Shown piece by piece: positions 1 through 47,760 of a stretch of 47,760 nucleotides of DNA (position 1 is the stretch's first letter; every line of letters starts with the position of its first letter). Made by a program: the position numbers and the translations under genes. This DNA comes from Lysobacterales bacterium (GTDB lineage: Bacteria; Pseudomonadota; Gammaproteobacteria; Xanthomonadales; Rhodanobacteraceae). Below the pieces are notes generated by a model, which searched no databases, had not been told where the DNA came from, and worked only from the letters and a program-made list of their open reading frames with translations. The DNA lies in assembly GCA_017305055.1 (NCBI GenBank), contig JAFKMZ010000064.1:1-47760 (forward strand). The letters are read 5' to 3'.

Positions 1-411
1 CCTGCCTGCACCTGCGCGCACTCGCCGAAGAACCGGCAAGTTTGCACTGCCGCGCTTTCGCAGCGGCGCAGCCGCTGCGCACCGAGTGCGGGCCAGGCAT
101 GGCCCGCCCTCTCTTCGGGTCCCTGTGCGGCGGTGAGGCGGAGACGATCAGGCCGCGTAGCGGGCATCGGCACGATGCCGATGCCTTTTCGACGGTACAT
201 GGACGTGCTGCCGAAAAGCCCGGCTCCGACTCACGCACTTTCCACCCAGGGATGGGTGGAAAGCGCCAAGCGGGGTGGCCTTTCTCTTGGGTTACTTTCT
301 CTTTGGCCAAACAAAGAGAAAGTGACTCGGGCGCCAGAGGCGCACGAAAGTTCTTGATCGACCGACGCGCCAGCGAAAGTACAAGAGCATCGCGCGTGGG
401 CTGGAGGCGGA
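1..411. other. Intergenic region with hairpin repeats, no convincing gene
   Basis: No reading frame here looks protein-coding. The open frame that crosses it on the plus strand runs straight through inverted repeats and has an Arg/Ser-rich composition typical of chance frames. The right half carries the hairpin cluster listed separately. It lies just downstream of the minus-strand murL/lysAC unit, so it may contain transcription stop signals for that unit. No tRNA or ribosomal RNA is visible. Confidence 0.6.
239..343. repeat. Cluster of three hairpins, dispersed-repeat type
   Basis: Three inverted repeats sit side by side. The first is a perfect 10-bp stem, TTTCCACCCA/TGGGTGGAAA, with a GGGA loop (239-262). 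The second is a 15-bp stem, GTTACTTTCTCTTTG/CAAAGAGAAAGTGAC, with one mismatch (291-305 and 312-326), centred on TTTGGCCAAA. The third is GCGCC/GGCGC (331-343). Sequences of this style (GTTACTTT...AAAGTAAC) occur as multi-copy intergenic elements in Xanthomonadaceae genomes; that family membership is from general knowledge and was not searched. A role as terminator or mRNA stabiliser for the adjacent minus-strand operon is possible. Confidence 0.6.
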
Positions 412-1773
412 TCATCCGGCGATGACGGCCAGCGCCGGTTGCAGGTGGGGCGGCACGCGGTGCTCGGCGGAGGGGGTGAGCCATGGTTCCAGGCCCAGCG
501 TGGATGGATCCAATTGCGGCAGGATCAGCTGGCGGAAACGCGCGACCAGGGCGTCCTCCTGCCATTCCGGACGCTGGGCCAGCGCCGCCATCGCCACCCG
601 TGCCTCGGCCGCCTCGCCCACGCACTCGAAGGGCTTGTGTTCGTGGTATTCAAGCAAGGCATCAAACCCCGTGCCCAGGGTCTCGTCGTCCAGCAGGTTG
701 CGGCCGAAGATCGACAGCAGCCGCGGTTTGGGCAGGAACGGCGCCAGCGCCAGGAACACGAACTGGCACTTCGGGCAACAGCCACACCAGCGGTCGACCG
801 GCTTCGGCCCGAGCAACCTGAAATTGCGGTTGCAGCTGGAGAAGACATCGAAATACGGCGTCAGCCGGGCAAACGCACGGGTGACCGCCAATTCCGAGAA
901 TGGCCGCAGCAGCGAGCAGTAATCCAGGTCGGCAGCCACCCGCGCATGCACCCAGGCGCCGAGCAATTGCTCGAACGCATAGCCCTTGCTCCACTGGTGG
1001 TTGACCGCCTGGCCGGCATATTCGAGCGTGGCTGCCGATGCCGAACGCTCGTTGGCGAAGGTCACCGCGTCGTAGCCGTAGAGCACGGCCGCCAGCACCA
1101 GGATGACCGAGTTCACCGCGGTGACTGGAATATGCCCATTCCAGGCTCCCAGACGGTTGAGCTCGAACAGCTCCGGTGCCAGCTGGCGTCCGATGTTCAG
1201 CAGGGGCAGACCAGTGCGCTCCGCGCAGGCGGCAATCAGCGGCGAGGTGCCGACCCAGGCCACGGTGGCATCGGCGCCGATGGACTTGAGCGCCTCGATC
1301 ACCACCAGCGAGTCCTTGCCGCCGCCAATCGGCACCAGGGTACGCCGCGGCAGATGCAGGGCCGGCGCGGTCGCGGCGTGTGGACGCTCCGGCGGCGACG
1401 CCCGAGGAAAGACCACCTTGCCGTGCAGGTCCAGGCCGTTGCGGTAGGCGAACTCGGCCAGGCCATGTACATACAGGGCCTCGAGCAAATCCGCGGTGGC
1501 GTCGTCCAGGCCGCCGCCGGCGACTTCGATGAGCGGTGGCACCGCAGCCTTGTAGTAGCTGATCCCGGCAACCAGGTGCAGCAGGCGCAGCGCCGCGTCA
1601 AACGCGGCCCGGCGCCCAGGAGCCAGCGGCGGCGCCTGCGGAAAGCGCACGCGCTCGATCAGCTCCGGGCCGTCGTCCAGCGCGTACACCAGCTCGGCCA
1701 CCCCATCGGCATAGGTACAGCGCAGGAAGCGGAAGGCCCGCGTCCGGTGAAGCTGCTGCAGGGTTTGCACCAC
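412..1773 (-). CDS. murL: Probable UDP-MurNAc-L-Ala-L-Glu epimerase MurL
   Basis: About 453 residues. MurL inverts the terminal L-Glu of UDP-N-acetylmuramoyl-L-Ala-L-Glu to D-Glu in the cytoplasm. It uses ATP and replaces the MurI/MurD route in Xanthomonas-type bacteria. The central part holds an N-type ATP pyrophosphatase loop, VPIGGGKDSLVVIEAL, followed by ELNRLGAWNGHIPVTAVNS and TFANERSAS. The second half has a Cys cluster, DRWCGCCPKCQF, that could bind metal. These match my memory of the MurL family, but no alignment was run. The start is uncertain. A GTG at 1788 lies 5 nt after the lysAC stop, but the GTG at 1773 has a good GGAGAAG Shine-Dalgarno, so I use 1773. It is probably co-transcribed with lysAC. 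The usual partner MurD2 is not in this window. Confidence 0.78.
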   Translation of the reverse strand: MVQTLQQLHRTRAFRFLRCTYADGVAELVYALDDGPELIERVRFPQAPPLAPGRRAAFDAALRLLHLVAGISYYKAAVPPLIEVAGGGLDDATADLLEALYVHGLAEFAYRNGLDLHGKVVFPRASPPERPHAATAPALHLPRRTLVPIGGGKDSLVVIEALKSIGADATVAWVGTSPLIAACAERTGLPLLNIGRQLAPELFELNRLGAWNGHIPVTAVNSVILVLAAVLYGYDAVTFANERSASAATLEYAGQAVNHQWSKGYAFEQLLGAWVHARVAADLDYCSLLRPFSELAVTRAFARLTPYFDVFSSCNRNFRLLGPKPVDRWCGCCPKCQFVFLALAPFLPKPRLLSIFGRNLLDDETLGTGFDALLEYHEHKPFECVGEAAEARVAMAALAQRPEWQEDALVARFRQLILPQLDPSTLGLEPWLTPSAEHRVPPHLQPALAVIAG

Positions 1774-1793
1774 GGTCTTCTCCGCCACGCGCG

Positions 1794-4436
1794 CTACTCG
1801 ATCACGACTTCATCGGCCTCGTCGCGCAGGTTGTAGCGCGAGGCCATGGCCTTGCCGTATGCCCCAACCTGGGCAATCAGCACGACGTCACCCTCGCGGG
1901 CTTCGGGCAGGCGACGGTCCCTGCCGAGGATATCGCTACTGTCGCAGATCGGCCCCACCACCTGGTACTGCACAGTTGTGGGCTCGGCCAGACGGGTGAG
2001 GTTGACAATGCGGTGCCAGCTGTCGTCCAGCGCCGGGCGGATCAGGCAGTCCATGCCGGCATCCAGGCCGAGGTAATGCAGCTTGCCCCTGGTCCTGAGC
2101 TGGGTGACCCGCGCCAGCAGCACACCAGCTTCAGCGACCAGGTAGCGCCCGGGCTCCATCCACAACTGGTACTGCGGGTAGGCGGCCTTGACCCCGTGCA
2201 GGGTCCGGCCCAACGCATCCAGATCGAGCCCGCGCTCGCCCGGGTGCGCCGGCACACCGAGGCCGCCGCCCACGTCGAGCACGCTGACGCTGCCGATGTG
2301 CTCAGCCAGGCTGGCCAGTTGCGCGTAGATGCGGCCCCAATGGTCCGCATCCAGCACCCCCGTGCCGGCATGGGCATGCAGGCCAGCCACCCTGGCCCCG
2401 TGGCGCTGCGCCAGCTGCAGGAACGTGGGCAGCTGGTCCAGCGGCAGGCCGAACTTGCCGGAATCGCCGCCGCGGATGGTTCCGTGATCGCCCAGGTCAC
2501 GGCCAAGGTCCAGACGCAGCATGATCTCGCGGTCGCGGAACAGCTCACCCCAGTGCTGCAGCGGATACAGCGTATCGAGCGTGACCACGGCGCGGGTGCC
2601 GAGGGCAAACGCAAACTCCCCGCGCGCGGCAAAGCTCGGGATGTACAGCAGGCCTGCCGCATCCGGCGCCGCCGCGGCCACCGCCCGCAGTTCCCCCGGC
2701 GAGCCGCACTCGAAGCCGCAGCCAGCCGCCGCCAGGGCCCGCAGGATAGCCGGATGCGGGTTGGCCTTCACCGCGTAATGCCAGCGGTCCACGGCGTCCA
2801 GCGCCTGCAGCGCCCGGACCCGCGCCAGCACGGTCGGCAGGTGGTATGCGTAGCGTGGGGTCGCTGCGTGGGCCAGGGCCAGCAGCCGCTCGCGCCCGTG
2901 CTCCTGCCACCAGGCCGGAACGGACGCAGCCACGTCGCCGGTGCCGTACAGGGTCTGCCAGCTTGGACCGAACAGCGCATCGTCGTCGGTGCGCAGCGAG
3001 CCGGCGGCGATCAGCAGCTCATGCAGGTGCGGCAGCAGCGTATCGACCACGCCCTCGTCCACCACGAAGGTGAGGTTGAGGTTGTTCGAGGACTGCGAAA
3101 TCAGGTGCACGCGCAGGTGGCCGAACTCGGCCAGCACGTCGGAGAGCGTGTGCAGCAGCGAGCGGATGCCGCGGCCGACCAGGGTGATTGCCGCACACGG
3201 CGCAATCACCTTGACCCGACAGACCTTGGCCAGGTCGGTGGCCAGCGCGGCAATCGCATCCGAATCGAGCAGGTTCTCGGTGGGATCGAGCGACACGGTG
3301 ACGTTGGTTTCCGCCGAGCCGATCAGGTCCACCGACAGGCCGTGGGTCTTGAAGTAGGCGAACACGTCGGCCAGGAAACCCACCTGCTGCCACATGCCCA
3401 CCGATTCCATCGACACCAGGGTGATGCCCTTGCGCGCACTGATCGCCTTGACGCTGGGCGCGTGCGTGCGCACTTCCGGGCCAATCACCGTACCTTCCAG
3501 TTCGGGCCGGTTGGTGTCCTTGATCAGCAGCGGCACGCGCGGTTCGCGCAGCGGTTGCAGGCAGTGCGGATGCAGCACCTTGGCGCCGGTGGAGGCAATC
3601 TCCTGCGCCTCCTCGTAGTCCAGCCGCCGCAGCAGGCGCGCACCGGGCACCTGGCGCGGGTTGGCGGTGAACATGCCGGCGACGTCGGTCCAGATTTCCA
3701 CGCGCTGCGCGCCGAGCAGTGCGCCAAAGCATGCCGCCGAGGTATCCGAGCCGCCGCGGCCGAGCAGCACGGTGTGCCCATCGCCGTCGCGGGCAATGAA
3801 ACCCTGGGTGATGAACGCGTCGCCCTGCGCGGCAAGCTGCGCCGCCAGCGCCGGATCCGGCACCGGGGCGACCATGGCCGAAAGCATGCGCGTGCGCAGG
3901 TTCTGGTTCGGCAACGCGGTGGCGCACAGGTGTTCGCGTGCATCCAGCCAGCGCGTGGGCCAGCCGTTGGCGTCGAGGAACGCCGCTCCCAGCGTGCTGG
4001 AAAGGAGTTCGCCAAACGCCTGGGTGCGCGCCTGGTAGGCGCGCGCCTCGGCGGCCTGGCAGCCAACCGCGGCCAGTTCGGCGAGCTCCGCCAGCAGGCT
4101 GGTCAGGCCCGCGGGCTCGGCCAGCTGCATGGCCTGCAGCAGCTCGCGATGGCGCCGCGCGATTGCCGCAGCCGCCGCCTCGCGATCACCGCGCTCGGCG
4201 CACTTGCCAAGCTGGCGCAGCGCATCGGTCACACCCGACACCGCGGACACGACCACCAGCACGCGCCCACCTTCGCGCCGGCGACTTTCCATCAAGCTGC
4301 GGATACGGCTCCAGGACGCCGCGTTGGCGACGCTGGTGCCGCCAAACTTCATCACGATCCACGGAGCATCGCCAGCCAGCGATGCGGCAACGGTTGCAGT
4401 CACGGAAATCCACGGGATAGGGAACGAAACGGACAT
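1794..4436 (-). CDS. lysAC: Bifunctional aspartate kinase / diaminopimelate decarboxylase
   Basis: About 880 residues, two enzymes in one chain. The N-terminal half is an aspartate kinase, the first step of the aspartate-family pathway. It starts IVMKFGGTSVANAASW, contains LGRGGSDTSA, and ends with ACT-like regulatory regions (SMESVGMWQQVGF, VGRGIRSLL). The C-terminal half is a PLP-dependent diaminopimelate decarboxylase, the last step of lysine synthesis. It has the PLP lysine in HYAVKANPHP, the substrate/PLP segment HAHAGTG, the glycine loop DVGGGLGVP, MEPGRYLVAEAG and the CDSSD-type catalytic Cys. Such first-plus-last-step fusions are typical of Xanthomonadales. The ATG at 4436 is chosen because the kinase homology starts soon after; an ATG at 4463 adds nine residues. 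Neither has a strong Shine-Dalgarno. It is followed by murL after a very short gap. Confidence 0.95.
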   Translation of the reverse strand: MSVSFPIPWISVTATVAASLAGDAPWIVMKFGGTSVANAASWSRIRSLMESRRREGGRVLVVVSAVSGVTDALRQLGKCAERGDREAAAAAIARRHRELLQAMQLAEPAGLTSLLAELAELAAVGCQAAEARAYQARTQAFGELLSSTLGAAFLDANGWPTRWLDAREHLCATALPNQNLRTRMLSAMVAPVPDPALAAQLAAQGDAFITQGFIARDGDGHTVLLGRGGSDTSAACFGALLGAQRVEIWTDVAGMFTANPRQVPGARLLRRLDYEEAQEIASTGAKVLHPHCLQPLREPRVPLLIKDTNRPELEGTVIGPEVRTHAPSVKAISARKGITLVSMESVGMWQQVGFLADVFAYFKTHGLSVDLIGSAETNVTVSLDPTENLLDSDAIAALATDLAKVCRVKVIAPCAAITLVGRGIRSLLHTLSDVLAEFGHLRVHLISQSSNNLNLTFVVDEGVVDTLLPHLHELLIAAGSLRTDDDALFGPSWQTLYGTGDVAASVPAWWQEHGRERLLALAHAATPRYAYHLPTVLARVRALQALDAVDRWHYAVKANPHPAILRALAAAGCGFECGSPGELRAVAAAAPDAAGLLYIPSFAARGEFAFALGTRAVVTLDTLYPLQHWGELFRDREIMLRLDLGRDLGDHGTIRGGDSGKFGLPLDQLPTFLQLAQRHGARVAGLHAHAGTGVLDADHWGRIYAQLASLAEHIGSVSVLDVGGGLGVPAHPGERGLDLDALGRTLHGVKAAYPQYQLWMEPGRYLVAEAGVLLARVTQLRTRGKLHYLGLDAGMDCLIRPALDDSWHRIVNLTRLAEPTTVQYQVVGPICDSSDILGRDRRLPEAREGDVVLIAQVGAYGKAMASRYNLRDEADEVVIE

Positions 4437-4550
4437 CGATGGTGTCCGCACGCGTAGTGTCATGCGCGCGCGACGCCAATGCAATGGCGCCGGTGCGTCC
4501 GGACGGCCAAACCAGTTCGCGACCGCCGGCCAATCTGGGCGCCGGCGAGG

Positions 4551-4575
4551 GCTTCGTGCGGCGGAACCACGAAGC
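4551..4575 (-). promoter_or_regulatory. Hairpin in the lysAC 5' leader
   Basis: A perfect 8-bp inverted repeat, GCTTCGTG/CACGAAGC, lies about 115-140 nt upstream of the lysAC start in the 225-nt divergent gap with the gene at 4662. It could be a leader structure or an operator. I found no lysine riboswitch core, no run of Lys codons and no U-tract, so attenuation is not shown. Confidence 0.25.
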
Positions 4576-4661
4576 TGCCGGGAACCTGAGTACGGCACCG
4601 GCGGTCTGCCACTCACCCAACCCCGCCGCGCCAGTCGTACACAGTTCAAGCGCTTTGCGCC

Positions 4662-5651
4662 ATGCTGCACCGGTGTGTGCGCCACCGAGAGCCGATCATC
4701 GCCCAAGCCCCGCCACATGAGGACGCCGACCACGATTGGCCCCGTGCAGACACCGGGGCCGACGCCGCGGCGGCGTGGAACGCAGCCACGGTCCGGCGCT
4801 TGCACGCGCACCGTTGGCGCGATCGCTGGTACGCGTTCGACGCCCCGCGCTGGGGGTTGTTGGCGGCAGTGGCGCTGCTGCACGTCGTGTTCGCGCTGAT
4901 CGCGCAGCGCAGCCTGCACACCTCGCTGGAACAGCCCGCGGCAGTGGACGACACGCCGCTGCAGGCGCGCTTCGTGCCGATCCAGCTTGCGCCGACGCCA
5001 CCGCCGCCACCACCGACGCCGCCAGTCCGGGCGCAAGCGTCGGCGCGCCCGGCCGCCACAGCCCCGCCTGCCCCGCCACCGGCCGCAGCCGCCACGGCCG
5101 CAGCGCCCGCCTCATCGCGCCCACTGCGGCTGTACGGAACCGACGGCCGCATCCTGCTGCCTGCCGCTGCAGCCAGCAGCAAGGCGCCGGTGGCGAACAA
5201 CCTGCGCGGAGACACGCATGTCATGCAAGGCTACGATCCGCTGCACTACCAGCCCACGCCGTTCGAGCCGTATTTCCCGCCACTCGACGAATCGGCCGGC
5301 GGTGCCGCCGTGCGCCGCGTGGTCGATACCGTGGTCAAGACCAAGGACATCGACCTGCCGCGCGGCGTGCACCTGAAGTGCAAGACCGTGCTCGGCATCC
5401 CCACGCCCGATTGCATGGTCCCGCCACCCACGGTCTCGCCCAAGGCCGGCGACGAACGCCTGAACATGGCCCCGGCAAAAGCGCTGGCGGCGCCGGTCGC
5501 GGCACACTCGGCGCCCAGCGTGGCCAGCTGCATCGAGCTCTATCGCGACGGCAAGCCGCTGCCGTGGGGTTGTCCGGTGGATACGCCCGCACGCGCGGTC
5601 GATGCCGAGCTCAAGGACAAGGCACGGCGCGGCGCCAATGGCGGGGGATAA
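4662..5651 (+). CDS. Membrane-anchored proline-rich protein of unknown function
   Basis: About 329 residues, not recognised as a named family. A charged N-terminal cytoplasmic stretch (about 1-62) precedes one membrane helix, WGLLAAVALLHVVFALIAQ (about 64-82). Next come a Pro/Ala-rich linker with APTPPPPPPTPP (about 113-170) and a small C-terminal domain. That domain has four cysteines, in LKCKTVLGIPTPDCMVPPP and ASCIELYRDGKPLPWGCP, which could form two disulphides in the periplasm. The layout resembles TonB-like or cell-envelope anchored proteins, but I see no TonB C-terminal motif. No clear ribosome site precedes the ATG; a GTG at 4677 in the same frame is an alternative. It is divergent from lysAC and convergent with recQ. 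Confidence 0.7.
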   Translation: MLHRCVRHREPIIAQAPPHEDADHDWPRADTGADAAAAWNAATVRRLHAHRWRDRWYAFDAPRWGLLAAVALLHVVFALIAQRSLHTSLEQPAAVDDTPLQARFVPIQLAPTPPPPPPTPPVRAQASARPAATAPPAPPPAAAATAAAPASSRPLRLYGTDGRILLPAAAASSKAPVANNLRGDTHVMQGYDPLHYQPTPFEPYFPPLDESAGGAAVRRVVDTVVKTKDIDLPRGVHLKCKTVLGIPTPDCMVPPPTVSPKAGDERLNMAPAKALAAPVAAHSAPSVASCIELYRDGKPLPWGCPVDTPARAVDAELKDKARRGANGGG

Positions 5652-5693
5652 ACAAAGGGAGCACGACCGTGAAGCCGTCGGCGGCCAGGGCAT

Positions 5694-7532
5694 TCAATCA
5701 GCCGCTTCCGCCTTGGCTGGCGCGTTGAGCACAGCCAGGAAGTCCTCGCCGTAGCGCGCCAGCTTGGCGGCACCGACCCCGCTGATGGCGGCCAGCCCGG
5801 TCGCATTGCCCGGCTGCTCGCGCAGCATGGCAAGCAGCGTGGCGTCGTGGAACACCACGTAGGGTGGCACGCCCTGCTGTTTGGCCAGGCGCAGGCGCAG
5901 GGCGCGCAGCGCCTCCCACAGCGGCTGCTCGTGCGCGGCGATGCCGAGACTGCCGGCGGCGCTGGCCGCGCGCGCGCCGCCGCGACAGGAGCCACGCGGC
6001 GCGCGCAGGTCTTCGCGCAACTGCACCTGGCGCGCGCCGGAAAGCACGGCCCGGCTTGCCGCGGTGAGACGCAACGTACCGAAGCCCTCGCCGTCGGCTT
6101 CCAGCAGGCCCAGCGCCAGCAACTGGCGGAACACCGACCGCCAGCGTCGATTGTCCAGCTCGGCGCCCACGCCGAACACGCCCAGCCGGTCGTGCCCCAG
6201 CTGGCGCACGCGCTCGCTCGCCTCCCCGCGCAGGATGTCGATGACATGGCCGGAACCAAAGCGCTGCCCGCTGCGGTAGACCGCGGACATGGCCTTCTGC
6301 GCCGGTACCGTGGCGTCCCAGGTCGGCGGCGGGCTCAGGCAGTTGTCGCAATGTCCGCACGGTCCGGCATAGGTCTCGCCGAACGCGCCGAGCAGCAGCT
6401 GGCGGCGGCATCCGGTCGCCTCCGCGTAGGCCAGCAGGGCTTCCAGCTTCTGCCGTTCCACGCGCTTGCGCTCATCGCCGGATTCGCCTTGGGCGATCAT
6501 CTGGCTGATGGTCACCACGTCGGACAGGCCGTAGATCATCCACGCCTCGGCCGGCAGGCCGTCGCGGCCGGCACGGCCGGTCTCCTGGTAATAGCCTTCC
6601 ATGCTGCGCGGCAGGTCCAGGTGGGCGACGAAGCGCACGTCGGGCTTATCGATGCCCATGCCGAAGGCGACCGTGGCCACCATCACCACGCCGTCCTCGC
6701 GCAGGAAGCGCTGCTGGTTGGCCGTCCGCGTGGCCGCATCCAGGCCGGCGTGGTACGGCAGCGCGGCCACGCCGGACTCCGCCAGCCACGCCGCCACGTC
6801 GTCGACCTTGCGCCGGCTGAGGCAATACACGATGCCGGACTCGCCGCGGTGGCCGTCCAGGAACGCCTGCAGCTGCTGTCTGGCGTTGGTGCGCGGCACG
6901 ACGCGGTAGGTGATGTTGGGTCGATCGAAGCTGGCGACGAAGCGTCGCGCCTGCTGCAGCGACAGGCGCTCGACGACCTCGTCGCGGGTGCGCTGGTCGG
7001 CGGTCGCGGTCAGCGCGATGCGCGGCACCTGCGGGAAGCGCTGCGGCAGCACCGCCAGCTCGCGATACTCCGGACGGAAATCGTGCCCCCACTGCGAGAC
7101 GCAATGCGCCTCGTCGATGGCAAACAACGCCACCGTCGTGTGCTCCAGCAGCGCCAGGAAGCGCCCGGTCAACAGGCGCTCAGGTGCCACGTACAGCAGG
7201 TCGAGTCCTCCTGCCAGCAGTTGACTCTCGACTTCCTGCTGCCCGCGCGCATCCAGGCTGGAATTCAGGTACGCCGCCGCCACGCCGGCCGCACGCAGCG
7301 CCTCGACCTGGTCCTGCATCAAGGCGATCAGGGGCGACACCACGATGCCGGTGCCGTCGCGCAGCAGCGCCGGGATCTGGTAGCACAGGGACTTGCCGCC
7401 CCCGGTGGGCATCAGCACCAGCGCGTCACCGCCCGCACTGACATGCGCCACCACCGCCTGCTGCTGACCCCGGAACGCCGGGTAGCCAAACACGCGTCGC
7501 AACAGTTCGAGGGCCGCATCCATTGCGCCCAT
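5694..7532 (-). CDS. recQ: ATP-dependent DNA helicase RecQ
   Basis: About 612 residues, a 3'-5' superfamily 2 helicase for recombination and fork repair. The motifs appear in the expected order: Walker [21 protein letters not shown] box [20 protein letters not shown], motif [16 protein letters not shown] and motif [13 protein letters not shown] Zn-binding Cys set follows (CRRQLL...CGHCDNCL), then a winged-helix region and a C-terminal HRDC domain ([17 protein letters not shown]...[16 protein letters not shown]). Length fits E. coli RecQ. I use the ATG at 7532; a TTG nine codons earlier and an ATG three codons later are alternatives. It ends 42 nt from the convergent gene at 5651. Confidence 0.95.
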
Positions 7533-7634
7533 GCTAGGTGGCACGCCCTCCGAAGCCAAGCCGGCACACCCGCCCGCGGCCCGTCAGCCCGCGCCCCGCA
7601 CTGTCGCGATGCGCAGTCAGCGCAAGCACCGTGC

Positions 7635-7976
7635 CTATTCCGCCGGCAAGCCCCACAACTCGCGATCCAGATCCGCATCCAGCCCGAACCGCCACAAGGC
7701 CACGCGCCCGTTCTTCACCTCGACCCCTTCCGCGCGCAACAGGCGGCACTGCGCGCGGAAACCGGCGCTGCCAGGCGCCAGGGCAACATGGCCGCTGGCG
7801 CGCAGCACCCGATGCCATGGCAGCCGCATGCCATCCGGCGTCTGCCCCAGCAGGTGGCCGACCAGCCGCGCGCGCCCCGGCAATCCGGCACGCGCGGCAA
7901 TGGCCCCATAGCTGGCGACACGACCAGGCGGGATCGCGGCAATGGCGGCATACACACGCCGATGGCTGTCGGGCAT
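7635..7976 (-). CDS. Alkyltransferase-like protein (ATL, O6-alkylguanine DNA binding)
   Basis: 113 residues, matching the C-terminal DNA-binding domain of O6-alkylguanine-DNA alkyltransferases. ATLs bind O6-alkylguanine lesions, flip the base and hand them to nucleotide excision repair, but do not transfer the alkyl group. The diagnostic site is RLPWHRVL: the reactive Cys of the PCHR motif is replaced by Trp (residue 54), as in E. coli YbaZ. The helix-turn-helix region with the base-flipping Tyr and Arg finger is SYGAIAARAGLPGRARLVGHLL. The ATG at 7976 directly follows an in-frame TTG. The gene lies 15 nt after the stop of the phosphate transporter gene and may share its transcript. Confidence 0.88.
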   Translation of the reverse strand: MPDSHRRVYAAIAAIPPGRVASYGAIAARAGLPGRARLVGHLLGQTPDGMRLPWHRVLRASGHVALAPGSAGFRAQCRLLRAEGVEVKNGRVALWRFGLDADLDRELWGLPAE

Positions 7977-7991
7977 CAATGGATGAACGAC

Positions 7992-9110
7992 CTACTTGAG
8001 AAACGACGTCGCCTCGATCAGCACGTAGGCGAGCGCGGCCGTGATCGGCAACGTCAGCACCCAGGCCCAGATCATGCGCCGGACCACCGTCCAGCGCACC
8101 GCGCTGAAGCGCTTGGCCGCACCCACGCCCATGATCGACGCCGACACGTTGTGTGTGGTCGACACCGGCATGCCGAACACCGAGGCGGCAAAGATGACCG
8201 CGGCGGAACTGGTCTCGGCCGCAAAGCCGTGGATCGGATGCAGCTTGACCATCTTGTGGCCGAGCGTCTTGATGATGCGCCAGCCGCCACCGGCCGTGCC
8301 CGCCGCCATGGTCAGCGCCGCCACCACCTTCACCCAGGTCGGGATGATGAACGCGCCATGCACGTCCTCGGTGATCTGCAGGAAGCCCAGCCATTGCGGC
8401 AGGTGGTCGAACTCGTGCGCCGCGGTGCCACCGGCCAGCGCCAGGGCGATGATGCCCATGCTCTTCTGGGCGTCGTTCATGCCGTGGGCCACGCCCATCG
8501 CCGAGGCCGAGACGATCTGCGCCTTGCCGAAGAACGCATTGACGAAAGACGTGCGCCCGAACCGGCGCAGCCAACCATGGCGGCCGGCAAACCACGCCAG
8601 CAGCGCGTACAGCGCCCCCATCAACAGCAGGCCGATGAGGAAGCCGCCCAACGGCGAATACACCATTGGCAGGATCACCTTGGGCACCACCCCGACGCCG
8701 GTGAACCAGCCGTCCTGGGCCCAGATGACCGCGTCCATGCGGTTGCCGGAGACCGCCAGCGCCGCGCCGATCAAGGCGCCGATCAAGGCATGACTGGAGC
8801 TCGATGGCAGGCCCAGGCGCCAGGTGACCAGGTTCCAGATGATCGCCGAGGAGAGCGCGCAGATGATCAGCTGCGGTCCCATGTCGACGATGCCGGCGTT
8901 GAGCAGGCCGGAGGCGATGGTGGCCGCCACCGCCGTACCCATGAGCGCACCAAACAGGTTGGTCACCGCCGCCAGCAGCACCGCCTGGCCCGGCGACAGC
9001 ACCTTGGTGGCGACCACGGTGGCGATGGAGTTGGCCGTGTCGTGGAAGCCGTTGATATAGGTGAAGGCGAGTGCGAACAGCACCTCGGCAATGACCAGGC
9101 TGAGGCTCAT
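7992..9110 (-). CDS. pit: Inorganic phosphate transporter, PiT family
   Basis: 372 residues, about ten membrane segments. PiT proteins import metal-phosphate complexes with protons across the inner membrane. The repeated family signature is present in both halves: ADTANS-like FHDTANSIATVVAT near the N terminus and GMNDAQKSMGIIALAL in the middle. The segments SSSHALIGALIG and VSTTHNVSASIMGVGAA are the other conserved PiT loops. The ATG start is clear. It is 28 nt downstream of the DUF47 gene, the standard DUF47-PiT pairing. Confidence 0.95.
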   Translation of the reverse strand: MSLSLVIAEVLFALAFTYINGFHDTANSIATVVATKVLSPGQAVLLAAVTNLFGALMGTAVAATIASGLLNAGIVDMGPQLIICALSSAIIWNLVTWRLGLPSSSSHALIGALIGAALAVSGNRMDAVIWAQDGWFTGVGVVPKVILPMVYSPLGGFLIGLLLMGALYALLAWFAGRHGWLRRFGRTSFVNAFFGKAQIVSASAMGVAHGMNDAQKSMGIIALALAGGTAAHEFDHLPQWLGFLQITEDVHGAFIIPTWVKVVAALTMAAGTAGGGWRIIKTLGHKMVKLHPIHGFAAETSSAAVIFAASVFGMPVSTTHNVSASIMGVGAAKRFSAVRWTVVRRMIWAWVLTLPITAALAYVLIEATSFLK

Positions 9111-9138
9111 GCACGTTCCCCGGCAGCACCCGCCATGG

Positions 9139-9768
9139 TCAGGAGTTCTTCAGCACGATCGAATACACGATGTTGCCGACGTCGCGGCATTTGTCGATGG
9201 CCTTCTCGATCAGCTCGAACAGGTCCTTGGCCAGCATGGCGCGCATCACGTCGTTGCCTTCCACGTACAACGTGCGGTAGGGCGCCAGCAGCATGCGGTC
9301 GCCTTCCGATTCCAGCGCCTGCAGGCGGTCCTGCAACTTCTTCATCGGGTCGATCTGCAGGCTGCGGCGCAGCTGCGTGATCATTTCCGCCACCACCTTG
9401 GTGGACTGGGTGAGCACCTTTGCCCGCTGCGCAAAGTCCACGCCGGCCACCCGCTCGGCGACGATCTCGTAGCGCTCGGCGAATTTCTCGATGGTCTTGG
9501 GAATCTTGTACAGCGCCGAATTCAGCGCCTCGATGTCCTCGCGATCGAGCGCAGTGACGAAGGTGTTCATCAGCTCTTCGCTGATCTGCGCCGCAAGCTC
9601 CTTCTCGCGCATGTGGCTGGCGTTGAAAGCCGCCATCAGCGGCGCGCCGGTACCGTTGGCCAGCAAGGCCGACAGGGCGTCGGCGCTCTCGCACGCCGCC
9701 ATCGCACTCTGCTCAAGCAGATCGTAGAACCGCTCACCTTTGCCGAACATTGCCTGCAGGGAGAACAT
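9139..9768 (-). CDS. DUF47 family PhoU-like protein, partner of PiT transporter
   Basis: 209 residues, an all-helical cytoplasmic protein of the DUF47 (TIGR00153/YkaA-like) family related to PhoU. It begins MFSLQAMFGKGERFYDLLEQSA and contains the family segment FVTALDREDIEALNSALYKI followed by IEKFAERYEI. Members are nearly always encoded next to a PiT transporter and are thought to control phosphate uptake; the mechanism is not settled. It is the first gene of the operon with the PiT gene. The ATG has no strong Shine-Dalgarno, but no better start exists. Confidence 0.92.
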   Translation of the reverse strand: MFSLQAMFGKGERFYDLLEQSAMAACESADALSALLANGTGAPLMAAFNASHMREKELAAQISEELMNTFVTALDREDIEALNSALYKIPKTIEKFAERYEIVAERVAGVDFAQRAKVLTQSTKVVAEMITQLRRSLQIDPMKKLQDRLQALESEGDRMLLAPYRTLYVEGNDVMRAMLAKDLFELIEKAIDKCRDVGNIVYSIVLKNS

Positions 9769-9932
9769 GCTTTGGACCAGGCCAGCCGAGAATGTCGGCC
9801 ATGGTACAGGAGGCGCGTGCTGCTTCGCACCAATCGGCGCCGATCCAGCCGAAACGACAACGGCGGCCGCGCCTGCCTTTACACTCTGTATTCCATGCCG
9901 TGTCCCATGCCCCAGAGAGCCGCCCCACCGCG

Positions 9933-11258
9933 ATGCTGATCCAACTCGCGCTCGTGCTCGTATTGACCCTGTGCAACGGCTTTTTCGCCCTGTCGGAAAT
10001 GGCCCTGGTGGCCTCGCGCAAGAGCCGGCTCAAGCAGATGGCGCGCGACAGCCGTTACGCCGGCATGGCCCTGCGCCACGCTGAGGCCCCGGAATACTTC
10101 CTGTCCACAATCCAGGTCGGCATCACCCTGGTGACCCTGATCACCGGCGCGGTCGCCGGCGACGCGCTGGGAGCGCGCATCGCCGAATCGCTGCAGAACA
10201 CCAACGTGGCCTGGTTGGCACCGTACACGCGGGCCCTGGGCGTGGTGCTGGGCTTTGCGCTGATCTCCTTCATCCAGATCGTGGTGGGCGAACTGGTGCC
10301 CAAGCGCCTGGCCCTGTCCGCGCCGGAGAAGGTCGCGGTGATGGTGGCACTGCCGATGCTGGTGCTGTCGCGCCTGACCATGCCCTTCGTCTGGTTGCTG
10401 AATGCGTCCAGCAACCTGGTGCTGCAGCTGCTGCGCAACAAGCCGCAACGCCGCGGCGTGGTCACCGAGGAGGAAATCCGCCTGCTGGTGGCCGAAAGCG
10501 CCGAGCAGGGCGTGCTGGATGCCGACGAGCACAACATGGTCAACCGCGTGCTGCGCCTCGGTGACCGCAGCGTCGACAGCGTGATGACCCCACGCATGCG
10601 CATTGCCTGGCTGGATATCGCCGCACCACGCGCGGAGAACATCCAGGTGCTGCGTGACACGCCGTATTCGCGTTACCCGGTGTATCGGGGTGACCAGAGC
10701 GAGGTGGTTGGCGTGGTCGAGGTCAAGCGCCTGCTGTACGGGTTTACCGAGGGCAAGACCGAGCTGTTCGACCACCTGGCCAAGCCGCTGTTCATCCCGG
10801 CCACGGCCCGCGCCCTGGACATGCTGGACGAGTTCCGCGAGGCGGAGACACCGCTGGCCCTGGCGGTGGACGAATACGGCGACATCGAAGGACTGGTCAC
10901 CGTCAACGATCTGCTGGCGGCCGTGGTCGGCGCCAGCCAGGTCGGCCACGCCGGCAGCGAGCATGGCGAGGCGCCGATCGTGCAGCGCGAGGACGGCAGC
11001 TGGCTGATCGACGGCAGCGTGTCCACGGAGGATCTGCGCGAGGTGCTGCAGATCGACCAGTTGCCCGGCGAGGACGAACACGACTACCACACCGCTGCCG
11101 GCATGGTGATGTCGGTGCTCGGCCGCATCCCGCATATCGGGGAAAGCTGCATTGGCGGCAACTACCGCTTCGAGGTCGTCGACCTGGATGGCGCGCGCAT
11201 CGACAAGCTCCTGGTCACCGCGCTGCCCGACGACGCGCCCGACGAGGAAGACGGCTGA
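9933..11258 (+). CDS. CorC/HlyC family membrane protein (CNNM + CBS domains)
   Basis: 441 residues. An N-terminal CNNM (DUF21) membrane domain with about four helices begins MLIQLALVLVLTLCNGFFALSEMALVASRKSRL. A pair of CBS domains follows (about 205-335; SVMTPRMRIAWLD, YSRYPVYRGDQSEVVGVV, LALAVDEYGDIEGLVTVNDLL). A C-terminal CorC_HlyC (transporter-associated) domain ends the chain. Members are linked to Mg2+/Co2+ efflux; the old 'hemolysin' label is not supported. The frame is open upstream, but the membrane domain starts at the ATG at 9933. It is divergent from the DUF47 gene and convergent with the M14 peptidase gene, with a hairpin between. Confidence 0.9.
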   Translation: MLIQLALVLVLTLCNGFFALSEMALVASRKSRLKQMARDSRYAGMALRHAEAPEYFLSTIQVGITLVTLITGAVAGDALGARIAESLQNTNVAWLAPYTRALGVVLGFALISFIQIVVGELVPKRLALSAPEKVAVMVALPMLVLSRLTMPFVWLLNASSNLVLQLLRNKPQRRGVVTEEEIRLLVAESAEQGVLDADEHNMVNRVLRLGDRSVDSVMTPRMRIAWLDIAAPRAENIQVLRDTPYSRYPVYRGDQSEVVGVVEVKRLLYGFTEGKTELFDHLAKPLFIPATARALDMLDEFREAETPLALAVDEYGDIEGLVTVNDLLAAVVGASQVGHAGSEHGEAPIVQREDGSWLIDGSVSTEDLREVLQIDQLPGEDEHDYHTAAGMVMSVLGRIPHIGESCIGGNYRFEVVDLDGARIDKLLVTALPDDAPDEEDG

Positions 11259-11389
11259 GGTCGGCGCCAGGACGCCGGAGCATCACTCCACGGACAGGTC
11301 CCCGCTTGTGCGACGCGCGGTGGAGATGACGCCCCGCACCGGCTGGCCAAAAGCGACGGCCAGGCATCAATGATGATGCCCGGCCGGAT

Positions 11390-11418
11390 GCCGGCAGCCC
11401 GCATGCGGGCTTGCCGGC
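11390..11418. terminator. Hairpin between convergent genes, probable bidirectional terminator
   Basis: A 13-bp stem, GCCGGCAGCCCGC/GCGGGCTTGCCGGC, with one bulged T and a tiny loop lies between the stop of the CorC-type gene (11258) and the stop of the M14 peptidase gene (11425). It has no clear T-tract, so intrinsic termination is inferred from position and stem strength. Confidence 0.5.
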
Positions 11419-11424
11419 GCCGTC

Positions 11425-14349
11425 TCAGTTGGCAGCGGGAGCCGCGGCCTTGCCGGCGTCCAGGTCGTTCCAGTTCATGATGGCGTTGAAGCCGAGCATG
11501 TAGGTGCCCTGGGTCTGCCAGCGCCAGAACGGGCGGATGGCGAACATCACGATGTGGCCCTTGCCGACCGACTCGTCCACCACCTGCGCGCGGCCGGACA
11601 GCGCCTCGCCGCCGGAGAGCGTGCCGGACAGCAGCATGTCCGCCGCCTTGTCCGGGAAGCGCAGCACCACGCGCGGGCCATCCGTCGTCGCCGGACCCGA
11701 GGGCCGCATGAAGGGCGGCAGGGACGGCTCATCGGAAGATTCCGCAGACTTGCCGGCCGCTGCGGCCGTGCCCGCATTCCAGGACGAAACCTCCTGCCCC
11801 TGGGCCATCGGTGTGACGTTCTGTCCATCCACTGCGCTGCGCCGTCCGGCACCGGCGAACATCCTGAAGCCAAACGTGGCCTTGTTCGGATCCACCGCGC
11901 GTATCACCGGCGCCTGGTTGAAGTACACCGGAACCTCGCTCGCACCGTAGCCATACACGATCGGACTTTGCGCGTCGGCGATGACGCCACGCATGATGCT
12001 GCCGCGCACGAACAGGTTTGCCGGCTCCTCGATGCTCACGCCCGGGGTGAGGTTGTAGGCAGGCAGGATCGCCGAGGTGGCACCATCGACGATGAGCGTG
12101 CCGCCCTGGCGCACGAATTCATCCAGCGCCTGCACGCCATCGAGCCCCAGGCCACCGCGGATGTCCGGTGATGAATCCGGGGTGCCAAGCGACTTGAACT
12201 CGCTGGTCTTCTGGTACGGCAAGGCGCGGTTGCCGACCTTGGCGATGCCTTCCACCATGGTCTGCACGGTGCCGCCGACGTGCGGGAAGATGATCACGTC
12301 GTACTTGCTGCGCAGCTTGCCCTCGCGCAGCTTGATGTCGCCAAAGTAGGTGTACGGCACGCCATAGGTATCCAGCGCCGCACGCACCCAGCCCTCGTCC
12401 TGGGTGCGCTGCCAGCTGTGCACGTAGCCGATGCGTGGGACGTCCAGGTCATGGGTCGGCACCGCCGGTGCCTGGGCCATGGCCCAGGCGGACAGGCCGA
12501 GCTGCTTGAGCTCCGGCTCCAGCGCGCCGCGGTTGGCGTTGCGGATGACGATGGCGCCGGCGCGGAACTTGTGCCCGGCAGCGGTGAAGTCCTGCTCGGC
12601 CGCCTCCATCTTCGTCTTGGCGAACTTGAAGCGGAACGCGGCGACGTTGTTGTCGGCGGTGTTGTCCACCACGAGGACGTTGCCGCTGCCGGTGATGCCG
12701 CCGGCCGCCACCGCATCGGCGGTGAGCAGGGTCATGGGCTGGTCGAGCAGGCCCTTGTCGCCGACCGGCTCGATGACGATGTCGCGCATCAGCGGGAAGG
12801 TCCAGCCAGTGTCGTCATACGGCGTGGGGTTGGCGGTGGAGAACTGCTGCACCGGGAAATACATGTCCGCGATGGTGCGGTACGGCTGGTCGCCGCGGAT
12901 GATGTAGTCGCCGGGCTGCACCGACAGCTTGCCCACGTTGAACGCGCTGCTGGCGACGGAAACCTCCAGGCCCTGGCGGCGCAACTCGTTCACCGCATCG
13001 GCGGCGTCGGCCTTGCGACGCTGCTGCGCGGGGATGACCCAACCGTTGATCGGACCGTTGTGGCCCTTGTTCACGGCGTTCTGGTTCTTGCGCCAGTAGT
13101 CATCCATGTACGTTTCGCGGTCGTTGGCCACGTCGGTCAGCGAAAACAGGATCGCCGACTCCTGGATGTTGGTGTTGTTGCGCGGCCCCCAGTTGATGCT
13201 TGCGAGTGGCGGGTTGGTGCGGAACCACTCGCGGCTCATGGTGGTCTTGGGCGGCTTCACCACGTAGTTGTCGGGGCCGTAACTCTGCACTTCGTAGAAG
13301 CGTCCGATCGCGTTGTGCGTGTGCGCGATGAAGAACAGGTAGTTCGGCGTCCAGCCGTCGTAGAAGCCGTAGGTGAACACCCCCGGCACGCCGCGCTTGG
13401 TCATCTGCAGCACGTCGTTGGTGGCGAGCTTCCACCACTCGTTGACCGTGATCGGGTCGACGGCCTCGTTGTACGGGCCGGTACCGGTCGACGAATACAG
13501 GTAGGTCTGCGCCTCGTGCAGGTCATGCAGCACGGTCGGATGCCAGTCGAGCACCGCCTGCGTGGTGTGCTGGGTCAGCTTCAGGAACTGGCCCATGCCA
13601 TCGCGGTTGTTGTCGTGCTGCACATACTTGCCCCAGTACATCAGCGGCAACTTGGCCTCGCCCTTGGGCAGCTTCTTGTTGAAGTAGTAGGTGTCGACGG
13701 CCTTGTCACGACCGTCGGGCTCGATCACCGGGGTGATCAGGGTGATGACATGGTTGCGGATGTTCTCGATGAATGGCGAGGTATCCACTGCCAGCCGGTA
13801 GCCCAGTTCCATCAGCATCTCCGGACCGCCAAATTCCGGCGAGTGGATGCCGCTGGTGATGTAGTAGATCGGCTTGGCGGTCTTGATCAGCTGCTGCGCC
13901 TGCTCCGGCGTCGTCTTGCGGGGATCGCCCAGCGCGGCGGCCATGCCGCGGTACTTGTCCAGATCCTTGATCGTGGCCTCGTCGGCAATCGCGACCATGA
14001 TCATGTCGCGGCCTTCCTCGGTCTTGCCGATGCGCCAGACCTTGACCCGCGGCGAGGCGGCGGCGAGCGCATCGAAATACTTGTAGATGTCGGTGGTGCG
14101 GTCGAGCACGCCTGGCTCACCAATGATGTGGCCAAGCACCTTGAGCGGCGAAGGCACGGTGTCCGACGCCGGCAGGTAATCGACCAGCTCGGTGGTGATG
14201 CGCGAATCCTGCAGGACCTTCCTGGCCTGATCCGTATAGGCCTGGTCCACGGCCTGCTGCGCCGCGGTGACGGAGGAAAACAACAAGGTCAGCGCCGCGG
14301 CGCACGCACACACCAGCGGGCCGCTGGACGGGCGGGACTTGAACATCAT
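11425..14349 (-). CDS. Secreted M14-family zinc metallopeptidase
   Basis: 974 residues, exported. A Sec signal peptide (about 1-30) ends near SSVTAAQQ. The catalytic domain shows the M14 zinc ligand pair HxxE in ITSGIHSPEFGGPEML (H169, E172), then NIRNHVITLITPVIEPDGRD, with later His candidates in DWHPTVLHDLHEA (about 275-278). The remaining ~600 residues include segments like a glutamine-amidotransferase-type fold (YDVIIFPHVGG...LDEFVRQGGTLIVDGA), as in large M14 peptidases of this group. It probably degrades peptides in the periplasm or outside. The ATG at 14349 is chosen because it opens the signal peptide and has GGGGAG upstream; the frame upstream of it has no support. Confidence 0.88.
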   Translation of the reverse strand: MMFKSRPSSGPLVCACAAALTLLFSSVTAAQQAVDQAYTDQARKVLQDSRITTELVDYLPASDTVPSPLKVLGHIIGEPGVLDRTTDIYKYFDALAAASPRVKVWRIGKTEEGRDMIMVAIADEATIKDLDKYRGMAAALGDPRKTTPEQAQQLIKTAKPIYYITSGIHSPEFGGPEMLMELGYRLAVDTSPFIENIRNHVITLITPVIEPDGRDKAVDTYYFNKKLPKGEAKLPLMYWGKYVQHDNNRDGMGQFLKLTQHTTQAVLDWHPTVLHDLHEAQTYLYSSTGTGPYNEAVDPITVNEWWKLATNDVLQMTKRGVPGVFTYGFYDGWTPNYLFFIAHTHNAIGRFYEVQSYGPDNYVVKPPKTTMSREWFRTNPPLASINWGPRNNTNIQESAILFSLTDVANDRETYMDDYWRKNQNAVNKGHNGPINGWVIPAQQRRKADAADAVNELRRQGLEVSVASSAFNVGKLSVQPGDYIIRGDQPYRTIADMYFPVQQFSTANPTPYDDTGWTFPLMRDIVIEPVGDKGLLDQPMTLLTADAVAAGGITGSGNVLVVDNTADNNVAAFRFKFAKTKMEAAEQDFTAAGHKFRAGAIVIRNANRGALEPELKQLGLSAWAMAQAPAVPTHDLDVPRIGYVHSWQRTQDEGWVRAALDTYGVPYTYFGDIKLREGKLRSKYDVIIFPHVGGTVQTMVEGIAKVGNRALPYQKTSEFKSLGTPDSSPDIRGGLGLDGVQALDEFVRQGGTLIVDGATSAILPAYNLTPGVSIEEPANLFVRGSIMRGVIADAQSPIVYGYGASEVPVYFNQAPVIRAVDPNKATFGFRMFAGAGRRSAVDGQNVTPMAQGQEVSSWNAGTAAAAGKSAESSDEPSLPPFMRPSGPATTDGPRVVLRFPDKAADMLLSGTLSGGEALSGRAQVVDESVGKGHIVMFAIRPFWRWQTQGTYMLGFNAIMNWNDLDAGKAAAPAAN

Positions 14350-14506
14350 CGTAGGTTTGCTCCCCAATTGGTCACGGGCCGGCCGGATCGCCCCACCCCG
14401 TCGGCGATCGTATCGAACAAGCCGCCCAAGGGGAAGCAGCGCCGTCGCCGGACGCCGCCAACGCGTCGCCTGACCGCACGGCGCCGCGCCAGGCCTTGCG
14501 CAGCGC

Positions 14507-14534
14507 TTGACAACTCTGTAATACAAAGTACTCT
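14507..14534 (+). promoter_or_regulatory. Promoter with embedded palindromic operator
   Basis: A consensus -35 TTGACA (14507-14512) and a weak -10 TACTCT (14529-14534) are separated by 16 bp. The spacer is almost exactly filled by a 17-bp palindrome, ACTCTGTAATACAAAGT (14513-14529), with a single mismatched pair. The start codon of the membrane protein gene is 24 nt further on, with AGAGG in front. The placement is that of a repressor operator. The winged-helix regulator encoded second in this operon is the obvious candidate to bind it (inference). Confidence 0.7.
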
Positions 14535-14557
14535 GCACACAAACACAACCAGAGGCC

Positions 14558-15136
14558 ATGACCATGAACAGCAGTGCACGTGTCCGCGATGACCTGGGTT
14601 ATGTCGCCGGCGTCCTGCGCCGGCACGACCACTACCGTGGCGTGCCGGCGATCTACTTCATGTGGGCGGCCATCACCCTGGTCGGCTTTGCGTTGCCGGA
14701 CTTCGCACCGCGCAGCGCGGGACCCTACTGGCTGGTCATGGGTATTGGCGGCGGTCTGCTCAGCTGGTGGCTGGGCGTGCGCACCGCGCGCAGGGCCGGA
14801 ATCAACGACCACGCCTTGGGCCAGCGCTATGCCCGGCACTGGGTGATTGCCGGTATTGGCTATCTGCTCGCCGCGCTGCCCCTGATCATCGGCCAGGCGC
14901 CTGCCACCACCGGCAACGCCGCGTTCCTGCTGGTCGGCGGGCTGGCCTATGCGTTGGCCGGCGTCCACCTGGAGCGGCCACTGTGGTGGATCGGGCTGCT
15001 GATGCTGCTTGCCTACGTCGTCATGGTGATCTTCCAGCCACCTTATGCATGGACCATCACCGGCGCGGTCATCGCGCTGTCGCTCGCCGGCTGCGGCTGG
15101 ACGGCCATCGGAAGCTGCACCCCGGCGGCAAGCTGA
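14558..15136 (+). CDS. Small integral membrane protein, regulator-coupled
   Basis: 192 residues, not a named family I recognise. After a charged N terminus (VRDDLGYVAGVLRRHDHYR) there are about six hydrophobic helices, including AIYFMWAAITLVGFALP, YWLVMGIGGGLLSWWLG, WVIAGIGYLLAALPLIIG, LLVGGLAYALAGV, WWIGLLMLLAYVVMVIF and AVIALSLAGCGW. The stop overlaps the start of the winged-helix gene (TGATG), so translation is probably coupled. The proteins may form a sensor/regulator or a self-limiting membrane module; the function is unknown. An ATG two codons downstream is an alternative start. Confidence 0.82.
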   Translation: MTMNSSARVRDDLGYVAGVLRRHDHYRGVPAIYFMWAAITLVGFALPDFAPRSAGPYWLVMGIGGGLLSWWLGVRTARRAGINDHALGQRYARHWVIAGIGYLLAALPLIIGQAPATTGNAAFLLVGGLAYALAGVHLERPLWWIGLLMLLAYVVMVIFQPPYAWTITGAVIALSLAGCGWTAIGSCTPAAS

Positions 15137-15432
15137 TGGACATGCTCGAACAACTGGCCACGGTGTTCGACCACCGTGTGCGCTTGACTATCGGCGTGTT
15201 GTTGGCCCGCCACGGCGAGCTCAGTTTTTCCCGCATGAAGGAGCTGCTGCAGCTCACCGACGGCAACCTCGGCGCCCACCTGCGCAAGCTCGAGGATGCC
15301 GGCTACCTCACCTTGCGGCGCGACTTCGTCGAGCGCAAGCCGGTCACCTGGTATGGCCTGACCAAGGAAGGCAAGCGCACGCTGAAACTGCATCTGCACG
15401 CGCTGCGGACCGTGATCGCCAGTGCCGAATGA
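15136..15432 (+). CDS. Winged-helix transcriptional regulator (MarR/ArsR-like)
   Basis: 98 residues, a single winged-helix domain. The recognition region ELLQLTDGNLGAHLRKLEDAGYLTLRRDFVERKPVTWYGLTKEGKRTL matches the short 'transcriptional regulator' family (HTH_34-like), which acts as a dimeric repressor. The preceding sequence, MLEQLATVFDHRVRLTIGVLLARHGELSFSRM, is the typical opening helix set. It overlaps the membrane protein gene by one base. The palindrome in the operon promoter is the likely target, giving negative autoregulation (inference). Confidence 0.88.
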   Translation: MDMLEQLATVFDHRVRLTIGVLLARHGELSFSRMKELLQLTDGNLGAHLRKLEDAGYLTLRRDFVERKPVTWYGLTKEGKRTLKLHLHALRTVIASAE

Positions 15433-15487
15433 ACCCACCCGTGCCGGGGCTGCCACCGGCGCGGCAACCACTGCGAGGAGCAAGCAC

Positions 15488-16084
15488 ATGAAACACTTCC
15501 CCCTGACTCTGCCGACCCTGCTGGCGCTTGCCGCGACGTGCTCCGTCGCATCCGCCCAGGCACCCCAGTTCAACCCGCAAAAGCTCATCGCCGAGCAGAC
15601 GCAGGCGCTCGCCAAATTGGCCATCATGGACGGCGAGTGGCGTGGTCCGGCCTGGACGGTGCTGCCCGACGGCGTGCACCGGTTCACCCAGACCGAGCGC
15701 ATCGGGCCGCTGCTGGATGGCTCGATCCGCCTGATCGAGGGGCGCAGCTACGACGCCAGCGGCAAGACCGTGTTCAATGCCTTCGCCGTGCTCAGCTACG
15801 ATCCGGACACCCAGGCCTACAACATGCACGCGCGTGCGCAGGGCCGCGTCGGGGATTTCAAGTTCGTGCCGACAAGCGATGGCTACACATGGGAAATCCC
15901 GGCCGGGTCCGCCACCATCCGCTACACCGCGGTGATCAAGGGCGGTCACTACGAGGAGACCGGCGAGCGCCTCATGCCGGGCCAGGCGCCGGTCAAGATC
16001 TTCAACATGCAACTGACCCGGGTAGGCGACAGTCCCTGGCCTGGCGCCAACCCGGTCAGCCCGCGCCAGGCGGTACTGCCATAA
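15488..16084 (+). CDS. Secreted DUF1579-like protein
   Basis: 198 residues with a clear Sec signal peptide, cleaved near ATCSVASAQA. The mature part has a beta-rich layout with GEWRGPAWTVLPDG, TERIGPLLDGSIRLIEGRSYD, AFAVLSYDPDTQAYNMHA and YTAVIKGGHYEETGERL, as in small DUF1579/lipocalin-like periplasmic proteins. No enzymatic motif is seen. The ATG at 15488 has GAGGAG seven nt upstream. It lies 55 nt after the regulator gene and may be the third gene of that operon. Confidence 0.78.
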   Translation: MKHFPLTLPTLLALAATCSVASAQAPQFNPQKLIAEQTQALAKLAIMDGEWRGPAWTVLPDGVHRFTQTERIGPLLDGSIRLIEGRSYDASGKTVFNAFAVLSYDPDTQAYNMHARAQGRVGDFKFVPTSDGYTWEIPAGSATIRYTAVIKGGHYEETGERLMPGQAPVKIFNMQLTRVGDSPWPGANPVSPRQAVLP

Positions 16085-16118
16085 TCCAGGCGTTCCCGCC
16101 AGGCGCCGAAAGAACCCC

Positions 16119-16784
16119 ATGCACGTCCAGTCCGATGCCGGGTTGCTCGTGGCCCGCGGCTTGTCCTGCTCCGTTGCCGGTCGGGCTCTGTGGCGCGACC
16201 TGGAGCTGTCGGTGCGCCCGGGCGAACGTTGGGCCATCACCGGGCCGTCCGGATCGGGAAAGACGATGCTGCTGCGGATCCTGGCCGGACTGACACCACC
16301 GCAGGGTGGGGAAATCCGCCTCGACGGCAAACCGATCGATGCCTGGTGGCGACCCGCGTACCGCGCACGCGTCGTCTACGTGGCGCAGCAACCCGCGCTG
16401 CCGGAAGGTACGGTCGAGGCCGCGCTGGCCGCGCCCTTCCGCTTCCGCGCCCACCAGCACCGGAAGTATTCACGCGACACAGCCAGCCGTTGCCTCGCCG
16501 CCGTCGGCATCGGCGCCACCTTCCTCGATCAGGACACCGACCGCCTGTCGGGTGGCGAAGCGCAGGTCGTGAATCTGCTGCGCGCAGTCCTGATCGCGCC
16601 TGAAATCCTGTTGCTCGACGAACCGACAGCGTCGCTCGATCCGGCGCGTGCCGCCGCGGTCGAGTCGCTCGTCCGCGGCTGGATGGCAGGCAGCGACACG
16701 CGTGCCTGTGTCTGGACCAGCCACGACGCAGCGCAATTGGCGCGGGTCACGGACCATGCGCTGGCTCTCGGGGGCGAAGCATGA
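16119..16784 (+). CDS. fetA: ABC transporter ATP-binding protein, FetA-like iron exporter
   Basis: 221 residues. ATPase subunit of a two-component exporter that in E. coli removes excess iron. Walker A is GPSGSGKTMLL (about 43-53), the Q-loop is VAQQPALPEG, the signature is LSGGEAQVVNLLRAVL and Walker B is ILLLDEPTASLD, with the H-loop in WTSHDAAQLAR. The stop overlaps the permease start (ATGA at 16781-16784). The identification rests mainly on its UPF0014 permease partner. Confidence 0.88.
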   Translation: MHVQSDAGLLVARGLSCSVAGRALWRDLELSVRPGERWAITGPSGSGKTMLLRILAGLTPPQGGEIRLDGKPIDAWWRPAYRARVVYVAQQPALPEGTVEAALAAPFRFRAHQHRKYSRDTASRCLAAVGIGATFLDQDTDRLSGGEAQVVNLLRAVLIAPEILLLDEPTASLDPARAAAVESLVRGWMAGSDTRACVWTSHDAAQLARVTDHALALGGEA

Positions 16785-17647
16785 ACCGGGCGTACCTCGA
16801 CATCGGCAACTGGCAACTCGGCTTCGCCGCGGCGCTGATCCTGGTCAACCTGGCGCTGTCGGTGTGGCTGCGGCTGGGGCTCACGCGCAGCCTGCTCGTG
16901 GCGAGCGTGCGCATGGTGGTGCAGCTGCTGCTGGTCGGACTGGTGCTCGAGTACATCTTCGCGCTCGACCATCCGTTGCCAGTGGTCGGCATCGGACTGG
17001 TCATGGCGAGCCTCGCGGGCATCGCTGCGGTCAACCGCACCCGGCGCCGCTACTCCGGCATCTACTTCGACAGCGTGCTGTGTGTGTTCGCAGCCTCCTA
17101 CGTCGTGACCGGCGCGGCGCTCGTCGGCATCATCGACGTCGAGCCGTGGTATCGCGCGCAATACGCCATCCCGCTGCTGGGCATGGTGCTCGGCAATATC
17201 CTGAACGGGGTGTCCCTGGCGCTCGACCGCTTCATGGACGGCGCGGTCCGCGACGCCGGCCTGATCGAGGCCGACCTGGCACTCGGCGCAAGCCGCTGGG
17301 AAGCCGCACACCCGCTCGTCACGGCAAGCCTGCACACCGGGATGATCCCGACCATCAATTCAATGATGGTGATGGGCATCGTAAGCCTGCCGGGCATGAT
17401 GACCGGCCAGATGCTGGCTGGCACCCCGCCCGCTTCCGCCGTGCGCTACCAGATCGTGATCATGTTCATGATCGCGGCGGCCACGGCTCTCGGCACGCTC
17501 GGCGTGGTGATGTCGGCTTTCCGCGCCCTGTTTACCCGCGAGCATCAGCTTCGGCGCGACCGCCTGCGTCCCGCGCAGCCTGCATGGTCGACGCGCTGGA
17601 AGCGGGTGACAGCCAGGCTGCCGGGTGGGGCGCGTGGTCGCGGATGA
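16781..17647 (+). CDS. fetB: Iron export ABC permease, FetB (UPF0014) family
   Basis: 288 residues with seven or so membrane helices. UPF0014/FetB landmarks are LLVASVRMVVQLLLVGLVLEYIF near the N terminus, LLGMVLGNILNGVSLALDRF in the middle, and ASLHTGMIPTINSMMVMGIVSLPGMMTGQMLAG, the family's most conserved block. It partners the ATPase encoded immediately upstream with a 4-nt overlap. A basic C-terminal tail follows the last helix. Whether the cargo is iron here is inferred from the family. Confidence 0.93.
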   Translation: MNRAYLDIGNWQLGFAAALILVNLALSVWLRLGLTRSLLVASVRMVVQLLLVGLVLEYIFALDHPLPVVGIGLVMASLAGIAAVNRTRRRYSGIYFDSVLCVFAASYVVTGAALVGIIDVEPWYRAQYAIPLLGMVLGNILNGVSLALDRFMDGAVRDAGLIEADLALGASRWEAAHPLVTASLHTGMIPTINSMMVMGIVSLPGMMTGQMLAGTPPASAVRYQIVIMFMIAAATALGTLGVVMSAFRALFTREHQLRRDRLRPAQPAWSTRWKRVTARLPGGARGRG

Positions 17648-17799
17648 GTCCGCGTTCCGTCACCAATGGAACTGCAGGCGCACACCACTGATCGCGGGGT
17701 CAAGGGAAGGGGATCGGTCCGCGGCCATCTGGACGGCTGCGGCAGGCCGGGGCCGGCCGCGCGCGATGGAACGTCCTGCCCGCTTTTGCGCGCTGGCAA
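17648..17799. other. Gap between convergent fetB and sodC
   Basis: No gene is supported. On the minus strand a short open frame ends, before a TGA near 17660, with GVRLQFHW, which looks like the last strand of an outer-membrane beta-barrel. The frame is only about 45 codons, has no start and probably arose by chance or as a relic. GC-rich inverted repeats (around GGCCGGGGCCGGCC) may serve as terminator. Confidence 0.35.
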
Positions 17800-18432
17800 T
17801 CAGCCTTGTGGCGCAGCCGCGGCCACGATGACACCGCACGCAATCCGTGCGCCGGCGTTGCCCGACGGTTGGCTCTGGTAGTCGTCCGGCTGTTCGTGCA
17901 CGACCAGGGCGCGACCAATCACGTCGTGCTCGCTGCCGGGTGTCAGCGACATGTCGTGCACCAGCACGTCCACGTCGGCGACGCCCTGGGCATTGGCCAG
18001 CTGGTTGGGCATATCGCCGACATGATGGGGATCGGCGTCCATGCTGCCATGGGCCTGCCCGGCGGGATTGAAATGGCCACCCGCGCTGGTGGCGTCCGGC
18101 GCGCTGCAGTCGCCGTTCTCGTGGACATGGAAGCCGTGCTCGCTGCCCGGCTTCAGGCCGGCAAGCTCACCACTGATGCGCACCCCATCGCCCTCGGCGC
18201 GCAGGGTCAGGGTGCCATTGGCATCATGGCCCTGGGTGGGCTTGAGCACGACCTGTGCCGCCGGCGCGGTAGCCTGGACGCCTGTCGCCACAGGAGCGCT
18301 CGGTGCGGCAACGGTCGCCGGCGGCGCCACGGTGTCGCCCGCCGGCGGTGTGGACGGTGAGCTGCAGGCCGCCAGGCCAAGCGCCGCGGCAACCGCGAGG
18401 GAGAGGACAATAGACTGGTGATTGAAAGACAT
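17800..18432 (-). CDS. sodC: Cu/Zn superoxide dismutase, lipoprotein
   Basis: 210 residues, an envelope enzyme dismuting superoxide. A lipoprotein signal peptide ends in LGLAACSS (lipobox LAAC), followed by a Pro/Ala/Val-rich linker and the SodC domain. Copper and zinc ligands are in HGFHVHENGDC, GHFNPAGQAHG, DPHHVGDMPN and the C-terminal ALVVHEQPDD. The two Cys of the structural disulphide are in GDCSAP and GARIACGVI. The ATG at 18432 opens the signal peptide and has CGGAG seven nt upstream. It is convergent with fetB and divergent from the response regulator gene. Confidence 0.96.
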   Translation of the reverse strand: MSFNHQSIVLSLAVAAALGLAACSSPSTPPAGDTVAPPATVAAPSAPVATGVQATAPAAQVVLKPTQGHDANGTLTLRAEGDGVRISGELAGLKPGSEHGFHVHENGDCSAPDATSAGGHFNPAGQAHGSMDADPHHVGDMPNQLANAQGVADVDVLVHDMSLTPGSEHDVIGRALVVHEQPDDYQSQPSGNAGARIACGVIVAAAAPQG

Positions 18433-18712
18433 GCGGCGCTCCGGGACAGAGTGGATTGGCAAGGGTAACCGACGCGCAATGAATTATCTGTCATCAAACG
18501 CCATGGTCCAGCCGCGCCGCGGTGGCATCCTTCCACCGTTCCGCGTCATGCTTGCGGTCGCGGCACTTCAGCGTCTCCGGTGTTGTCTGCAGCAGCGGTG
18601 ACGGGCGAATGGAGGGTGTGGACCGCCGCCGTGCAGGATGCGCGGCGACCGCGGCAGCCGACCGGCCGCGACCTTGGCGCCTTGTGGCGCGTGACTGACA
18701 GGCTCTACATTC

Positions 18713-19387
18713 GTGCGCATCCTGCTGGTTGAAGACGATACCTCGATTGCCGCGGCCATCGCAGCCACGCTGCGCGGCCAGGCCCATGCGGTGGACCAGG
18801 TGATGGACGGCGCGGCAGCCGACGCGGCGCTGCGGGAGGTCGACTACGATCTGGTGATCCTCGACCTCGGCTTGCCGCGACTGGACGGCACGGAGGTGCT
18901 GCGGCGGCTGCGCAGCCGCGAGGCCGCCGTTCCAGTGCTGGTCATCACCGCCCGCGACGGACTGGACGAGCGTGTGCGCGTGCTCGACCTGGGTGCCGAC
19001 GACTACCTGGTGAAGCCCTTTGCGCTGGCCGAATTCGAGGCCCGGGTACGTGCGTTGCTGCGCCGCGCGGTGGGCGGTGGCACGAACCTGCTGACGGTGG
19101 GGCGCCTGCACCTCGACCTGCCGGGCCGGCGCGCCTGGGTGGACGAGCAGCCGCTGACCCTCACCGCGCGGGAGTTCGGCCTGCTCGAGGCCCTGGCCTC
19201 CCGCGTGAACCGGGTCACCAACCGACCGCAACTGGTCGATGCGCTGTGCGAGTGGGACCAGAACCTCACCGGCAACGGCCTGGACATCGCCGTGCATCGC
19301 GTGCGGCGCAAGCTCAAGGACAGTGGTGCGCGGATCCGCACCATCCGCGGCCTGGGTTTCCTGCTCGAGGAAGAGCCGCATGACTGA
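18713..19387 (+). CDS. OmpR-family response regulator
   Basis: 224 residues. The receiver domain has the acidic pair in LLVEDDTS (D8, D9), the phospho-acceptor D51 in VILDLGLPRLDG, and K101 in DYLVKPFALAEFEARVRALLRR. A C-terminal winged helix follows, with LTLTAREFGLLEALASRVNRVTNRPQL and NGLDIAVHRVRRKL...IRTIRGLGFLLEE. It is of the TctD/QseB type. It starts at GTG. The end overlaps the kinase start by 8 nt. It probably controls the export operon beginning at 20949, given a direct repeat in front of that operon (inference). Confidence 0.93.
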   Translation: MRILLVEDDTSIAAAIAATLRGQAHAVDQVMDGAAADAALREVDYDLVILDLGLPRLDGTEVLRRLRSREAAVPVLVITARDGLDERVRVLDLGADDYLVKPFALAEFEARVRALLRRAVGGGTNLLTVGRLHLDLPGRRAWVDEQPLTLTAREFGLLEALASRVNRVTNRPQLVDALCEWDQNLTGNGLDIAVHRVRRKLKDSGARIRTIRGLGFLLEEEPHD

Positions 19388-20773
19388 GTCCGTTCGCGAC
19401 GGGAAATCGCCCAGCCTGCGGCGGCGCCTGCTGCTGTTCCTGCTCGTCCCAATGCTGCGCTGCTGCTGCTGGACGGAGCGGTGACCTACTTCGTGGCCTT
19501 GAACTATTCCAACCGGGTGCACGACAGCGGCCTGGAGGACGACCTGCACACGCTCGCGCAGATGTTCCGCCTGAAGCGGACCTCCGGCGAGCTGCCGGAA
19601 GAGGCGCGGTTCCTGCTCGAGTACGAACCCAACGGCCACAACTATTACGCCGTGCGCAGCAGCAAGCACGGGCTGATCAGCGGCAACGGCGCCTTTACGC
19701 GCCGGGAGGCGCCGCCTCCCGACGCGCAGCCCCGCCTCTACGATTCGGAGCTGGACGGCAAGCGCCTGCGCGCCGCCGAGCTGAGCCTGCGCTCGCCAGC
19801 CGATGCGCAGGACATTCTCACCATCGCCATCGCCGAGACACTCAACGACCGGCGCCTGCGCGCGCGGCAGATCCTGCTGCTGACGATACCGCTGCAGACC
19901 ATCTTCATCCTGGGCATCCTCTCGCTGGTGTGGCTGGGGGTCACGCGCGGGCTGCGCATCCTGGAGCCCCTGACCCGGCGCCTGGCGGGGCGCGAGCACG
20001 AGCTGGGTCCGATCAGCGGCGCCGATGTGCCGGTGGAAATCCTGCCGCTGACGCAGACCATCGACGCGCTGTTCGCGCGCCTGAGCACCGTGCTCGAGGC
20101 GCAGAAGCGCTTCATGGCCGACGCCGCCCACCAGCTGCGCACGCCGCTGGCCGGCCTCCGCCTGCACACCGAGCGCGCCCTGTCCGATCCGAGCCCGGAA
20201 ACCCTGCGCGATGCGCTTGAGCACATCCACAAACTCACCGGACGCACCACCCGGACCGCCATGCAGCTGCTGGCGCTGACCCGGGCCAGCAACCCGCCCG
20301 ATGCAACGGACGACTCCACGCACGTGGATCTGGCGCTGCTGGTCCCGGAAATCGTTGGTGCGCGCGTGCAGGAAGCCCTCCATGCCGACATCGACCTGGG
20401 CTACGCCGGCCCCCACGCCGGCGCCATCATCCTGGGCGTCGCCGACAGCCTGCGCGAGCTGCTGGACAACCTCATCGACAATGCGCTGCGCTATGCCGGC
20501 GCACAGGCCCGGGTCACCGTCAGCGTGCGACACCTGGCCGACGGCGGTGTCGCGTTGCAGGTCGAAGATGATGGTCCCGGCGTGCCGCCGGAGCTGTGGT
20601 CGCGCCTGGGCGAGCGCTTCTTCCGCGCGCCCGGAGCGCGCGAGGGCGGCAGTGGCCTGGGACTCGCCATCGTCGGACAGATCGCCAACCAGCATCACGC
20701 CCGGATCGTCTACTCATCGGCAGCCGGCGGCGGCTTGCGCGTCAGCGTGCAGTTCCCGCCCCTGCCTGCGTAG
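19380..20773 (+). pseudogene. Sensor histidine kinase, split by a one-base frameshift
   Basis: The kinase starts at the ATG at 19380 (MTESVRDGKSPSLRRRLLLFLLVPML), but its frame ends at a TGA at 19482-19484. The rest of the protein continues in another frame from about 19481 to 20773. Adding a single G after ATGCTG at about 19457 restores an uninterrupted hydrophobic helix, PMLALLLLDGAVTYFVALNYS, so one base is missing inside a CTG-rich run. The rest looks intact: a periplasmic sensor domain, a second membrane helix (LLLTIPLQTIFILGILSLVWLG), H-box FMADAAHQLRTPLAGL, N-box LLDNLIDNAL, G1 VEDDGPGVP and G2 GGSGLGLAIV. Possible causes are a sequencing error, true inactivation or slippage in the repeat. 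It resembles TctE/QseC kinases with a 2CSK-type N terminus. Confidence 0.85.
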
Positions 20774-20790
20774 TGCGTAGAATGCGGAAG

Positions 20791-20809
20791 GCATCCTAAG
20801 CATCCTTAA
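20791..20809 (+). promoter_or_regulatory. Tandem direct repeat, possible response-regulator site
   Basis: GCATCCTAA and GCATCCTTAA lie back to back with a 9-10-bp period in the 175-nt gap before the export operon and just after the sensor kinase stop. Tandem 9-11-bp half sites are what OmpR-family regulators bind. The link to the adjacent response regulator is inference from position. Confidence 0.45.
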
Positions 20810-20948
20810 AGCCTCTTGGACCACACTCGCCGCCATGCTGTATCCGCTGGCCTCCACCCGGCCGCCTCATCGTCCTCTCGCAAGCCACCACCGTGAGACC
20901 CCGTCGTGGCGGCAAACGTCACGTGGTCGCCGTGGGAGCTGAGCCGAC

Positions 20949-22355
20949 GTGCCGTGCACACTCGCCCGCCACTTTGCCATCCTGCTTGGCGCAGCTGCCG
21001 TAGGAGCGTGCGCGACGCGGCCACTCCCGGTGCTCGCACCGTCCGTGCCGGCGCAGTGGCAGCAGGCGATCCAGGCCGACGCCGGCAAGGTTGACCTGCG
21101 CGGCTGGTGGCACGCGTTCCACGACCCGCAACTCGATGCACTGGTCGATACCGCACTGCGCGACAACCTGGACGTAGCCGCCGCACGCGAACACCTGCTG
21201 GCGGCGCGCGCGCTGGAGCGCAGTTCCAGGTACGTCTATTTCCCCGGCCTGCGGGCCAAGACCATGGACGCCATCGACCCGGACGCGCGGGCCACCTACT
21301 TCGTGGCCGGCTTCGACGCGCTGTGGGAAATTCCGCTGTTTGGCCGCGATGTCGCGACCGCCCGCCAGGCGCAGGGCAATCACGACCTGGCGCTGGCGAA
21401 CCTGCAGCAGGCACGCGTCTCGCTGGTGGCCGAAGTGGTGCGCAATTGGCTGGACCTGCGCGCGGCACAGCAGCGCCAGGTCACTCTGGACGCCATGCGC
21501 GGTGAGCGCGAGCGGCAGCTGCAGCTGTGGCAAACCCGCCTGCGCCTGAAGTTGGCCGATCCTGGCGACGTGGCCCAGGCCGAAGCCGCGGCCGCCCAGG
21601 CGCGCGCCGCCGCAGCCGAACCCGCGCAAGCCATGCGCGCCGCCGCCCAGGCGCTGGCGGCGCTGCTCGGACGCGACGAGGCTGACCCGGCCTGGCTCGC
21701 CCCAGGCGCACTGCCTGACCTGGGCGCACTTGCCCTGCGCAGCGCGCCTGCCGACCTCCTGCGCACGCGGCCGGAGATCGTCCACGCCGAAGCCGCCGTG
21801 CTGGCCGCTGCCGGCGATGCCGGCGTCGCCCATGCCGACATGTTCCCCAGCGTCAAGCTTGGCGGGTCGATCGTATGGGCAACCAACATGGCCACCTACC
21901 GCCGGCCCGGCGACAGCGCCATCGCCTCTGCCGGGCCGGTGCTGGACATCCCGCTGTTCGACTGGGGCCTGCGCCGCGCCCAAGACCACGCCAAGGCCCA
22001 CGAACTCCAGGCTGCCGTGTTCGCCTACCGCCAGGCCGTGCTCGATGGCGTGGCCGAAGTGCAGACCGCACTGGGCCGCCTGGCGCTGCAGCGCCAGCAG
22101 GAGCACGAGAGCGCACAGGCCGCAGCCGCGCTCGAACGCGCGCACGCTGCGGTGGCCAGGCGCGTCACCCTGGGCCTGGACAGCCCGCTGCAGCAGCTGG
22201 ACAGCGCGCTGGCCGCAGGCCAGGCCCGGCTCACTGCCATCGATGCGCGCACCGCGCACAGCCTGGCCTTCGTCAGCCTGTACAAGGCGCTCGGCGGCGC
22301 GCCCCTGCCGGCCGTGAGCGACGACGCCCAGGCTGCGGTAGGGCCCCGAAACTGA
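20949..22355 (+). CDS. TolC-family outer-membrane efflux lipoprotein (NodT-like)
   Basis: 468 residues, a trimeric outer-membrane exit duct. The lipoprotein signal has its Cys at residue 21 (AAAVGACATRP). The NodT-type opening follows (WWHAFHDPQLDALVDTALRDNLDVAAAREHLLAARAL), then two outer membrane efflux repeats rich in Ala/Gln helices, with ADLLRTRPEIVHAEAAVLAAAGDAGVAHADMFPSVKLGG as the second-repeat hallmark. It starts at GTG 20949. It is the first gene of a four-gene export operon; the stop overlaps the permease start (TGATG). Confidence 0.92.
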   Translation: MPCTLARHFAILLGAAAVGACATRPLPVLAPSVPAQWQQAIQADAGKVDLRGWWHAFHDPQLDALVDTALRDNLDVAAAREHLLAARALERSSRYVYFPGLRAKTMDAIDPDARATYFVAGFDALWEIPLFGRDVATARQAQGNHDLALANLQQARVSLVAEVVRNWLDLRAAQQRQVTLDAMRGERERQLQLWQTRLRLKLADPGDVAQAEAAAAQARAAAAEPAQAMRAAAQALAALLGRDEADPAWLAPGALPDLGALALRSAPADLLRTRPEIVHAEAAVLAAAGDAGVAHADMFPSVKLGGSIVWATNMATYRRPGDSAIASAGPVLDIPLFDWGLRRAQDHAKAHELQAAVFAYRQAVLDGVAEVQTALGRLALQRQQEHESAQAAAALERAHAAVARRVTLGLDSPLQQLDSALAAGQARLTAIDARTAHSLAFVSLYKALGGAPLPAVSDDAQAAVGPRN

Positions 22356-23488
22356 TGGTCGCGCTGGCACGCAAGACGCTGCTCTACGAATGGCGTCGCT
22401 TTCTCCCGGCGATGGTGGCGATCGGCTTCGCCGGCCTGCTGCAACTGCTGCAGGCCGGGCTGGTGCTGGGCATCTTCGGCAGCGCCAGCGTGTATATCAC
22501 GGGTTCCTCGGCCGACCTGTGGGTGGGCTATCCCGGCACGCAGAGTGTCAACCTGGGCCGGGCGATCAACCCCGACCTGGCCATGCTGCTGCACACGGAC
22601 CCAGCCGTGACCCGGGTGGAACCGTTCTATTGGGTCGATGCCGACTGGCGCGGCCCACGCGGCACGGGTGGCGAATCCGTATTCGTCTCCGGCATCGATC
22701 CGCGGCCGGACGCGCTGATGTTTTCCCAGGCGCTGCCGCCCGCGCTGCGCGCCCGCCTGCGCGAGCCGGACGCAGTCATCGTCGACCGCGCCGACATCAG
22801 CAAGCTCGGCGTACGGGTGGGCGACAGCGCGGCAATCAACGGCCAACGGGTACGCGTGGTCGGCGTGGCCAGGGGCCTGCGCGCGCTTGGTGGAGTGAAC
22901 GTGGTGAGTTCGCTGGATACCGCGCGCGAGCTCGATATCGACCCGGTCGACGCCGGCCGCCCGACCTACCTGGTGGCGCGCCTGCGCGACCCGGGCCAGG
23001 CCGACGTGGTGGCGGCGCGCCTGCGCGGCCGCGGCGGCTTTGGGCCCTACCAGGTATGGACCGCGTCGGATTTCGCCCGCCGCTCGGTGCTGTACTGGAT
23101 GCTCGACACCGGCGCCGGGGCCGGCGTGCTGTTCCTGGCCGGCATCGTGTTCCTGGTCGGCGCGGTGATCACCAGCCAGACCCTGATGGGTGCGGTGGCT
23201 GGCTCGGCGCGGGAATACGCCACGCTCAACGCGCTCGGTGTGGGTGTCGCCAAACTGCGCTGGGTGGTGCTGGAGCAGGCGTTCTGGGTCAGCGCGCTCG
23301 GCCTGCTCGGCGCCACCGTGCTCGGCATCGCGATCATCGCGCTGGCGCGCAGCCAGGACGTGCCTGTGGTACTCGACGCACCCATCACCCTGGCCTGCAT
23401 CGCGCTCGCGGTGGGCCTGGCCGCGGTCTCCGGACTGGTGGCCATGCGCGGCCTGCGTCGCGCCGACCCGGCGGCCCTGCTGCGATGA
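22355..23488 (+). CDS. FtsX-like ABC exporter permease (DevC/MacB type)
   Basis: 377 residues. An N-terminal membrane helix (FLPAMVAIGFAGLLQLLQAGLVLGIF) precedes a large periplasmic MacB_PCD-like domain (about 45-240), then three C-terminal helices of the FtsX domain (GVLFLAGIVFLVGAVITSQTLMGAV, WVSALGLLGATVLGIAIIA, ITLACIALAVGLAAVSGLVA). This 1+3 topology is shared by MacB, LolC/E and DevC. The start overlaps the preceding stop by one base and the end overlaps the ATPase start (ATGA). The cargo is unknown. Confidence 0.92.
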   Translation: MVALARKTLLYEWRRFLPAMVAIGFAGLLQLLQAGLVLGIFGSASVYITGSSADLWVGYPGTQSVNLGRAINPDLAMLLHTDPAVTRVEPFYWVDADWRGPRGTGGESVFVSGIDPRPDALMFSQALPPALRARLREPDAVIVDRADISKLGVRVGDSAAINGQRVRVVGVARGLRALGGVNVVSSLDTARELDIDPVDAGRPTYLVARLRDPGQADVVAARLRGRGGFGPYQVWTASDFARRSVLYWMLDTGAGAGVLFLAGIVFLVGAVITSQTLMGAVAGSAREYATLNALGVGVAKLRWVVLEQAFWVSALGLLGATVLGIAIIALARSQDVPVVLDAPITLACIALAVGLAAVSGLVAMRGLRRADPAALLR

Positions 23489-24255
23489 ACGCGGCGACGA
23501 TGAACGCGGCAGCACCATCCCCGCGCCAGCACGACGGCCCGACCCTGGTGGCCGAGGGCGTGTGCAAGGCCTTCGCTTCCGGGCGCGTGCGTATCCAGGT
23601 GCTGGATGGCCTGTCGCTGCGCATCGAGCCGGCCGAGCTGACCCTGATTTCCGGGCCCTCGGGCTGCGGCAAGAGCACCCTGCTCGCCATCCTGAGCGGC
23701 CTGCAGCCTGTGGACCAGGGTCGGGTGACGGCGCTGGGCAGCGACCTGGGCGGACTCGACCTGCGCGCGCTGGAGCGCTTCCGCCTGCTGCACACCGGCT
23801 TCGTGTTCCAGGGCTTCAACCTGTTTCCCGCGCTGAGCGCGCTGGAGCAGGTGGAGCTGCCGCTGAACTATCTGGACCTGGGACGCAAGGAATCCCGCCA
23901 CCGCGCGGTGCAATCGCTGGACGAGGTGGGCCTGCGGCACCGCATGCGCCTGCGCCCGGCCGAGCTGTCAGGTGGCGAGAAGCAGCGCGTGGCCATTGCC
24001 CGGGCCCTGGCCAAGCAGCCGGACCTGCTGTTTGCGGACGAGCCGACCAGCGCGCTGGACGCGGCCAACGGCCAGATGGTGATCGACATACTGCACCGCA
24101 TCGCCCGCACCCACGGCACCACCGTGCTGTGTGTCAGCCACGATCCGCGCCTGATCCACCATGCCGATCGCGTGCTGGCCATGGAGGACGGCCGCATACT
24201 GAGCGACACGCGGCCGGCAAACCCGGTCACACCGTTTCAAGGATCCGTGACATGA
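23485..24255 (+). CDS. ABC exporter ATP-binding protein (DevA/LolD type)
   Basis: 256 residues. Walker A is GPSGCGKSTLLAILSG, the Q-loop is FVFQGFNLFPALSALEQVELPL, the signature is LSGGEKQRVAIARALA, Walker B is LLFADEPTSALD and the switch His is in LCVSHDPR. The Q-loop and signature wording are those of the LolD/MacB/DevA ATPases that drive FtsX-type permeases. Starts at the ATGA overlap with the permease and overlaps the adaptor gene by 4 nt. Confidence 0.94.
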   Translation: MNAATMNAAAPSPRQHDGPTLVAEGVCKAFASGRVRIQVLDGLSLRIEPAELTLISGPSGCGKSTLLAILSGLQPVDQGRVTALGSDLGGLDLRALERFRLLHTGFVFQGFNLFPALSALEQVELPLNYLDLGRKESRHRAVQSLDEVGLRHRMRLRPAELSGGEKQRVAIARALAKQPDLLFADEPTSALDAANGQMVIDILHRIARTHGTTVLCVSHDPRLIHHADRVLAMEDGRILSDTRPANPVTPFQGSVT

Positions 24256-25184
24256 ATGGCTCGATGTACCCACCGCGGCTCGCTCTGCTCGTCGCCCTGG
24301 CCCTGCTCGTCGGCTGTTCGCACCCGGCGTCGCCCGCGACTGACGCGGTGGAACCCGCGTACGCCGCCGTCGCGCGCGGCCGCATTGCGGTGGAAGGCGG
24401 ATTGCTGCAACTGGACGCGCCGCGCGCAGGCACGCTGGCCAGCGTCACCGTGCACGAGGGCGACCTGGTGGCCAAGGGCGATGTCCTGGCCACGCTCGAT
24501 CCGGAGCCGGCCCGGCTGCAGTTGCAGGCTGCCCAGGCCGAGCTCAGGCAGGCCGAGGCGCAGACCCGGCTGCTCGGCGACAAGCTGGCCCTTGCGCGCC
24601 AGCAGGCCGAACGCCTGACGCAAGCGGCCAAGGCTGGTGCCGGCGGCGTGCAGGATGCCGAGCAGGCGCGTGGCGCGGCCAGCGAGCTTGCGGCCAACCA
24701 GGCCGCAGCCAATGCAGCTGTCGACCTCGCCCGGCAAAAGCTGGCTGCCGCACGTTACGAGCTCGGCCTGCGCACACTGCGCGCACCAATCGCGGCCCGC
24801 GTGGTGCACGTGCAGGCCCAGCCAGGCGCGAGCGTGGCGCCGCAATCGGGCCCCCTCTTCACCCTGCTCCCGCGCACCGCACCCATCGTGCGGGCCGAGC
24901 TCAGCGTTTCCATGCTCGACGCGGTGCGCCCAGGCATGCCGGCCATCGTGAGCGCCGACGACCTGGGCGGCGCACAGAGCTGGCCGGCCCATGTGCTGCG
25001 CGTGGGCGACGTCGTCGGTGCCTCGACGCTCGATGACGACCCGCAGCAGCGTGCCAACGACCGCACGGTGACCTGCGTGCTCGCCTTTGACCAGCCGCAG
25101 CAGCTGCGCATCGGGCAGCGGGTACTGGTGCGCTTCGGGGCGCCGGCCGCGGCGGCTTCCACGCGAAAGGCAGCTGAAAAGTGA
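24252..25184 (+). CDS. HlyD-family periplasmic adaptor lipoprotein
   Basis: 310 residues. The lipobox Cys is residue 22 (LALLVGCSHPA). A biotinyl-lipoyl half motif (LQLDAPRAGTLASVTVHEGDLVAKGDVLATLD) leads into a long Ala/Gln coiled coil (about 80-160), then the second half motif (TLRAPIAARVVHVQAQPGASV) and a beta-barrel domain. Such adaptors join an inner-membrane ABC transporter to a TolC-type duct, so genes 20949-25184 encode a complete tripartite machine. It is the last gene before a 71-nt gap. Confidence 0.92.
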   Translation: MNGSMYPPRLALLVALALLVGCSHPASPATDAVEPAYAAVARGRIAVEGGLLQLDAPRAGTLASVTVHEGDLVAKGDVLATLDPEPARLQLQAAQAELRQAEAQTRLLGDKLALARQQAERLTQAAKAGAGGVQDAEQARGAASELAANQAAANAAVDLARQKLAAARYELGLRTLRAPIAARVVHVQAQPGASVAPQSGPLFTLLPRTAPIVRAELSVSMLDAVRPGMPAIVSADDLGGAQSWPAHVLRVGDVVGASTLDDDPQQRANDRTVTCVLAFDQPQQLRIGQRVLVRFGAPAAAASTRKAAEK

Positions 25185-25255
25185 CGCTGGCATGCTGCCC
25201 GGGTGCGGATTAGGAGCCTGGACGGCATCCACCGCCCAAGCTCCCAGGTGCCCAC

Positions 25256-26092
25256 GTGATCAAAGCTACCGATTTCCTGCTCGAGGGCGACCGCCGCGGC
25301 GTGCTGCTGATCCACGGGCTCACCGGCACGCCGCTGGAGATGCGCCTGCTGGCCAAGGGCCTCAACAGCGCAGGCTTCACCGTGCATTGCATGCAACTGG
25401 CCGGGCACTGCGGCGACGTCGAGGATCTACTCGCCACTGGTTGGCGCGACTGGTACACCAGCGTGGAACAGGCCGCCGACCGCCTGCTGCAGCGCGTCGA
25501 TCATCTGTTTGTCGGCGGCCTGTCGATGGGTGCGCTGCTTGCGCTCAAGCTGGCCGCCGACCGCCCGGACCAGGTCGCCGGTGTGGGCGTGTACGGCGCC
25601 ACGTTCCGCTATGACGGCTGGAGCATTCCCGGGATTGCGCGCCTGGCATTCATGCTGCCGCTGGCGACGAGGCTCGGCCTGGGACGGCGCCGCATGTTCT
25701 TCGAGCGGCCGCCCTATGGCTTGCGTGACGAGCGGCTGCGCGCGCACGTCAGCGCCGCCATGCAGGGCAGCGACAGCAGCGTGGCCGGCCTGCCCGGCAA
25801 TCCCTGGCCATCGCTGGCCGAGCTGTTCCGGCTCTCCCGGCAGGTGCGCCGCCAGTTGCCGCGGGTGCGCGCGCCGTGTCTGGTGGCGCACGCCAGCGAG
25901 GACGACGTGGCCAGCCTGGACAACGCCAGACTGGTGCTGCGCGAGGTGCGCGGCCCAGCCGAACTGCTGCTGCTCGATGACAGCTATCACATGATCACCA
26001 TCGACCGGCAGCGCCATTTGCTGGCCGAGCGCTCGGTGCGCTTCTTCGACCGCATCGTGGCGGCGCAGGCGGCCGACCGCGCGGCGGCCTAG
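25256..26092 (+). CDS. Alpha/beta-hydrolase, carboxylesterase/lipase-like
   Basis: 278 residues. It belongs to the monoacylglycerol lipase/carboxylesterase branch: oxyanion segment LLIHGLTGTPLEMRLLAKGL, nucleophile elbow VGGLSMGALLAL, acid in VAHASEDDVASLDN and the catalytic His in LDDSYHMITIDRQR. No signal peptide, so cytoplasmic. Starts at GTG 25256. It is followed after 8 nt by two small transporter genes and an aminotransferase gene, all in the same direction, so it may act on an ester or acyl intermediate of that unit (inference). Confidence 0.88.
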   Translation: MIKATDFLLEGDRRGVLLIHGLTGTPLEMRLLAKGLNSAGFTVHCMQLAGHCGDVEDLLATGWRDWYTSVEQAADRLLQRVDHLFVGGLSMGALLALKLAADRPDQVAGVGVYGATFRYDGWSIPGIARLAFMLPLATRLGLGRRRMFFERPPYGLRDERLRAHVSAAMQGSDSSVAGLPGNPWPSLAELFRLSRQVRRQLPRVRAPCLVAHASEDDVASLDNARLVLREVRGPAELLLLDDSYHMITIDRQRHLLAERSVRFFDRIVAAQAADRAAA

Positions 26093-26100
26093 GCCAGCCA

Positions 26101-26460
26101 ATGTCGCCGCTCGCCCTCGCGCTGTGGCTGGCCAACATCGTGCTGGACACCGGCGGCCAGCTGGCCTTCAAGGCCGCGGCCGGCGACCCGGCTGCCGGCG
26201 ATGGCATGGCGCGCTGGCGCTACATGCTGACGCGGCGCTGGCTGTGGCTGGGCGTGGCTTGCTACGTCGGCGAATTCCTGGCCTGGATCGCCTTCCTGTC
26301 GCTGTTGCCGCTGTCGCGCGCCATCCTGCTCGGCGCGATCAACATCGTGGCCGTCATGCTCGCCGGACGCCTGCTGTTCGGCGAGCGCCTGACCCGCCTG
26401 CGCGTCGCCGGCATGCTGCTGGTCACGCTCGGCGTGGCCATCGTGGGGCTGGGCGAATGA
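26101..26460 (+). CDS. SMR/EamA-type half transporter, first of a pair
   Basis: 119 residues with four membrane helices: LALALWLANIVLDTGGQLAFKAAA, LWLGVACYVGEFLAWIAFLSLLPLS, AILLGAINIVAVMLAGRLLFGE and LRVAGMLLVTLGVAIVGLGE. Size and layout match small multidrug resistance proteins and the ArnE/ArnF lipid-carrier flippase subunits. It overlaps the next gene by 4 nt (ATGA). Paired genes of this kind usually make a heterodimer. Confidence 0.85.
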   Translation: MSPLALALWLANIVLDTGGQLAFKAAAGDPAAGDGMARWRYMLTRRWLWLGVACYVGEFLAWIAFLSLLPLSRAILLGAINIVAVMLAGRLLFGERLTRLRVAGMLLVTLGVAIVGLGE

Positions 26461-26897
26461 GCGCACGGCGGCACAACCGGGCCGTGTTCTACCTGGTGGG
26501 CTTCGGCCTGCTGATGACGTTCGACACCTTCGGCGCGATCTGCTTCAAGCTGGCCGGCATGCACGCGCTGCCGGTGGAGGCAAACGTCGACTGGCTGCTG
26601 CGGTTGTTCCGCCACCCCTGGGTATATGGCGCGGTGCTCGGCTATATCGGTGCCTTCTTCACCTGGATGAGCCTGCTCAAGCACGCGCCAATCGGCCCGG
26701 CCTTCGCCGCCTCGCACCTGGAGGTGGTCAGTGTGACCCTGATCTCGATCTGGCTGTTCCACGAGCCGCTCACGGCCGCCAAGGTGATCGGCGCGCTGGC
26801 GATCCTGGCCGGCATCGCCTGCCTGGCCCTGGCCGAGCGCGAGCAGGCCGACAGCGAGTCGGCCGGCAGCGGACCCTCCGCAACCCGGGCCGGCTGA
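26457..26897 (+). CDS. SMR/EamA-type half transporter, second of a pair
   Basis: 146 residues with four membrane helices (VFYLVGFGLLMTFDTFGAICFKLAG, WVYGAVLGYIGAFFTWMSLLKHAPIG, FAASHLEVVSVTLISIWLFHEPL, VIGALAILAGIACLALAE) and a short polar tail. Translationally coupled to the first half transporter. The pair could flip a lipid-linked or acylated product, as ArnEF does, or export a small amphiphile. The DegT-type aminotransferase gene follows three bases after its stop. Confidence 0.85.
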   Translation: MSARRHNRAVFYLVGFGLLMTFDTFGAICFKLAGMHALPVEANVDWLLRLFRHPWVYGAVLGYIGAFFTWMSLLKHAPIGPAFAASHLEVVSVTLISIWLFHEPLTAAKVIGALAILAGIACLALAEREQADSESAGSGPSATRAG

Positions 26898-26900
26898 GCC

Positions 26901-28124
26901 GTGACGACGCGACACCATCCCGAAGTCCCCCCGACCGCCGGCCTGCCGTTGCGCGCCAGCGACCTGTGGCCGACGCGGCCGACATTGGCCGCGACACTGG
27001 CCGAGCAGCTCGACCTGCCCGAACCGCTGCTGGAATGCTCGGGCACCGCCGCGCTGCTGGTGGCCTTGCACACGCTTCGCCGGCAGGCGCCGCAGCGGCG
27101 CGTGGTGGTGGTGCCGGCCTATACCTGCCCCCTGGTCGCCATTACCGTGCACAGCCTCGGCCTGGAGCTGCGCCTGTGCGACACGCGCCCTGGCCACTTC
27201 GAGATGGACCCGCAGGCGCTGGCGCAGGTCTGCGGCAGCGACACCCTGGCGATCGTGCCGGCCCATCTCGGCGGCCTGGTCGCCGACCTGGACGGCGTGC
27301 TGGACGTGGCCAAAACCTGTGGCGCGCGGGTGATCGAGGATGCCGCGCAAGCCATGGGCGCACGCGACCACGGGCAAAGTGTCGGCCTGCGCGGCGACAT
27401 CGGCTTCTTCAGCCTGGCTGCTGGCAAGGGCCTGTCGATCTACGAGGGCGGGCTGTTGATCGCGCGCGATCCCGGGCTGCGCGCGGCGCTCACGCGCACG
27501 CACGCGGAGATCGTGCCGCGGCGGCCCGCCTGGGAACTGCGCCGCAGCCTGGAACTGCTCGGCCTGGCGCTGCTCTACCGGCCGGCTGGCCTCGGCCTGG
27601 CGTATGGCGGTCCGCTGCGCCGCGCCCTGCACCGCGGCGACCCGGTCGCCGCCGTGGGCGACGCGTTCCCGCCGACCATCCCGCTGCACCGCGTGGGCCG
27701 CTGGCGGCAGGGTGTCGGGACACGGGCCGCGGCGCGCCTGCCCGCGTTCGTGCAGCAGCTGCGCACGCAGGCAGCGCAGCGCATCGCGCAGCTGCGGGAC
27801 ATGCCGGGCCTCCAGGTGCTTGAAGCGGCGCCGGGCACCACGGCGAGCTGGCCATTCCTGATGCTGCAGGCGGCCACGGCAGCGCGATGTGAGGCGATCC
27901 TGGCCCAGCTGTGGACCGCAGGCCTCGGTGTCAGCCGCCTGTTTGTGCACGCCCTGCCCGACTACGCCTACCTCGCCGACCGCGTCCCACGCACGCCCAT
28001 GCCAAACGCCCGCAACTTCGCCGCCCGCACGCTGACCATCAGCAACAGCCCCTGGCTCGACGACGACGCGTTCGCGCATGTCTGCACCGTTCTGCAGCGG
28101 TCGGCGGGCGACCGCGCCGACTGA
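26901..28124 (+). CDS. DegT/DnrJ/EryC1/StrS-like PLP aminotransferase
   Basis: 407 residues, fold type I PLP enzyme. Landmarks are LLECSGTAALLVALHTLRR, VVVPAYTCPLVAITVHSLG, the cofactor Asp in VIEDAAQAMGAR and the probable Schiff-base Lys in FFSLAAGKGLSIYEGG. The family usually aminates keto-sugars, but some members act on other small carbonyl compounds; the substrate here is not evident. It starts at GTG 26901 and closes the hydrolase/transporter unit. Confidence 0.85.
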   Translation: MTTRHHPEVPPTAGLPLRASDLWPTRPTLAATLAEQLDLPEPLLECSGTAALLVALHTLRRQAPQRRVVVVPAYTCPLVAITVHSLGLELRLCDTRPGHFEMDPQALAQVCGSDTLAIVPAHLGGLVADLDGVLDVAKTCGARVIEDAAQAMGARDHGQSVGLRGDIGFFSLAAGKGLSIYEGGLLIARDPGLRAALTRTHAEIVPRRPAWELRRSLELLGLALLYRPAGLGLAYGGPLRRALHRGDPVAAVGDAFPPTIPLHRVGRWRQGVGTRAAARLPAFVQQLRTQAAQRIAQLRDMPGLQVLEAAPGTTASWPFLMLQAATAARCEAILAQLWTAGLGVSRLFVHALPDYAYLADRVPRTPMPNARNFAARTLTISNSPWLDDDAFAHVCTVLQRSAGDRAD

Positions 28125-28671
28125 TGTCGCGCGGCCGCAGCGCACTGGACGAGGCGCGGCAGGTCATTGGCGGGACGCGTGGCGGCGGCAAGCGCGGCAA
28201 TGAATTCGCGACCCGAAGCCAGGGAAAAAGCAGCGGCCGCGCAGTGCGGCGCAGGACGCGTCGATCTGTCCGCCGATGGCGCCGAAGCCATGAAACGTTA
28301 GCGCCCGGCCCAAGTCGGCATGCCGACTGGAGCGTAACGCGAAGACAGGCCAGTTATCCGGGTTCCCGTCGCGTTCGTCGCTCGTGTGCGTGGCCAGTTC
28401 AACGCATGCCAGCGGGTGTGCCGGCTCGGCGCGTTGTTTGAGTCCCCTGGCCAATTGCGGGCCTGATTCGCCGCGGCTACGATGAACTTCGAACGGATCG
28501 CGTAAAGGGAGAGTGCAACCAGCCCGATAACCAGTCGATTGGCTTGGCCACGATACCCTGTCCGGCGGGCGGCACGAATCTGGAAGTTGTGTTCCTGGAA
28601 TCGCCGGGGCACATGCGCCGGCACTGGATGCGCACGTGGGACAGTGGAAACAACGATACAGGGGACAAGAG
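28125..28671. other. 547-nt gap upstream of the autotransporter
   Basis: No convincing gene. Frames on both strands are Arg/Ser/Pro-rich and have no ribosome sites. A perfect 14-nt palindrome, GTCGGCATGCCGAC, sits at 28314-28327. The 3' end should hold the autotransporter promoter, and GGGGACAAGAG precedes the ATG at 28672. No tRNA, IS end or riboswitch is visible. Confidence 0.5.
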
Positions 28672-31551
28672 ATGAACCGCAGCCGCAAAAGCCCGCTCGC
28701 CCTCGTCATGGCTGCGGCAATGGTCGCCACGTCCCCCTTCTATCTCGCCGCCTGCGGTGGCGGAGGCAGCGGCGTGAAGTCCGGTTCGACACCGCCTCCA
28801 CCGGTGACGCCAGGAGGGAACACCGGTGGAACGGGAGGAACGGGAGGAACGGGGGGAACGGGGGGGACGGGAGGAACGCCGGGAGCCCCGTATGACCCGG
28901 CCTACAACCACCTCATCCCGAGCGGGGCGCAAGCCGCGCAAGACCAGGGTTTCACGGGAACAGGCATCAGGGTCGGCATCCTGGACTCGGGCGTCGATCC
29001 GGCCACACCGCCCATGAACGGGCGGATCGCGTGGTTCAAGAGCTATCTGTCGGGCGGCTCCCAGTCACCCAACGACACCACCGGGCACGGTACCGTGGTC
29101 GCCGACATCTTGGGCGGGGCGGCGGCCGGCACGCTGGTCGCGAACAACAACAAGCCCTTCCCCGGCGGTGTCGCGCCCGGCGCGGACCTTTACTTCGAGC
29201 AGACCTGCACCAGCGGTGGTGCCGGGATCTGCCCGGTCAGCAGCACGAATTTCAGCGATTTCGTCGCCCAGCAGGTCAACATCATCAACGCCTCCTTCGG
29301 TTCCGGCAATGCACAAAGCACGTTCACCGGACCCACCGATCCCAACATCGCTTCGACCCAGGCCATCTTCCAGCCGGCGGTAGACGCCGGCCTCCTGCTG
29401 GTGTGGGCCGCTGGCAGCGGTGGAGCGGCCCAGCCCTGGGACCAGGCGGGCCTGCCGCACTGGATCCCGAGCTTCCAGCCCAACTGGCTGGTGGCGGTGG
29501 ACATGGCCATCGACAGCGATGGCAAACCGGCTGGGCTCTACAAGGGTACGGATGCCCCTTCCAACGCCTGCGGCGTGGCCATGGCATGGTGCCTGAGTGC
29601 GCCAGGCAACGTGATGTTTCCAGCGGTGGGCAGGCTCGCGACGGGTTACGCCAACGGCACCTCGGCTTCCGCCGCGGTGGTGAGCGGCGTGGCTGCCCAG
29701 GTATGGCAGGCCTTCCCGTGGATGACAGCGGCCAACATCAGCAACACTCTGCTGACCACTGCCACGCCCTATGACGACGGCAGCCACCAGACCCCGAACC
29801 CCACCTATGGCTGGGGCATGATCAATGCCGCCAAGGCGGTGAAAGGACCGGCGCAGTTCGCGTTCGGCAACTTCGATGCGAAAGCTTCCGCTGGCAGCAC
29901 TTCGACTTTCAGCAACGACATCGGCGGCAGCGGCAGCCTGACCCTCTCCGGCCCCGGCACGCTGGTCCTGACCGGCACCAACACCTACAGCGGTGGCACC
30001 ACGATCAACAGCGGTGTCCTGCGGGCCACTGCCAGGTTGCCGGGAGACGTCACCGTCAACGGCAGCGGCACGCTGGATGGCACCCTGGGCGTGAACGGCA
30101 ATCTTTCCAGCGCCGGTACAGTCGCCGTCCACGGTGGCGACACCACGATCGGTGGCAACTACACCACTTCCGGCAGCCTGGCCGTCAGCCTGGGCAGCAA
30201 GCTGGCCGTCACCGGCACCGCCACGCTCAACGGCGGCACGCTGGAAGTCACCGGCGCCGACAGCGGCTATGTCGCCAGTACCCACACCCAGGTACTCACC
30301 GCCGCAGGCGGCGTGACCGGCACATTTGGTCAACTGGTCAAGGACAGCGGCGTGGTGTTCACCTCCACCACCATCGGCTATGGCGCAAACGAGGTGTACC
30401 TGGACACCACCGGCCTCAACATCACCGTGGCCGCCGCCTCGATGGGCATCATCGCCCCAGCCGCGGTGTCGGCGGCACAGCGCGTGCAGCTCGGCTTCGA
30501 GGCCATCGACACCAGCCTGGCTTCCGGCAACACGCTTTCATCGGGCGTGCTGCAGGGCGCCGGTGCCATCCAGCAGAGCGCCACGCCGGCCGTGGCGAAG
30601 TCCACGCTCACCAGCCTCTCGGGGCAGCTGCATGCGGCCAGCGCGGCGATGCTGTTCCAGGGCATCGACGCGCGGAGCAACGCGCTGTCCGAGCATGTGG
30701 ACGATCTCGTCAGTGGCCGGGCGACATCCGGCGCCTGGTACAGCGATCTTGGCTGGCAGGGTAACCTGCAGCGCAATGGTTACGCGGGTGCGAGCTTCCG
30801 CAACAGCGGCGGCATGGCCGGCGCCGACCTGTACGCCGGCCCGAACGCCATGCTGGGTTTTGCCGCGGGGCAGAGCTTCGGCTACGGCCAGCTCGACACC
30901 ACCTGGGACCATGCACGCCTGCGCATGAACAACCTCGCCCTGTACGGCGGCGTGGTGAGCGGCGCTTGGTACGCGAGCACGCAGGTCAGCAGCGGCTGGT
31001 ACCACGAGGACATGCAGCGCCTGCTGCAGCTGGGCGCGCTGGGTGCGCCGGTGGGCAGCGGGTCCACGGGCCGCTACGTCGCAGGCGCCCTGGAGGGCGG
31101 CCACCTGTTCCTGGCCGACAACGCCAGGATCGTGCCGTTTGCCACCCTTCGCTACCAGCGCCTGGGCCTGGGTGGCTTCACCGAACAGGGTGGCCTGGGT
31201 TACGGCCTGCGGGCCGAGGCGCGCAGCGCCGGACGTCTGCAGGCGGGGCTGGGCCTGCGGGTCGAGCGCCGTTGGCAATGGGCCGATGGCCTGCAGATGG
31301 CGTTCGACGGCAGTGCCGGATGGCAGCACACGCTGCGCCAGTACGGCAGCGTGTTCGACGCCAGCTTCACCGGCTTCAACGAGTACCTGCCCGTGGACGG
31401 CATCGGCCTGTCGCGGAACACCACGGTCCTGCGTGCCGGCCTGTCGGTGTGGCCGACCCGCAACTTCGGGCTGCGCCTCGGCTACACCCGCGAACAGGGC
31501 CAGCGCCAGCGGGCCGACAGCGCCATGCTGCAGGGTTCGCTCGCATTCTGA
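28672..31551 (+). CDS. Subtilisin-type (S8) serine protease autotransporter
   Basis: 959 residues. A signal peptide ends in YLAACGGGG, a lipobox-like site (Cys28). A Gly/Thr repeat linker (about 50-70) follows. The S8 protease domain (about 75-395) has its triad at D105 (VGILDSGVD), H139 (TTGHGTVVADI) and S331 (GTSASAAVVSG). Then comes a beta-helical stem with an autotransporter-associated repeat (TLVLTGTNTYSGGTTINSGVL), and a C-terminal beta-barrel (about 700-959) ending in the aromatic LQGSLAF. Such proteases cleave and release surface or host proteins. The ATG at 28672 has a G-rich ribosome site. The frame is intact. Confidence 0.93.
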   Translation: MNRSRKSPLALVMAAAMVATSPFYLAACGGGGSGVKSGSTPPPPVTPGGNTGGTGGTGGTGGTGGTGGTPGAPYDPAYNHLIPSGAQAAQDQGFTGTGIRVGILDSGVDPATPPMNGRIAWFKSYLSGGSQSPNDTTGHGTVVADILGGAAAGTLVANNNKPFPGGVAPGADLYFEQTCTSGGAGICPVSSTNFSDFVAQQVNIINASFGSGNAQSTFTGPTDPNIASTQAIFQPAVDAGLLLVWAAGSGGAAQPWDQAGLPHWIPSFQPNWLVAVDMAIDSDGKPAGLYKGTDAPSNACGVAMAWCLSAPGNVMFPAVGRLATGYANGTSASAAVVSGVAAQVWQAFPWMTAANISNTLLTTATPYDDGSHQTPNPTYGWGMINAAKAVKGPAQFAFGNFDAKASAGSTSTFSNDIGGSGSLTLSGPGTLVLTGTNTYSGGTTINSGVLRATARLPGDVTVNGSGTLDGTLGVNGNLSSAGTVAVHGGDTTIGGNYTTSGSLAVSLGSKLAVTGTATLNGGTLEVTGADSGYVASTHTQVLTAAGGVTGTFGQLVKDSGVVFTSTTIGYGANEVYLDTTGLNITVAAASMGIIAPAAVSAAQRVQLGFEAIDTSLASGNTLSSGVLQGAGAIQQSATPAVAKSTLTSLSGQLHAASAAMLFQGIDARSNALSEHVDDLVSGRATSGAWYSDLGWQGNLQRNGYAGASFRNSGGMAGADLYAGPNAMLGFAAGQSFGYGQLDTTWDHARLRMNNLALYGGVVSGAWYASTQVSSGWYHEDMQRLLQLGALGAPVGSGSTGRYVAGALEGGHLFLADNARIVPFATLRYQRLGLGGFTEQGGLGYGLRAEARSAGRLQAGLGLRVERRWQWADGLQMAFDGSAGWQHTLRQYGSVFDASFTGFNEYLPVDGIGLSRNTTVLRAGLSVWPTRNFGLRLGYTREQGQRQRADSAMLQGSLAF
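28822..28875 (+). repeat. Six tandem 9-bp repeats coding Gly-Gly-Thr linker
   Basis: Six copies of a 9-bp unit close to ACGGGAGGA encode the (TGG)n linker between the lipobox and the protease domain. Copies differ only at third positions. In-frame gain or loss of units would change tether length without breaking the protein. Confidence 0.8.
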
Positions 31552-31858
31552 ATCGCCGGCACCGGAATGAGGCTCGAAGAAGCGAACTGGCGCCTGCCAT
31601 GAGCGCACGGCCTCCGCCCGATGGGCGACAGCGGACCGCCCTGACACAGGCGCGCCACGATTGCCGACGACGTGCTGCCCAACGGCACCGTCATCAACGT
31701 CGCATCCAGTACCAGACCGATCGGGGTACCCGCGCCGGGAGTCGCGAGCATGTTCCCGTTGGGGTTGCTCCTGCTCGGGTAGGGCTACCGATCCAGGAAG
31801 CGCGAACGCTGTCTGGACTGGAAACATCCCGGTAAGCTTCGACCACTGGTTTCTTCCA
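31552..31858. other. Gap between the autotransporter gene and gluQ
   Basis: No intact gene. The only coding-like trace is the possible PEP-CTERM-type tail described separately. No clear terminator hairpin was found. Confidence 0.5.
31645..31830 (+). pseudogene. Possible relic of a PEP-CTERM-like protein C-terminus
   Basis: The frame starting after a TGA at 31642 reads IADDVLPNGTVINVASSTRP and then VPAPGVASMFPLGLLLLG up to a TAG at 31780-31782. The same frame resumes immediately with GYRSRKRER. A PEP-like motif, a hydrophobic helix and a basic cluster in that order are the layout of exosortase sorting signals (usual motif VPEPG). Here a stop falls just before the basic tail and no start or upstream body is left. 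It could be a chance resemblance. Confidence 0.3.
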
Positions 31859-32737
31859 TCAAGGCCATGACCTGGCTGGGATGCCGCGCAGCGGTGAGAG
31901 GTCGAAACCCTGCGCGGCGACACGCAGCAGGGTCGCCACATCCTCCGCCGCGGGAACCGGCTGGCCCAGGAAACGCAATGCGCTTGCCAGCGCAGCGCGC
32001 GGATCGGCCAGGTCGACTGCCGGCGCATCGCTGGATTTGGACAGCTTGCGGCCCTGTGCATCGACCGCCAGCGGCAGGTGCAGGTACGCGGGCGTCGGCA
32101 GCTCGAGCAGGCGCTGCAGCAGGATCTGGCGCGGGGTGGAATCGAGCAGGTCGCGGCCGCGTACGACTTCGGTGATGCCCTGAGCTGCATCGTCCACCAC
32201 GCACGCAAGCTGGTAGCTCCACAGCCCATCCGCGCGGCGCAACACGAAATCACCGACTGCGTCACGCACGTTCTGACGCTGCATCCCCTGCAGGTCATCG
32301 TCGAACCCGATGTCGACATCCGGCACGCGCAAGCGCCACGCGGGCTCGCGGCCCTCGTGGCGCGGACTGATGCAGTGACCGTCGCGATGGATTGCACCCG
32401 CCCCTTCCAGATCGGCGCGGCTGCACCAGCAGGGAAAGGCATGGCCGTCGTCCTGCAGCTGCCGCAGTGCCTGGGCATAGGCTGCGCCGCGCCGCGATTG
32501 ATGCAACGGCGGCGCTGCGGCGGTCAGCTCCAGCCGCGACAGCGTCGCGAGGATCGCCTGCGTCGAGCCCGCGACCTCACGCGGCGGGTCGATGTCGTCG
32601 ATGCGCAGCAGCCACTGTCCGCCCCGATGGCGAGCCCGCAGCCAGCTCGCCGACGCGGCCAACAGCGAGCCGAAATGCAGCTCGCCGGTCGGTGATGGCG
32701 CGAAGCGCCCGCGGTAGCCTGCTTCTTTGTGCGACAA
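31859..32737 (-). CDS. gluQ: Glutamyl-Q tRNA(Asp) synthetase
   Basis: 292 residues, a truncated glutamyl-tRNA synthetase homologue without an anticodon domain. It transfers glutamate to queuosine at position 34 of tRNA-Asp. It opens with YRGRFAPSPTGELHFGSLLAA (HIGH-like motif). It has Zn-ligand Cys residues in FPCWCSRADLEG and GHCISP, the insertion ITEVVRGRDLLDSTPRQILL, and the second signature GRKLSKSSD (KLSKS). Length matches E. coli YadB/GluQ. The start appears to be a TTG at 32737; no ATG or GTG fits the conserved N terminus better. Confidence 0.93.
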   Translation of the reverse strand: MSHKEAGYRGRFAPSPTGELHFGSLLAASASWLRARHRGGQWLLRIDDIDPPREVAGSTQAILATLSRLELTAAAPPLHQSRRGAAYAQALRQLQDDGHAFPCWCSRADLEGAGAIHRDGHCISPRHEGREPAWRLRVPDVDIGFDDDLQGMQRQNVRDAVGDFVLRRADGLWSYQLACVVDDAAQGITEVVRGRDLLDSTPRQILLQRLLELPTPAYLHLPLAVDAQGRKLSKSSDAPAVDLADPRAALASALRFLGQPVPAAEDVATLLRVAAQGFDLSPLRGIPARSWP

Positions 32738-32854
32738 GGGAGCAAAGGGTCAGCCCGGTCGGTGCAAGGAATACAAGTTGCTTTCCCCGCTGTCCAGCCG
32801 TTGCCCGGGAACTTGCCCGCAGCCTCGCCAGGTCATGGTCCGATGAGCTCTGGC

Positions 32855-33754
32855 TCAGGGGTTGCCGTGACGAGCAGACGCCGACGCCATCGGCATGGCG
32901 TCGATGGCCTGCAGCAATTGCAGGTTGAGCGCGTGCTGCTGCGCCTGCCACTGGTCGAGCTGGCGTTCGTCGATCTCGGGCTGCTGGTCGATGGCCGACA
33001 GGCGGCGCTTCCACCAGCTGCGGTAGCGGTAGCTGGAGACCTCGCCGGTGATGTCGCTGCCGACCAGGCCGCCGCACAGGCTGGCGATGATGGCCATGGC
33101 GTGCTCCAGCAACATGTGGCCCTGGTCCCAGTTGGTGCGCGCCACCTGCGCGGCGAAGACGTCCTTGTCGATGGAAAGGTAGGTCGGCAGCGGCTGCGCG
33201 CGCTGCGCATCACAGAAGGCCTCGACCAGTGCATCGATGCAGGCAAAGCCATGGAACGCGTGCGCCAGTCCCATGCGCCCGGCCCAGCCGACGTCCACGC
33301 CGGCGCTCCAGTAGCTGAGCCTGCCGCGGCGCAGCGGGGTCAGATAGTTTTCCCAGGCATGGCCGCCGCCGATGTCCGTCGAGCCGATGCCGACGACATG
33401 CACGTGGCGCACGCGTGGCAATGCCGCCACCCGGCGCACCCAGGAACCGCAGTGCACGCCGAACGGGAAGCGCATGTTGTCGGGATGGTTGTCCAGCACC
33501 ACCACCTGGAACTGGCCGTTGCCGGGCACGCGCTCGATCAGCGGCCAGCTCAGATGGTGGAAGTCGCCACTGCCCAGCATGATGGTGCCGTAATCGGTGG
33601 GCAGCGTGTCGTCCAACGCGTGGCGGAAGCGCCGCAGCGCGGCGAGCGAGCAACCGAACCGCAGCGCCTCCTGCCAGTGCTCGAGCGGGATCACCAGCCG
33701 CTGTGGCAGGGCGCCGACGGAGTGGTCGAGATCGAGTATCACCGTACGCTGCAT
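32855..33754 (-). CDS. Arginase-fold (ureohydrolase-like) protein
   Basis: 299 residues. Three segments match the metal-binding motifs of the arginase/agmatinase fold: LGSGDFHHLSW (His, about 66-67), VVLDNHPDNMRFP (D88, H90, D92; DAHxD in arginases) and YLSIDKDVFA (D196, D198; SxDxD). The canonical text between them differs, so the substrate may not be arginine or agmatine. The family also includes guanidino and N-acyl-amide hydrolases. It starts at the ATG at 33754, 151 nt after the GNAT-like gene, with a hairpin element between. It is probably the last member of the carrier-protein cluster (inference). Confidence 0.8.
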   Translation of the reverse strand: MQRTVILDLDHSVGALPQRLVIPLEHWQEALRFGCSLAALRRFRHALDDTLPTDYGTIMLGSGDFHHLSWPLIERVPGNGQFQVVVLDNHPDNMRFPFGVHCGSWVRRVAALPRVRHVHVVGIGSTDIGGGHAWENYLTPLRRGRLSYWSAGVDVGWAGRMGLAHAFHGFACIDALVEAFCDAQRAQPLPTYLSIDKDVFAAQVARTNWDQGHMLLEHAMAIIASLCGGLVGSDITGEVSSYRYRSWWKRRLSAIDQQPEIDERQLDQWQAQQHALNLQLLQAIDAMPMASASARHGNP

Positions 33755-33770
33755 GCCGGACCCTCACCTT

Positions 33771-33881
33771 CCGTCATCCCCGCGAAAGCGGGGATCCAGC
33801 GTCGTCGAGTTTGCCTGAGCGTTCCTAAACCACGCTCAGGCCCCCAATGGCACTGGTTTCCCGCTTTCGCAGGGATGACGG
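33771..33881. repeat. Palindromic intergenic element (REP/MITE-like)
   Basis: A 111-bp element has 31-nt inverted ends with about four mismatches. The left end starts CCGTCATCCCCGCGAAAGCG (33771-33801) and the right end is its reverse complement (33851-33881). A second inverted repeat, CCTGAGCG/CGCTCAGG, lies inside (33814-33840). GTCATCCCCGCGAAAGCGGGGATCC-type ends are common dispersed repeats in many high-GC proteobacteria (general knowledge, not searched). It sits inside the minus-strand cluster, between the GNAT-like and arginase-like genes. Confidence 0.8.
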
Positions 33882-33905
33882 GACATGGAAGTGCCGCGTC
33901 ATTCG

Positions 33906-34973
33906 TCATACGGCATCCCCGGCACCGTGCGGCTGCAGCGGTTCGGCCTCAAACAGGTGCGCGCAGCGGCGGAACGCAAAGCGCAGCAGCGGGTTGCGCA
34001 GGTACACCGCGTGGCGCGTGGTGCTGAAGCGCGCGCCGAGCTGCCGCTTGATCCCGCTGTCGGTCCAGCCGGCCACGTAGTGGCTGAGACCGTGGCGCCG
34101 CGCGTATTCCAGGTTCTCCATCCAGCTCACCACGTACAGGTTGTACTCGTGCGCCTGCGGATAGGCCAGGCCGATGTACTTGTCCACCAGCATGCCGCGA
34201 TACACGTAGCAGAGGTTCCAGCCGATCAATTGGCCGTCCATGCGATACGTGAAGACCAGGCCACCACTCCCGGCGTCGCCGAGCACGGCGCCAAGGAACG
34301 CCTCGCTCAGCAGGTCGAAGTGGATCTCGCTCTGCGCGTACACCTGGCGATACAGTGCGTAGAACTCCGCAACCACGACCGGGTCCGCGAACAGCGCTTC
34401 CCCCGTGCGCAGGCAGTCGATGTCCAGCACCTCACGGGCGCGCAGCTTGCGGCGGATATTCTTGCGCCGGCTGCGCGACAGCCCGGCCAGATAGTCGTCC
34501 GTCGAGGCGAAATCGATCGGCACCCAGGCCAGCGCCATGCCCTCGAGCAGCACGCAGCCGCGCGCCGCGCAGGCCCGCGCGAACGCCTGCGACTGCGCAC
34601 TCTCGGCGGCGGAGAGCAGCGGCGTGGCGCCGGCAATATCCTTCACCACCAGCAGCGCGCGCTCGCGCCGCCAGGTATCGAGCACTTCCGCAGCCAGCTG
34701 TTCCGGTGACACGTCGGCCGGCAACGGCACGAATTCAGTGACCGTGGCACCGACGAAGCGCGTGCGCCAGCGCAGGACGCGTCCCCACAGGCGATAGCCA
34801 GGCAGCTGCTGCACGCGGCGGCGCGCCGCGTCATCGAGCGTGGTCAACAGATCGTACGGCGCCACGAACGTGGGCAGGCCGCAGGCCATCCGCGCGGCTT
34901 CGAAGCCAACCGGCGGATGAGCGAGAAACTGGTCCAGCAATGATTCCGGTTCGAGTTGCGCGATGTAGTCCAT
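33906..34973 (-). CDS. FemAB/GNAT-like acyltransferase (BioF2-type)
   Basis: 355 residues, a tandem-GNAT-fold protein like the 'peptidogalycan biosynthesis/recognition' and BioF2-like acyltransferases. These N-acylate an amino group or add an aminoacyl unit. Matching segments are FASTDDYLAGLSRSRRKNIRRKLRARE, EFYALYRQVYAQSEIHFDLLSEAFL, TYRMDGQLIGWNLCYVYRGMLVDKYIGL and LEYARRHGLSHYVAGWTDSGIKRQLG. The start is the ATG at 34973 (MDYIAQLEPESLL); upstream codons in frame look non-coding. It lies 37 nt downstream of the ketosynthase gene in the same operon. Donor and acceptor are unknown; an acyl-ACP donor is attractive given the neighbours. Confidence 0.82.
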   Translation of the reverse strand: MDYIAQLEPESLLDQFLAHPPVGFEAARMACGLPTFVAPYDLLTTLDDAARRRVQQLPGYRLWGRVLRWRTRFVGATVTEFVPLPADVSPEQLAAEVLDTWRRERALLVVKDIAGATPLLSAAESAQSQAFARACAARGCVLLEGMALAWVPIDFASTDDYLAGLSRSRRKNIRRKLRAREVLDIDCLRTGEALFADPVVVAEFYALYRQVYAQSEIHFDLLSEAFLGAVLGDAGSGGLVFTYRMDGQLIGWNLCYVYRGMLVDKYIGLAYPQAHEYNLYVVSWMENLEYARRHGLSHYVAGWTDSGIKRQLGARFSTTRHAVYLRNPLLRFAFRRCAHLFEAEPLQPHGAGDAV

Positions 34974-35010
34974 GCACGGCCTGCCCGATCGCGACGCGTC
35001 CGGCGGCGCC

Positions 35011-36243
35011 TCAGCCGGGCGCGCGGATCGCCAGCACGGCATTGAGGCCGCCGAACGCGAAAGAATTGCTCAAGGCCGCCCGCACGCGCATCGGCCGCGC
35101 CGCGTTCGGGGCATAGTCCAGGTCGCAGGCCGGATCGGCCGCGACGTAGTTCATGGTGGGCGGCACCACACCATCGCGCATCGCCCCCAGCACGGCCACC
35201 AGCTCCAGCGCACCGGAGGCGCCCAGGGCGTGGCCGTGCATGGACTTGGTCGAGGACACGACCAGCCTGGCGGCATACGCGCCAAACACGCGGTGGATGG
35301 CCTCGGTCTCGGCCACGTCATTGGCCTGCGTACCGGTGCCATGGGCGTTGATGTAGTCGACGTCCTCCGGCGCCAGGCCGGCATCGGCGAGCGCCTGCCC
35401 CATGGCGCGCGCGCTGCCGGCCGGATCGGGCGCGGCAATGTCACCTGCATCCGCGCTCATGCCGACACCCGCGAGCTCGCCCAGTATCGTCGCGCCGCGT
35501 GCACGCGCATGCGCCTTGGACTCCAGTACGAAGATGGCGGCGCCCTCGCCCAGCACCAGGCCGCGGCGGCCCTGGCTGAACGGGCGACAGGTGTCGTCGG
35601 CCACGACGCGCATGGCCTCCCAGGCCTTGAGCGAACCGAAGCCGAGGCAGGCCTCGGTGCCACCGCTCACGACCACGTCGACCAGGCCGGAACGGATCAT
35701 CGCCGCCGCCTGGGCCAGCGCGTGGTTGGCCGAGGCGCAGGCGCTGGCCACGGCAAACGTCGGGCCGTGCAGGCCGTGCGCAATGCTGATCTGGCTGGCC
35801 GGCGCATTCACCATCAGCCGCACGATGGTGAAGGGGTGCACGCGCCCGGTGTGCTCCTCGTAGATCAGGCGGCTCTGTTCGTCATGCGTGGTTTCGCCGC
35901 CGACGCCGGTGCCGATGATGACGCCAGTGCGCAGTGCCAGGTCGCCGGCGCTGAAATCGAGTCCGGACTGCGCGATTGCCTCGTTTGCCGCGGCCAGCGC
36001 GAGCTGCGAGCAGCGATCCAGCAACGGCAGCGTGCGCTCGCTGCAGTGCTGTGCCGGATCGAAGGTTTCCGGCACCTGCGCGGCGACGCGGATGCGCATC
36101 TTGTCGGCGCGCGCATGGCGCAGCGGCCGGATGCCGGAGCGGCCTTCACGCAAGCCCTGCCACAGGCGTTCGGCGCCTTCGCCGAATGCGCTGACTGCGC
36201 CCATGCCGGTGATCACGACACCCGAAGCAGGCGGCTGGGTCAC
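35011..36243 (-). CDS. Stand-alone beta-ketoacyl-ACP synthase (KAS II-like)
   Basis: 410 residues, thiolase-fold condensing enzyme of the FabF type. The catalytic triad is complete: C169 in ASACASANHAL, H301 in INAHGTGTQAND and H338 in STKSMHGHALGAS. The C-terminal SNSFAFGGLNAVLAI is typical. It should decarboxylate and condense malonyl-ACP onto an acyl thioester. It is not in a fab operon: no reductase, dehydratase or FabD is nearby, so it is probably a specialised-pathway enzyme. The start is GTG at 36243, overlapping the ACP stop (GTGA). Confidence 0.93.
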   Translation of the reverse strand: MTQPPASGVVITGMGAVSAFGEGAERLWQGLREGRSGIRPLRHARADKMRIRVAAQVPETFDPAQHCSERTLPLLDRCSQLALAAANEAIAQSGLDFSAGDLALRTGVIIGTGVGGETTHDEQSRLIYEEHTGRVHPFTIVRLMVNAPASQISIAHGLHGPTFAVASACASANHALAQAAAMIRSGLVDVVVSGGTEACLGFGSLKAWEAMRVVADDTCRPFSQGRRGLVLGEGAAIFVLESKAHARARGATILGELAGVGMSADAGDIAAPDPAGSARAMGQALADAGLAPEDVDYINAHGTGTQANDVAETEAIHRVFGAYAARLVVSSTKSMHGHALGASGALELVAVLGAMRDGVVPPTMNYVAADPACDLDYAPNAARPMRVRAALSNSFAFGGLNAVLAIRAPG

Positions 36244-36524
36244 GCGGCAGCGTCCGGACCGGCGGCCTTCGCCGCCAGTGCCTTGTCCACCGCGTCGACC
36301 AGGCTTTGCACCGTATCGGTGTCGAAGTTCGCACCCTGGTCCGGGATGGTGATGTCGAAATGCGCCTCGATGTCGAAGATCATCTCGATGGCGTCCAGCG
36401 AGGCGATCCCGAAATCCTTCAAGGTGGACTCGGGCTTGATCGCCGCCGCCTCGACCTTGGCCTGCTTGGCGACGATGGCGATCACCTGGCTGGCAACTTC
36501 GTCCGGGGAAAGGTTTTCGGTCAT
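36240..36524 (-). CDS. Acyl carrier protein, pathway-specific
   Basis: 94 residues. The phosphopantetheine Ser is S42 in DFGIASLDAIEMIFDIEAHF; the usual GxDS is changed to GIAS. The chain is acidic with a four-helix ACP pattern and an Ala-rich tail. The ATG at 36524 has GGAG six nt upstream. It overlaps the ketosynthase gene and follows the aminotransferase gene by 46 nt. Its divergent Ser motif and context suggest it is not the housekeeping AcpP, and that it carries the intermediates of this cluster (inference). Confidence 0.92.
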   Translation of the reverse strand: MTENLSPDEVASQVIAIVAKQAKVEAAAIKPESTLKDFGIASLDAIEMIFDIEAHFDITIPDQGANFDTDTVQSLVDAVDKALAAKAAGPDAAA

Positions 36525-36570
36525 GGCTATCTCCGCTTTGCGCGATGCGCGGACGCATCCGCGCGGCAGC

Positions 36571-37977
36571 TCACAGGCTCCGTTTCGCCTTGGTGATGAG
36601 CTGGTCCAGCAGCATGATAGCCAAGTCGATTTCCTCGTCGGTGATTTCCAGCGAGGGCGCCAGCGTGATGACGTTCTTGTACCAGCCACCCACATCGAGC
36701 ACGAGTCCGATCTTTTTTCCCTGGTGCGTGAGGTCGCCGGCCAGGCCGATGTCGACCATGCGGTCGAGCAGCGCCTTGTTCGGGGTGTAGCCGTCCTCGG
36801 TGCAAATCTCGGCACGCAGGGCAAGGCCGAGGCCGTCCACGTCGCCGATTTCCCTGTGCCGCTGCTGCAGGTCGCGCAGGCCCGCGAGGAAGTGTGCGCC
36901 CTTGCGCGGCACGCTGGTCTCGTAGTCCAGTTCCTTGCCCATGCGCAGCACTTCGAGGCCGAGCGCCGTACCCAGCGGGTTGGAGTTGAACGTGGAGTGC
37001 GTCGAGCCCGGCGGAAACACCGTGGGATTGATCAGCTCCTCGCGCGCCCACAGCCCCGACAGGGGATTGAGACCGTTGGTCAGCGCCTTGCCGAACACGA
37101 GCACGTCGGGCTTGACCCCGAAGTTCTCGATCGACCACAGCTTGCCGGTGCGCCAGAAGCCCATCTGGATCTCGTCGACCACGAGCAGGATGCCGTACTG
37201 GTCCAACACCTTCTTCAGGTCCCTGAAGAAATTCCGTGGCGGCACCACATAGCCGCCGGTGCCCTGGATCGGCTCGACGTAGAACGCCGCGTACTCGCAC
37301 TGGTTGGTCTTGGGATCCCACACGCCGTTGTATTCGGTCTCGAACAGTCGCGCGAACTGGTGCACACAGCTGTCCGAGTATTCCTCCGCGCTCATCCCCT
37401 TCGGCCGGCGGAACGGATAGGGGAACGGCAGGAACATCGCGCGCTCGCCGAAGTGGCCGAAGCGGCGGCGGTAGCGGTAGCTCGACGTGATCGACGAGGC
37501 GCCCAGGGTGCGGCCGTGGTAGCCGCCCTCGAACGCGAACATCAGGCTCTTGCCTTTGGTGTAGTTGCGCACCAGCTTGAGCGAATCCTCGATTGCCTGC
37601 GCGCCGCCCACGTTGAAGTGCACGCGGCCGTCCAAGCCGAACTTCGCCTTGGCGTCCAGTGCCACGGCCTTGGCCAGCTCGATGCGGGTCTGGTGCAGGT
37701 ACTGGCTGGCCACCTGCGGCAGCAGGTCGATCTGCGCCTTGAGCGTCTCATTCAGGCGCTTGTTGGCGTAGCCGAAGTTGACCGCCGAGTACCACATCTG
37801 CAGGTCCAGGAACGGCACGCCGGCGGTGTCATACATGTAGCTGCCGTTGCAGCCGCGGAAGATCTTCGGCGGATCGACGTAATGCACGGTGTCACCGAAG
37901 GAGCTGTACTTCGCCTCGTCGGCGAGCAGCTCGGCATCATCGATCGCCAGGCTGGCGTGCTTGTCAAAAACGTTCAT
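36571..37977 (-). CDS. Class III PLP aminotransferase
   Basis: 468 residues, omega-aminotransferase/ornithine aminotransferase-like fold I enzyme. The chain shows FNVGGAQAIEDSLKLVRNYT (phosphate-binding region), FEGGYHGRTLGASSITSSYRYRR, VEPIQGTGGYVVPP, the cofactor Asp in LLVVDEIQMGFWRTGKLW (D268) and the Schiff-base Lys K297 in LVFGKALTNGLNPLSG. Class III enzymes transfer distal amino groups, and some act on carrier-protein-bound substrates. It lies 18 nt downstream of the HAD gene and 46 nt upstream of the ACP gene, so one transcript is likely. Confidence 0.93.
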   Translation of the reverse strand: MNVFDKHASLAIDDAELLADEAKYSSFGDTVHYVDPPKIFRGCNGSYMYDTAGVPFLDLQMWYSAVNFGYANKRLNETLKAQIDLLPQVASQYLHQTRIELAKAVALDAKAKFGLDGRVHFNVGGAQAIEDSLKLVRNYTKGKSLMFAFEGGYHGRTLGASSITSSYRYRRRFGHFGERAMFLPFPYPFRRPKGMSAEEYSDSCVHQFARLFETEYNGVWDPKTNQCEYAAFYVEPIQGTGGYVVPPRNFFRDLKKVLDQYGILLVVDEIQMGFWRTGKLWSIENFGVKPDVLVFGKALTNGLNPLSGLWAREELINPTVFPPGSTHSTFNSNPLGTALGLEVLRMGKELDYETSVPRKGAHFLAGLRDLQQRHREIGDVDGLGLALRAEICTEDGYTPNKALLDRMVDIGLAGDLTHQGKKIGLVLDVGGWYKNVITLAPSLEITDEEIDLAIMLLDQLITKAKRSL

Positions 37978-37995
37978 GCGGGCCTCGAGCTGGGT

Positions 37996-38694
37996 TCAAA
38001 CGGCAAGTGCTGCCGTAAACGCTGGAGCCGTCTCGGCGTCCAGGCGGCCTGCGATCAGCGACGGCAGGAATTCAAGGGCATCCTCGAAGCCGGTGATCGG
38101 TACATACGGAATGCCGGCGGCACGACAGTGCTCGATCAGGCGATGTTTGGCGAAGACGAAATCGACCTGGTTCGCTGCGCAGAAATCCGATGCGCCATCA
38201 CCAATCAGCAACGTACGCGCACCGCCGCTGCGCGCCTGCGCGACGCACGCGCACTTGCAGGTGCCGCTGGCGCAGCCCGCAGCCTGGTAGGGCGAACCCA
38301 ATTGCCAGCGCTGCGGCGGCGTGGCTGGTGCCAGATGGTTCGCGGCGACCGGCAGATTGTCCAGGCCATAACGGCCGAGGATCTGCTGTATGGCGTAATC
38401 GAGTCCGTCGCTGACCACGCGGATCGGCACGCCAAGCGCACGCGCCTTGGCCACGAAAGCGGGGAAGGCGTGGTCGATCCACAGGCTGGACAGGTGCGTA
38501 TCCAGCTCCTCCCGGCTCATGTCCAGCAAGGCCACCTGCGCGCTCATGCATGCGCGCGAACCGATGCGGCCTGCGCGCCAGTCACGCTCCAGTCTTTCCC
38601 AGCCGGGTCGGCCATAGCGGTCGAGCAGCGAGTCGATGACGTCTTCCACGGCAATCGTGCCGTCGAAATCGCACAGGATGGTCCAGGGAGACAT
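37996..38694 (-). CDS. HAD-superfamily phosphatase, MtnX-like
   Basis: 232 residues. HAD motif I is WTILCDFDGTI (D9, D11), motif II is IRVVSDGLDYAI and motif III is TLLIGDGASDFCAA. The all-helical type-I cap after motif I and the overall length match MtnX/SerB-like phosphatases. A Cys-rich insertion, CASGTCKCACV, may bind a metal. No other methionine-salvage gene is nearby, so MtnX activity is not implied; dephosphorylation of a pathway intermediate is likelier. The start at 38694 is chosen because motif I follows at once; an ATG at 38727 adds 11 residues. First gene of the carrier-protein operon. Confidence 0.87.
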   Translation of the reverse strand: MSPWTILCDFDGTIAVEDVIDSLLDRYGRPGWERLERDWRAGRIGSRACMSAQVALLDMSREELDTHLSSLWIDHAFPAFVAKARALGVPIRVVSDGLDYAIQQILGRYGLDNLPVAANHLAPATPPQRWQLGSPYQAAGCASGTCKCACVAQARSGGARTLLIGDGASDFCAANQVDFVFAKHRLIEHCRAAGIPYVPITGFEDALEFLPSLIAGRLDAETAPAFTAALAV

Positions 38695-38830
38695 GGGGCT
38701 AACCGCATCGATATCGGAATCGACCATCACACTAGCGTGCGATCTCTTTCCGCCGCCTTTCCGCTGCGCGGCGGCTTGCCGCCGCTTCCATGGCCCGCTT
38801 GCCATAACCGGGGAAGCGGGGAGGCCGGGC

Positions 38831-39754
38831 TCACGCCGGGTCGACCAGGTCCATGCCCCATGCCGACATGTCCAGGCGCAGCCCGTGCACCTCGCCGACG
38901 CCGGTGGCGATGGCGCGCTTGCGGGCGGTGACGTCCGCGCGCCACCTGGCCTTGGCGCTGGCGCCGACCAGGTCTGCCAGCAGCACGCGCCGCGCTGCCG
39001 GGCTGCGGTCACCAGCCCGCGCCATGCGTGCGGCAAAGGTCCTGCGGTCAGCGGCCTTGACCCCGCCATTCTGCACGTGGATGTCGAAGGCCAGCGCCGC
39101 GCCGAGCTCTCCGCCCAGCCCCAGTGCCTGCGCGGTGGCCTGGGACGGCTCGAAATACTCCCGGCGCGCGCGTTCCCGCTGCAGCTGCTTCATCAGCGGC
39201 GTGGCGCCCAGGCGGCGGAAGCCGTCGCGCCAGGGCTGGGCAACGCCAGCCAGGTTGGCACCGAGACTGATGCTGTCGGCCCAGCCCTTGAGCCTGCTCC
39301 AGTCCGCATCCGCCATGCGCTCGAGCAGCTCGTCGGTCGCTGCGCCAAACGCCCCGCGCACCAGATCCGGATCGCGCAGCATGGCTTCGCGCACCAGCGC
39401 CTGGATTCCGCCGTGCTGCAAGGTGAAGCCGATGATGCCCCAGGTCAGGCCGGCACCATCGAAGTTGCCCGCGACGGTCTGGTAGCCGTGACCCTCCAGG
39501 CGCGCCGTCACCTGCAGGCAGCGCTCGAAGAGCGATGGCCAAGGCAGGCCAGTGGCGCCCTGCCACGTTGGCGGATCGGCCCGACCAGTCTGTTGCCGCC
39601 CCGCCGATGCCTGGAACGCCTGCACGGCACGCTCCGTGCCGCCACCAAAATCGCCGTCGACGGCACCCGTGTAGAACCCCTGTTGCTGCAGCGCCACCTG
39701 CAGCACGTTGACCAGGTCGCCAAAGCAACCACGCCCCATCCCCTTGGCACCCAT
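38831..39754 (-). CDS. Peptidoglycan-binding protein with chitosanase-like domain, no signal peptide
   Basis: 307 residues. The N terminus (about 8-75) is a PG_binding_1 domain (VNVLQVALQQQGFYTGAVDGDFGGGTERAVQAFQA). The rest resembles the lysozyme-superfamily GH46 chitosanase fold, with a catalytic-site-like VAGNFDGAGLTWGIIGFTLQHGG and helical repeats after it. There is no N-terminal hydrophobic stretch, unusual for a cell-wall hydrolase; release by lysis, a phage-type holin or a contact-dependent secretion system is possible. The ATG at 39754 has an excellent GGGGAGGTG site. Divergence from GH46 is high, so the catalytic assignment is tentative. Confidence 0.75.
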   Translation of the reverse strand: MGAKGMGRGCFGDLVNVLQVALQQQGFYTGAVDGDFGGGTERAVQAFQASAGRQQTGRADPPTWQGATGLPWPSLFERCLQVTARLEGHGYQTVAGNFDGAGLTWGIIGFTLQHGGIQALVREAMLRDPDLVRGAFGAATDELLERMADADWSRLKGWADSISLGANLAGVAQPWRDGFRRLGATPLMKQLQRERARREYFEPSQATAQALGLGGELGAALAFDIHVQNGGVKAADRRTFAARMARAGDRSPAARRVLLADLVGASAKARWRADVTARKRAIATGVGEVHGLRLDMSAWGMDLVDPA

Positions 39755-39789
39755 GATCCACCTCCCCGTACGGTAGCGTTGCGGACAGA

Positions 39790-41505
39790 CTAGGGTCGAA
39801 CCGACTTGTGGATCAGGCGCAGCAATTCGGCGTTGGTCATGCCGCCATTCCAGCCGTGGGGCTTTTCCGGACGACCGTAGACGAACGTACCGGCGTAGTG
39901 CGGATTCCTGGTCGCCTGCAGGAAATTCTGCATGTCGTAGACGCCGAGATTGAGGTAGTAGGTATCCATGTCGCCCACGTAGACATGGATCTTGTCCACC
40001 AGCTTCGGCCCCAGCGTGGGCCAGTTCTTCTGCAGATAGGCAGTGAGGTCGAAGCCGTGGTCGCGGGCATAGTCCACCGCGGTCTTGTCGATCACGCCGG
40101 TGCGCAGGTCCCACAGCGGCACGGGATAGCCGTCGCTGCCGATCGGCCCCCAGGACGCAAAGAACGCGCACAGCTGCTGCCCGCTGCGGCAGTGCGCGCC
40201 GTCCACGGCCTCCGCCTGGCTCATCTGCTGAAAGTTCACCTCCGGCTGGCCATCAGGCCGGTGCGACATGTAGCGCGGCGTCCGCAGCCAGTCGCCGAAG
40301 CCCGGCGCCCAGAAGGCGTTCGCGTCGTTGTAGGCATCCACCGATTGGAAATGGTGGAAATCGAGCGGATCGGGATAGAACGACCAGGTGCCGCCGAACA
40401 GGTCCGGATACTTGATCATCAGGTTCATGGATTCCCAGCCGCCGGTGGAACCGCCCGTAAGCATGCGCGCGCCGGGCTTGCGGATGATGCGGAAATGCGT
40501 TTCGACGTAGGGAATCAGTTCCTGCGTGATCGCGTCGCCATAGGGGCCGCTGTTGACCGAATTCACGGTATAGCTGTCGTCGTAGTACGGCGTCGGGGTC
40601 TGGAACGTGACCAGGATCATGCGCGGGAAATCGGCCGAGTTCCATTCCTGATAGAACTCGTATCCGGTCTCGACACCCATCACCGAGCGCCTTTCGGCGC
40701 TGCGCGCATCCGGTTTGACGGGAGTGTCAGTAAAACCATACGGCGGCCGCAGGCTGAAGTGGCCCTGGACGTAGACGACCGGATAGTGCTGGTCCGGGTG
40801 CTCGGCATAGCCCTTGGGCAGCAGGATGGTCGCGCCCATGAAGATCGGCTGGCCCCAGAATTTCGTCAGCATGGGACTCTGGAATTTCACGTGCTTGACC
40901 CACCCGGTATCCTGCGGTACCTCGACGGGCGGCAGCACCTTGTCCAGCGAAAGCGCGATCTCCTGGCTCTGGCCGGGATCGAGGTGCACCTTTCTCACCG
41001 CGCTGACCAGGTTTCCGGGAGAAACATTGAAGTGCTGTCCTTCCCACTGGTCCATGTGTGCCCAGATGACGTGCCCGTCCGCACGCGGGAAACGCGTGTA
41101 CACGTTCATCAGGGCCTGGACGTCGTAGTCGCCTGCCGGCAGGTCCTTCAGGGTGTCGACCACGGTGCCGGGGGTCGAGGCATCGACGACGGCGCTCTGG
41201 CCAGGTGCAAGCTGGCTGACGTCGGTGCCGAAATACGGAATGTTGCCGTTGTAGCCGTTGATCTGCAGCCGCGGCTCGCGCTCGCTGTTGCGGGTGACGA
41301 ACACGAACACCCGACCGGTGATTGGCGCGCTGTGTGCGCTCGCCGGAAACGAAACCGCGAAACGCGGACCCGTGGCCGTGGCTCCGGATGCGCCCGTTGG
41401 CGCGGGCGTGCTGGTGGTGTCGGATGCGCCGGGGCTGCCCGGCGAACAGCCGGCAAGCGTAGCCACGATCGCGGCCACCGCAAGCGGCCAGGTCAATTTG
41501 CGCAT
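39790..41505 (-). CDS. Esterase-like lipoprotein (esterase D/Fes fold)
   Basis: 571 residues. The lipoprotein signal peptide has its Cys at residue 20 (IVATLAGCSPG), followed by a Ser/Thr/Ala-rich tether. A beta-sandwich-like N-terminal domain (about 45-200) precedes an alpha/beta-hydrolase domain. That domain has the nucleophile elbow MLTGGSTGGWESMNL, preceded by AITQELIPYVETHFRII as in enterochelin-esterase/esterase-D proteins, and a late His in RPEKPHGWNGG. It probably acts in the periplasm or at the surface; the substrate is unknown. The ATG at 41505 opens the signal peptide and has CGGAG upstream. Confidence 0.85.
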   Translation of the reverse strand: MRKLTWPLAVAAIVATLAGCSPGSPGASDTTSTPAPTGASGATATGPRFAVSFPASAHSAPITGRVFVFVTRNSEREPRLQINGYNGNIPYFGTDVSQLAPGQSAVVDASTPGTVVDTLKDLPAGDYDVQALMNVYTRFPRADGHVIWAHMDQWEGQHFNVSPGNLVSAVRKVHLDPGQSQEIALSLDKVLPPVEVPQDTGWVKHVKFQSPMLTKFWGQPIFMGATILLPKGYAEHPDQHYPVVYVQGHFSLRPPYGFTDTPVKPDARSAERRSVMGVETGYEFYQEWNSADFPRMILVTFQTPTPYYDDSYTVNSVNSGPYGDAITQELIPYVETHFRIIRKPGARMLTGGSTGGWESMNLMIKYPDLFGGTWSFYPDPLDFHHFQSVDAYNDANAFWAPGFGDWLRTPRYMSHRPDGQPEVNFQQMSQAEAVDGAHCRSGQQLCAFFASWGPIGSDGYPVPLWDLRTGVIDKTAVDYARDHGFDLTAYLQKNWPTLGPKLVDKIHVYVGDMDTYYLNLGVYDMQNFLQATRNPHYAGTFVYGRPEKPHGWNGGMTNAELLRLIHKSVRP

Positions 41506-41563
41506 GGGTTGAGTGCTCCGCCTGTCGGTTTATCTTGCGCCCGCGCTGTAACGCGGACAACCC

Positions 41564-41580
41564 CCGGGCGACTCGCCCGG
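41564..41580. terminator. GC-rich hairpin downstream of trmJ
   Basis: An 8-bp perfect inverted repeat, CCGGGCGA/TCGCCCGG, with a one-base centre lies in the 221-nt gap between the stop of trmJ (41727) and the start of the esterase gene (41505), both on the minus strand. It may end the trmJ transcript. No T-tract is present. Confidence 0.35.
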
Positions 41581-41726
41581 CCGCAGCGCCACGACATGCA
41601 CGTCGCCTCGCGCCGCCTGTGGATCAGGATCGACCACCCCCCGTAGCGGCGGCCGCGCGAAGTTGCCCACCCAGGAAGGCACGCCGGGCTTCGCTCATCC
41701 GTGCCGGCATGGGCCGCCCGCGCGTA

Positions 41727-42506
41727 TCAGCCCGCATCGGCCCGTTTGCCCGTCACGCCAGCCAGCCGCGCCATGCGCTGGGCGTCGGCGAGGATGCCGT
41801 GCAGGATGCGCAGTTCGCGCTCGTCCATCTGCGAGCGCTGGAACAACTTGCGCAGGCGCAGGACCACGACCGCCGGGGGACGGCCCTTGTGGAAATCGAT
41901 ATCGTCCAGGGTCTGTTCGAGATGGGTGAAGAACTGCTCCATCTTCACCGCGTCCGCCAGCGGCTCGCCAACCGGCGCGGGAGGCGCGGGAGGTACGGTG
42001 GCCAGCATGGCCAGGCGCATCTCGTAGGCCATCACCTGCACCGCCTGGGCCAGGTTCAGCGAACTGAAATCGTCCACGCTGGGAATGCGCACCATGCCAT
42101 GGCAATGCGCCAGCTCGGAATTTTCCAGGCCGGTACGCTCATTGCCGAACACCAGGGCGACCTGCTCGCCGCGTGCGGCGGCGGCCAGCGCCTGTTGCGC
42201 GCCTTCACGCGGCGACCACTCCGGCAGGGCCACGCCGCGGCGCCGTGCCGACAGTCCAATCGCCATGCTGCATCCGGCCAGGCCGGCGACCATGTCCGCA
42301 TGCACGCCCGCCAAAGCCAGCACGGCGTCGGCGCCGGCGGCCATGGCGGTCGCCTGCGGATCGGGAAAGCGGGCTGGTGCGACCAGCTCCAGGCGCGTGA
42401 AACCCATGGTGCGCATGGCGCGCGCGGTGCTGCCGATATTGCCTGGATGCGCCGTGCGCACGAGCACGAAGCGGAACGGAACCGTGGCGTCGGCAGGCAT
42501 CGGCAT
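41727..42506 (-). CDS. trmJ: tRNA (cytidine/uridine-2'-O)-methyltransferase TrmJ
   Basis: 259 residues, SPOUT (TrmH-type) RNA methyltransferase that 2'-O-methylates nucleotide 32 of tRNAs. Motif 1 is RFVLVRTAHPGNIGSTARAMRTMGF, motif 2 is VALVFGNERTGLENSEL and motif 3 is IPSVDDFSSLNLAQAVQVMAYE. A C-terminal helical extension contains MDERELRILHGILADAQRM. The ATG at 42506 is chosen because the domain begins about 15 residues later. It is divergent from suhB, a common arrangement. Confidence 0.93.
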   Translation of the reverse strand: MPMPADATVPFRFVLVRTAHPGNIGSTARAMRTMGFTRLELVAPARFPDPQATAMAAGADAVLALAGVHADMVAGLAGCSMAIGLSARRRGVALPEWSPREGAQQALAAAARGEQVALVFGNERTGLENSELAHCHGMVRIPSVDDFSSLNLAQAVQVMAYEMRLAMLATVPPAPPAPVGEPLADAVKMEQFFTHLEQTLDDIDFHKGRPPAVVVLRLRKLFQRSQMDERELRILHGILADAQRMARLAGVTGKRADAG

Positions 42507-42635
42507 GTGCAGCAACAATCGGCGGAAAGGCACAGAGAATAGTGCATCGGCCGCGCGCATTGACCGCACGAATCGGGGCGCCGGCATGCCTCTGCTAGAA
42601 TTCGCCGCCCCACCCCACCACTACCACGTCCCTCC

Positions 42636-43439
42636 ATGCCTCGTCCTGCCGTCACGATCGCGGCGCGCGCCGCGCGCGCCGCAGGCAACATCATCCTGCG
42701 CTACATGAACCGCATCGATGCGCTGCATGTGGTCGAGAAGCACCAGCTCGATTTCGTCTCCGAGGTGGACAAGCTGGCGGAGAAGGAAATCATCCGCGAG
42801 CTGCGGCGCGCCTATCCCGAGCACGCGATCCTCGCCGAGGAAAGTGGAGCCAGCGGCAAGAACCCGCTGACCTGGGTCATCGACCCGCTCGACGGCACGC
42901 ACAACTACCTGCGCGGCATCCCGCATTTCTGCGTCTCGATCGCGCTGCTGGAAAAGGGCGTACCGATGCACGGCGTGATCTTCGATCCCCTGCGCGACGA
43001 GTTGTTCACCGCCAGCAAGGGCGACGGTGCCGTCCTCAACGACCGGCGTCTGCGCGTGTCCCGGCGCGAAAGCCTGGACGGGGCCTTGATCGCCACCGGC
43101 TTCCCGTTCCGCCAGCGCGAGCACGTCGAGGCGCAGCTGGCCATGACCCGCGCGCTGCTCGAGCGCGCCGAGGACATCCGCCGCACCGGCTCGGCCGCGC
43201 TCGATCTGGCCTATTGCGCGGCTGCGCGTTTCGACGGCTATTTCGAAACCGGTCTGAAGCCGTGGGACCTGGCCGCGGGCGTGCTGCTGGTGCAGGAAGC
43301 GGGCGGCCAGTTCGGCGACTTTGCCGGCCGCGAAGGCATTCCGGCCAGCGGCAACCTGATCGCCGGCAACCACCACATCGTCCAGGGCATGACCGAGGTC
43401 ATCCGCGCCCACGCCACTGCGGCCCTGCTCAAGGCCTGA
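42636..43439 (+). CDS. suhB: Inositol monophosphatase family protein SuhB
   Basis: 267 residues, Mg2+-dependent phosphatase of the IMPase fold; E. coli SuhB also helps rRNA antitermination. Metal-site motifs are ILAEESGASG (catalytic Glu), WVIDPLDGTHNYLRGIPHF and, near the C terminus, LKPWDLAAGVLLVQEAGG. It starts at the ATG at 42636, 129 nt from the divergent trmJ start. Confidence 0.94.
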   Translation: MPRPAVTIAARAARAAGNIILRYMNRIDALHVVEKHQLDFVSEVDKLAEKEIIRELRRAYPEHAILAEESGASGKNPLTWVIDPLDGTHNYLRGIPHFCVSIALLEKGVPMHGVIFDPLRDELFTASKGDGAVLNDRRLRVSRRESLDGALIATGFPFRQREHVEAQLAMTRALLERAEDIRRTGSAALDLAYCAAARFDGYFETGLKPWDLAAGVLLVQEAGGQFGDFAGREGIPASGNLIAGNHHIVQGMTEVIRAHATAALLKA

Positions 43440-43650
43440 GCCGCTCCACCGGCTCCCGCCGATGTGTGGCGCCCGTTGCCGCCGCACTTGATCCTGGACA
43501 TGGACGGCGCGCGCCGCGCGCCGGATGCTGCGAACCATGACGCCACGCGCGGTCACGTCCGCCCCGGGCCAGGAAGCGGACGCGGCGGAACCTGGCGATA
43601 ACATCGCCGGGATAAGCTGGCGCTGGTCCATCCCGCATCGAGGAGTTGCC

Positions 43651-43944
43651 ATGCCAAAGGTGGATTTGACCGCGAAGCAGCGCGCGTCCAGGAACTGCAC
43701 GCATACCGACGCGGCATTCGAAGTCAGCTATGCCAAACGCGTGTGCGAGGAGTGCGCCGCCAATGGCGACACCTGGGTACAGCTGCGCATCTGCATGACC
43801 TGCGGCCACGTCGGCTGCTGCGACAGTTCGAGGAACCGGCATGCGCGCGCGCACCATGTCGCCACCGGCCACCCGCTCATCAAGACCATCGAGGCCGGCC
43901 CGGACTGGGCCTGGTGCTACATCGACGACGCCTACCTCGACTGA
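43651..43944 (+). CDS. UBP-type zinc-finger protein
   Basis: 97 residues made almost entirely of one ZnF-UBP domain. Metal ligands lie in NCTHTD, RVCEECAANGDTWVQLRICMTCGHVGCCDSS, NRHARAHHVATGHPL and a final aromatic WAWCYIDDAY. In eukaryotes the domain binds the ubiquitin C terminus; small stand-alone bacterial versions have no settled role. The ATG at 43651 has AGGAG seven nt upstream. A hemerythrin gene follows after 37 nt. Confidence 0.88.
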   Translation: MPKVDLTAKQRASRNCTHTDAAFEVSYAKRVCEECAANGDTWVQLRICMTCGHVGCCDSSRNRHARAHHVATGHPLIKTIEAGPDWAWCYIDDAYLD

Positions 43945-43981
43945 GGCGCATCGCCACGGCAAACCCTGAGGAGCAGCACAC

Positions 43982-44431
43982 ATGGGCACGATTCCACTCA
44001 GCGCGACGCTGGCCGACCAGCACCGGCAGATCGATCACGGCGTGCAAGGCATCGTCGACGGCTACGGCAACCTCGACGCGCTGGCCGCATCGCTGGCACT
44101 GCTGCGCCGACACCTGTACCTGGAAGAGGCACTGCTGTTCCCGCCCCTGGTCGAGGCCGGGCTGGCCATGCCGGTGTTCGTGATGAAGCGCGAGCACGGC
44201 CAGATGTGGCCGCTGCTGGTGGCCCTGTCCGCGGCGTGCGGCGCGGCAACGCCGGTGGCGACACTGTGCGAGCCGGCGCGCCAGCTGTTCCAGCTGCTGC
44301 AGATACACAACACCAAGGAAGAGCAGATCGTCTACACCGCGGCCGACCGCCTGGACGATGCCGCCCTGGCCGAGGCCATCGGCCAGGCCAGCGTACCCGG
44401 GGACTGGGTGTGCGCAACGGCGCCGCACTGA
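43982..44431 (+). CDS. Hemerythrin domain protein
   Basis: 149 residues, a four-helix bundle with a di-iron ligand pattern. The His and acidic ligands lie in LADQHRQIDHGVQG, LLRRHLYLEEALLFPPL, VMKREHGQMWPLL and LLQIHNTKEEQIVYT. Such HHE proteins bind O2 or sense oxidative or nitrosative stress. The ATG at 43982 has GAGGAG upstream. The next gene starts 18 nt after its stop, so the two are probably co-transcribed. Confidence 0.9.
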   Translation: MGTIPLSATLADQHRQIDHGVQGIVDGYGNLDALAASLALLRRHLYLEEALLFPPLVEAGLAMPVFVMKREHGQMWPLLVALSAACGAATPVATLCEPARQLFQLLQIHNTKEEQIVYTAADRLDDAALAEAIGQASVPGDWVCATAPH

Positions 44432-44448
44432 CGCCGGAAGCGTCGCCG

Positions 44449-45297
44449 ATGGCAACGCAACACCAGCAAGCCCACGGGTCCGGCACGTTGTTCGTCCTGG
44501 GCGCCGCCGATCCGGAAATGCACGCCATCGAGGAGCTGCTCGCCGGACTCAACGCGCCGTTCGTGTTCGCCACCGTCGGCGCGAAGCGGGTGTATCCGGG
44601 CAATGCCTATCGGGCCGCCATGCCGGCCGTGGCGATGGCTGCCCTGCATGGCGGCGAAGACGTCTATCTGGTGGAGTGCATCGGCGATGCGCCGCGTGCC
44701 GCACGGCGCATCGACCACCATCGCCCGGGCGATCCGGGCTACGGTCGGCCGCCTGCCGGATTCTGGGCCGCCTCCAGCATCGGGCAGACGGTGGCGGCGC
44801 TGCACGCGCGGCTGGCGCGCGAGGTCGAGGTGACGCCGGCCATGCGCCTGGTGGCCGCTGCCGACCATTGCCTCGGTGCCGCCTACCGTGGCGAATGCCC
44901 GGGGATCGAACCGGGCGCGCTGCTGGCCTGGCACGTGGCCTCACGCGCCGCCTTCGAACGGCGCTCAGGCGAGGCGCTGCTGTGCGACGTGGAAGCCTCG
45001 CGGTCCGCCTTGCGCCACGCGCCACGAGTGCTCCTGGCGGCGGACGTCGAGGTCGCCGACATGCGTACCCAGGCGGCTCCCGAGCTGCTGCTGGCCGCGG
45101 CCCGTGAAGGCCAATGCTGCCTGTCGGCGGTCACGGCCCGCGACGGGCGCACCAAGATCGGCTGCCTGGTCGGGTCGCCGCGGCAGGTCTCCGCCTTCAT
45201 GCAGTCGTGGGCACCGGCGCAGCACCTGGTGGACATCTACGGCGACCCGGTGCGCGGCTTTGCCGGAGCGTACATCGCCGCCGCCACGCCTGATTGA
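44449..45297 (+). CDS. Conserved-looking protein of unknown function, DHH-like motif
   Basis: 282 residues. I do not recognise the family. The middle carries YLVECIGDAP, then RRIDHHRPGDPGYGRPPAGFWAASSIGQTVAAL, which resembles the DHH motif of DHH-type phosphoesterases, and a later AAADHCLGAAYRGECPG. The other DHH motifs are not clear. The C terminus has LSAVTARDGRTKIGCLVGSP and HLVDIYGDPVRGFAGAYIA. No signal peptide or membrane helix. The start is the ATG at 44449; the frame is open upstream but overlaps the hemerythrin gene there. Confidence 0.7.
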   Translation: MATQHQQAHGSGTLFVLGAADPEMHAIEELLAGLNAPFVFATVGAKRVYPGNAYRAAMPAVAMAALHGGEDVYLVECIGDAPRAARRIDHHRPGDPGYGRPPAGFWAASSIGQTVAALHARLAREVEVTPAMRLVAAADHCLGAAYRGECPGIEPGALLAWHVASRAAFERRSGEALLCDVEASRSALRHAPRVLLAADVEVADMRTQAAPELLLAAAREGQCCLSAVTARDGRTKIGCLVGSPRQVSAFMQSWAPAQHLVDIYGDPVRGFAGAYIAAATPD

Positions 45298-45444
45298 CCC
45301 CAGAGACACCGCGACGTGCGCGCCAACGCGAGGCACCCGACGCGACTTGAGTTCGATGTGCCGCAGACGCATGTGTTTTGTGTTGTCACTCCAGCACGGC
45401 GCTGCGCGCCAGCGCCGCCTGGCTTCAATGCGAGGAGTCCTGCG

Positions 45445-46068
45445 ATGCGTCATTTGTTGCAACACGCGGTTTTTGCCGCAGTCACCGACCCGGCCAACGG
45501 CGGCGGCGCCCCTGCCGGCCTGGTCACCTACACGCTCGACCCGGGGCATACCGAGGTCGTCGCGCGCTGGAATCATTTCGGCTTTTCCACCCCGGCCGCG
45601 ATATTCTGCCAAGTCAAGGGCACGCTGGCCTACGACGCCGCCCAACCCGAGCGCTCGCGGGTGGAGGTGAGCATCCCGGTGGCCAGCATGCACACGACGG
45701 TGCCGAAGCAGGACGAGCACCTCCGCAGCGCGGAGTTCTTCGACGCGGAAAAATATCCCGAGATCCATTTCCAGAGCACCAAGGTCGAGCGCGGCCCTGC
45801 GGAGGACCAGTTGCTGGTGACCGGCACGCTCAGCATCCACGGCGTCAGCAAGCCGGTGACCCTCGACGTGCACGTCAACCAGGTCGGCGTGCATGGCATG
45901 CACAACGTGCCGGCTGCCGGCTTCGACGCCACCGCGCAGGTCAACCGCTCGGCGTTCGGCATCGGCGCCTTCGCGCCGGCGGTAAGCGACCGCATCGACC
46001 TGCGCATCACCGCCGAGGCAATCGAGAGCAAGGCCTGGGCGGCCATCGAACAGGCACACGCGGGCTGA
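45445..46068 (+). CDS. YceI family protein
   Basis: 207 residues. The lipocalin-like YceI domain covers nearly the whole chain: VTYTLDPGHTEVVARWNHFGFSTPAA, then VEVSIPVASMHTTVPKQDEHLRSAEFFDAEKYPEIHF, then LLVTGTLSIHGVSKPVTLDV. These proteins bind isoprenoid-like lipids and are mostly periplasmic. Here the 25 residues before the domain (MRHLLQHAVFAAVTDPANGG) do not form a convincing signal peptide. The ATG at 45445 has GAGGAG upstream and is the best start. Confidence 0.9.
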   Translation: MRHLLQHAVFAAVTDPANGGGAPAGLVTYTLDPGHTEVVARWNHFGFSTPAAIFCQVKGTLAYDAAQPERSRVEVSIPVASMHTTVPKQDEHLRSAEFFDAEKYPEIHFQSTKVERGPAEDQLLVTGTLSIHGVSKPVTLDVHVNQVGVHGMHNVPAAGFDATAQVNRSAFGIGAFAPAVSDRIDLRITAEAIESKAWAAIEQAHAG

Positions 46069-46114
46069 GCAGCGACAGCACCGGACGCTGGCGACGCTGG
46101 CGGCGGTGCGACGC

Positions 46115-47077
46115 TCAACGACGCTTGCGTGGGTGCGGTGCAGGCCGCTCATGCCCCGCCGCTGCGCAGCGCCCGGCCACGGTCTGTCGCAGCAGCTCGG
46201 CCAGGCGCACTACGCCGGGGCTGGCGTAGTCGCTATCGGCAAACGCCAGGTACAAGTCGGCATAGCGCTCGGCACCGGTCTCCAGTTGCAGCTGCTTGAG
46301 CCTGCCTGCCGCCAGCTCGTCGCGCACGACGTCCTCGGGGTACCAGGCAAAGCCGAGGCCCATGCACGCCGCGCGGATCGAGGTGGCCTTGTGGCTGACG
46401 GTCCAGCGCGCCTCCGCCGCCAGCCAACCGGCATCGCGCTTGCGGCTGGCCCCGGAGTCACGGATGACCAGTTGCCGATGGCGGCGCAAATCGCGCTGCG
46501 TCACCGCGCGGCCCAGGCGCTGCAGCGGATGGTTCGGCGCGGTCACGGCGATGATACGCAGGCGCAACAGGGGATCTCCCAGGAAACCCTGCGGTACGGT
46601 GCCGGTGATCGCCAGGTCGGCATGGCGCCCGGTCAGCGCCTCCTCGGTGCCCCCGAGCACGGTCTCGAACAGCTCGACGCGGGTGGCCGGCCATTCCTTG
46701 CCGAAGCGCTGCAGGGCCTGCAGCAGCAGCCAGGTCGGAAAGACCGTCTCGACCGCCAGGCGCACTTCGGCCGCACCGCCCTTGGCCAGCTCGACGGCGG
46801 CGGCTTCCAGCGCCGCCGCCTCGTCCAGCAAGGCGCCGGCGCGGCGGTACAACACCTGGCCGGCCGCGGTCAGCGCCGCCTTGCGCCCATGCGCCTCGAA
46901 AGCCTTGACGCCGAGCGCCTGCTCCAGCTTCTGCACCGCGTAGGTGATCGCCGACTGGCTCTTGTGCAGCTGCCCGGCCGCTGCCGCGTAGCTCCCGGCT
47001 TCCACCACGGCACGCAGGGCCCGCCAGTGTTCCAGTGGGACACGCGGCCCACGACGATCGCCTGCAGGTATATTCAT
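46115..47077 (-). CDS. LysR-family transcriptional regulator
   Basis: 320 residues. The N-terminal winged HTH is [41 protein letters not shown], followed by the LysR effector domain (about 95-300). The start is the ATG at 47077 ([10 protein letters not shown]); a TTG at 47119 would add an unlikely leader. It is divergent from wrbA with a 104-nt gap, the usual layout for a LysR protein controlling the neighbouring gene. Confidence 0.93.
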
Positions 47078-47094
47078 CAACTTATCCAATGAAT
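47072..47094. promoter_or_regulatory. ATTCAT-N11-ATGAAT palindrome, probable LysR site
   Basis: A perfect 6-bp inverted repeat with an 11-bp spacer has the T-N11-A geometry of LysR operators. It covers the start codon of the LysR gene, so binding would favour autorepression. Further inverted pieces (CAAAC and GTTTG, 47124-47145) lie closer to wrbA and could be an activation site. Confidence 0.5.
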
Positions 47095-47181
47095 AACTGG
47101 ACAATTTTGCGCTATTCAATCAACAAACGTAATTGTAGATTGTTTGCATTGGCCATGGGGCCAGGCACGCGGAGCGACGAC

Positions 47182-47760
47182 ATGGCAAAGGTATTGGTTC
47201 TGTACTACAGCAGTTACGGCCACATCGAGCAGCTGGCCCAGGCCGAGGCCGAAGGCGCCCGCCGCGCCGGTGCCGAAGTCGCCATTCGCCGCGTGCCCGA
47301 AACCGTGCCGGCGGACGTCGCCGAGCAGGCGCACTTCAAGCTCGACCAGCAGGCTCCGCTCGCCAGTGTGGCCGAGTTGCCCGAGTACGACGCGATCATC
47401 TTCGGCACGCCCACGCGCTTCGGCAACGTCGCCGCGCAGATGCGCAGCTTCCTGGACCAGACCGGCGGCCTGTTTGCCGCCGCCAGGCTGGCCGGCAAGG
47501 TGGGCAGCGTATTCACCAGCTCGGGCCAGCAGCACTGGGGCCAGGAGACCACGATCAAGTCCTTCCACAACCTGCTGTTCCACCATGGCTTCGTGGTGGT
47601 TGGCGTACCGCCGACCACGCCCGGGCTGCACGTGATCGACGAGGTCAGCGGTGGCTCGCCCTACGGCGCCAGCACCATTGCCGGCGCCGACGGCTCACGT
47701 CAGCCCAGCGCCAACGAGCTGGAGATCGCGCGTGCCCAGGGCGAGTACGTGGCACGCATC
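47182..47760 (+). CDS. wrbA: WrbA-type NAD(P)H:quinone oxidoreductase, 3' truncated by window
   Basis: 193 codons are visible and the frame is open to the right edge, so only a few residues are missing (WrbA is about 200). WrbA is a flavodoxin-fold FMN enzyme reducing quinones by two electrons, limiting redox cycling. Matching segments are [23 protein letters not shown] (FMN phosphate loop), [46 protein letters not shown] and [20 protein letters not shown]. The ATG at 47182 has GGAG eight nt upstream. It is divergent from the LysR gene, its likely regulator. Confidence 0.94.

What the first reader, a model, noticed from the sequence alone, without database searches (positions are those of the whole stretch)
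32855..38694. Compact carrier-protein pathway: HAD + class III aminotransferase + ACP + ketosynthase + FemAB/GNAT acyltransferase + arginase-fold hydrolase
Five minus-strand genes with gaps of 46 nt or less (one GTGA overlap), plus an arginase-fold gene beyond a repeat, form a set that is neither fatty acid synthesis (no FabD, FabG or FabZ) nor any polyketide or aryl-polyene cluster I know. The ketosynthase keeps a full Cys-His-His triad, the ACP keeps its Ser (S42) in an altered GIAS motif, and the aminotransferase keeps its PLP Lys (K297). Inference: an ACP-bound beta-keto intermediate is built by one condensation, aminated, N-acylated by the FemAB/GNAT protein and trimmed by the phosphatase and hydrolase, giving a small acylated amine or amino acid.
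Basis: partly seen in the sequence, partly recalled or inferred. Interest (0 to 1): 0.78.

Follow-up and report, generated by a model that had tools for sequence, protein, structure and literature searches.

The report
Half of an envelope aminolipid-type locus
The six genes are real and form half of a larger, widespread and apparently undescribed gene set that probably builds an amine-bearing, lipid-like molecule and moves it to the cell surface, although its product has never been seen.

Summary
The six genes, gaps and catalytic residues are confirmed. They are half of a larger set. The rest lies at 18713-28124, plus strand: a PmrAB/QseBC-like two-component system, a DevBCA/TolC-like exporter, an alpha/beta hydrolase, two ArnE/F-like half-flippases and a DegT aminotransferase (nearest models, below cut-offs). 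In relatives the halves often adjoin, or are split.

In 147 family genomes all 105 with the GNAT gene carry exactly one of two aminotransferases: the window's type (82) or a glutamate-semialdehyde-mutase-like one (23). The two never co-occur, and in the 23 genomes the second sits beside the same HAD phosphatase. Aminotransferase and phosphatase are therefore probably one step pair.

ACP and ketosynthase go together (31 of 31 loci) but are missing near many aminotransferases, so amination of the ketosynthase product is unlikely to be the general route. Best reading: a regulated pathway that makes, flips and exports an N-acylated amino compound, probably an aminolipid. The chemistry is inferred; the C3 phosphate substrate is a guess. 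The rows shown by nine paper searches held no description.

The parts
37996..38694 (-). HAD: MtnX-like HAD-IB phosphatase
   Evidence: TIGR01489 92.7 bits over cut-off 81.55; MtnX equivalog TIGR03333 70.6 under 303.2; D9, D11, S95, D166, D170 conserved in 90 rows
36571..37977 (-). AT3: class III PLP aminotransferase
   Evidence: PF00202 236.9 bits; K297 kept; T438 and T240 stand where E. coli GabT has R398 and E211 (alignment to 1szk; numbering and roles recalled); close family in 26 of 398 phylum genomes
36240..36524 (-). ACP: acyl carrier protein, GTGA overlap with KS
   Evidence: PF00550 42.1 bits; Ser42 in 38 of 38 rows
35011..36243 (-). KS: FabF-like ketosynthase with Cys-His-His
   Evidence: PF00109 and PF02801; NF005589 418.3 over 387, TIGR03150 445 under 493.75; C169, H301, H336 conserved in 38 rows
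33906..34973 (-). GNAT: FemAB/GNAT-type N-acyltransferase-like protein
   Evidence: PF13480 46.5 and PF04339 41 bits, both over cut-off; 105 of 147 family genomes
33771..33881 (.). 29-nt inverted repeat (53 nt between the arms) between GNAT and ARG
32855..33754 (-). ARG: arginase/ureohydrolase-fold hydrolase
18713..19387 (+). RR: OmpR-type response regulator, nearest model PmrA
   Evidence: 218.2 bits, cut-off 330
19481..20773 (+). HK: sensor kinase with 2CSK_N domain, nearest models QseC and PmrB; start uncertain
20949..22355 (+). OMF: TolC/NodT-type outer-membrane factor
   Evidence: PF02321; TIGR01845 204 under 210.05
22355..23488 (+). FtsX/MacB-type permease, only NCBIfam hit DevC
   Evidence: 87.2 bits, cut-off 290.35
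23485..24255 (+). ABC ATPase, nearest model DevA
   Evidence: 218.7 bits, cut-off 295.8
24252..25184 (+). HlyD-type adaptor; nearest model RND_mfp, DevB is the fifth hit
   Evidence: DevB 53.5 bits, cut-off 129
25256..26092 (+). ABH: alpha/beta hydrolase of the Hydrolase_4 family
   Evidence: PF12146 73.5 bits; S90, D216, D217, H245 conserved in 67 rows
26101..26460 (+). EAM1: half-size EamA, nearest model ArnE
   Evidence: 27.6 bits, cut-off 92
26457..26897 (+). EAM2: half-size EamA, nearest model ArnF
   Evidence: 27.8 bits, cut-off 99
26901..28124 (+). DEGT: DegT/DnrJ/EryC1 aminotransferase
   Evidence: PF01041 139.4 bits; K176 conserved in 58 rows; not universal (49 of 80 loci)

Best explanation
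The six genes are part of a locus that makes an N-acylated amino compound, most likely an aminolipid, and sends it to the outer envelope under a two-component system of the PmrAB/QseBC type. Steps: (1) the class III aminotransferase puts an amine on a small carbonyl compound and the neighbouring HAD phosphatase removes its phosphate; a C3 compound such as dihydroxyacetone or glyceraldehyde phosphate would fit. (2) The GNAT/FemAB-like protein N-acylates the amine; ACP and KS, where present, supply a special acyl chain, otherwise primary fatty acid synthesis does. (3) ARG, ABH and, in some lineages, DegT tailor it. (4) The two half-size EamA proteins flip it across the inner membrane as ArnE/F do. 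(5) The DevBCA/TolC-like pump carries it outward. Shown here: gene content, linkage, co-occurrence, the exchange of the aminotransferase beside a retained phosphatase, conserved catalytic residues, the ARG fold. Inferred: every chemical step, the substrate above all.
For: Of 80 named AT3 loci, GNAT and ARG are in the same 64, ACP and KS in the same 31, EAM1 and EAM2 together in 50 of the 51 that have either. Many loci hold both halves side by side. In 147 family genomes AT3 (96) and the GSAM-like enzyme (24) never co-occur (0, expected 15.7) and all 105 GNAT genomes have one of them. The HAD is beside the GSAM-like gene in 23 of 23 AT3-less, GNAT-bearing genomes; on the HAD tree the partner changes at least 5 times. 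Lipid and export: DevC, DevA, ArnE and ArnF are the nearest models of four proteins; DevBCA-HgdD exports heterocyst glycolipids (PMC6161253, passages); one Rhizobium version has a fatty acid desaturase and a cyclopropane-synthase-type enzyme in the same gene run. Amination plus dephosphorylation of a C3 phosphate has a precedent in RtxA (PMC3222319, passages).
Against: No product is known. The DevBCA, ArnE/F and PmrA/B matches are all below curated cut-offs, and EamA/SMR proteins also move drugs and metabolites. The exporter and the regulators are not always in reach of AT3: OMF 24, FtsX 39, ATPase 36, HlyD 36, RR 30, HK 33 of 80 loci at my bit thresholds. GNAT is absent in 14 and ARG in 21 of 96 AT3 genomes, so N-acylation by GNAT is not universal. 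HAD was not found in 8 of 80 AT3 loci, 5 of them with both flanks. The Agrobacterium plasmid version lacks the desaturase and cyclopropane genes. In several split genomes GNAT-ARG lie apart from ACP-KS. No gene of the locus looks like a glycosyl- or phospho-transferase that would build a head group. The GNAT structure could not be predicted.
Confidence: 0.45

Rival explanations
1. One reading: the KS makes a beta-ketoacyl-ACP by one condensation, the aminotransferase turns it into a beta-amino acyl-ACP, the GNAT N-acylates it and hydrolases release it.
For: 113 of 115 KS-bearing family genomes have one of the two aminotransferases. AT3 lacks the alpha-carboxylate Arg (T438), which would suit a large non-amino-acid substrate. 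From memory, the AMT domain of mycosubtilin synthase is GSAM-like and aminates a beta-ketoacyl-ACP.
Against: HAD and AT3 occur without ACP and KS in reach in many loci (34 with GNAT) and 7 of 96 AT3 genomes have no such KS at E<=1e-120, one of them a single-contig genome (G143, contig number; locus L080). The route leaves the phosphatase, the most frequent neighbour of the aminotransferase, without a job.
Confidence: 0.2
2. A small soluble specialised metabolite (a polyamine- or guanidine-derived amine) is made, and the EamA halves and the DevBCA/TolC-like pump are its exporter and self-protection.
For: The arginase fold keeps all metal-ligand motifs and an acidic residue at 238 (80 of 80 rows); the best folds are arginases, agmatinases and other amidinohydrolases; EAM2 also has weak matches to SMR drug and spermidine exporters.
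Against: ACP and KS, and in one Rhizobium version desaturase and cyclopropane-type genes, point to an acyl chain; in the family sample one of the two aminotransferases is in 120 of 147 genomes, more than expected for a typical specialised metabolite cluster.
Confidence: 0.25
3. Ordinary neighbours: unrelated metabolic genes that happen to lie together.
For: Each family taken alone is common.
Against: Conserved but rearranged linkage across alpha-, beta- and gammaproteobacteria and strong co-occurrence.
Confidence: 0.02

Closest known systems
arn operon (Ara4N modification of lipid A) with PmrAB
   Same: A two-component system whose nearest models are PmrA and QseC/PmrB, a DegT aminotransferase, and paired half-size EamA proteins whose nearest models are ArnE and ArnF
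   Different: All those matches are below the curated cut-offs; none of the 16 genes is an ArnA, ArnC or ArnT type; ACP, KS, HAD, AT3, ARG and GNAT have no counterpart in arn (recalled)
DevBCA-HgdD glycolipid exporter of heterocysts
   Same: HlyD adaptor, FtsX-type permease, ATPase and TolC-type factor in one gene run; DevC and DevA are the nearest models; DevBCA exports glycolipids (PMC6161253, passages)
   Different: Below the DevA, DevB and DevC cut-offs; no glycolipid synthase recognised beside it
RtxA-type dihydroxyacetone-phosphate amination to serinol
   Same: Amination of a small phosphorylated ketone followed by dephosphorylation (PMC3222319, passages), as the aminotransferase-HAD pair suggests
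   Different: RtxA was not compared with AT3; the substrate of AT3 is unknown
Glutamate-1-semialdehyde 2,1-aminomutase (GSAM) family
   Same: A paralogue takes the place of AT3 beside the HAD in 23 of 23 genomes
   Different: AT3 itself is only 20% identical to it over 305 columns; the paralogue passes NF000818 (453.3 over 398) but not the hemL equivalog (430.9 under 527.3)
Arginase/agmatinase (ureohydrolase) family
   Different: 12-19% identity in the rows listed, no NCBIfam match at E<=0.001, no phmmer hit in the PDB at E<=1

Membership tests
arn operon / Ara4N pathway | ArnE/ArnF equivalog score for the half-flippases | tested here: not met
   27.6 and 27.8 bits against 92 and 99; no protein of the whole genome passes the ArnE cut-off
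arn operon / Ara4N pathway | ArnA, ArnC and ArnT type enzymes in the locus | tested here: not met
   None among the 16 locus proteins scanned; one PMT-type protein lies elsewhere in the genome
DevBCA exporter | DevA, DevB, DevC curated scores | tested here: not met
   218.7 of 295.8, 53.5 of 129, 87.2 of 290.35
DevBCA exporter | Adaptor, FtsX-type permease, ATPase and TolC-type factor in one gene run | tested here: met
   (overlaps of 1 and 4 nt)
PmrAB two-component system | PmrA and PmrB equivalog scores | tested here: not met
   218.2 of 330; 137.8 of 314
Class III aminotransferase | PF00202 and PLP lysine | tested here: met
   236.9 bits, K297
Class III aminotransferase, GABA/ornithine type | alpha-carboxylate Arg and gate Glu (roles recalled) | tested here: not met
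   T438 and T240 at those columns in the alignment to 1szk, an E. coli GabT entry; 1szk itself reads Ser at the gate column, so the Glu there is recalled
MtnX-like HAD-IB phosphatase | TIGR01489 subfamily score | tested here: met
   92.7 over 81.55
MtnX (methionine salvage) | TIGR03333 equivalog score | tested here: not met
   70.6 of 303.2
Arginase/ureohydrolase superfamily | Fold | tested here: met
Arginase/ureohydrolase superfamily | Binuclear metal-ligand motifs | tested here: met
   H66/H67, D88, H90, D92, D196, D198 conserved; metal binding itself not tested, motif roles recalled
Arginase/ureohydrolase superfamily | Urea-releasing activity | not testable with these tools
   needs an assay
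Type II fatty acid or polyketide synthase | Malonyl transferase, ketoreductase and dehydratase genes | tested here: not met
   None among the 16 locus proteins

The most novel reading that the evidence does not exclude
A widespread, regulated pathway in Pseudomonadota for a new class of surface aminolipid: a phosphorylated C3 carbonyl is aminated by either of two interchangeable class III enzymes, dephosphorylated, N-acylated, flipped by an ArnE/F-like pair and exported by a DevBCA-like pump.
Probability: 0.3. Interest if true: 0.8.

Novelty: new variant of a known kind. Interest (0 to 1): 0.62.

Why it matters
If the reading holds, many environmental, plant-associated and animal-associated Gram-negative bacteria make an undescribed envelope amine next to a PmrAB/QseBC-like regulator. 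That could bear on envelope charge and cationic peptide tolerance, and on the unassigned aminolipids of taxonomic descriptions (one Dyella paper reports an unidentified aminolipid: PMC12789092, one passage; the link is conjecture). The exchange of the aminotransferase beside a constant phosphatase gives a direct biochemical test: two enzymes of different subfamilies should catalyse the same reaction.

Tried and rejected
Chance linkage: rejected. HAD as the methionine-salvage phosphatase MtnX: rejected by score. EamA pair as the Ara4N flippase: not supported by score. ACP-bound amination as the general route: weakened, not excluded. Phylum samples gave the GNAT profile in 14 of 200 genomes and the ARG profile in 6 of 200; the 6 ARG genomes are all among the AT3 genomes, and of the 14 GNAT genomes one (G293) is not. 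The distant GNAT hits (8 of the 14 have a best E between 1e-34 and 1e-50) may be other FemAB-like proteins, and I do not count them as members; one AT3 genome of that sample (G149) has neither GNAT nor ARG.

Nine paper searches: the rows shown held no description of the set. Six asked for it or for parts of it, the others for serinol, DevBCA and polar lipids. Searches matched 291 and 107 papers, of which 15 and 12 were shown; I saw titles and starts of abstracts. Four papers were opened, by passages only: PMC6161253, PMC3222319, PMC12789092, PMC13203713. A table in the last, on Stenotrophomonas pavanii, lists two arnE and one arnB genes; they may be EAM1, EAM2 and DegT of this locus, which I did not test.

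Limits of the counts. Presence means a tblastn hit over bit thresholds that I set, with at least 60% of the length, within at most 10 kb of AT3; 66 of the 80 loci have both flanks. Fisher p-values ignore relatedness; the HAD tree is a partial answer. It is a quick tree with some weak branches; 7 near-identical Stenotrophomonas rows of 126 were dropped and the window copy was added (120 rows). The absence of other folds from the list is not taken as evidence.
Full report
What is there. The six reported genes are present with the stated order, gaps and catalytic residues. The HAD passes the cut-off of the MtnX-like HAD-IB subfamily but not that of MtnX itself. The ketosynthase is FabF-like with an intact triad, the ACP keeps Ser42, the aminotransferase keeps K297, and the last gene has an arginase fold.

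The locus is larger. On the plus strand, 4730 nt from the arginase gene, lies a gene run at 18713-28124. It encodes an OmpR-type regulator (nearest model PmrA), a sensor kinase (QseC, PmrB), a TolC/NodT-type factor, an FtsX-type permease (DevC), an ATPase (DevA), a HlyD adaptor (RND_mfp first, DevB fifth), an alpha/beta hydrolase, two half-size EamA proteins (ArnE, ArnF) and a DegT aminotransferase. None of the DevBCA, ArnE/F or PmrA/B matches reaches its curated cut-off, so these names say what the proteins resemble, not what they are. A subtilase autotransporter (28636-31551) and a tRNA-synthetase-like gene that I read as gluQ (31859-32737) lie between the two halves.

Relatives. These include Rhodanobacter, Dyella, Luteibacter, Stenotrophomonas, Xanthomonas, Variovorax, Paracidovorax, Delftia and Bartonella. 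Mapping 19 window proteins onto these and 24 further loci shows both halves side by side in many of them, in varying order. Of the 80, HAD is found in 72, GNAT and ARG in the same 64, ACP and KS in the same 31, ABH in 49, EAM1 in 51, EAM2 in 50, DegT in 49, OMF in 24, FtsX in 39, ATPase in 36, HlyD in 36, RR in 30 and HK in 33. Only 66 of the 80 have both 10-kb flanks, so absences near contig ends are not firm.

Split genomes. In 20 stretches that I chose from family genomes, ACP-KS stay beside ABH or the EamA pair, and HAD-AT lie beside the exporter, in most cases where these genes were seen. GNAT-ARG are less constant: they are with the EamA pair and DegT in some genomes (L192, L207, L208, L210) but apart from ACP-KS in others (G008, G057, G128; in G084 GNAT is apart and ARG was not found). 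In two Dyella-like genomes of genus g18 (G017, G125) ABH-EAM1-EAM2-ACP-KS are together without GNAT and ARG. So the set behaves as a few exchangeable modules.

Co-occurrence in 147 genomes of the family. Found: ARG 100 (14 of them weak hits at 34-42% identity), AT3 96, KS 115, GNAT 105. ARG and GNAT share 98 genomes; 24 genomes have none of AT3, the GSAM-like enzyme, GNAT, ARG and KS. GNAT occurs without AT3 in 23 genomes. In all 23 the HAD is present, beside a GSAM-like class III aminotransferase that is 80-91% identical to the example (the example's own genome is one of the 23) and 20% identical to AT3. Over the 147 genomes the GSAM-like enzyme is in 24 and AT3 in 96 with no overlap (expected 15.7), and every one of the 105 GNAT genomes has one of them. 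On a HAD tree the partner changes at least five times, with some weak branches; one swap is between sisters with SH-aLRT support 93 (L212 and L239). HAD and aminotransferase lie within 400 bp in 112 of 126 rows, 89 of 103 with AT3 and 23 of 23 with the GSAM-like enzyme. I read this as replacement of one enzyme by another that does the same job beside a retained phosphatase.

What this says about function. A phosphatase that keeps its place while its neighbouring aminotransferase is exchanged suggests consecutive steps on one small phosphorylated compound, as SerC and SerB do (recalled) and as RtxA does with dihydroxyacetone phosphate (PMC3222319, passages). AT3 has Thr where E. coli GabT has the Arg that binds alpha-carboxylates and Thr at the column of the gate Glu (alignment; roles recalled), so its substrate or donor is probably unusual. 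ACP and KS are a pair and sit with the hydrolase or the half-flippases in the split genomes; because HAD-AT occur without them, they more likely supply an acyl chain than the amination substrate. One Rhizobium plasmid version carries a fatty acid desaturase and a cyclopropane-synthase-type protein in the same gene run, which also points to an acyl chain; the Agrobacterium version looked at lacks both. The half-flippase pair and the DevBCA-like pump point to transport of a lipid-like product; DevBCA-HgdD exports glycolipids (PMC6161253, passages).

Results against. GNAT is missing from 14 and ARG from 21 of 96 AT3 genomes. HAD was not found in 8 of 80 AT3 loci, 5 of them with both flanks. ACP-KS, DegT, the exporter and the regulators are out of reach or absent in many loci. 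So besides the aminotransferase slot no single gene is universal, and the product may differ between lineages. No head-group transferase was recognised. All chemistry is inference.

Verdict. The rows shown by the paper searches, which cover open-licence papers only, held no description.

Noticed in passing
window 28636-31551 (+): Subtilase-type autotransporter (PF00082, PF12951, PF03797) between the two halves of the locus.
   Followed up: no
window 1797-5036 (-): One open frame joins an amino acid kinase with ACT domain to a PLP decarboxylase of the Orn/DAP/Arg family, which looks like a fused aspartokinase and diaminopimelate decarboxylase (the naming is recalled).
   Followed up: no
window 33771-33881: 29-nt imperfect inverted repeat between GNAT and ARG, possibly a dispersed repeat; copies elsewhere in the genome were not counted.
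   Followed up: partly
window 19388-20773: The sensor kinase frame has no ATG near its expected start; the first usable start found after the in-frame stop is GTG 19481, which would shorten its N-terminus.
   Followed up: partly
L192:16791-18176 (-) and the same neighbourhood in L212-L234: A GSAM-like class III aminotransferase replaces AT3 beside the HAD in 23 of 23 AT3-less, GNAT-bearing family genomes.
   Followed up: yes
L104:10001 and 12728: A second stretch, 60% identical to AT3, lies about 1.3 kb behind the first in one Rhodanobacter genome.
   Followed up: no
L187, L188, L189: Distant FemAB/GNAT-like genes (25-27% identity to the window's) beside paired EamA halves, apart from any close AT3; perhaps a wider pairing of FemAB-like enzymes and half-flippases.
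   Followed up: partly
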